Positions 1 through 28,984 of a DNA stretch of 28,984 nucleotides are shown here, in pieces. The notes beneath the pieces were generated by a model, which saw only the letters and a program-made list of their open reading frames with translations, did no database searches and had not been told where the DNA came from. How positions within the stretch are numbered: the stretch's first letter is position 1; every line of letters starts with the position of its first letter. This stretch comes from a virus, in IMG/VR virus record IMGVR_UViG_3300046318_000412, positions 1-28,984 of that record; one strand, 5' to 3'. A program made the position numbers and the translations under genes.

Positions 1-21
1 TAGGTTAAATTTGTTTTCCAT
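1..21 (-). CDS. Start of an unidentified gene, cut by the window edge
   Basis: An ATG at 21-19 opens a frame reading MENKFNL and runs off the left edge. The leader is A-rich (AACAAATAAAATTT), like those of the confirmed genes here. It follows a terminator (76-106) and a copy of the intergenic AT element (52-60), so a new transcription unit probably begins here. In T4 the gene after the tail tube is the gp20 portal, which is a positional guess only; seven residues cannot identify it. Confidence 0.5.
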
Positions 22-51
22 AAATTTTATTTGTTAGTAACTAGTTCTATA

Positions 52-60
52 TATAAATAT
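52..60 (-). promoter_or_regulatory. Intergenic AT element, candidate late promoter
   Basis: The coding strand reads ATATTTATA, 31-39 bases before the ATG at 21 and just downstream of the terminator at 76-106. It is one of ten intergenic copies in the window. A promoter role is inferred from position. Confidence 0.45.
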
Positions 61-75
61 ACATAGAATGATTTT

Positions 76-106
76 ATAAAACAACAAAGCCTGGATAAAC
101 CAGGCT
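76..106 (-). terminator. Rho-independent-type terminator after the tail tube gene
   Basis: On the coding strand a perfect 7-bp stem AGCCTGG/CCAGGCT closes a five-base loop and is followed by a T-rich tract (TTGTTGTTTTAT). It lies about 25 bases past the tail tube stop codon. Confidence 0.8.
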
Positions 107-130
107 CTTGTTTTTGTATTTGGTAATGTA

Positions 131-619
131 TTAGTAGTTCAATACACAGTAATCCATTGCTACTGTAATTCCTATCTCTACAATTCCGTCAGTAGAAGTC
201 CAGTCGAACTGTCCAAAGTCACCTTTTGTTAAGAAAGCTCCTTTAATGATCCATTCTCCTACGATATCTCCTACAGGACCTAAGATGTTAAGTGTTAAGT
301 CTTTTTTGTAGAAATCAGAATAACCAGCTCTACCAGTTACTGATTCATATCCTAGACGAGCCCATTCCATTACTGCTTGAGCCCCTGAAGGTGTGATTGG
401 TGAGTAAAGAGTCATATCCATGTTCTCCCAGTTTCTTTTTCCTCTTATTTTTCTGTAAGAGTTAATGTGATCAAGTTTGATCTCTGAATCTGTGAAGTTT
501 GGTGCTTTTACGTTTTTAACCATAAAAGCTGGGATATTATCTATATACATTACGAACCTGTGCTGAACCATTGGTTCGAAGGCTCTGAACATTATTTCGT
601 TTGGATCTAATACTGCCAT
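131..619 (-). CDS. gp19: T4 gp19-like tail tube protein
   Basis: This 162-aa protein has the length and composition of T4-type gp19, whose hexameric rings stack to form the inner tube of the contractile tail through which DNA leaves the head. Recognisable features are an N-terminal stretch with FRAFEPMVQHRFVMYIDNIP, a central segment around KIRGKRNWENMDMTLYSPI, and a C-terminal strand pattern ending GIVEIGITVAMDYCVLNY. It lies 46 bases downstream of the sheath gene, the conserved gp18-gp19 order. The start has an A-rich leader (AAAAAATAAA) and no Shine-Dalgarno. A copy of the AT element lies 22-30 bases upstream and a strong terminator follows, so it can be transcribed separately from the sheath. 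Identity is from recalled family features, not a database search. Confidence 0.93.
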   Translation of the reverse strand: MAVLDPNEIMFRAFEPMVQHRFVMYIDNIPAFMVKNVKAPNFTDSEIKLDHINSYRKIRGKRNWENMDMTLYSPITPSGAQAVMEWARLGYESVTGRAGYSDFYKKDLTLNILGPVGDIVGEWIIKGAFLTKGDFGQFDWTSTDGIVEIGITVAMDYCVLNY

Positions 620-640
620 TTTATTTTTTACTTATTTAAT

Positions 641-649
641 TATAAATAT
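641..649 (-). promoter_or_regulatory. Intergenic AT element upstream of the tail tube gene
   Basis: The coding strand reads ATATTTATA, 22-30 bases before the ATG at 619, in the 46-base gap between sheath and tube genes. Candidate late promoter by position and recurrence. Confidence 0.5.
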
Positions 650-665
650 CTATGTTTATCAAATC

Positions 666-2417
666 TTATCCGAAAGTAGCTCCTGTTGGTTCGATTACGA
701 AATCTAATACTACATATTCAATTGTTTTAGCTGGTTGGATAAAGATCTGACCTACTAATTGGTTTCTGTCTACAACATCTGCTGTGTTGTTTGAATCATC
801 CATTACAACTCTGTATGCATAAAGACCTTGTCTTTGTACTACTGATTCTAAGTAAGGATTTACTGTAGCTAAGAATTTGTTTCTTGTAGCGATAGTATTT
901 TGTTCGAATACTAAGTTACGAGCTTGATCACCAATGAATTTCTTAAGTTCGATTAACAATCTTCTTACATTTACTCTATCTAATGCTGATGCTTTAGTTT
1001 GCAATGTTTTTTGTCCGAATACTGAAATACCTGTTCCTGGGAATGAAGCGATTGGGTTAACTTTTCCTGCGTAAAGAGTATCTCTTTCTAGTTTAGTTAA
1101 TCTCTTCTCTGCTTGGATTACTCCTCCGATTCCTCCTCTTACAAGACCTGCTGGTGCAAACCATGGTGCTGAAGATGCATCTGTGAAAGCGTATACTCCT
1201 GGAATCATTGTTCCTGCTGGAACGTATTCGTTTTTACCTGTAGCTGATTGAACTTGTACCCATGGCCAGTAACTTGCTGCATATGAACTATTGATTCCTG
1301 CTGCTTCTGCTACTGCTAGTGCTGCTGTTGAACCTGTTGCAACTAAATCCACTACTGCGATACAGTCTCCTCTATCCTCTGCTAAAGCCACTACATTAGC
1401 CAATACTGTAGCTCCGTTTGGATTATCGTTGATAAGACCTGGTGCTGCAATAACGTTGAATTGGAAGTCGTCTTTGTTTGATAACAAGTTAACTGCATTT
1501 GTATAGTTAGCTGCTACTAATCCTTGAATGTTGCCTGATGTTCCGATTGAACTAAACAAGTTGGCTCCACCTGCTATAGCTCCAGATGCATTGTAGAATG
1601 AACCTGATGTTGCTTTTGGTAAAGATGCTGCGTAAGAAACGTTGTTCGCATCCACTCCTACACTTACTCCATCTGTTTTAATGTAGTCAGGTGTTGGATG
1701 ATTAACTGCAGTTATTCTAATATAGTTTGATCTATTTGGATATTCTCCAACTACTCTGTTAGATGATACTCCATCATAGGTAACTGTTTGGTTACCAATT
1801 ACTCTTTCTACATAGTTTGGAGAGTTTGGATCTAAGTCTACGTTAAATGTCTCTAAGATAGTCTTATTATTAGCACTATCGTCTCCCTGTCTAACAAGTA
1901 AAGAGAAAGTACCTTTGTCTGCATTTACATTAGCGATTTCCCATCTTACGTTCTCTTTTGATCCAGATACCAATGATCCATCTGAATTGATGTAAGTAGA
2001 AGCTCCAACTACTGCTGAAGTCTGTGCTAATGCATTGTTATAAAGAGCGCCTTTTCCTATAGTTTCGAAAGTGAAAGGTTGATCTATGTGAGTAGATGAT
2101 GCTGATAAGAATGTATTTGCTGCTGCTGTGTATGATCCAGAAACCACTCTTGTTACTAATGCTGTTTGTCCTCCATTTGAGAAGTAATTCTTAACTGCAA
2201 TAGAAGTCAAGAACTCATAGCTTTTAGAAGCTGAAAGGAATGTATCGCCGAACTTTCTTACATACTCATTATAAGATGTAACAACAGTAGGCTGATCATA
2301 AGGTCCTTTTACAGTAGGTCCTAAAAACGCTGCTCCTGCCGCAATTGGCTGTGGTTGTATAAACGAGATGTCATTTTCTCTTGAAAATACTCCTGGAGAG
2401 ATAATTGATTCTGCCAT
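666..2417 (-). CDS. gp18: Contractile tail sheath protein (gp18-like)
   Basis: This 583-aa protein is a phage tail sheath subunit, which polymerises around the tail tube and contracts to drive it into the host envelope. The N-terminus (ISPGVFSRENDISF) is the sheath-type start. The region around residues 32-60 (FLGPTVKGPYDQPTVV and following) matches the sheath pattern of an Ala-Gly-rich strand then a glycine-proline loop. The C-terminal third, with RLLIELKKFIGDQARNLVFE and later GLYAYRVVMDDSNN, is the conserved sheath core and ends in the strand region IEYVVLDFVIEPTG. The middle, about residues 90-280, is variable, as expected for surface-exposed insertions. It is shorter than T4 gp18 (about 660 aa). 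The tube gene follows directly. AT elements lie 27-35 and about 87-93 bases upstream of its start. Confidence 0.95.
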   Translation of the reverse strand: MAESIISPGVFSRENDISFIQPQPIAAGAAFLGPTVKGPYDQPTVVTSYNEYVRKFGDTFLSASKSYEFLTSIAVKNYFSNGGQTALVTRVVSGSYTAAANTFLSASSTHIDQPFTFETIGKGALYNNALAQTSAVVGASTYINSDGSLVSGSKENVRWEIANVNADKGTFSLLVRQGDDSANNKTILETFNVDLDPNSPNYVERVIGNQTVTYDGVSSNRVVGEYPNRSNYIRITAVNHPTPDYIKTDGVSVGVDANNVSYAASLPKATSGSFYNASGAIAGGANLFSSIGTSGNIQGLVAANYTNAVNLLSNKDDFQFNVIAAPGLINDNPNGATVLANVVALAEDRGDCIAVVDLVATGSTAALAVAEAAGINSSYAASYWPWVQVQSATGKNEYVPAGTMIPGVYAFTDASSAPWFAPAGLVRGGIGGVIQAEKRLTKLERDTLYAGKVNPIASFPGTGISVFGQKTLQTKASALDRVNVRRLLIELKKFIGDQARNLVFEQNTIATRNKFLATVNPYLESVVQRQGLYAYRVVMDDSNNTADVVDRNQLVGQIFIQPAKTIEYVVLDFVIEPTGATFG

Positions 2418-2443
2418 GTTTTTCTAATTTGTGTTTAATTTAA

Positions 2444-2452
2444 TATAAATAT
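2444..2452 (-). promoter_or_regulatory. Intergenic AT element upstream of the sheath gene (proximal)
   Basis: The coding strand reads ATATTTATA, 27-35 bases before the sheath ATG at 2417. Candidate late promoter. Confidence 0.5.
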
Positions 2453-2503
2453 CTTGGGATTTTGGGAAACCCTTCACACTAGTTACAGGGCTTGTTCTCT
2501 ACA

Positions 2504-2510
2504 ATAAATA
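2504..2510 (-). promoter_or_regulatory. Intergenic AT element upstream of the sheath gene (distal)
   Basis: A second, less complete copy (TATTTAT core in CCTATTTATTG) lies directly after the hairpin at 2513-2536. The sheath gene may therefore have two promoters, or this copy may simply be the T-rich tail of the terminator. Confidence 0.3.
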
Positions 2511-2512
2511 GG

Positions 2513-2536
2513 AAAGGAGAGTCGAAACCCTCCTTT
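2513..2536 (-). terminator. Hairpin terminator with TTCG loop after the small coiled-coil gene
   Basis: On the coding strand AAAGGAG pairs with CTCCTTT. The inner part (one G-T wobble, then G-C and T-A pairs) closes a TTCG tetraloop. The following TTTCCTATTTATTG is T-rich but interrupted. It lies about 25 bases past the stop of the 91-aa gene and would end the long modification-island transcript. The stem is equally flanked by T residues on the other strand, but no plus-strand gene needs it. Confidence 0.6.
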
Positions 2537-2559
2537 TTATCCTATATGTACGTTTAGAT

Positions 2560-2835
2560 TTATACTGCAGGTACTTCTTCTGCTGGTACTAAAGTAATCT
2601 CACCTGTTTGTAGGTTGATTGATCCTTTTCCGTAAGCCTCTTCTAAGTGTTTTGCAATCTCTTTCTCTTCAGCTACAACCTCTAACAAGAATGCCTCTAC
2701 TGACTCTCTTCTTGATTTTAATTGTAATTTAGCCAATTCGATTTGACCTAATTCAATTACTGCCGAATGAGTTTTGTCTTGAACTTCTCTTACTTCTTTT
2801 AACTCTTTTTCTGTTAGTTTTTTTACTATTTCCAT
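2560..2835 (-). CDS. Small coiled-coil protein of unknown function
   Basis: This 91-aa acidic protein is not recognised as a named family. The first about 70 residues are rich in Lys, Glu, Leu and Gln with heptad-like spacing (from MEIVKKLTEKELKEVREVQD to AEEKEIAKHLEEAYG) and should form a long helical hairpin or coiled coil. A short tail (GSINLQTGEITLVPAEE) looks like a beta hairpin. It starts four bases after the propeller/TPR/methyltransferase gene and is the last gene before a hairpin terminator. The leader is A-rich (AAATTAAAACC). Similar small coiled-coil proteins in phages serve as assembly helpers or chaperones, but nothing here proves that role. Confidence 0.8.
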   Translation of the reverse strand: MEIVKKLTEKELKEVREVQDKTHSAVIELGQIELAKLQLKSRRESVEAFLLEVVAEEKEIAKHLEEAYGKGSINLQTGEITLVPAEEVPAV

Positions 2836-2839
2836 GGTT

Positions 2840-5062
2840 TTAATTTAATTTATTTAACATATATTTTTCTGCGTTCTTAATTCTATCACTCGTATCCTCC
2901 ATACCAGTTAATATGACTGGATCAACTAAGTCTGGATGTACCCACCAATCCTCATAATTTGAGATGTTATTTGGTGCTATATCCGATACTACTAATTGGT
3001 ATCCTTTTGATTGTAAATACTCTCTTGACTTTTCTCTATATGATCTAGTTACATCTGCATAGTAGTCGTGTTCGAAAGTAATCACTGCAAACCTGTACTT
3101 GTCTAGTGGTATCATCTTTAGAATATCCAACGTAACTGATGGTGGTTCACAATCTACTTGTAAGTAGTCGATATCTGTTGTATCGAAGTTCTCTCCAATA
3201 AATACGTCATAGTCTACTTTTGTAGCATCTGTTAGTACTATTTTGTTTGCTCTCTGTGCTTTAAACTTCTCTACCTCATGTGGTAGAATCTCTAACGATA
3301 CTCCTGTCCAGTCGTAGTTCTTTTCAAGCAATGCTGTATTGTTTCCATGAAAAGGATCTGCTGCTCCTATCTCTAAGTACGTACCTTTTTTCTTACCATC
3401 CAACATCGATAGTATAAACATATCTTGGTATGTCTGAGAGTAGTTGCTTACAATCTTATCTGAGTCTTTGAATTTGAATCGTAAAGATGAGTGCATCGAT
3501 GATGTATATCTTAGGAACGGATCTGGTCCTGATCCTAGTGATGTGATATTGTTTTGTACTAACTCGACGTATCTTGGATTCATACTACCTCTCTGTAGAA
3601 CTAGCTCCTGCAATAACTCCCTTGCCTCCATTGTTCTACCAATCCACCAAGCAGCTACTGCTTTTTGGAAGGTTAACATATAGCTTCCCAAGTAGTCCGC
3701 ATCTAGTATGCTTGGTTGTGAGTGCCCATGTGTCAATCCCATACTTGCCATTACATATGCATCTTGCCACTCTTGTTTTGATTCATACCACATACTTAAG
3801 TATAGGTAGGCCTCAGGTCTTGTAGGATCGTTTGCTAATGCATTTTGGTAAGCATGTTTTGCACTATAGGGTCTTCTTCCCTGTTTATCGATACACTTTG
3901 CTACCCTAATTAATGCTGTGTAGGGTTCATTACTATATTCTGCACTTCTTAGGTAGAACGATAATGCTGATGAGTAGTCTTGTGTGTGTTCGTAGTATCT
4001 CCCTACTTGAAAGTTAAGTGTTGGATCGAATGGATTGTTAAGGTAGTCTGCAATCAACCCCTCTTGTCTAGTTTTACCTGTATACTCATTGTGCTCTAAT
4101 CCTAAAAAGGTATTAAGGTAATCTACTGGTATCTCTAGTAGAAATGAAGTTGTATCCTGGAATGCGAATGTAACTAGCATTTTACCCCTATGTAGTGCTA
4201 TTCCACAAGCAAACTCAATTCTTGCAGTCATGAACTTAAAGTCCTCAGTAACGGTTACGACATTCCAGTCCTTATCCCAAACTATGAACCTATGGTAGTA
4301 TTGTCCATCCTTACGTCCATTCTCGTTGTTCCAAAGATCAACCTCATGTGTAAGTGCTATCCTATAATCTCCAAAAGGAATTACTTGTGATCCTCCTCTT
4401 ACATCCCTAGCGAACTCCTTAGTATTTTCTTTAAGGATTACTGTCTCTGATGTGTTAGTAACTGGATCTACTTTAACGATCTCTAAAGGGAAAGTCCACT
4501 TAACGTAGTGGTACGGCATATCCACAATAGGCATCCAGTTTTTCTCACAATACGTATCTGCAGGTGGTTCAATTCTATTTCTAGTTACCTCTGCATTGTT
4601 GACTATTTGTGATAGTTCCATTCTACCTACCCCATTTGTTGTAGTGTCTCTCCTTACTCCTGAGTATAGTAGCTTGTTATCCCATTTAGTTATTCTAACA
4701 TCCTCTAGTCCTACAAACTCCCAAAGTGGTTTTACATCCAACTTAGTTGTATCTACTTTTGCAGATGACACTATTTCTAGTGTATTTGGATCTAGTTTAC
4801 ATAGGTAGTTGGTGGTTGTAAGGGTAATATCATCCTCAGGGTTTAGGTACGCTAATGGTCCCCATTTACTTTGGAATTTCTGCTCACCTTCACTATGATA
4901 CAGCATGTAGTTTATGTGTCTCAAGTTTAGGTAGATGTCGTCTCCCTCTACTAGAATAGATGGATTAATTTGAGGTAGTCCTTGGGTTTGAGAACTTGGA
5001 AGAATTAGAGGTTTAATAAACCCTCCATTATCTATGACCTGTTTACAAAAATTGTCTAACAT
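2840..5062 (-). CDS. Three-part protein: beta-propeller glycosidase-like, TPR, FkbM methyltransferase
   Basis: This 740-aa protein appears to join three parts. Residues about 1-315 resemble the five-bladed propeller of GH43/GH130-like carbohydrate enzymes: INPSILVEGDDIYLNLRH, a LEDVRI motif near 119-124, RGGSQVIPF near 222-230, and RIEFACGIALHRGKMLV near 281-297. Residues about 335-500 are helical with TPR-like spacing (VGRYYEHTQDYSSALSFYLR, then LYLSMWYESKQEWQDAYVMA). Residues about 540-705 look like an FkbM-type SAM-dependent methyltransferase: SQTYQDMFILSML, the SAM-binding loop TYLEIGAADPFHGNNT, and IDYLQVDCEPPSVTLDIL. FkbM enzymes typically methylate sugar hydroxyls. A role in trimming and methylating a glycan is inferred, supported by the neighbouring glycosyltransferases. 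Whether the propeller is catalytic is unknown. Confidence 0.8.
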   Translation of the reverse strand: MLDNFCKQVIDNGGFIKPLILPSSQTQGLPQINPSILVEGDDIYLNLRHINYMLYHSEGEQKFQSKWGPLAYLNPEDDITLTTTNYLCKLDPNTLEIVSSAKVDTTKLDVKPLWEFVGLEDVRITKWDNKLLYSGVRRDTTTNGVGRMELSQIVNNAEVTRNRIEPPADTYCEKNWMPIVDMPYHYVKWTFPLEIVKVDPVTNTSETVILKENTKEFARDVRGGSQVIPFGDYRIALTHEVDLWNNENGRKDGQYYHRFIVWDKDWNVVTVTEDFKFMTARIEFACGIALHRGKMLVTFAFQDTTSFLLEIPVDYLNTFLGLEHNEYTGKTRQEGLIADYLNNPFDPTLNFQVGRYYEHTQDYSSALSFYLRSAEYSNEPYTALIRVAKCIDKQGRRPYSAKHAYQNALANDPTRPEAYLYLSMWYESKQEWQDAYVMASMGLTHGHSQPSILDADYLGSYMLTFQKAVAAWWIGRTMEARELLQELVLQRGSMNPRYVELVQNNITSLGSGPDPFLRYTSSMHSSLRFKFKDSDKIVSNYSQTYQDMFILSMLDGKKKGTYLEIGAADPFHGNNTALLEKNYDWTGVSLEILPHEVEKFKAQRANKIVLTDATKVDYDVFIGENFDTTDIDYLQVDCEPPSVTLDILKMIPLDKYRFAVITFEHDYYADVTRSYREKSREYLQSKGYQLVVSDIAPNNISNYEDWWVHPDLVDPVILTGMEDTSDRIKNAEKYMLNKLN

Positions 5063-5107
5063 ATAACTTATTAAGTGTTTTTATATAATATACAAAACTA
5101 TTTTACA

Positions 5108-5818
5108 TTATCCAACCTGTATATTGAAGTTAATTACTGCTCGATGTTTTTTTCCGTAGAATGGTTCTACTGAGTGGACTATGTCGTATGGCCAGATGAT
5201 TAGCATTCCCTTCTTAGGTCTTATGTAATATTTCATACCTCTGATGTGAAAAGAGAATACACCACTATATGGATGGTCTTGAATTGGATCACCATCAGAC
5301 AAGTAATATCCCCCTGAGAACATGATTGGCTTAGCTTCTTCGTGATGCCATCTGCAGTGGTTGTGTGCATTGTGTCCTCTACCTGAGTATGGGTCATAAT
5401 ATTGTAGCCAACTTTCGGTTATGGTAGGTTTGCTCTTTACTTCTACTTGTATTGATTTAAGTAGTTGTAAAAACCCTCCCTCTATTCGTCTTCTTATAAC
5501 CTGTACATCCTCATCCGGATTATCTAAGAAATCATTTGGTGGAGTATAGAACCTACTTCCAATAGGTGGGAACTCATGATTCTCTACCCACTGATCTTGT
5601 CTGTCGTAACTTACTTGATAGGTAGATTGTCTCTCTTGATCATACTGCTGAGGTAGTTCCTGTCCCATTCTCTTCTGGGTATCTGTAAGAGTCTCTAATC
5701 CTAATTGGTATATCTTATCTGTTAGTACGTCGTCAAAGATTCTTTGATATACAGGAATTGGAGCTAAGTGGAATACATGCTCGTCTGCTGTTTGTATGAG
5801 TGGCTGTTTAAAGTACAT
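5108..5818 (-). CDS. 2-oxoglutarate/Fe(II)-dependent oxygenase-like protein
   Basis: This 236-aa protein has the phage-type 2OG-Fe(II) oxygenase pattern in its C-terminal half. A His-rich segment (HNHCRWHHEEAKPIMFSGGY, about residues 152-171) supplies a likely HxE/HxD iron ligand pair. FSGGYYLSDGD is the typical 'SGxYYL' strand, WPYDIVHSVEPF carries the distal histidine (about H215), and KKHRAVINFN carries the arginine expected to bind 2-oxoglutarate (about R226). The frame stays open to an ATG at 5908, but that would overlap the upstream gene by 89 bases. The ATG at 5818 lies one base past the upstream TAG and is preferred. The substrate is unknown: a sugar, a virion protein side chain, or something else in the modification island. 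Confidence 0.78.
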   Translation of the reverse strand: MYFKQPLIQTADEHVFHLAPIPVYQRIFDDVLTDKIYQLGLETLTDTQKRMGQELPQQYDQERQSTYQVSYDRQDQWVENHEFPPIGSRFYTPPNDFLDNPDEDVQVIRRRIEGGFLQLLKSIQVEVKSKPTITESWLQYYDPYSGRGHNAHNHCRWHHEEAKPIMFSGGYYLSDGDPIQDHPYSGVFSFHIRGMKYYIRPKKGMLIIWPYDIVHSVEPFYGKKHRAVINFNIQVG

Positions 5819-5819
5819 A

Positions 5820-6575
5820 CTATACGTGTTGAAAGTAGATGGTCTTATTTGGGAGTACCTTGTTAAGGTCTCTTTGAGTAAAATGGGTATCCTGCTTTGC
5901 ACTAGCAACTAGTGGTTCAAATCTTAACGAGTACTCCTCTATGTTATTACAGTGCTGTTTTGCATACTGTAGAAATCCCATCTCCTCAATTGCTATATTA
6001 ATATCGCTATTTTGTTTGAGTATACCTACTAAGGAATTAATGGAGTCGTAACTACTACAGTAGATAAATCCTGCATTTGGAGTAACAAAGGAATCTTGCC
6101 ACTTATAGTGGAACTTGGTTAGCCCCTCATACTGCTTCTCTATGTACTGCTTTTCCTTTATTGGAATATCTAGCCACTGACTATAGACTTGCTCTTTGTA
6201 GTTAATAGGGTATACGTATAGTGGCATCTGAATACTATCTCTGCTTCTCAGTAGCTGATAGAAGTTGTCATCCAGCTCTCTCTCCTGTAGGCAGTCCCAA
6301 TCTAGAAATACTACTTCTTTGAATTGAAGTACACCTGATTGAATTGCCCAGAGTTTAGGTAGCATGTATATGTCTGAGTTGTTTAAGTAGTCGTACTCGA
6401 ATTCTCCCATATACTCACATTCAAATCCTAACGATTTTATGTAGTTATAGTTTGATTGGCCCCAAACATATACGTAGTCATCTAACTTAGATGTGTTTCT
6501 TATGTTAAGTATCTCATCCGAATGCCTCCCACCAAAGGCTGAGAGGTCTCCCCAATATGCTCTAATGAATCTCAA
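5820..6575 (-). CDS. Putative glycosyltransferase, DWDC family copy A
   Basis: This 251-aa protein is one of three paralogues in the island. The shared pattern is an N-terminal RAYWGDL strand, VYVWGQSNYNYI about 35 residues on, then EVVFLDWDC (D92-W93-D94), polar loops with PLYVYP, the segment TPNAGFIYCSS, and a C-terminal YFQHV. A hydrophobic strand ending in DxD is the hallmark of GT-A glycosyltransferases, where the aspartates bind the metal and nucleotide-sugar. TPNAGF resembles the acceptor-side strand of GT32/GT8-like enzymes. Its start overlaps the stop of copy B by four bases (ATGA), so the two are probably translationally coupled. The sugar and acceptor cannot be read from the sequence. 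Confidence 0.72.
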   Translation of the reverse strand: MRFIRAYWGDLSAFGGRHSDEILNIRNTSKLDDYVYVWGQSNYNYIKSLGFECEYMGEFEYDYLNNSDIYMLPKLWAIQSGVLQFKEVVFLDWDCLQERELDDNFYQLLRSRDSIQMPLYVYPINYKEQVYSQWLDIPIKEKQYIEKQYEGLTKFHYKWQDSFVTPNAGFIYCSSYDSINSLVGILKQNSDINIAIEEMGFLQYAKQHCNNIEEYSLRFEPLVASAKQDTHFTQRDLNKVLPNKTIYFQHV

Positions 6576-7354
6576 TTGTGTTTGAAATAGAGGTTCTTAT
6601 CTATCTTACTTCTGATATACGAATCCAACATTGCTTGTTCATTAATCCACCACTCCTCTGAATGTAGCTTACCTGCAATAGCTTTTGGTTCTACGTTCTG
6701 TATGTACGAATCTAAATCATATCCTAATTCTTTAGCATAACACATTACAGCGAACTCGTCAGGAACGCTTTCTAAATTATGTATATCACACAGTTCTAAT
6801 AGTCTCTCAGTAATCTCACTATTTCTACAGTAAATAAATCCTGTGTTAGGAATAACGTAGTTAGTTCCAAACTCGTAAGAATGTAACTGTATCATTTCAG
6901 TTAACTTAATAAAGAACCTATTTGTTGTCTCTTGTTTAGTTTTCTCAACTAACCATCCTAAGGCATGCTTTGGGTATACGTAAAGTGGTACTTGAAGTTC
7001 AGTACCGTTACTTAGTGTTTGGTAAAAGTCTGAATCTAAGTTACGTAGTTTTTGGCAGTCCCAATCTACGAATATAATCTCTCCATACTCCTTAACTGCT
7101 ATATCTATGCATTTTAGTTTGTGAATTAAACTCCTATAGTCCCAAAACGTATGATTAGATGCTATAGTGTAGTCATACGGCTCTTCTGAGATTAGTTTGC
7201 ATTCGTATCCTAGTTGTGATATGTAGCTGTAGTTCTCTCTACCCCATACGTATACCGTCTCACCTAAATTGTCTTGTAGGGCTTCTTTCATTTGATCTGT
7301 GTACCTAGTCCCCATGGAATGTAAATCCCCCCAAAATGTTCTTATGATTTTCAT
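6572..7354 (-). CDS. Putative glycosyltransferase, DWDC family copy B
   Basis: This 260-aa paralogue of the genes at 5820 and 8390 starts MKIIRTFWGDL and carries VYVWGRENYSYI, EIIFVDWDC (D97-W98-D99), PLYVYP, IPNTGFIYCRN and a closing LYFKHN. It is closer to copy A than to copy C; A and B share the WGDL and PLYVYP blocks almost unchanged. The DxD at the end of a hydrophobic strand supports a GT-A fold nucleotide-sugar transferase. The gene starts seven bases after the radical-SAM-like gene and overlaps copy A by four bases. The leader (AAAATAAAGAAC) has no clear Shine-Dalgarno. Confidence 0.72.
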   Translation of the reverse strand: MKIIRTFWGDLHSMGTRYTDQMKEALQDNLGETVYVWGRENYSYISQLGYECKLISEEPYDYTIASNHTFWDYRSLIHKLKCIDIAVKEYGEIIFVDWDCQKLRNLDSDFYQTLSNGTELQVPLYVYPKHALGWLVEKTKQETTNRFFIKLTEMIQLHSYEFGTNYVIPNTGFIYCRNSEITERLLELCDIHNLESVPDEFAVMCYAKELGYDLDSYIQNVEPKAIAGKLHSEEWWINEQAMLDSYIRSKIDKNLYFKHN

Positions 7355-7361
7355 ATGTTCT

Positions 7362-8390
7362 TTATTTTAAGTACCCATTATGGAATGGATAGTAGAATTC
7401 TATCTCCTGATTTAATTCTTTAGCTAATTGCTCTGCTCTCTGTTGTGCTTCCCAAAATAGTTCCCAATTACTTTTGTTGCATAACATATCTCCTTTCAAA
7501 GCCATTCCATCGTCACTGTAGTAGGTTAGGGAGAGTTGTATCTTATGTGCTCCTAAGTTATTTGCAAAACGTACCATATCCTCAACTTCGTGTAGGTTTA
7601 GCATATTAATATTGTTTGAAATAAAGGAATTATCCTTTTCTTTTTTCACTATACTAGCTTTTTTGAAATACATCTCCAAGTTACGTTGTATAGTTTTAAA
7701 ATAATCTAACCTCCTTACCTTAATGTAGGTCTCAGGAGTTGTAGCATCTATTGAAAATCCTAAAGAGGTGTAGTCTGTGTATTCATTTAAAAATAAATCT
7801 TGATACTTTTCTCCTAAAACAGTAGCATTCGAGTAACTCCAAAACCACTTCCCTTCCATGTGAGTTCTCCAATCTACTTTATCTAGTACCTCAAATATCC
7901 TGCCTTTCCAAAAGGGTTCTGCTATACCTAGTACGGTAAATGATCTAAGGTGAGGTATTACTGGTTTTATCTTATCCAATAGCTGATCGGTATAATCTAC
8001 ACCGCCATCACGTTTCATAAACTCAACACTGGATCTAGGGCACATTATACATGCAGTTTCTGGTGTTGGATTCAATCCTCCTATATTACACCAAGTAGAT
8101 GGTAGGTTTAGTTCTATTTGTTCTGGGTATTCTAATACCTGTACGTTGTTGTCTTTTTGTAGTTGCTTAAAGAAGTAGGGACATTGCTTATTGTTACAGC
8201 TTGTGTGGAGAGCGTTGTTTAGAGTTTCAACCCTAACTTGTTTTAGTTTAGGGAGCTTTAATGCCTCTTCTATACTAAGGTTGTCTGTTATGAGGTTCCC
8301 ATAGTACTCTGTTTGGTGGCAGCATGACTGAAACTCACCATTAGCGTCTATCTTCAGCTTACTCCAAGGTAAAAAACAATATGCTTTCAT
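7362..8390 (-). CDS. Radical-SAM-like protein with an N-terminal SPASM-type cysteine set
   Basis: This 342-aa protein opens with CFLPWSKLKIDANGEFQSCC (C5, C23, C24), then GNLITDNLSIEEALKLPKL and C65/C70. This is the pattern of a SPASM/twitch auxiliary iron-sulfur domain, normally found after the radical SAM core. The likely core cysteines follow at C101, C114 and C117 (C-x12-C-x2-C, with CIMCP at the end) rather than the canonical C-x3-C-x2-C. Later segments fit a partial TIM barrel: SFTVLGIAEPFWKG (a GEP-like motif), TSLGFSIDATTPETYIKVRR and HKIQLSLTYYSDD. It lies among glycosyltransferases and its start shares one base with the stop of copy C. The substrate is unknown. Loss of radical SAM catalysis is possible given the altered cysteine spacing. 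Confidence 0.7.
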   Translation of the reverse strand: MKAYCFLPWSKLKIDANGEFQSCCHQTEYYGNLITDNLSIEEALKLPKLKQVRVETLNNALHTSCNNKQCPYFFKQLQKDNNVQVLEYPEQIELNLPSTWCNIGGLNPTPETACIMCPRSSVEFMKRDGGVDYTDQLLDKIKPVIPHLRSFTVLGIAEPFWKGRIFEVLDKVDWRTHMEGKWFWSYSNATVLGEKYQDLFLNEYTDYTSLGFSIDATTPETYIKVRRLDYFKTIQRNLEMYFKKASIVKKEKDNSFISNNINMLNLHEVEDMVRFANNLGAHKIQLSLTYYSDDGMALKGDMLCNKSNWELFWEAQQRAEQLAKELNQEIEFYYPFHNGYLK

Positions 8391-9157
8391 TAAATATGCT
8401 TTACGTATAGGTCCATAGGTAGTTTTGAATCTATATGGTTATTTAGATGAGATTGCACTTTGCTTATCATCAAATCATGGTTAGTTCTATCCTGGCTAAC
8501 TCCCTGTATAAAATATGGTTGGTATTTTTCTAAATACTCTTCCAATGTGCAACTGGAGTAGATATAGAATGCGTGTTCTTCGATACATCCTTCTAATTTA
8601 TTTTCAATAGCGATATCAAGTAACACTTGTCCTAGTGTAGTATCTCTTGTATATATCATACTAAAATTAGGACTTATTAATCCATCTCCTAATTCCCAAC
8701 TATACTTACTAAATCCCTCTTCCATTTTTAAAAAGAATTGACTTAGTTTATCAGAAGGATTTGGAAATGCTTCTAGTAGTGCCGATACTACTTTACTATG
8801 TTGAGAGTATAGAGGACATTGTACTGGCCTGGTCTTTAAGTATTGGTAAAACTGAGTATCTAAAGGTCTTAGTATGTAACAATCCCAATCTAACATCATT
8901 ACTTCTTTAAATTCTTCAAGTGCTAGTTTTAATGCTATCAACTTGTTTCCGTATTGAGTATTATCTGTATTGAAATATGGGTACAGGTCTTCAGAGACTA
9001 ATCTAGTCTCGTATCCTAATTCTTTAAACATACTCTCATTATCCTCTCCCCATACGTAAACTATTTCTTGTTTTGGATATACAGGAAAGGGAGGTAGTTC
9101 TCTAATTGTTGCAGGATTGCTCCCCCAATATGCTCTAATTATTTTTATGGTGCTCAT
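8390..9157 (-). CDS. Putative glycosyltransferase, DWDC family copy C
   Basis: This 255-aa protein is the most divergent of the three DWDC paralogues. It carries KIIRAYWGS, IVYVWGEDNESMF, EVMMLDWDC (D90-W91-D92), CPLYSQHS, ISPNFSMIYTRD and a final LYVKHI. It lacks the GD after YWG and the PLYVYP block, so its substrate may differ from those of A and B. The DxD suggests a metal-dependent GT-A nucleotide-sugar transferase. The ATG at 9157 gives a 23-base overlap with the upstream gene. No closer ATG keeps the conserved RAYWG start, so the overlap is probably real. It overlaps the radical-SAM-like gene by one base (TAATG). Confidence 0.7.
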   Translation of the reverse strand: MSTIKIIRAYWGSNPATIRELPPFPVYPKQEIVYVWGEDNESMFKELGYETRLVSEDLYPYFNTDNTQYGNKLIALKLALEEFKEVMMLDWDCYILRPLDTQFYQYLKTRPVQCPLYSQHSKVVSALLEAFPNPSDKLSQFFLKMEEGFSKYSWELGDGLISPNFSMIYTRDTTLGQVLLDIAIENKLEGCIEEHAFYIYSSCTLEEYLEKYQPYFIQGVSQDRTNHDLMISKVQSHLNNHIDSKLPMDLYVKHI

Positions 9158-10124
9158 CCCAGTATTTTTTAAAACGTGAATGACTCAGGTATTCCTGTAA
9201 GCCTAGTTCTATACATTCCTCAAAGTATCTCTGAGATTCTCTCTGTTCTAGGCTCTTGTCTAGTGCAAAGTGTATTTTATTAAACCAAACATGCTCCCAG
9301 TCTACTAGTCCTTCTTTTTCTATATTTGAGTCCACCGGGTAGTACCATGCTTCGGACTTACCTTTGTATCTTTGTGATTTATCTCCGTAATTACTGTTTG
9401 CTAAAAATACCCTATCGGTTAAGGTGTCTACTTGATAATCTCCCTCTCTAATAACGTGTCCTAATATTCCCTGGTCAGTAAGTAGCCAGAACCATTCCGG
9501 TACTTCTTCTCCTTTTGTACTTACTAAGTCTCTATGCCAATTATGGTACTCTTTTAATAGTGTCAGGTTGTTAATACATAGAAAAGATGTATTAGGAGAC
9601 CAGTCTGATGTGTTGTAGTTATCTGGGAAAGGTATGTGAGATATCTGTTTATCCCAATCCTCTTTCTCAAAGTAATAATATCCTCTCGGTATTTCCCAAT
9701 GGGTAACTGTTAGGTCCTTATCAAGCATCTGCTGAGGTAATTTAGTTCGAATTATCATATCCTGATCTAAAAATACGAATGGGGATGTTTGATGTGCTAG
9801 GCACTTAATTTTACCACTAGTCCAGAAATACGCCGGATCTACTTTTGATTTTGAATATCCATTTAAGAAGTTAATATCAATCTCATCATATAAGTGATGT
9901 ATATTGAATTGTCTATAAAACTCTAACCCTACTGAGTCTGTGTATAGTTTAATAGGTCCGTTAAGTTCTTTGTAGTAGGCTGCTGATAATATAGTATAAA
10001 GTATCTGAATGTCTGGTTGATCGTAGCAGTTTCCTTTCAGTAGCCTCGTTGATTCAAATCCATGACCTCTTAATCTCTCCTTATGAAAGAAAGGTGCTGT
10101 CCAATTTACGTGTATTCCTTTCAT
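9135..10124 (-). CDS. Putative glycosyltransferase with DQD motif (DUF6734-like)
   Basis: This 329-aa protein resembles a second glycosyltransferase-like family that I associate with DUF6734. It has a helix with LYTILSAAYYKELNGPIKLY then TD, VDPAYFWTSGKIKCLA before the metal site, and PFVFLDQDMII (D120-Q121-D122) as the DxD at a strand end. NTSFLCINN near the middle is the usual acceptor-side strand, and TDQGILGHVI follows. The C-terminal region (VWFNKIHFALDKSLEQ) is typical of GT-A enzymes with a late metal-binding histidine, here IHFALDK. It starts two bases after the next upstream gene, with which it shares the FW-x2-x-K-x-K block and DxD, so the two are distant paralogues. Confidence 0.68.
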   Translation of the reverse strand: MKGIHVNWTAPFFHKERLRGHGFESTRLLKGNCYDQPDIQILYTILSAAYYKELNGPIKLYTDSVGLEFYRQFNIHHLYDEIDINFLNGYSKSKVDPAYFWTSGKIKCLAHQTSPFVFLDQDMIIRTKLPQQMLDKDLTVTHWEIPRGYYYFEKEDWDKQISHIPFPDNYNTSDWSPNTSFLCINNLTLLKEYHNWHRDLVSTKGEEVPEWFWLLTDQGILGHVIREGDYQVDTLTDRVFLANSNYGDKSQRYKGKSEAWYYPVDSNIEKEGLVDWEHVWFNKIHFALDKSLEQRESQRYFEECIELGLQEYLSHSRFKKYWDEHHKNN

Positions 10125-10126
10125 AA

Positions 10127-11014
10127 CTATACATTTTTTATAACTTTAATTTTCTCCTGCAATTCCTCTGTGTCATGTAACCTACTCGACTTAATACATC
10201 TATATAGGAATTCTATTTCTTTTTCGTAATCAAATCCTTGTTGGTTCTGTTTGAATCGAGATTTATCTACTCCGTAATGCTTACAATATCGTGATATTTC
10301 TCTATGATTCCAAATGCCGTTTTCAACTTCGTCTAGTGTATACTTGATATTGTTACAATCCCAAATATTCTTGCAAAGTGCTTGATGAGGTATTTGTCTA
10401 CTACTTAACCACTGTTTAAGCATTAACTGTTCTGATAGTATCATATAGTTTGCAGATAAGTCATCTATGTACATTGCTGATAACTCTACGTGGTTCTGTA
10501 GAGCCTGTTTTGCATACTCTCTAGCAAATTGCGGGTCTGGTAGGTACAGTAAGCTGACATTAGCTGCTAAGTCATTCACATACTTGATTGGTTTTGACAG
10601 TGATTGATTTGCTTTGTTGTTTTCTTTTGGGTACCAGGTATTGGCTTGCTCGTTGTACGTAAAAATAACTTGATCTTTTAAGTGCTCATCTATATTAGTA
10701 TAAATCAGAAAATCGTGATCAACTACTACTAAGGGTATTTTAGTTTCACTTACTATCTTCGATTTGCAGCTTGACCAAAATACCTCTCGATTTATTTTCT
10801 CAGGATACGATAAATGACGTATGTCGTCCCATAGGCTAAGTACTCCTAGTTGAGATAGCACACCGTTTGTCATTTCATCACAGTACATAACGGTTTTATG
10901 GTTAGGATGATGCTTTTTCCATAAACAGATAGAAGCTACTAAAATAAGTAGCTCCAGTTTGCTGTAGAATGATCTATCTCCTTTTACATTTTCTAAAACC
11001 CAAATTGCTTCCAT
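10127..11014 (-). CDS. Putative glycosyltransferase with DHD motif (DUF6734-like)
   Basis: This 295-aa protein is a distant paralogue of the gene at 9135. It has KLELLILVASICLWKKHH, a short strand KTVMYCDEMTN, REVFWSSCKSKIVSE, and PLVVVDHDFLIYT (D99-H100-D101) as the candidate DxD. ANVSLLYLPDP occupies the place of the NTSFLCIN strand in its neighbour. The C-terminal about 60 residues are basic and helical (YCKHYGVDKSRFKQNQ and following). A GT-A fold is inferred from the DxD strand and neighbourhood. It is the first gene of the modification island in transcription order, three bases after the small B-repeat-like protein, so fibre and island genes appear to share one transcript. Confidence 0.65.
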   Translation of the reverse strand: MEAIWVLENVKGDRSFYSKLELLILVASICLWKKHHPNHKTVMYCDEMTNGVLSQLGVLSLWDDIRHLSYPEKINREVFWSSCKSKIVSETKIPLVVVDHDFLIYTNIDEHLKDQVIFTYNEQANTWYPKENNKANQSLSKPIKYVNDLAANVSLLYLPDPQFAREYAKQALQNHVELSAMYIDDLSANYMILSEQLMLKQWLSSRQIPHQALCKNIWDCNNIKYTLDEVENGIWNHREISRYCKHYGVDKSRFKQNQQGFDYEKEIEFLYRCIKSSRLHDTEELQEKIKVIKNV

Positions 11015-11017
11015 GTA

Positions 11018-11470
11018 CTATAGGAACTGTGCGTATAATGTACTGTAGGAGTTACATGCATTTGCATCTAGATTAAGAGTATTACTGTAAGATATTACAG
11101 TCCCTCCGTTAGGTAATGTCCACCATCCATTAAAAGTGTACCCGTAGTTTACAGTACACGCTATTGATATATACGTATACGTACCTGTATATGCTTGTCT
11201 ATCGTGTCCTATTAAACTGGTGCTTGTAGATTGCTCTGTCCATGGGTATAGTATACGGGCATATCCTTTAGTAAAATTTGACGTAGCTATATTTATCCAT
11301 ATTAGAGGATTTCCTGGTACGTAGTAGTTAACGTTTAGGCTGCTTAGTGAACGCTGTGGATATGTAGCAGTACCCATGATACCGCTAAAACTGCTACTTG
11401 ACCTGTTGGTATATTGTCCAAATGTCGAGATTAGTCCTCGATTTGTAGAGGTTATTGCTTTATATCCCAT
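11018..11470 (-). CDS. Small putative virion protein with a Listeria-Bacteroides B-repeat-like end
   Basis: This 150-aa protein is rich in Ser, Thr, Tyr and Gly. About residues 104-150 carry CTVNYGYTFNGWWTLPNGG and then, near the end, TLYAQFL. That matches the InlB B-repeat/Flg_new pattern (GYTFxGWxT...TLYAxW/F), a small beta-grasp-like module found in bacterial surface adhesins. The first about 100 residues are not recognised. C105 and C139 could pair. It follows directly on the 177-aa gene with no gap and precedes the glycosyltransferases by three bases. A surface or adhesion role fits the neighbouring fibre genes but is inferred. Confidence 0.65.
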   Translation of the reverse strand: MGYKAITSTNRGLISTFGQYTNRSSSSFSGIMGTATYPQRSLSSLNVNYYVPGNPLIWINIATSNFTKGYARILYPWTEQSTSTSLIGHDRQAYTGTYTYISIACTVNYGYTFNGWWTLPNGGTVISYSNTLNLDANACNSYSTLYAQFL

Positions 11471-12004
11471 TTATATCTCGTCTATTATATTGCCACTTCC
11501 AAACATAGAGGCATATACCTCTTTTACTTTTGCATAAGAGTGCTCGTATATGCTCCCTGTGATTAATCCTAAATCTAGTAACGTCTTCTCTACCTCTCTA
11601 CTTCCTGAGGTGGTTGTCTCGAATGTCTCCTCTCTTTGTTTTACTATCTCTTCTCCGTTTTCGTCAAAGTCGATATAGTCGACTAATTCCGTATGGAATG
11701 ATGATGATACGAAAGGTTCGGTTACTAAAACACTTGCTGTTACTGGAAATTCATACCACATAGGATACTCTCTCCATTCTCCATCATATGACATTGAAAC
11801 TGCTACTCTACCGTACGGTTCTGGAGTATCTTCTAGGTACTTTGGGAAGTTAGATGCTGCTGCTTGTGGTGTCTCATAGTGAGCTACTGATGTACCTACA
11901 ACACCTCTTAGTTTGTTTAACTGATAGTGCTCTATTCTGACATAGAAGCTATCTAAATGATCTCCTTCAAAGGTCTCAATTGACTGTGATACTATAAATC
12001 CCAT
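11471..12004 (-). CDS. Hypothetical protein, possibly virion-associated
   Basis: This 177-aa acidic protein is not recognised. About residues 20-105 look beta-rich (FYVRIEHYQLNKL, GRVAVSMSYDGEWREYPMWY, FPVTASVLV). About residues 110-150 are acidic (YIDFDENGEEIVKQREETFE), and the C-terminus is helical (YAKVKEVYASMFGS). No signal peptide or membrane segment is seen. It sits between the small DUF7936-like pair and the B-repeat-like protein, with an 18-base upstream gap and an A-only leader (AATAAAAAAAAAATAATAAA). The position downstream of a large fibre suggests a fibre-assembly or accessory part, but nothing specific shows it. Confidence 0.72.
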   Translation of the reverse strand: MGFIVSQSIETFEGDHLDSFYVRIEHYQLNKLRGVVGTSVAHYETPQAAASNFPKYLEDTPEPYGRVAVSMSYDGEWREYPMWYEFPVTASVLVTEPFVSSSFHTELVDYIDFDENGEEIVKQREETFETTTSGSREVEKTLLDLGLITGSIYEHSYAKVKEVYASMFGSGNIIDEI

Positions 12005-12022
12005 TTTATTATTTTTTTTTTA

Positions 12023-12373
12023 TTAGATTGATCCTGTTGTCTCTGTTTCTGCAGGTGCCCATGGTAGTGGAGTATCTACATATTTAGGAGCAACTTGAGT
12101 ATCAATTTGTTTTTGAATTCTTTCTTGCATGTGAGGTTTGTCAGCATGTGCTTCTAACCACTCGATTACATCTGCTTCTACTAGTTCAGCTAGAGGTTTA
12201 AATGCTGCATCACCAGGTGCAGGCATTGGTGTAACTCCTGCGAAAGTACCTTCGATACCGTCTTCGTTTACTCCTTTGTAGTCGTACCTAACTCTTGTTA
12301 CTACGTCTGTTAATTCACCAAGTGTTGGTGCTACTTCAATTTTGTTTACTGTGAATGTGTAAGTAATTGCCAT
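12023..12373 (-). CDS. DUF7936-like small phage protein, copy 2
   Basis: This 116-aa protein starts MAITYTFTVNKIEVAP, followed by VVTRVRYDYKGVNEDGIEGT, and ends LPWAPAETETTGSI. It resembles a small family common in T4-like marine phages that I associate with DUF7936; its function is unknown to me. The next gene upstream is a clear paralogue, sharing the MAITY start, the RVRYDY/EVRYAY strand, the DVIEWLEA/LVIEWLEA helix and the LPWAPAE end. The pair probably arose by tandem duplication. The leader is AATAAACAAAAATAAAAA with no Shine-Dalgarno. Residues 1-60 should form a small beta domain and 60-95 helices. Confidence 0.72.
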   Translation of the reverse strand: MAITYTFTVNKIEVAPTLGELTDVVTRVRYDYKGVNEDGIEGTFAGVTPMPAPGDAAFKPLAELVEADVIEWLEAHADKPHMQERIQKQIDTQVAPKYVDTPLPWAPAETETTGSI

Positions 12374-12389
12374 TTTTTATTTTTGTTTA

Positions 12390-12743
12390 TTAGATTGATC
12401 CTGATACTGGTGCTTGTTCTGCTGGTGCCCATGGTAGTGTGCTTCCTCTATAAATAACACCTGATTGTTGTTCAATGTGAGCTTCGATTGCAGCTTGCAT
12501 TACTTCTAAGTTAGCATTTGCTTCTAACCACTCAATTACTAGCTCTTCTGTTAGCTCATCTATTGGTGTAAAGTCTGCTGAATCTGGAGTTGGAAGAGTT
12601 GTTGCACCTGGATAAGTTGATGTGATGTTATTCTCATCTGTTCCGATGTAAGCATATCTTACTTCTGTGATTACTTGTTCTAAGTCTCCTACTGTAGGTA
12701 CTGCTTTTAATTCGTGGATTTGGTAACTGTAAGTGATTGCCAT
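12390..12743 (-). CDS. DUF7936-like small phage protein, copy 1
   Basis: This 117-aa protein starts MAITYSYQIHELKAVP, continues VITEVRYAYIGTDENN, then ELVIEWLEANANLEVMQAAI, and ends LPWAPAEQAPVSGSI. It is the paralogue of the next gene downstream and resembles the same small T4-like phage family. It starts one base after the stop of the giant fibre at 12745, so it is probably made alongside it. The function of the family is not established to my knowledge; small proteins next to fibres are sometimes attachment or chaperone factors. The TATTTAT core near 12450 is inside coding sequence and probably incidental. Confidence 0.72.
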   Translation of the reverse strand: MAITYSYQIHELKAVPTVGDLEQVITEVRYAYIGTDENNITSTYPGATTLPTPDSADFTPIDELTEELVIEWLEANANLEVMQAAIEAHIEQQSGVIYRGSTLPWAPAEQAPVSGSI

Positions 12744-12744
12744 T

Positions 12745-15700
12745 TTATTTATTTGTTAACTGTTTTACTAATTGTTTTAATTCGTCTATTTGTGTTTGTT
12801 GTTCTTTTATACACTCTATAAGTAAGGATACTGTATTTCCGTACGATACTGATAATTCTCCTTTTGCATTCTCAGATACAAGCTCTGGCATAGCCTCTCT
12901 CATTTCTTGAGCTATTACTCCGGCATGTCTTTTCTCTTTATCGTCAAGATCGGTTCTAGTAAATGTAACCCCTCTTACTTTTTTAATTCTCTCTAATGGG
13001 TTATCTATAACTTGAACATTGTCCTTTACTCTAGCATCTGAATATGCTATAACGTCTCCAGAACACCAGATGTTTGTCGATATTGCAGCCATTGTAGTAC
13101 CTGCTTGTTGTACAAGCATACCATGGCTTGATAAGTTAGATGCTGTTCCTCCATGGTTAGGATGTGACCAGGCTATTCCATAGTGGTTAGATGCACTTGA
13201 TCCGTCGGCTGCCAATTTATACGCATCACCCATTGCAAACACTCCTTGTAAGCGAGTTGATGTATATACTCCTACTACGGTATTTCCATAATTATCATCT
13301 ATGTAGAAGTTACCATTAGCTCTTGTAGCTCTTGCTGCGTTTCCTGTAATTGCAATACCCCAAGTACCTGATGCATTTCCTCCTGTTAGGGTTGGTGCAA
13401 ATGAATTATAATTACCTGAGTGTAGTATTGTGTACCAAGCATTCCATCCACCTGATGTTTGTCTTCTCAATCTCCAGTCATCTCCCCAAAATGAACCTGC
13501 CATTTGCCATCTATATCCATCAGAGCCAGACCATGAGTTACCTGCTACCGTAAGCCAGTTCCACCAATCTGATGATGGCATACCTGTTGTACTATTCCCA
13601 AAATAAAATCCTGATGAGTTTGAAGAATCAGATGCATTAGCACTCTGTGATGTTCTATCTTTAGATCTACCATTTGCTCCATCTCCATACACAACATTAT
13701 TTGCTCCTGAGAATGTGCCTGCTACTGCTAGGCTGTTTAGATTAGACGTAGATGCAGGATCTGTGTAATATCCTGTATTATTTGAATCGTAGAAGATAGG
13801 TGCTCTAAAGTCTCCACTAGCTACTGCAATACCTCCGGTTGTTACACCAAATACATCAGCTCCTGCAGCATCTGAATAAAAGTGTATATCACTTGTACTA
13901 TTAATACCGGCTGATGTTCTTTTTCCTATATACCATGTACTACCTGCTCCTCCTTGAAATCTAACCATTGCTTCATACCCAGTACCTGGGTTTATGTATA
14001 GGTACTTGTTTGAGGCTCCTGTTATGGTTAGGTCATATAAGTTACTTGTTGAAGCTGGATCTACATAGTACCCTGTATTGTTATTATCGTAGAATATTGG
14101 AGCTCTAAGAGAACCGTTTGAATATCCTGTACCTATGTCATGTATATCGGTACTGTTCTTATACATTGCACCGTACTGCCACATTGTACTTCCACAATAT
14201 ATCCCTGATGGGTGCCATGATGCTGCTCCTGTTCCTCCTACGTTACCATTACCTCTATAAGAGTACGAGTATACCTCGTTGAAGTTGATGTTAGGAGCTT
14301 GAGATGCTGCGACTGTTCCGAAAGAAGTTACAAGGGATATTTCCCATCCATTATTCCAGTTTCCTGCACTACCGTTTGAATATCCTCCCATAAAATCCAT
14401 AACAGATACTACTGGGTGTGTCCAAACTGTTGATGTTTCTCCTATCCATACACAGTCGTACCCTCCTTGGTTACCGAATCTAACTGTTTGAGCTACTGAA
14501 CTCTCTCCTCCTAAATAAGTGGCTGAGAAGTTATAAGCTCCTGCTGAATATGAGTAGTTTCCTAACAAGTACTCAGCAGTTTGATTAGTTTGATAATTAT
14601 AAATCCTTACCTTCATCGACCACATAGTGTCGTTAGCTCTATTAGGAAGTCTGATTTTTATAGCTCCGGCTACTGTACCTGGTGTGTATGAATACGCTGC
14701 TCCTTTGGGTGCAAAAACACGAGATGTTACACCTCCTGATGAGTGTCCATTACTTCCGAAAGCACCATCTGAAAATACACTTCCTGCTATTCTAGCAGAG
14801 GTAGTTGCAGAGTTTGGATCTGTATAGTATGCCGAATCATTAGCATCGTAATAAATTGGCGAGTACATACTCTGACCTGACTGTACATATGTAGATGAAT
14901 ATATGTATCCTGATGTCTGTAAAATCCCTCCTCCTGATACAGATGCTACGTTGGTACCACTTCTTCTAAATATCCACCCTCTTGAACTATCGTCGTTCAT
15001 TGTAAAATACGTAGCCCAGTCTCCTGATACTGATCCGTGAGTACCAAAAGTAGGTGTTCCTGCAAACATTAAACCATAACTAGGTTGTCCAGATACTCCT
15101 CCGTTATATAGAGAGATACCGTTACCGGTTGTACTACTTGAATTGGCAACTCCTATATAAGCTCCATTTAGGGTACTAAATAAACTAGTTGAAGCTGGGT
15201 TTGCGTAGTATCCTGTATCGTTTGAATCGTAGAAGATAGGGGATCTCATATCTACAGTAGCAGTTACTGCACCTCCTGATGATATGTTAAATCTAGAAAG
15301 ACCATTCGTGATATCTCTAATTTCAAATCCTCCATTTGCTACACCGTTTATGTATGGGTTAACACCCCATCGTATACCTCCTACAGCGCCTGTATAGTCT
15401 AACTCTAAGTTAGACATGTAAGCTCTAATATTCCCGTTAACATCTAGTTTATACGAGCTGTTTGGTGTACTACCAATCGCAACGTTACCTGATGAGTTTA
15501 TTGATAATCTGTTATTATCGTATCCTCCTGTATATATTGTAAATCCTTCAGAAGCATTACCTAAAGCTAGTGCTCCAAATTTAAGTCCATTATAGCTATT
15601 AATTCCCGATATAGCGTTACTTTGCAATCTCATTGTACCATGAGCTGCTGTAGTACCGGTTACATCTTGGTAGAATCCGTTACTATCTAATCCTGTACTA

Positions 15701-16488
15701 GAGTATGCTGATGTTCCTCCGTATCTTGTATATCCTGTTACTTGTAACGTACTACCGTCAAACGTTAAGTTAGCCTCAGCATTAATAGTTGAGCTATTAA
15801 CCGAAGTCAATACTCTATTATCAGAAGCATTAGTATAAGAAGTAATACCTGCATTAGTTCCTTGAATACCCTGTACTCCTTGTACCCCTTGAGTACCAGT
15901 TGTACCTTGAGAACCTGTACTACCCTGTGCTCCGGTAGCTCCTTGAGCACCATTTGAACCAGCAGTACCTTGAATTCCTTGAGCTCCAGTTTGTCCAGTT
16001 GTACCTTGAGAACCTGTTGCTCCTTGACTACCAGTTGATCCGGTAGTTCCTTGGATACCTTGAGTACCTTGAGCTCCTGTTTGACCTGTAGTACCTTGTG
16101 CTCCATTTGTTCCACTAGTTCCTTGGCTTCCTATTGCTCCTTGAGCACCAGTTATACCTTGGCTTCCGTTAGTCCCTGAGGTACCTTGAATACCTGTGGT
16201 TCCTTGTCTTCCTTGTAGACCTTGTAGTCCTTGGATTCCTTGAGTACCCTGAGATCCATTTACACCAGAAGTACCTTGTCTTCCTTGTAGTCCTTGAACT
16301 CCCTGTACTGTTGGTGTAGCGGCAAAGTGAGCATATGAGGCTGTTACGGCATACGATGCCGAAGTAGCATTTTGTGCAGTTCCTTTTAGTGTTCCGTTTA
16401 TATCTCCTGTAACTGACAGGGATCCGGTCATAGTTGTATCTCCTATAACTTGTAATGATCCTGTTACGAGTCCGCTATCTATTATCAT
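12745..16488 (-). CDS. Giant tail fibre/adhesin with collagen-like stalk and S74 chaperone end
   Basis: This 1247-aa protein is a fibre built from modules. Residues 1-58 contain TGSL/TGDI and TSASYA motifs and probably form the virion-attachment end. Residues about 60-212 are an uninterrupted G-x-y collagen-like stalk without proline. Four FYDSNNTGYY-type repeats start at about residues 415, 542, 795 and 895. A beta domain with GAIKIRLPNR lies near 608-720, and a knob-like segment with DWWNWLTVAG near 940-1000. The last about 98 residues match the S74 intramolecular chaperone: SDARVKDN begins it (S1150 is the predicted self-cleavage serine), GVIAQEMREAMPELV follows, and a coiled coil closes it. 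Such chaperones trimerise fibres and then cut themselves off. The ATG at 16488 has an AT element 22-30 bases upstream. Confidence 0.9.
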   Translation of the reverse strand: MIIDSGLVTGSLQVIGDTTMTGSLSVTGDINGTLKGTAQNATSASYAVTASYAHFAATPTVQGVQGLQGRQGTSGVNGSQGTQGIQGLQGLQGRQGTTGIQGTSGTNGSQGITGAQGAIGSQGTSGTNGAQGTTGQTGAQGTQGIQGTTGSTGSQGATGSQGTTGQTGAQGIQGTAGSNGAQGATGAQGSTGSQGTTGTQGVQGVQGIQGTNAGITSYTNASDNRVLTSVNSSTINAEANLTFDGSTLQVTGYTRYGGTSAYSSTGLDSNGFYQDVTGTTAAHGTMRLQSNAISGINSYNGLKFGALALGNASEGFTIYTGGYDNNRLSINSSGNVAIGSTPNSSYKLDVNGNIRAYMSNLELDYTGAVGGIRWGVNPYINGVANGGFEIRDITNGLSRFNISSGGAVTATVDMRSPIFYDSNDTGYYANPASTSLFSTLNGAYIGVANSSSTTGNGISLYNGGVSGQPSYGLMFAGTPTFGTHGSVSGDWATYFTMNDDSSRGWIFRRSGTNVASVSGGGILQTSGYIYSSTYVQSGQSMYSPIYYDANDSAYYTDPNSATTSARIAGSVFSDGAFGSNGHSSGGVTSRVFAPKGAAYSYTPGTVAGAIKIRLPNRANDTMWSMKVRIYNYQTNQTAEYLLGNYSYSAGAYNFSATYLGGESSVAQTVRFGNQGGYDCVWIGETSTVWTHPVVSVMDFMGGYSNGSAGNWNNGWEISLVTSFGTVAASQAPNINFNEVYSYSYRGNGNVGGTGAASWHPSGIYCGSTMWQYGAMYKNSTDIHDIGTGYSNGSLRAPIFYDNNNTGYYVDPASTSNLYDLTITGASNKYLYINPGTGYEAMVRFQGGAGSTWYIGKRTSAGINSTSDIHFYSDAAGADVFGVTTGGIAVASGDFRAPIFYDSNNTGYYTDPASTSNLNSLAVAGTFSGANNVVYGDGANGRSKDRTSQSANASDSSNSSGFYFGNSTTGMPSSDWWNWLTVAGNSWSGSDGYRWQMAGSFWGDDWRLRRQTSGGWNAWYTILHSGNYNSFAPTLTGGNASGTWGIAITGNAARATRANGNFYIDDNYGNTVVGVYTSTRLQGVFAMGDAYKLAADGSSASNHYGIAWSHPNHGGTASNLSSHGMLVQQAGTTMAAISTNIWCSGDVIAYSDARVKDNVQVIDNPLERIKKVRGVTFTRTDLDDKEKRHAGVIAQEMREAMPELVSENAKGELSVSYGNTVSLLIECIKEQQTQIDELKQLVKQLTNK
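13744..15246 (-). repeat. Four dispersed FYDSNNTGYY repeats in fibre 1
   Basis: A 21-residue unit of the form RAPIFYDSNNTGYYTDP plus Ala-Ser-Thr-Ser occurs at 13744-13806, 14044-14106, 14803-14865 and 15184-15246. Each unit starts a new beta segment and is separated from the next by 80-230 residues. The second from the N-terminus is the most diverged (YDANDSAYYTDP). The same unit occurs three times in fibre 2. Confidence 0.85.
15853..16308 (-). repeat. Collagen-like G-x-y repeat region of fibre 1, proline-free
   Basis: About 50 consecutive triplets, mostly xQG and TxG (for example GIQGLQGLQGRQGTTG), encode residues about 60-212. I see no proline in the tract. Interrupted copies of CCTTG/TACCTTGAG at the DNA level make the region prone to slippage and recombination. 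Confidence 0.9.
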
Positions 16489-16509
16489 ATGGGTGTATGC
16501 TTACTTTAA

Positions 16510-16518
16510 TATAAATAT
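16510..16518 (-). promoter_or_regulatory. Intergenic AT element upstream of fibre 1
   Basis: The coding strand reads ATATTTATA, 22-30 bases before the ATG at 16488, in the 40-base gap after fibre 2. Candidate late promoter for fibre 1 and the genes after it. Confidence 0.5.
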
Positions 16519-16528
16519 TAAAATTTAA

Positions 16529-19500
16529 TTATCCTACTAGTGTTTTTACTAGTGCTTTTAATTCGTCTATTTGAGATTGTTGGTTCTCAATTTGAGTTTG
16601 TTGTTCTTTTATTGCTTCAATTAATACTGCTGTTATGTTACCATAAGATACTCCTAACATACCGTCCTCTTGTTCAAATACTACTTGTGGTAATACTTCT
16701 TGAATCTCTTGAGCAATAACTCCGACCTTTTCTGATTTATCTTCTACGTCATTTCTACTGTATGTAACTCCTCTTAATTTAGTTACTTTATCTAAAGCAT
16801 TTTCTATAGTAGATATATTTTCTTTTACTCTTTTATCTGAGTAAGCTACTATATCTCCTGATGTTGTAAGGGTTCCTCCAAGAGTAAGTCTCATTCTCAT
16901 GGCTTCAGAACCACCGCTATTGCCCCAAAACGTTAAATCATCTGTAGAGTCTATACCAGTAAACCCGATTGCCCAGTTTCCGTCATTCCCTCCTCTATCT
17001 CTTGTAAATCTAATTCCACCCCAAGTATTTGTTGAAGGTACTCTAATTCTTATACCCTCTGCCCAAGAAGCTGATCTTGCATAACAGTCAATATTACCGT
17101 TAACTGCTAAAGAAGTTGATGTTGATGAAGGATCTAGGTAATACCCTGTATTATTTGAATCATACAACAATGGAGCTCTAACGTCGGTAGCAACAACTAC
17201 ATTTCCTCCTGGGGTTAAGTTCATAGTTGTTGTCCTAGTTCCACTTGTATTGGTATTGTAAAAGTACCAGTTACCATCTGTGGCCATTCTCATATATGCT
17301 TGGCCGTACGAAGTATTTAACCTACCAAAACCGCTAGGAGTTCCTGCATCATTTGTTACGTTATATCCAAAACCACCTTCATTCCAAGTTACGTTAGGTT
17401 CTGATACCCACCAACTCATTGCTGATGTAACTCCTGATCCTAAATCACTACCGTTAGCTGTTAACCTTATCTCAGTATCGTAATGTCCTCCTGTTACCTC
17501 TAACACACCTCTTAGGTACGATCCACCAGACGGGTTTACATAGTAGCTTGTGTTATCTGAATCATAGAATATTGGTGCCCTAAAACTAGTATTAGAGTAT
17601 ATGTAACCATTATTTATACCTCCTACAAGGCCATAATCCCATTCATAAAAATCAAGTCCAAAAAATACAATTCTGGCAAATGTTCCTTGATTCTCAAAAG
17701 CAAGTCCTGGTCCTGATCCTCCTCCATATCCTCCAAACCATGAAGAGTTGCCTGAGAAGCTAGTACTACCGGTAAAGGTATATGTACCACTTCCGTCTCC
17801 ACTGGTGAAGTTTAAATTACCCCCTGATGCTCTAATACTCCAAGATCTAGTTCCTGATTGATCGAATTTTAAATAATTACCATTTACAGTAAGGTCGTTA
17901 CCAAATGATACACTGCCACCGCCACTATACACTAGAGGTGTTACTAAGTGGGTAGTAGCACTAACTACAGGTGCATAGAAATTCTGATAAGATCTTACTT
18001 CATCTGATTTGAACCCAAATATCTTATTCCAACCTGATGAGTATATCCCAAATGCTCTAGCACTATCCATATGAATACCCATTCCATATCTTCCAAATAC
18101 ACCTTCGGTTGTACTAGCTTTTATTATACCTTCATCCCAACCGTTTCCTGTATCTGCTGGTCCAAATCTAAATAAAGGCCATTGTACTGTATTTGTATTG
18201 GTAAACCCAAGTTGAGTGTATCCACCTGAGTTTTGGTAGTAGTTATCTGCATTTACCGTAACTACATTACTTGTACCGTTTGGGTTTAGGTAGTATCCTG
18301 TATTATTTAGGTCGTAAAAAATAGGTGCTCTAAGTGAACCATTTGCTTCACCGTATGTATCGAAGAAAACAGCACCACTTGGAGTACTTAGATTTAAGTT
18401 AGTATCTCCGTTAAGCGATATTGTATTTTTATAAGTACCAGATCCGATAACTATATTACCAAATCTAGATGATGTTGATGTTCCTGTGAATGATGTAGCC
18501 GAAACAGTGCCTACAGTTACAAGGGAAGATCCATTAAATGCTAACCAAGCAGTACCCATTACTCCTGCAGCACCTGATGATGCTGTACCAAACCAGTATG
18601 AATTTGCACCAAGTCCCAATGCTCCTGTAGTTCCGGTAATTCCGAATCCCGCACCTATGTTACCTGCTCTAGTTAGTCCGTAGTAGCTGTAGTTTGAAGC
18701 ATTGGCTGGTTCTGTAACAGCCATTGTTCCATATGGATCCGCTCCTGCACCATTGCCATATACGCTAATAGCTGTAGTAGCTAGATTTGTACCATCAAAA
18801 GTTAAATTACTTTCAGCATTAATAGTTGAGCTATTAACAGATGTAATTACTCTGTTATCGGAAGCATTTGTATACGATGTAATACCTGCATTAGGTCCTT
18901 GTACTCCTTGAATACCTTGTATACCCTGTGCTCCTGTTGTTCCTTGAATTCCTTGGGTACCTTGTGATCCGTTTGAACCAGCAGTACCCTGTATTCCTTG
19001 AATACCTTGAACTCCATTTGAACCTGCAGTTCCTTGAATACCCTGTATACCCTGTGCTCCGTTTGAACCATTTGTACCTTGAATACCTGTAGTTCCCTGT
19101 CTTCCCTGTAATCCTTGAATTCCTGTAATACCCTGAGCACCTGTTGCTCCTTGAGTACCTTGTCCTCCTATACTTCCTCCCACTCCTTGTATACCCTGTG
19201 TTCCTTGAACACCTTGTACTGTTGGAGTTGCTGCAAAGTGAGCATATGAAGAAGTAACTGCATAAGAAGATGAAACAGCATTGGTAGCTGTTCCTAATAC
19301 TGAACCAGTTATAGATCCCTGTACTCGAAGTGAACCAGTCACACTCATTACATCGTCTGATGAATCACCAAACTTAGTAGATCCTGATTTATATACAATA
19401 GATGATGAAACAAGCTCAGTATAAAACTCTTCTGCTGTTATTTTACCAGTTACCGTCAAGTCTCCCTCTACTGTTTTGTTACCTGGTACTAATGCAGAAG

Positions 19501-19576
19501 CAAGAGTAGCAGTTCCTAAAAGTGATCCTGTAATCGAGGTAGCCTCTATTATGTCAGCTGTATATTTTTTTGCCAT
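16529..19576 (-). CDS. Large tail fibre/adhesin with collagen-like stalk and S74 chaperone end (fibre 2)
   Basis: This 1015-aa protein has the same plan as fibre 1. Residues 1-118 hold TGSLLGTAT and TSSYAHFAATPT motifs. Residues about 120-228 form the collagen-like stalk, proline-free until a final GPNAG. A conserved linker GITSYTNASDNRV follows. Three FYDSNNTGYY-type repeats start at about residues 416, 666 and 800, and the C-terminus is an S74 chaperone starting SDKRVKEN (predicted cleavage serine S913), with GVIAQEIQEVLPQVV and a closing coiled coil. The modules between repeats differ from those of fibre 1, so it probably binds a different receptor or occupies a different site. It starts 10 bases after the 385-aa fibre-type gene and has no AT element of its own, so the two are probably cotranscribed. 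Confidence 0.9.
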   Translation of the reverse strand: MAKKYTADIIEATSITGSLLGTATLASALVPGNKTVEGDLTVTGKITAEEFYTELVSSSIVYKSGSTKFGDSSDDVMSVTGSLRVQGSITGSVLGTATNAVSSSYAVTSSYAHFAATPTVQGVQGTQGIQGVGGSIGGQGTQGATGAQGITGIQGLQGRQGTTGIQGTNGSNGAQGIQGIQGTAGSNGVQGIQGIQGTAGSNGSQGTQGIQGTTGAQGIQGIQGVQGPNAGITSYTNASDNRVITSVNSSTINAESNLTFDGTNLATTAISVYGNGAGADPYGTMAVTEPANASNYSYYGLTRAGNIGAGFGITGTTGALGLGANSYWFGTASSGAAGVMGTAWLAFNGSSLVTVGTVSATSFTGTSTSSRFGNIVIGSGTYKNTISLNGDTNLNLSTPSGAVFFDTYGEANGSLRAPIFYDLNNTGYYLNPNGTSNVVTVNADNYYQNSGGYTQLGFTNTNTVQWPLFRFGPADTGNGWDEGIIKASTTEGVFGRYGMGIHMDSARAFGIYSSGWNKIFGFKSDEVRSYQNFYAPVVSATTHLVTPLVYSGGGSVSFGNDLTVNGNYLKFDQSGTRSWSIRASGGNLNFTSGDGSGTYTFTGSTSFSGNSSWFGGYGGGSGPGLAFENQGTFARIVFFGLDFYEWDYGLVGGINNGYIYSNTSFRAPIFYDSDNTSYYVNPSGGSYLRGVLEVTGGHYDTEIRLTANGSDLGSGVTSAMSWWVSEPNVTWNEGGFGYNVTNDAGTPSGFGRLNTSYGQAYMRMATDGNWYFYNTNTSGTRTTTMNLTPGGNVVVATDVRAPLLYDSNNTGYYLDPSSTSTSLAVNGNIDCYARSASWAEGIRIRVPSTNTWGGIRFTRDRGGNDGNWAIGFTGIDSTDDLTFWGNSGGSEAMRMRLTLGGTLTTSGDIVAYSDKRVKENISTIENALDKVTKLRGVTYSRNDVEDKSEKVGVIAQEIQEVLPQVVFEQEDGMLGVSYGNITAVLIEAIKEQQTQIENQQSQIDELKALVKTLVG
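17117..18331 (-). repeat. Three dispersed FYDSNNTGYY repeats in fibre 2
   Basis: Units occur at 17117-17179 (RAPLLYDSNNTGYYLDP), 17519-17581 (RAPIFYDSDNTSYYVNP) and 18269-18331 (RAPIFYDLNNTGYYLNP). The first unit begins at residue 416, almost the same place as in fibre 1 (415), although the stalks differ in length. Confidence 0.85.
18893..19219 (-). repeat. Collagen-like G-x-y repeat region of fibre 2
   Basis: About 36 triplets (for example GIQGIQGTAGSNGVQG) encode residues about 120-228, with one break near GVGGSIGGQG. It is about two thirds the length of the fibre 1 stalk. Residues are chiefly Gln, Ile, Thr, Ala, Ser and Asn between the glycines, and only one proline is present, at the end. 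Confidence 0.9.
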
Positions 19577-19586
19577 TATTTATCTA

Positions 19587-20744
19587 TTACCAATTATTTT
19601 GTACTATATTAACCCAGGTATATGTTGTGGCTCCTGTTTGCATTACCATATCTACATAAGAATTATTTCCCGATACTCTGTATCGCATAGAACCGGCATT
19701 TGCTGCTGATGGTGTTACTGAGTTGTCTGGAAATTGTATTGTTGAGTTTAACGAACCTGTTATGCTGTATGAACCTGATAGTTGTTTTGTATTGGTCCAA
19801 ACTGAACCTGATTTCATTAGTAGGTCCCCGTATGAGGTACCGTTTGAGGTATCGTTTACATTGTGCAGTTCTCCTAATTCATATCCGTTATCTATTCTAA
19901 CGTACATTGAACCATTATTTTGTTGAACTCTAAGTACTTGTCCTAGTCTTACAGCATGTAAAGGAGCTACAGGAACTGTACCTGTTATAGTACCTCCTGC
20001 TCCTAAATATAGTAATTGACCTGCCGTATAAGCATCGGTATTTAATCCTAAGAACTTACCTTCAGTCATTACATATCCAAACCCATCATTTACAATATTC
20101 TCATTAGTAATACCTAATGTATTTGCTGATAGTCCTTCTGAATTATAAGAAGCTGTTGCAATTAGTGGATTATCTCCTGTAGCATCGAGTATTCTTACTA
20201 CAGTCCCTTTATTAATTTGAGCTCCTGTTGTATTTTTTACATAGACTAAGATGTCTTGAGCATTTTGTGAAGAGAGAGCTAAGGATGCTGTTTGTGCATA
20301 TGATGCTGAAGTGGCTGTTTCTGCATAAAGAGAATATGATGAACTCACTGTACTTCCTCCTACTACTGCTGCTGCAGTACCTGTTGTAGGTGATGAAAAA
20401 TAGATTAACATATTGTTGTTATCTATTGCATCTATTTTTTGAGGAATTATTACTTCATCGTTACTGTCGTATATAGTAACTGCGGGGAATTTCTCGTTTA
20501 GGTTGTGTGCAAATGACCATGTGGTAGCTCCTACAGTTTGACTTAGTTTTACACTAGATCCTGTACCTCCACTTGATATTGTACTAAATGATAATTGACC
20601 TGATCCGTTTGTTACTAGTACCTGTCCTGAGGTACCATCGGATGAAGGATATATAATACCGCTTGCTGTTAGTGCTGCGGTTATATTAAGAGAGTTTAAA
20701 GCTGCATCAGATCCACTGACTACAACGCGTTTCCATGACGGCAT
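19587..20744 (-). CDS. Fibre/appendage structural protein
   Basis: This 385-aa protein starts MPSWKRVVVSGSDAAL, the same opening as the 382-aa protein at 21330 (WKK/RxVVSGS), which suggests a shared attachment module. The middle contains ETATSASYAQTASLALS and then VYVKNTTGAQINKGTVVRIL through VRIDNGYELGELHNV, a conserved segment in many phage fibre proteins. The C-terminus (VDMVMQTGATTYTWVNIVQN) is a beta end. No S74 chaperone or collagen tract is present. A virion structural role is supported by composition (Ser, Thr, Gly, Asn, few charges) and by its neighbours; the exact site is unknown. An AT element lies 68-76 bases upstream of the ATG, leaving a longer leader than elsewhere. Confidence 0.8.
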   Translation of the reverse strand: MPSWKRVVVSGSDAALNSLNITAALTASGIIYPSSDGTSGQVLVTNGSGQLSFSTISSGGTGSSVKLSQTVGATTWSFAHNLNEKFPAVTIYDSNDEVIIPQKIDAIDNNNMLIYFSSPTTGTAAAVVGGSTVSSSYSLYAETATSASYAQTASLALSSQNAQDILVYVKNTTGAQINKGTVVRILDATGDNPLIATASYNSEGLSANTLGITNENIVNDGFGYVMTEGKFLGLNTDAYTAGQLLYLGAGGTITGTVPVAPLHAVRLGQVLRVQQNNGSMYVRIDNGYELGELHNVNDTSNGTSYGDLLMKSGSVWTNTKQLSGSYSITGSLNSTIQFPDNSVTPSAANAGSMRYRVSGNNSYVDMVMQTGATTYTWVNIVQNNW

Positions 20745-20811
20745 ATTCTACTTTATTACGATTGGTTACAGGTCTGCCTGCCCACTTCCCTTACGGGTCT
20801 ATAATATATAA

Positions 20812-20820
20812 TATAAATAT
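20812..20820 (-). promoter_or_regulatory. Intergenic AT element upstream of the 385-aa fibre gene
   Basis: The coding strand reads ATATTTATA two bases past the stop codon of the 74-aa gene and 68-76 bases before the ATG at 20744, the largest distance for any copy. Candidate late promoter. Confidence 0.45.
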
Positions 20821-20821
20821 G

Positions 20822-21046
20822 TTACGATTCTGCTTTAATAGCCTTCTCTATCTTTTTGACACCGGAAGCCTTCTTTGCTTCCTCTTGTGCAAGCATAGTT
20901 TGAATTTGAGATAATTCATTATCAAGCTTAATTTGTAAATTGGCTACAAAGATAGCCGAAGATCCTTTGATCTCAATTATATTAAGCGATTGGCGTAGTA
21001 GTTTGATTTCGTCGAGAGTTAGGTTCTCTATTGTGAATACGTTCAT
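20822..21046 (-). CDS. Small helical protein of unknown function (74 aa)
   Basis: This 74-aa protein (MNVFTIENLTLDEIKLLRQS at the start, then helices to a Lys-rich tail ending KKIEKAIKAES) is not recognised. Nearly all of it should be helical; the central NLQIKLDNELSQIQTMLAQE has coiled-coil character. The gene stands between a terminator (21098-21123) and an AT element (20812-20820), so it may be a separate small unit, although no AT element precedes it. The leader is TTAAAACAATCAAT. Reality is supported by an acceptable leader, codon use like its neighbours and lack of overlap. It could be a small assembly factor. Confidence 0.7.
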   Translation of the reverse strand: MNVFTIENLTLDEIKLLRQSLNIIEIKGSSAIFVANLQIKLDNELSQIQTMLAQEEAKKASGVKKIEKAIKAES

Positions 21047-21097
21047 ATTGATTGTTTTAATTGAAGTTAGGGATTTTTTTTTAAAGAATCAACTAAC

Positions 21098-21123
21098 AAA
21101 AAAAAAGAGCCCTAATGGGCTCT
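21098..21123 (-). terminator. Rho-independent-type terminator after the 59-aa gene
   Basis: On the coding strand AGAGCCC pairs with GGGCTCT around an ATTA loop, followed at once by nine T residues. It is seven bases past the stop of the 59-aa gene. Textbook form. Confidence 0.9.
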
Positions 21124-21129
21124 CTTTAT

Positions 21130-21309
21130 CTATTTTTGTGCTTGTTGCAACTCTTTTGTTAACTTAACAAAGACTGTGTAGAATAATTCAAATTCATCTC
21201 CTACATATGTTGCACTCCTCATCTTCTTCATTATGAATTCTAACTCTTGAGGTGTTAGTGCATCCTCTTGCTTTTTTTGAGAAGGTACTACCTTATCTAA
21301 TAATCCCAT
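21130..21309 (-). CDS. Small protein of unknown function (59 aa)
   Basis: A 59-codon frame starts at the ATG at 21309-21307 and ends at TAG 21132-21130. It reads MGLLDKVVPSQKKQEDALTP at the start, continues QELEFIMKKMRSATYVGDEF and ends KLTKELQQAQK. It is charged, has no signal peptide, and is predicted helical after residue 18. It starts 20 bases after the stop of the 382-aa fibre-type gene and is followed at once by a strong terminator, so it is the last gene of that unit. The leader GTTAAAACAATAGTTAC is A-rich. Small proteins in this place are common in T4-like phages of the sea, but I cannot name the family. Confidence 0.75.
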   Translation of the reverse strand: MGLLDKVVPSQKKQEDALTPQELEFIMKKMRSATYVGDEFELFYTVFVKLTKELQQAQK

Positions 21310-21329
21310 GTAACTATTGTTTTAACTTA

Positions 21330-22478
21330 TTATGAATAGATGTAAATATCTCCTGATGTTGCAGTATAGATTGCTCCTGCTGCTACAAATTCTCCTGTTG
21401 TTGGTGCTGATGTGTGAGCTGCTTCTGTAAATACGTATCCTACAAATGCACTATTTCCGTCTGTACCAATTGCAATAGCATTTCCTGTATCTACTAATCC
21501 ATTCTGGAATCCCCATCTGTCTGTAGCTGAGTCAAATCCAAAAGCAATATTTCCTTGTGCATCCGATCCTCTGTCGATAATAATACCTCCATCTCCTGTT
21601 GCTGCAGATCCTGATGCTAGTATGATGAACTTATCCTCTATGAATAATTCAGATGTATTTACTTGAGTAGTTGTACCATTTACAAATAAGTCACCTGTTA
21701 CTGTCAAATTGTTTCCAATTGTAACATTGTTTGGTAATCCAATTGTGTAAGAAGGTCCTGCTCCTAATGCTTGTGCAGTAGTTCCTGTAATCTCAACCTC
21801 GTTTGCTGTACCTGTTAACGATATTGTAGTACTACCTTGTACTGCTGTATTAGATGTAGATCCGTAATTAACAGCAATTGTAGGTGTTGATCCTTCTCCT
21901 GTATTTGCTCCTATAGTTACCCCTGTTCCTGCTCCTAAGGTAGCTACGTAGTTTCCTGTTGTGTCAGTTCCTAATGCTACAGAGTTTGCTGCTATCGTAG
22001 CAACACCTGCTGATGAGATTGTAACGTCTCCGGTTACTCCTGTGTAGATAGATCCTGTTATAGCAGGAATTAATGTTGTAGTATTAACTGCTACGTCATC
22101 GGCATTTACAGTAATGTGGGTACCTGCTCCTATGTTTAATGTAGAAGTTGCTCCTAAACTTGTTGATCCACCACCTGTTAAACCTGATCCTGCTGTTATA
22201 GTAACTGCTGAGTTGGCTAAACTTGAGTTAGGTACTGCAGCTAAACCAAACGTTAAAGTATCGGTTGTTGCATTAGCAGAGATGGTTAAACCCTGTCCTG
22301 ATCCTGATGCAAATGCTAAAGATCCTGAAGCACTGTCTGCTATTAGGACTGTACCATTATAGGATGCCGAAGCAAATGCATTCCTAACAGGAGAGGTAAC
22401 TATAGTTAAGTATCCTGCATCGTTAGCTAACTGTGATATATTACTGCCCGATACGACGAGCTTTTTCCAATCTGCCAT
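21330..22478 (-). CDS. Fibre/appendage structural protein with 'NGTTTQVNT' segment
   Basis: This 382-aa protein starts MADWKKLVVSGSNISQLAND. A long Ser-Thr-Gly-Ala beta region follows (SGLTGGGSTSLGATSTLNIG), then about residues 265-300 carry LTVTGDLFVNGTTTQVNTSE and FIEDKFIILASGSA. That segment is widespread in phage tail-fibre proteins. The C-terminal about 60 residues (GFDSATDRWGFQNGLVDTGN onwards) form a compact end. Low charge, few aromatics and the repeated beta-turn composition all point to an elongated trimeric fibre. It has no S74 chaperone. An AT element lies 23-30 bases upstream, so it begins a transcription unit that ends at 21098. The shared N-terminus with the 385-aa gene suggests docking to the same site. 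Confidence 0.8.
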   Translation of the reverse strand: MADWKKLVVSGSNISQLANDAGYLTIVTSPVRNAFASASYNGTVLIADSASGSLAFASGSGQGLTISANATTDTLTFGLAAVPNSSLANSAVTITAGSGLTGGGSTSLGATSTLNIGAGTHITVNADDVAVNTTTLIPAITGSIYTGVTGDVTISSAGVATIAANSVALGTDTTGNYVATLGAGTGVTIGANTGEGSTPTIAVNYGSTSNTAVQGSTTISLTGTANEVEITGTTAQALGAGPSYTIGLPNNVTIGNNLTVTGDLFVNGTTTQVNTSELFIEDKFIILASGSAATGDGGIIIDRGSDAQGNIAFGFDSATDRWGFQNGLVDTGNAIAIGTDGNSAFVGYVFTEAAHTSAPTTGEFVAAGAIYTATSGDIYIYS

Positions 22479-22500
22479 TTTATATTATTTTAATTTATTA

Positions 22501-22508
22501 ATAAATAT
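22501..22508 (-). promoter_or_regulatory. Intergenic AT element upstream of the 382-aa fibre gene
   Basis: The coding strand reads ATATTTAT followed by TAATAAA, 23-30 bases before the ATG at 22478. Candidate late promoter. Confidence 0.48.
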
Positions 22509-22510
22509 TG

Positions 22511-23587
22511 TTAGTTATTGAAACCTACATAGAATGCATCGCTCGAGCTATAGAATATACCTCCTGGTACTGCATCTGGTGTTATTGATTGAGGTGCTAG
22601 TTGAACTACACCTTGTGTATTTACTTTAACTTTTTCTGATCCTGATACCGATACTGTGAATTGATCTGATGTTCCATCTAATGCAATATCGAATGAACCA
22701 GTTATTTTTATATCATTTGTGGTAGACCAGAATGACCCTGTTTGTCTAAATATACCTGATTTAAGTACTGCATCTACAAACTTAAATGATCCAGTTGCTA
22801 TACCTATATAATCATTAACTACTTCAGTACCGTAAGTCTGAGAGGTATTTGCTGTAAGGATTAAATCCCCATTTTCTCCTCCTCCTGATAGACCCTCTCC
22901 TGCAAATACAGATGTAACGTCTCCTCCATTTATACTTCCTGCAAGTCCTGCTAGACTTACATCGATATTCCCATCAGCTCTGTAAAGAGTAAGGATGGTG
23001 TTGTTAGTGCTAAACGATCCACTATATACTAAAGATCCTGTTGGAGTTGAAGGTACAATTAATCCTAAGTCAACAAAGTCAGCTGTTCCGTCTTGTCTTG
23101 TAAATAGTAAATAATTACCATCAACTGTAGATTCGACATAAGCTCTTCCCATTACATTCTCGACGTTAGTCTTGAAATCCACAACAGAACCTGTTGATAT
23201 AGGTAAGATCTGTGCCGATGAACTAACAAGTCCAGAAGGTTTTCCTGATATTAAAGCAAAGTTAACCTGCTGAGATCCACTTACTGTACCTGCCGGTAGT
23301 ATGTTGTCTGCTGCAGATATTGTTACACTTTGTCCAACTTGAGTAATCTGTATATTCTCTCCTGCAATAAATGAACCTGAGAATAAGTTGGCTGGCTTAT
23401 TTTGAATTGTATTCCAGTTGTTACTTCCTGTTACTAGTTGACTTGTAATAAAATCCTCAAGTAGTTGGCCATTGTAGTATATGGAACCAGTAACGCCTAT
23501 CGAACCTGAGGTTGATAAGCTACCTGTTAAGAATTTGCCTTCTAAAGGAAGTGCATCTCGTATTTGTTCCCAAAATATCTGAGCCAT
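22511..23587 (-). CDS. Fibre/appendage or baseplate-associated structural protein
   Basis: This 358-aa protein starts MAQIFWEQIRDALPLEGKFL, then TGSLSTSGSIGVTGSIYYNG, and is rich in Ser, Gly, Thr and Val. It lacks a recognised enzymatic domain. The repeated TGS(L/I/F) turns match those at the N-termini of both giant fibres. The C-terminus (VTPDAVPG-like segment ITPDAVPGGIFYSSSDAFYV) resembles endings of other phage fibre proteins that present a small beta tip. Its ATG shares one base with the stop of the gp15-like gene (TAATG), so it is translationally coupled to the neck and tail-completion genes rather than to the later fibres. A structural role is well supported; the exact site is not. Confidence 0.78.
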   Translation of the reverse strand: MAQIFWEQIRDALPLEGKFLTGSLSTSGSIGVTGSIYYNGQLLEDFITSQLVTGSNNWNTIQNKPANLFSGSFIAGENIQITQVGQSVTISAADNILPAGTVSGSQQVNFALISGKPSGLVSSSAQILPISTGSVVDFKTNVENVMGRAYVESTVDGNYLLFTRQDGTADFVDLGLIVPSTPTGSLVYSGSFSTNNTILTLYRADGNIDVSLAGLAGSINGGDVTSVFAGEGLSGGGENGDLILTANTSQTYGTEVVNDYIGIATGSFKFVDAVLKSGIFRQTGSFWSTTNDIKITGSFDIALDGTSDQFTVSVSGSEKVKVNTQGVVQLAPQSITPDAVPGGIFYSSSDAFYVGFNN

Positions 23588-24858
23588 TAAACTATGTATT
23601 TACCTATTGACGTTATCTCCATTCCATTAAATATCGAATAACCTAGTGTGTTATTGAAGTCAATAACCACATTTGCTCCATCTTGGTATATTGCATCTAT
23701 CGATGGTAGCTCTGCTGCCAACCCATTTATGTATACCTGGAAGTCCTTTACCTCTAATGCAGGGTATCCTGATGGAGGTGTTGCAATTGTTACATCAAAG
23801 AACGTAATGTTGTTCTGAGGAGTGCTAATTGAATATGCTGTACTACCTGTATCTATTACTGTAGATAAACTTAGGTATGCTTTTTCTTCTGGTGTTAATC
23901 CACTACCACTAACAAACGTATTATTAATAGTTTGGTTATTGATAACAGTACCTGCATTTGAATCGTAGAATCTATTTGCTGCTGACTTAGCAGGTGTGGC
24001 TGCTTTGGCTGTAAGTATTTCTGATGATCCTGCTGTCTCCATTCCAAAGCTAACTGCAGCCTTAGAGAAGAATTTATTTGGATTACCTACTGAAGTATTA
24101 ATTGCATCCGATACAATGTATCCTGCCATTTTAATTTGAAAGGTAGTCTTTACTGTACGGTCTGTTCCCTGAGCTAGTTCTGTTGTTGTTGAGTAGTTAT
24201 CAATAGCTGCTCTAAATTTGAATCTCTCAGGATCTCCCCAATATGAATCAGAAGCAAAGTTAATTGACTCAACTATTTTATTCATTTGCTCTACATACTC
24301 TGTAAAAATAGTACACGAATACGTTATGTTTACGTAGTCAGGCATAATTACTCCGTAGAATTCTCGTACAGGTTCTCTATTGTTTAGTGTAGAGAATCTA
24401 TCGTATACGTTCTTAGTTGAGTATTTTTTTTCAAATACACCAAAGTGTACTGGGTTGTTTGCATCCATCTTGTTACCAAGTGATCTATTTTTTTCAATAG
24501 AATCCCTCTTAAACATGATAAGTGGAGTCTGTATCTTACCGTTCTTATCTCTAACGAATCCCTCTTTCTGTACTGCTGCCCATCTTTCTGGTGAACCGTA
24601 CATAACTGGTACGTTTATCTTAACTGAGTTTTGAATAACAGAAGGTCTAATTACGTTATTAAAGTAGAAAATGATAGCAGAATCCACATCTTGTAGTCCT
24701 ACTGTAAATTGTTTTACATCATCTCCTTTTAACGTTCTTTGGTTCTCTCTTCTTTTATTTGCAGGCACAGGTGCTTTACCTTGATTTAGGTAAGGCGTAA
24801 CGGTCTCTTGTGATAGCTCAACTTGAGATTTAGGTATCGGTTTCCTTGTTAGTGCCAT
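23587..24858 (-). CDS. gp15: Tail terminator / sheath stabiliser (gp15-like)
   Basis: This 423-aa protein resembles T4 gp15, the ring that caps the tail and joins it to the neck. The matching blocks are IIFYFNNVIRPSVIQNSVKI followed by NVPVMYGSPERW (gp15 RVPITYASKEHF), DYVNITYSCTIFTEYVEQMN (gp15 YELSIFTRYEDDM), KIVESINFASDSYWG (gp15 QIVEQILPYFQPHF), and TTFQIKMAGYIV (gp15 LTFEVNGWMYP). About residues 265-423 are an added C-terminal region with no T4 counterpart; they look like a beta domain (NITFFDVTIATPPSGY, DFQVYINGLAAELPS), possibly exposed on the neck. Its neighbours upstream are gp14- and gp13-like, the T4 order. Homology is by remembered motif comparison; no alignment was run. Confidence 0.78.
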   Translation of the reverse strand: MALTRKPIPKSQVELSQETVTPYLNQGKAPVPANKRRENQRTLKGDDVKQFTVGLQDVDSAIIFYFNNVIRPSVIQNSVKINVPVMYGSPERWAAVQKEGFVRDKNGKIQTPLIMFKRDSIEKNRSLGNKMDANNPVHFGVFEKKYSTKNVYDRFSTLNNREPVREFYGVIMPDYVNITYSCTIFTEYVEQMNKIVESINFASDSYWGDPERFKFRAAIDNYSTTTELAQGTDRTVKTTFQIKMAGYIVSDAINTSVGNPNKFFSKAAVSFGMETAGSSEILTAKAATPAKSAANRFYDSNAGTVINNQTINNTFVSGSGLTPEEKAYLSLSTVIDTGSTAYSISTPQNNITFFDVTIATPPSGYPALEVKDFQVYINGLAAELPSIDAIYQDGANVVIDFNNTLGYSIFNGMEITSIGKYIV

Positions 24859-25346
24859 TATGTTCTTTGTTGTGTTATTGCCACTCTATCTCCTCTTGTT
24901 AAGTGACATTGGCAAATGATTGAGATTGATGCTCCAAATTTAGATCCGTAATCTGTTAGGTTGTACGAGTTATCCTTTCCTAGGAATAATTGGTTCTCTT
25001 TAACTAAATCAACCTCATAGTAATTCTCATGCCACATGATGATGTCTCCTACCTCAGGAACGGTATTTACGTCCACTAAGTCCTCTCTAAGGAATGCAAA
25101 TGATGCATCTCTTGTAAGGTCTGGTCCAAATTCATCTGTAGTAACCACTTGATCACCTCTTGTGATTAAGCAGTTTAGTTTTAGTGGAGACCAGTACGTC
25201 TTTTCTGTTCCTTCTCCGTAGATGTTAACCTGAGTGTCTTCCAATGATATTTTATAGTACAACACATCTTGCTCTACTACATCTGAAAGTAACTCCCTGT
25301 TTATTCCTACGAATAGGCTAAAATCATTTTGACTACCGAATATCAT
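24858..25346 (-). CDS. gp14: Neck protein, gp14-like
   Basis: This 162-aa protein contains VLYYKISLEDTQVNIYGEGT in its N-terminal third and PEVGDIIMWHENYYEVDLVK followed by ENQLFLGKDNSYN in the C-terminal half. The second block parallels T4 gp14 ([20 protein letters not shown], then FYQLGQ). T4 gp14 is 256 aa, so this is a shorter version lacking the C-terminal extension. gp14 sits with gp13 at the head-tail joint and is needed to complete heads. The gene shares one base with both neighbours (TAATG at each end), in the order gp13, unknown, gp14, gp15. Assignment is moderate: motif similarity plus position. Confidence 0.65.
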   Translation of the reverse strand: MIFGSQNDFSLFVGINRELLSDVVEQDVLYYKISLEDTQVNIYGEGTEKTYWSPLKLNCLITRGDQVVTTDEFGPDLTRDASFAFLREDLVDVNTVPEVGDIIMWHENYYEVDLVKENQLFLGKDNSYNLTDYGSKFGASISIICQCHLTRGDRVAITQQRT

Positions 25347-25651
25347 TACTCTATTTTCTCGATTGATTTACCTGATATATCTACCTTTTTGATATTTGGT
25401 ACTAACTTAAATGCGTCTTTTTTTAACTTCTCAAATACCACTGGTCCTGGTTTTGTTGTAAGGATTTTTACCTTAAGCACAACTATGTTGATATCCTCAT
25501 TAGAATCAACTGCCGATACTCTTGTTACTCCTGGCATTGCTCTAATAAAGTCGGCAACCTCTGAAGCTGTTATTTCTTCGTTATGTCCTACTCGTATCAA
25601 TCCCTGATACATTGTGAACGTAACTTCGTTTATTAGATTTTTTACTGCCAT
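25346..25651 (-). CDS. Small conserved-looking protein between gp13- and gp14-like genes
   Basis: This 101-aa protein is not recognised by name. Its layout (TFTMYQGLIRVG strand, SEVADFIRAMPGVTRVSAV helix-strand, INIVVLKVKILTT strand, PVVFEKLKKDAFKLVPNIKK helix) is that of a ferredoxin-like alpha/beta sandwich. One base is shared with each neighbour, so it is made in step with the neck proteins. In marine T4-like phages I recall similar small proteins with a 'PGVxxV' turn between neck genes, but the recollection is weak. A structural or assembly role at the head-tail joint is the simplest inference. Confidence 0.7.
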   Translation of the reverse strand: MAVKNLINEVTFTMYQGLIRVGHNEEITASEVADFIRAMPGVTRVSAVDSNEDINIVVLKVKILTTKPGPVVFEKLKKDAFKLVPNIKKVDISGKSIEKIE

Positions 25652-26808
25652 TATCCTACAAATATTACCATTGGAACCTGTTTTAACGTGTCTTGCAAGA
25701 ATCCTGCTTCTTGCGCTTTTCTTTCTAATTGTGCTACTCTAGAAGTACCATCTAATATCTCTCTTAGATTTTCCAACAATGCTAATTTTTCTGATCTTGC
25801 ATCGGCAAGTAAGTCAGCTTGGTTTAGTGTTGTTTCTGAACCTGGTACTGGTACTACTGAATATTTACCTCTAACATACGCTAGTAACTCTTTTGCTAAA
25901 GCTAAGGCATACCTGTAGATCCACTGCTTACCTATTGAGTTAATACTTCCAAAGGTTGGATTTTCGTAAGGTACATTTGATATGTTTGAAATAGATCCTC
26001 CCACTCCTCCTGCTGTATTGGCTGAGTTGTCAAGTCCCTGTTTTTCACTCACTTTATAGTATTCAAACCAGATCTTACCGTTTGTTTTAGGTACTGGGAA
26101 TAGTTTTAGGTGGTTGTTTACTATTTCAAATGAATATGATGAACGTCTTATTTGATCGTTGAATTCAATTGCCTGTACTTTTAGTATATCAAAAGAGGCT
26201 GGCATCAGTAAGAAGTTCACTCCTGGTGAGAATGATCCGAAGTCGAATGCATCCATAAGAGATTGTATACCTGTTCCAGTTCCTGCATAAGGGTCAAAAT
26301 ATCTCATGATAGCAGGTGGTGCTTCGTAGAATACCTTGGTAATCTCAATTCTTCCATCTATGCCTGATCCTGATGCCCAGGTATTTAGGTCATATACTTG
26401 CTGGTTTGGAGTTACATCTACTGATCCACTGTATCTAGTAACCGATCCTCCTACTCCTGCTTCTGTACCGTATCCTGAGGATATTGTAATTACATTTTGT
26501 AGTGATGGAGTTATTACTGCATCATTTAGTATCGTAGTATTATCCCCTCCTTCAAGAGCTATGTAGTTCTGTACAGCCATTGCCTGGTACACTTCGTTAC
26601 CGTATGTAGTGATTGCTTCTTCAAAACAAGCGTAGAAAGACCCTGAGTTTAATTCAACGTCCATTAAAGGATATCCTAAACGGATAGCACAAAACTTAGC
26701 TACTTTATCAGCTTCTGCTACAAATTCTGCATCGTTATCGTAGAATCCAAAAGGGGTTTGTCCTGCTGCAAAAGTAGAGCTACCATTCCATATTTGTATA
26801 TTGGCCAT
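25651..26808 (-). CDS. gp13: Neck/head-completion protein, gp13-like
   Basis: This 385-aa protein has the marine-phage N-terminal signature TPFGFYDNDAEFVAEADKVA followed by KFCAIRLGYPLMDVELNSGS and FYACFEEAITTYGNEVYQ, which I associate with gp13-like neck proteins of T4-like phages. T4 gp13 is about 309 aa, so this version carries extra sequence, chiefly a Gly/Ser/Thr-rich stretch at about residues 90-135 and another near 270-290. The region KIWFEYYKVSEKQ and YRYALALAKELLAYVRGKYS are helical core pieces. The C-terminal helix LERKAQEAGFLQDTLK probably packs against partners. An AT element lies 14-21 bases before its ATG, making it the first gene of the neck unit. Identity rests on recalled features and the gp14/gp15 neighbours. 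Confidence 0.65.
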   Translation of the reverse strand: MANIQIWNGSSTFAAGQTPFGFYDNDAEFVAEADKVAKFCAIRLGYPLMDVELNSGSFYACFEEAITTYGNEVYQAMAVQNYIALEGGDNTTILNDAVITPSLQNVITISSGYGTEAGVGGSVTRYSGSVDVTPNQQVYDLNTWASGSGIDGRIEITKVFYEAPPAIMRYFDPYAGTGTGIQSLMDAFDFGSFSPGVNFLLMPASFDILKVQAIEFNDQIRRSSYSFEIVNNHLKLFPVPKTNGKIWFEYYKVSEKQGLDNSANTAGGVGGSISNISNVPYENPTFGSINSIGKQWIYRYALALAKELLAYVRGKYSVVPVPGSETTLNQADLLADARSEKLALLENLREILDGTSRVAQLERKAQEAGFLQDTLKQVPMVIFVG

Positions 26809-26821
26809 ACTTTGTTTTAAT

Positions 26822-26829
26822 TATAAATA
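26822..26829 (-). promoter_or_regulatory. Intergenic AT element upstream of the neck gene unit
   Basis: The coding strand reads TATTTATA followed by ATTAAA, 14-21 bases before the ATG at 26808, in the 31-base gap after phoH. Candidate late promoter for the gp13-to-fibre unit. Confidence 0.48.
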
Positions 26830-26839
26830 GCAAGAAAAA

Positions 26840-27526
26840 CTAGTCTCTAAAATCCTGGTATACTTTAAGTATTGGTGATACTATCTCGTGTCTGTGATTC
26901 TGCTTAAGAGCCATTACTCTAAATCCGTTTACATGTTCTTCAATTCTAGATAAGAAAGAAAATCCTGTCTCCTTTTTATTCTTTAAATCGATTTGAGCTA
27001 AATCCCCACAGATTACCATTTTAGATTGTTTACCTAATCTACCAATAACAGTCTCCATTTGATCGTGAGTTACGTTTTGAGCCTCATCAACTATTACAAA
27101 GGAGTTAAGGAAAGTACGTCCTCTCATGAATGCGAATGGTACAATCTCAATTGTTTCTCTTTCTAATTCCTTGTCGATTTTATCTTTACCGTATAGTGCA
27201 TACAAGTTGTGATAAATAGGAGCTAACCAAGGGTCCATCTTTTCCTTTAGATCACCTGGTAGAAACCCTATATCTTCTTTAGATACTGTTGGTCTGGTAA
27301 TGATTATCTTTTCTACGTCCTTGTTAAATAGCATATCTAGGGCTGCTTGTACTGCTACAAGTGTTTTTCCGCTTCCTGCCATTCCCTTCAGCACTACAAT
27401 TGGATTGTCTAGTATAAGTGCTTTTGCTTCTTTTTGTTCGTCATTAAGTTGTAGGTTGAACTTAATTGGATTCTTCGGTTTTCTCTTTTGTACAAAAACC
27501 TCATCGGTGTGATGGTTGGATGCCAT
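26840..27526 (-). CDS. phoH: PhoH-like ATPase
   Basis: This 228-aa protein is a PhoH-family P-loop ATPase. The Walker A motif is GMAGSGKT (residues 48-55), Walker B is VIVDEAQN (about 144-151, D147-E148), and GDLAQID (about 174-180) is the sensor-type motif after it. ITRPTVSKEDIGFLPGDLKE is the PhoH signature between them, and KQNHRHEIVSPILKVY ends the core. PhoH proteins are widespread in marine phages; roles in phosphate-starvation or RNA metabolism have been suggested but the phage function is not settled. The gene has its own AT element 23-31 bases upstream and lies just after a terminator, so it can be expressed separately from its structural neighbours. Being inside a virion cluster is unusual for a metabolic gene. 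Confidence 0.95.
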   Translation of the reverse strand: MASNHHTDEVFVQKRKPKNPIKFNLQLNDEQKEAKALILDNPIVVLKGMAGSGKTLVAVQAALDMLFNKDVEKIIITRPTVSKEDIGFLPGDLKEKMDPWLAPIYHNLYALYGKDKIDKELERETIEIVPFAFMRGRTFLNSFVIVDEAQNVTHDQMETVIGRLGKQSKMVICGDLAQIDLKNKKETGFSFLSRIEEHVNGFRVMALKQNHRHEIVSPILKVYQDFRD

Positions 27527-27548
27527 ATAATAACGTTTAGTTGTTTCC

Positions 27549-27557
27549 TATAAATAT
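27549..27557 (-). promoter_or_regulatory. Intergenic AT element upstream of phoH
   Basis: The coding strand reads ATATTTATA four bases after the T tract of the terminator at 27561-27585 and 23-31 bases before the phoH ATG. The terminator-then-element arrangement is the clearest in the window. Confidence 0.55.
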
Positions 27558-27560
27558 ACG

Positions 27561-27585
27561 AAAAAAGCCTAGCGGATGCTAGGCT
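27561..27585 (-). terminator. Rho-independent-type terminator after the VWA gene
   Basis: On the coding strand AGCCTAGC pairs with GCTAGGCT around an ATCC loop and is followed by TTTTT. It lies 23 bases past the VWA gene stop and ends the spike/VWA unit before phoH. Confidence 0.88.
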
Positions 27586-27608
27586 CTATCTATTGTATTT
27601 GGGGATAC

Positions 27609-28394
27609 TTAAACTGCTACACAGATATCCTCGATAGCTGCTATAATTGCTGATGGTGCGAATGAGGTAGAAATTAATCCTGATGTTCCTGTTGCGATTG
27701 TTTCTAATGGTTCTTTAGAGCTTGTATCGTTTTTCATAAGAAGTACTTTAACTCCTTTTGCATTACAATCTGCTATTAACGTTTGTGCAAATGCTGTATC
27801 TGTTGAATTATTTATGTCATCGTTTCCTGATGCAGGTGCATCTGTAATTAAAATAACTAGTTTAGTAACGTTGTCTCTAAATGCTCCTGCTAAATCAAAA
27901 TTAACTACTCTATCTAGTCCCATATCTGAAGGTTCTGGGAAACTTTGTCCATATCCTAGTGGGAAACTGTCGGTGTTTAGTAGGTTAAGTTTGTTTGTAA
28001 AGCTAGTTTGGTTATTTTGAGAGAACACCTCCATCGCTGTTATGTACTGCTTGCGGTCTGCAGTAGTTCCCTCTACATCATACAGGTTTGTGTACTTTTG
28101 TCCAGCTGGTAGTTCAATGTAGGTTGCTGTTTCTTCATAGTAAGCTAGTGGGCTACTAGATGGTCTATATTCGTCAAATAATACTAACCCTAATCTATAA
28201 TTGCTTACCGACTCTGCTACAATTGCTTGTACAATATTTGCTATTGATGTTTTAACGTTATTTATAGCACTACCCATACTTCCTGTATAGTCTACTAAAA
28301 ATACAATATCCATACCATCAGCACAGGTTACATCCGATGTACCACCACAGCAGCATGAACGTTTAAGTAAAGATAATCCTAATCCTATGTACAT
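27609..28394 (-). CDS. von Willebrand factor A domain protein, putative virion surface protein
   Basis: This 261-aa protein contains one VWA domain from about residue 27 to the end. IVFLVDYTGSMGSAINNVK holds the metal-ion-dependent adhesion site in the form D-x-T-x-S (D35, T37, S39; the usual first hydroxyl residue is Ser). YRLGLVLFDEY is the second strand and KLVILITDAPASG carries the MIDAS aspartate loop. The first 26 residues include KRSCCCGGTSDVTC, a four-cysteine cluster that could bind metal or form disulfides; no convincing signal peptide is seen. VWA domains bind proteins or glycans through a divalent cation. Placed between the spike-base-like gene and a terminator, 13 bases downstream of the former, it is probably a capsid decoration or head-spike part, by inference. 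Confidence 0.82.
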   Translation of the reverse strand: MYIGLGLSLLKRSCCCGGTSDVTCADGMDIVFLVDYTGSMGSAINNVKTSIANIVQAIVAESVSNYRLGLVLFDEYRPSSSPLAYYEETATYIELPAGQKYTNLYDVEGTTADRKQYITAMEVFSQNNQTSFTNKLNLLNTDSFPLGYGQSFPEPSDMGLDRVVNFDLAGAFRDNVTKLVILITDAPASGNDDINNSTDTAFAQTLIADCNAKGVKVLLMKNDTSSKEPLETIATGTSGLISTSFAPSAIIAAIEDICVAV

Positions 28395-28407
28395 AGTTTA
28401 GTGGGTA

Positions 28408-28674
28408 TTAGTAAAGTGCTACTAAATTAGTAGCAGTTGAAGATGTAAGTACTTTGTTTACTCTAATTGGAAGTAAGCATCCTGTCGACACTCCTACAAA
28501 CGTTACTGTTTGTCCTCCTACCATTTCCACTGTAAGGTTACCTGATCCTCCGATATAAATTGCTCTTGAGGTTTTATCTAAATTAGCTGAGTCACTTGGT
28601 GTTATTGCTATTGCATTTGCTCCTGGTGAGTCAAGTCTTTCGGTGTGTAGTCTAAAGTTATCTGCTGCGTTCAT
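28408..28674 (-). CDS. Small capsid-adjacent protein resembling the GTA head-spike base family
   Basis: This 88-aa protein contains AITPSDSANLDKTSRAIYIG, then GSGNLTVEMVGGQTVTFVGV and GCLLPIRVNKVLTSSTATNL. The pattern 'TPSDxxxL...RAxYxGxxGxxxV...G.TVTFxGVxxGxLLPxRVxxV.xxxTxATxxxALY/W' is the one I know from the Rcc01079 head-spike base protein of the Rhodobacter capsulatus gene transfer agent and its phage relatives. The frame extends to an ATG at 28713, but that would add MYKIFLHIYYKNN and begin inside the terminator region; the ATG at 28674 directly follows an A-rich leader and an AT element, so it is preferred. It is the first gene after the major capsid gene and precedes the VWA gene. Confidence 0.75.
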   Translation of the reverse strand: MNAADNFRLHTERLDSPGANAIAITPSDSANLDKTSRAIYIGGSGNLTVEMVGGQTVTFVGVSTGCLLPIRVNKVLTSSTATNLVALY

Positions 28675-28686
28675 ATTGTTTTTATA

Positions 28687-28694
28687 ATAAATAT
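28687..28694 (-). promoter_or_regulatory. Intergenic AT element upstream of the spike-base-like gene
   Basis: The coding strand reads ATATTTAT followed by TATAAAAA, 13-20 bases before the ATG at 28674 and just past the capsid-gene terminator. Candidate late promoter. Confidence 0.5.
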
Positions 28695-28711
28695 GTAAAA
28701 ATATTTTATAC

Positions 28712-28738
28712 AAAAAAAGAGGGCTAAAAAGCCCTCTT
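28712..28738 (-). terminator. Rho-independent-type terminator after the major capsid gene
   Basis: On the coding strand AAGAGGGC pairs with GCCCTCTT around a TTTTTA loop, followed by TTTTT. It lies about 23 bases past the capsid stop codon, where a strongly expressed gene would need one. Confidence 0.9.
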
Positions 28739-28761
28739 CTCTATTTTGAATCTTTGGTAGA

Positions 28762-28984
28762 TTATACAGTAGCGATATCGCTAACGAAGATTTTACCGTA
28801 GAATTCTGGTCTGATCATTTTCTTAGCGTAACGAGTCATGATACCTTTACGTGGTGTGAAAGTATTTGGATCGTATACTAATGGAGTCATGATTAATGGA
28901 ACGTATGGAGCATAAACTGCACCTGTTTCCAAGAATTGAGATCCTCTGTAACCCATCAAGATTACGTTTTCAGTCATGTAAGGG
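28762..28984 (-). CDS. gp23: Major capsid protein (gp23-like), C-terminal part only
   Basis: The frame enters from the right edge and ends at 28762; about 74 C-terminal codons are present. The ATG at 28977 is internal, since the frame is open through the edge. The segment MGYRGSQFLETGAVYAPYVP followed by LIMTPLVYDPNTFTPRKGIM and TRYAKKMIRPEFYGKIFV is the conserved end of gp23-type major capsid proteins of T4-like phages. gp23 forms the hexagonal lattice of the head after cleavage by the prohead protease. A strong terminator follows immediately, consistent with high expression. The N-terminal part, including the cleavage site, lies outside the window. Confidence 0.92.
   Translation of the reverse strand, partial: PYMTENVILMGYRGSQFLETGAVYAPYVPLIMTPLVYDPNTFTPRKGIMTRYAKKMIRPEFYGKIFVSDIATV

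Follow-up and report, generated by a model that had tools for sequence, protein, structure and literature searches.

In pelagimyophages, glycosyltransferase genes (mostly GT8) and radical-SAM cassettes have already been described beside the tail fibres, and the authors of that work favour a modification of the host O-antigen (LPS) (PMC7029224, mSystems 2020). Glycans are also found on virions, as reported for capsid and tail-tube subunits of mycobacteriophages (Freeman et al. 2023, Cell Host Microbe, cited in PMC12619734), and phage-encoded glycosyltransferases have been taken as a pointer to capsid glycosylation (PMC11256854). Here, we analyzed a window of 28,984 nt (the whole stretch of DNA under study), a fragment of a T4-like phage whose closest isolate is Flavobacterium phage immuto, in which eight closely packed genes, all on the (-) strand, form an island (2840-11014) flanked by fibre genes and the tail sheath. 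The site matches the pelagimyophage-type hypervariable region, in which glycosyltransferase and radical-SAM genes of a T4-like phage adjoin the tail fibres. We lean toward regarding this island as a cassette for protein glycosylation, mobile and reshuffled, that is devoted to the tail fibre of the phage itself or to an accessory protein, a substrate, chemistry and purpose that we infer from the folds and families of its enzymes, its gene order, its linkage to fibres across phage backbones, the layout of promoter motifs and terminators, and the exchange of whole blocks between phages.

The first-pass annotation had reported eight consecutive genes with small overlaps and gaps between fibre and tail-sheath genes, and the reading frames, strand, spacings and flanks were all found as claimed. 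Upstream lie collagen-containing fibres with S74-type chaperone ends, and downstream the sheath and tube. The genes, in order of transcription, are the following:

FIB2, 16529..19576, (-): another S74-type fibre, whose collagen-like triplets number 36
FIB1, 12745..16488, (-): S74-type tail fibre whose collagen-like tract counts 50 G-x-y triplets
SM117, 12390-12743, (-): tandem small protein, phrog_7802, adjoining the fibre
SM116, 12023-12373, (-): tandem small protein, phrog_7802, forming a pair with SM117
S177, 11471..12004, (-): small protein and hallmark of the cassette (alignment A9), with no informative PHROG match
S150, 11018..11470, (-): small Ser/Thr-rich protein (26% S+T), kept in several cassettes
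GTB2, 10127..11014, (-): GT-A-like glycosyltransferase with a conserved DxD, paralogue of the DUF6734 protein at 9135-10124 (BLASTP E=4e-8)
DUF6734 protein, 9135..10124, (-): predicted GT-A glycosyltransferase (PF20508, 49.2 bits versus a cut-off of 27)
GTA3, 8390..9157, (-): GT-A glycosyltransferase by fold match, with an invariant DWD and a C-terminal His
RSAM, 7362..8390, (-): radical-SAM-like, with an N-terminal Twitch/SPASM domain (PF13186, 24.2 bits versus a cut-off of 21.5)
GTA2, 6572..7354, (-): second GTA-family member, with an invariant DWD
GTA1, 5820..6575, (-): third GTA-family member, with a TTG start in a TTGA overlap
OXY, 5108..5818, (-): 2OG-Fe(II) oxygenase-like (phrog_81, E=8.4e-17)
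FKBM, 2840..5062, (-): propeller-like domain (about residues 1-320), weak TPR match and FkbM-type methyltransferase domain (weak PF05050)
SM91, 2560..2835, (-): conserved small gene, right border of the variable site

From GTB2 to FKBM, successive genes are separated by a gap of 2 nt, overlaps of 23 and 1, a gap of 7, an overlap of 4, and gaps of 1 and 45.

The five DxD proteins indeed fall into a family of three and a family of two. GTA1-3 are 31-32% identical and share the DWD, D90-W91-D92 being invariant across 10 homologues together with H254, a C-terminal, metal-ligand-like histidine, while GTB2 and the DUF6734 protein are 23% identical (E=4e-8) and the DxD aspartates D120 and D122 are invariant in the DUF6734 alignment. 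Structure prediction, which had been proposed as a check on these proteins, returned GT-A folds for both families. The AF2 model of GTA3 (pLDDT 86.6) has as its top PDB fold matches XXYLT1 (E=9.6e-7), the glycosyltransferase domain of LH3, UGGT, COLGALT1 and GT8 enzymes, at modest TM-scores of about 0.45, and that of the DUF6734 protein (pLDDT 77.6) matches glycosyltransferases throughout the best 50 PDB folds listed, such as UGGT (1.8e-6), LARGE1 and glycogenin. Both families are thus GT-A glycosyltransferases by predicted fold, and their members putative enzymes. GTB2 matched no Pfam family, PF20508 included, in a Pfam profile search, and PDB sequence searches with GTA, DUF6734, RSAM and OXY returned nothing informative.

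The radical-SAM-like, oxygenase and propeller/TPR/FkbM calls hold as well, more firmly in some relatives than in the proteins of the window itself, whose scores mostly fall short of the curated cut-offs. RSAM scores 17.4 bits against PF04055 (cut-off 29.5) and 61.3 bits (E=8.8e-17) against N_Twi_rSAM NF033640 (curated cut-off 170); a CX12CX2C cysteine motif is invariant in 7/7 homologues, and the canonical CxxxCxxC cluster motif is absent from RSAM and these 7 aligned homologues. OXY stays under the Pfam cut-off of 27 (PF13640, 24.7; PF13759, 24.1; Pfam E=4.5e-5) and is the best-conserved enzyme of the cassette, with 72-94% identity among the relatives of alignment A6, in which several His, one acid and Arg226 are invariant and are thereby candidates for the facial triad of Fe ligands and the 2OG-binding Arg. 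FKBM reaches 16.8 bits against PF05050 (cut-off 22.7), its DSL-LC02 homologue 41 bits. Its N-terminal domain recalls a GH130/GT108-type propeller in one homologue only (PF04041, E=0.08) and found no informative match in a PDB sequence search; the whole protein matched only designed proteins there, in its TPR part. Homologues of FKBM occur in Synechococcus phages, one being annotated as a beta-mannosyltransferase plus FkbM methyltransferase; in a Synechococcus phage, whose host has a different envelope, the homologue sits between collagen-like and other fibre genes.

Three signals bear on how the island is transcribed:

TATTTATA late-promoter-like motif, 16510..16517, (-): upstream of FIB1
Terminator-like hairpin of 10 pairs, 2513..2536, (-): between SM91 and the sheath, likely end of the fibre-island unit
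TATTTATA motif, 2444..2451, (-): upstream of the sheath gene

The motif marks the starts of fibre, sheath, tube, neck and PhoH genes and of no island gene; across the sequences surveyed, it lies upstream of 60/60 tube, 44/55 sheath and 5/6 neck genes, but of only 2/149 cassette enzyme genes. The strongest (-) terminators returned by the scanner in positions 1-20000 are those at the island/sheath boundary (2536-2513) and past the tube (108-86), a weaker terminator-like match (10955-10932) falling within an island coding sequence. A sigma-70 scan gave no excess of sites. Because the motif stands at the fibre rather than at island genes and the island is followed by a terminator, it is probably transcribed late together with the fibre, FIB1 being the likely first gene of the unit, and the sheath probably forms a separate one. 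The sheath, which had been put forward as a possible target, is an unlikely one because this terminator and the sheath's own TATTTATA motif intervene, and because some contigs in which no sheath gene is visible carry the module next to fibres as well.

In relatives, we find a mobile and reshuffled cassette made of an S74-type fibre, S177, S150 or a GT25 in some cases, glycosyltransferases, a radical-SAM protein and the oxygenase. In a scan anchored on S177 and counting every homologue found, glycosyltransferases were adjacent and an S74-type fibre lay just upstream in 16/16 loci, on several phage backbones. The order fibre-S177-(S150-like)-GTB2-DUF6734 is seen again in a 177-kb phage with a different backbone, which was found via DUF6734 and not via its fibre, and in other contigs the cassette, again behind the fibre, is followed by head/terminase or primase/exonuclease genes. 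The expectation that relatives keep the island next to fibres is thus borne out, in related and unrelated phages. In a sheath-anchored sample, S177 and glycosyltransferases occurred together in 5 cases, glycosyltransferases without S177 in 3, S177 on its own in 0 and neither in 24 (Fisher p=3e-4); OXY and DUF6734 are jointly present in 6/12 large records and jointly missing from the other 6. Less in line with a fibre target, a glycosyltransferase/oxygenase set elsewhere lies behind a tape-measure gene (L110), or away from any fibre in view, clustered with a carbamoyltransferase and a GDP-mannose dehydratase (L119). By tblastn, GTA, DUF6734, OXY, RSAM and S177 have no homologue in 50,697 isolate phages, and genome-contig scans with alignments A7 and A6, whose seeding patterns are narrow, returned no bacterial homologue.

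The closest comparison is with the contig L012, which is 98.3% identical to the window in nucleotides from tube to OXY and breaks off abruptly at the OXY start, past which it carries another set of glycosyltransferases and another fibre end. Fibre end and glycosyltransferase set therefore differ as one block between two near-identical phages. We propose, tentatively, that a transferable fibre-glycosylation cassette could pass in one piece from one aquatic phage to another, unrelated one, fibre and glycan being swapped together; that unit would comprise the fibre, S177, the GT-A enzymes and the oxygenase, with the radical-SAM protein and the methyltransferase as options. Within the cell, the island would be transcribed late with FIB1, SM117, SM116, S177 and S150; its GT-A enzymes would take nucleotide sugars from the host and assemble a glycan either on the fibre, FIB1 being the likely substrate, or on an accessory protein of the S177/S150 type, and the oxygenase, radical-SAM protein and FkbM-type methyltransferase would tailor the sugar or else the side chain that accepts it. 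Such a glycan, which would vary together with the fibre tip, may contribute to receptor engagement, to stability or to masking.

Rather unlikely, in our view, is a modification of the host envelope, in which the glycosyltransferases and tailoring enzymes would act late in infection to change the LPS or capsule of the host and exclude competing phages, their place next to the fibres reflecting a co-evolution of receptor recognition and receptor alteration. The pelagimyophage authors read the GT8 genes of the tail-fibre hypervariable region in this way, radical-SAM cassettes being present there too (PMC7029224). Relatives of the window carry at the same site a UDP-glucose/GDP-mannose dehydrogenase, an epimerase, a GT25, a sulfotransferase and a C-methyltransferase, and some clusters hold a GDP-mannose dehydratase and a carbamoyltransferase, so that the earlier remark that nucleotide-sugar genes are missing stands for the window but not for its relatives. 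This same-site cargo would suit envelope glycan synthesis too. Against an envelope target, the window holds no lipid carrier, flippase, polymerase or nucleotide-sugar synthesis gene, the cassette appears co-transcribed with late virion genes, S177 is accompanied by fibre and glycosyltransferase in all 16 loci, and homologues of the FkbM fusion occur in cyanobacterial phages, whose hosts have a surface unlike that of the likely Bacteroidota host here.

Collagen offers another candidate substrate. LH3/PLOD3, COLGALT1 (GT25) and Mimivirus L230 are collagen lysyl hydroxylase/glycosyltransferases, and Bacillus BclA forms glycosylated collagen-like filaments. By analogy with LH3/COLGALT1 or Mimivirus collagen, the oxygenase would hydroxylate the G-x-y tract of the fibre and the glycosyltransferases would glycosylate it, as would suit the tracts adjoining the cassette in the window, L012, L097, L099, L100, L101, L102 and L150, the presence of LH3 and COLGALT1 among the fold matches of GTA3, the GT25 homologues of sister cassettes, and the collagen fibre of L176/L178, behind which lie a second oxygenase and FKBM. 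Yet the fibres that accompany the cassette in L003 and L107 are devoid of collagen runs, L027 and L080 have collagen and no cassette, and the 86 triplets of the window hold zero Lys and one Pro. Because several carriers have collagen-free fibres and Lys is missing, and Pro nearly so, from the tracts of the window, we reject collagen hydroxylation and glycosylation as the general function and judge this reading distinctly improbable. The first-pass proposal that the enzymes act on a phage product rather than on DNA or envelope accordingly keeps the GT-A folds, the fibre link, the probable late co-transcription and the conservation on its side, and loses collagen and sheath as targets.

The T4 DNA glucosyltransferases are GT-B enzymes that act on hmC DNA, phage glycosyltransferases often act on DNA in general, and 2OG oxygenases can oxidise bases; a T4-type glucosylation of hydroxymethylated bases is nevertheless highly improbable here. 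Indeed, the cassette is grouped with late fibre genes and missing from most relatives, and PF00303, the thymidylate-synthase superfamily to which dCMP/dUMP hydroxymethylases belong, was not found in the large carrier G009 (176.6 kb, which may be incomplete), but is present in the module-free G013 and G014. Least credible of all is an auxiliary-gene hot spot between fibre and sheath whose cargo shares no function, since the same gene set and order recur in different backbones, hypervariable as the site is and even if many relatives have other genes or none there. The fibre linkage as such could stem from a site of frequent recombination that takes up cargo of any kind.

What is new is the conserved composition of the cassette and the recognition of DUF6734 as a predicted GT-A family, glycosyltransferase and radical-SAM genes at pelagimyophage tail fibres and virion glycosylation in mycobacteriophages being already known. 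Glycosyltransferases of aquatic phages are usually taken to protect DNA or alter LPS, whereas here the phage's own fibre is the target suggested by gene order, by the layout of promoter motifs and by block exchange. If fibre glycosylation is indeed the function, one could not tell from fibre sequence alone which receptors environmental phages recognise, a role as a GT-A glycosyltransferase could be assigned to DUF6734, and virion glycosylation would reach host-binding fibres, beyond capsid and tail tube. If, moreover, fibre and glycan are swapped as a unit, host range or masking would vary at a second level, one that the amino-acid sequence of the fibre does not encode. In this regard, S177 is a small and testable protein, hallmark of the cassette and possible acceptor.

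Compared with known systems, the T4 DNA glucosyltransferases are likewise phage enzymes, but those of the island are GT-A, late and fibre-linked, and the large carrier tested lacks hydroxymethylase-superfamily genes. With Bacillus BclA, the window shares Thr-rich G-x-y surface filaments, a likeness by description. As in LH3/COLGALT1, a 2OG oxygenase and GT-A enzymes, one of them with a matching fold (GTA3), stand alongside collagen-like proteins; unlike there, they are separate proteins, the collagen tract of the window has no Lys and the cassette also accompanies non-collagen fibres. Relative to mycobacteriophages, many GT-A enzymes together with an oxygenase, a radical-SAM protein and a methyltransferase lie behind a tail-fibre gene, and the presumed target is the fibre or an accessory protein. 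Finally, the pelagimyophage region is likewise that of a T4-like aquatic phage with glycosyltransferase and radical-SAM genes at its tail fibres, to which the present locus adds a unit that the excerpted text of PMC7029224 does not describe, in which fibre, S177, glycosyltransferases and oxygenase are conserved together.

The window is a virus record of 28,984 bases. Its tube, sheath, neck, S74-type fibre and PhoH genes, together with the end of its major head protein gene, identify a T4-like myovirus, whose sheath shares 69% identity with its counterpart in Flavobacterium phage immuto. The eight minus-strand genes of the island (2840-11014) were confirmed with the spacings reported in the first-pass annotation; the equivalent site in immuto holds only a lysozyme and small genes. 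Among 80 relatives anchored on the sheath, the stretch lying between the fibres on one side and SM91 (the border gene, 2560-2835) and the sheath on the other is hypervariable, being either empty or filled with differing cargo, which includes GT25, UDP-glucose/GDP-mannose dehydrogenase, epimerase, sulfotransferase and C-methyltransferase genes. Same-site islands (L052:3-4743, L054, L072-L082) carry several tandem radical-SAM/SPASM-related paralogues, some adjoining UDP-sugar dehydrogenase or epimerase genes, and one relative encodes a DUF401 protein there (L048:8087-9088, 58 bits). Elsewhere in the window, a gene flanked by PhoH and by a small gene of a tail-fibre family (27609-28394, minus strand) encodes a 261-aa protein that resembles by eye a von Willebrand factor A domain (DYTGSMGS) and has no match in PHROG.

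Within this diversity the window's own set recurs: a fibre, the small protein S177, S150 or GT25, GTB2, DUF6734, one to three members of the GTA glycosyltransferase family, a radical-SAM protein and an oxygenase. In immuto-like phages this cassette lies ahead of the sheath, and it is also found in contigs continuing into primase/exonuclease or head/terminase genes; in a 177-kb phage, a site reached via DUF6734 reads fibre-S177-S150-like-GTB2-DUF6734. In a scan anchored on S177, glycosyltransferase genes adjoin S177 with an S74-type fibre just upstream at 16 of 16 loci, on several backbones. A single locus, L253, has a changed order (fibre, 186-aa ORF, GTB2, S177). No S177 without glycosyltransferases occurs in the sheath-anchored set. 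Across 12 large records, the oxygenase and DUF6734 are jointly present in six and jointly absent in six, a split that is descriptive only, as the records were not picked blindly. In L119-L122, an oxygenase-GTA-DUF6734 cluster accompanies epimerases, a GDP-mannose dehydratase, a carbamoyltransferase and a tryptophan-halogenase-like gene, and L116:6577-8484, beside GTA and DUF6734 genes, encodes a 635-aa protein whose C-terminal domain is of the intein/Hint type.

The three GTA proteins (5820-6575, 6572-7354 and 8390-9157) form a single family at 31-32% identity, with an invariant DWD and, across ten homologues, an invariant C-terminal His. The gene at 9135-10124 scores 49.2 bits for DUF6734 (cut-off 27), and GTB2 (10127-11014) is its paralogue. 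Structure prediction supported the proposal that the DxD proteins adopt GT-A folds: the AlphaFold2 model of 8390-9157 (pLDDT 86.6) matches the GT-A enzymes XXYLT1, LH3, UGGT, COLGALT1 and GT8, and that of the DUF6734 protein (pLDDT 77.6) matches the GT-A glycosyltransferases UGGT, LARGE1 and glycogenin, with modest TM-scores that support the fold class and not donor or acceptor. The latter model supports a GT-A assignment by fold for DUF6734, which is new here.

As for the putative tailoring enzymes, 7362-8390 carries a SPASM/Twitch domain above the curated cut-off and weak similarity to radical SAM, its homologues having CX12CX2C, invariant in seven, in place of CxxxCxxC. The product of 5108-5818 resembles 2OG-Fe(II) oxygenases (phrog_81, E=8.4e-17) and is the most conserved of the enzymes (72-94% identity, alignment A6). 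The fusion at 2840-5062 gives weak FkbM and TPR signals; its counterpart is split into separate proteins in two Synechococcus phages, annotated in one as beta-mannosyltransferase and FkbM methyltransferase, and a Synechococcus-phage counterpart has a clear FkbM domain (41 bits). In L176:6968-15214 and L178, a collagen fibre that is very long, with 238 triplets in 1897 aa, is followed by two small genes, a second-type 2OG oxygenase and a homologue of the fusion, with no glycosyltransferase genes in view.

With regard to expression, the window's coding strand holds eight copies of one motif:

52-59, 641-648, 2444-2451, 12449-12456, 16510-16517, 20812-20819, 26822-26829 and 27549-27556, minus strand: TATTTATA

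Some of these copies stand 21-34 bases upstream of the tube, sheath, FIB1 (the fibre gene at 12745-16488), neck and PhoH genes; in relatives the motif precedes the tube (60/60), sheath (44/55) and neck (5/6), but of the 149 genes for cassette enzymes just 2 have it upstream. It is likely a late-promoter variant of this T4-like group. The interval between SM91 and the sheath contains a terminator-like hairpin of 10 pairs. The simplest reading of these motifs would be one late unit that begins at FIB1, takes in the island and ends with SM91, the sheath forming a unit of its own; an internal start in the small gene SM117 is possible because the copy at 12449 lies within it.

We lean towards a mechanism in which GT-A enzymes, produced late, would attach host-supplied sugars to the fibre or to S177/S150, while the oxygenase, radical-SAM protein and methyltransferase would tailor the sugar or the acceptor. 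The comparison with contig 3300047545_000594 (L012) bears on this: it shares 98.3% identity with the window from the tube to the start of the oxygenase gene, where identity breaks, lacks GTA1, GTA2 and the radical-SAM gene past the break, and is 78.5% identical to window 9273-13056, with a different fibre beyond. Since identity breaks there, fibre end and glycosyltransferase set differ together in otherwise near-identical phages, as would be expected if glycan and fibre tip were matched, although physical linkage alone could also explain it. The main rival, that the cassette modifies the host envelope, as PMC7029224 proposes for GT8 genes in a pelagimyophage tail-fibre region, seems doubtful to us: the window has no lipid-carrier or export genes, the cassette layout is late and fibre-linked, and a homologue of the FkbM fusion adjoins a collagen-like fibre in a cyanophage. 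DNA modification is unlikely, thymidylate-synthase-superfamily genes being absent from a 176.6-kb carrier and present in two module-free relatives. Collagen modification fails as a general function, as collagen runs are absent from the fibres of L003 and L107, and the window's tracts, 86 triplets in all, contain a single Pro and no Lys.

Virion glycosylation has precedents: glycosylation of the mycobacteriophage capsid and tail tube (Freeman et al. 2023, cited in PMC12619734) and phage XacN1, which encodes two glycosyltransferases and for which glycoproteins are reported (PMC5852040). Glycosyltransferase and radical-SAM genes adjoining T4-like tail fibres are likewise already known (PMC7029224). 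GTA, DUF6734, the oxygenase, the radical-SAM protein and S177 had no tblastn match among 50,697 isolate phage records. What is new is a fibre-linked cassette of conserved order and composition, its occurrence on several backbones, and S177 as its hallmark.
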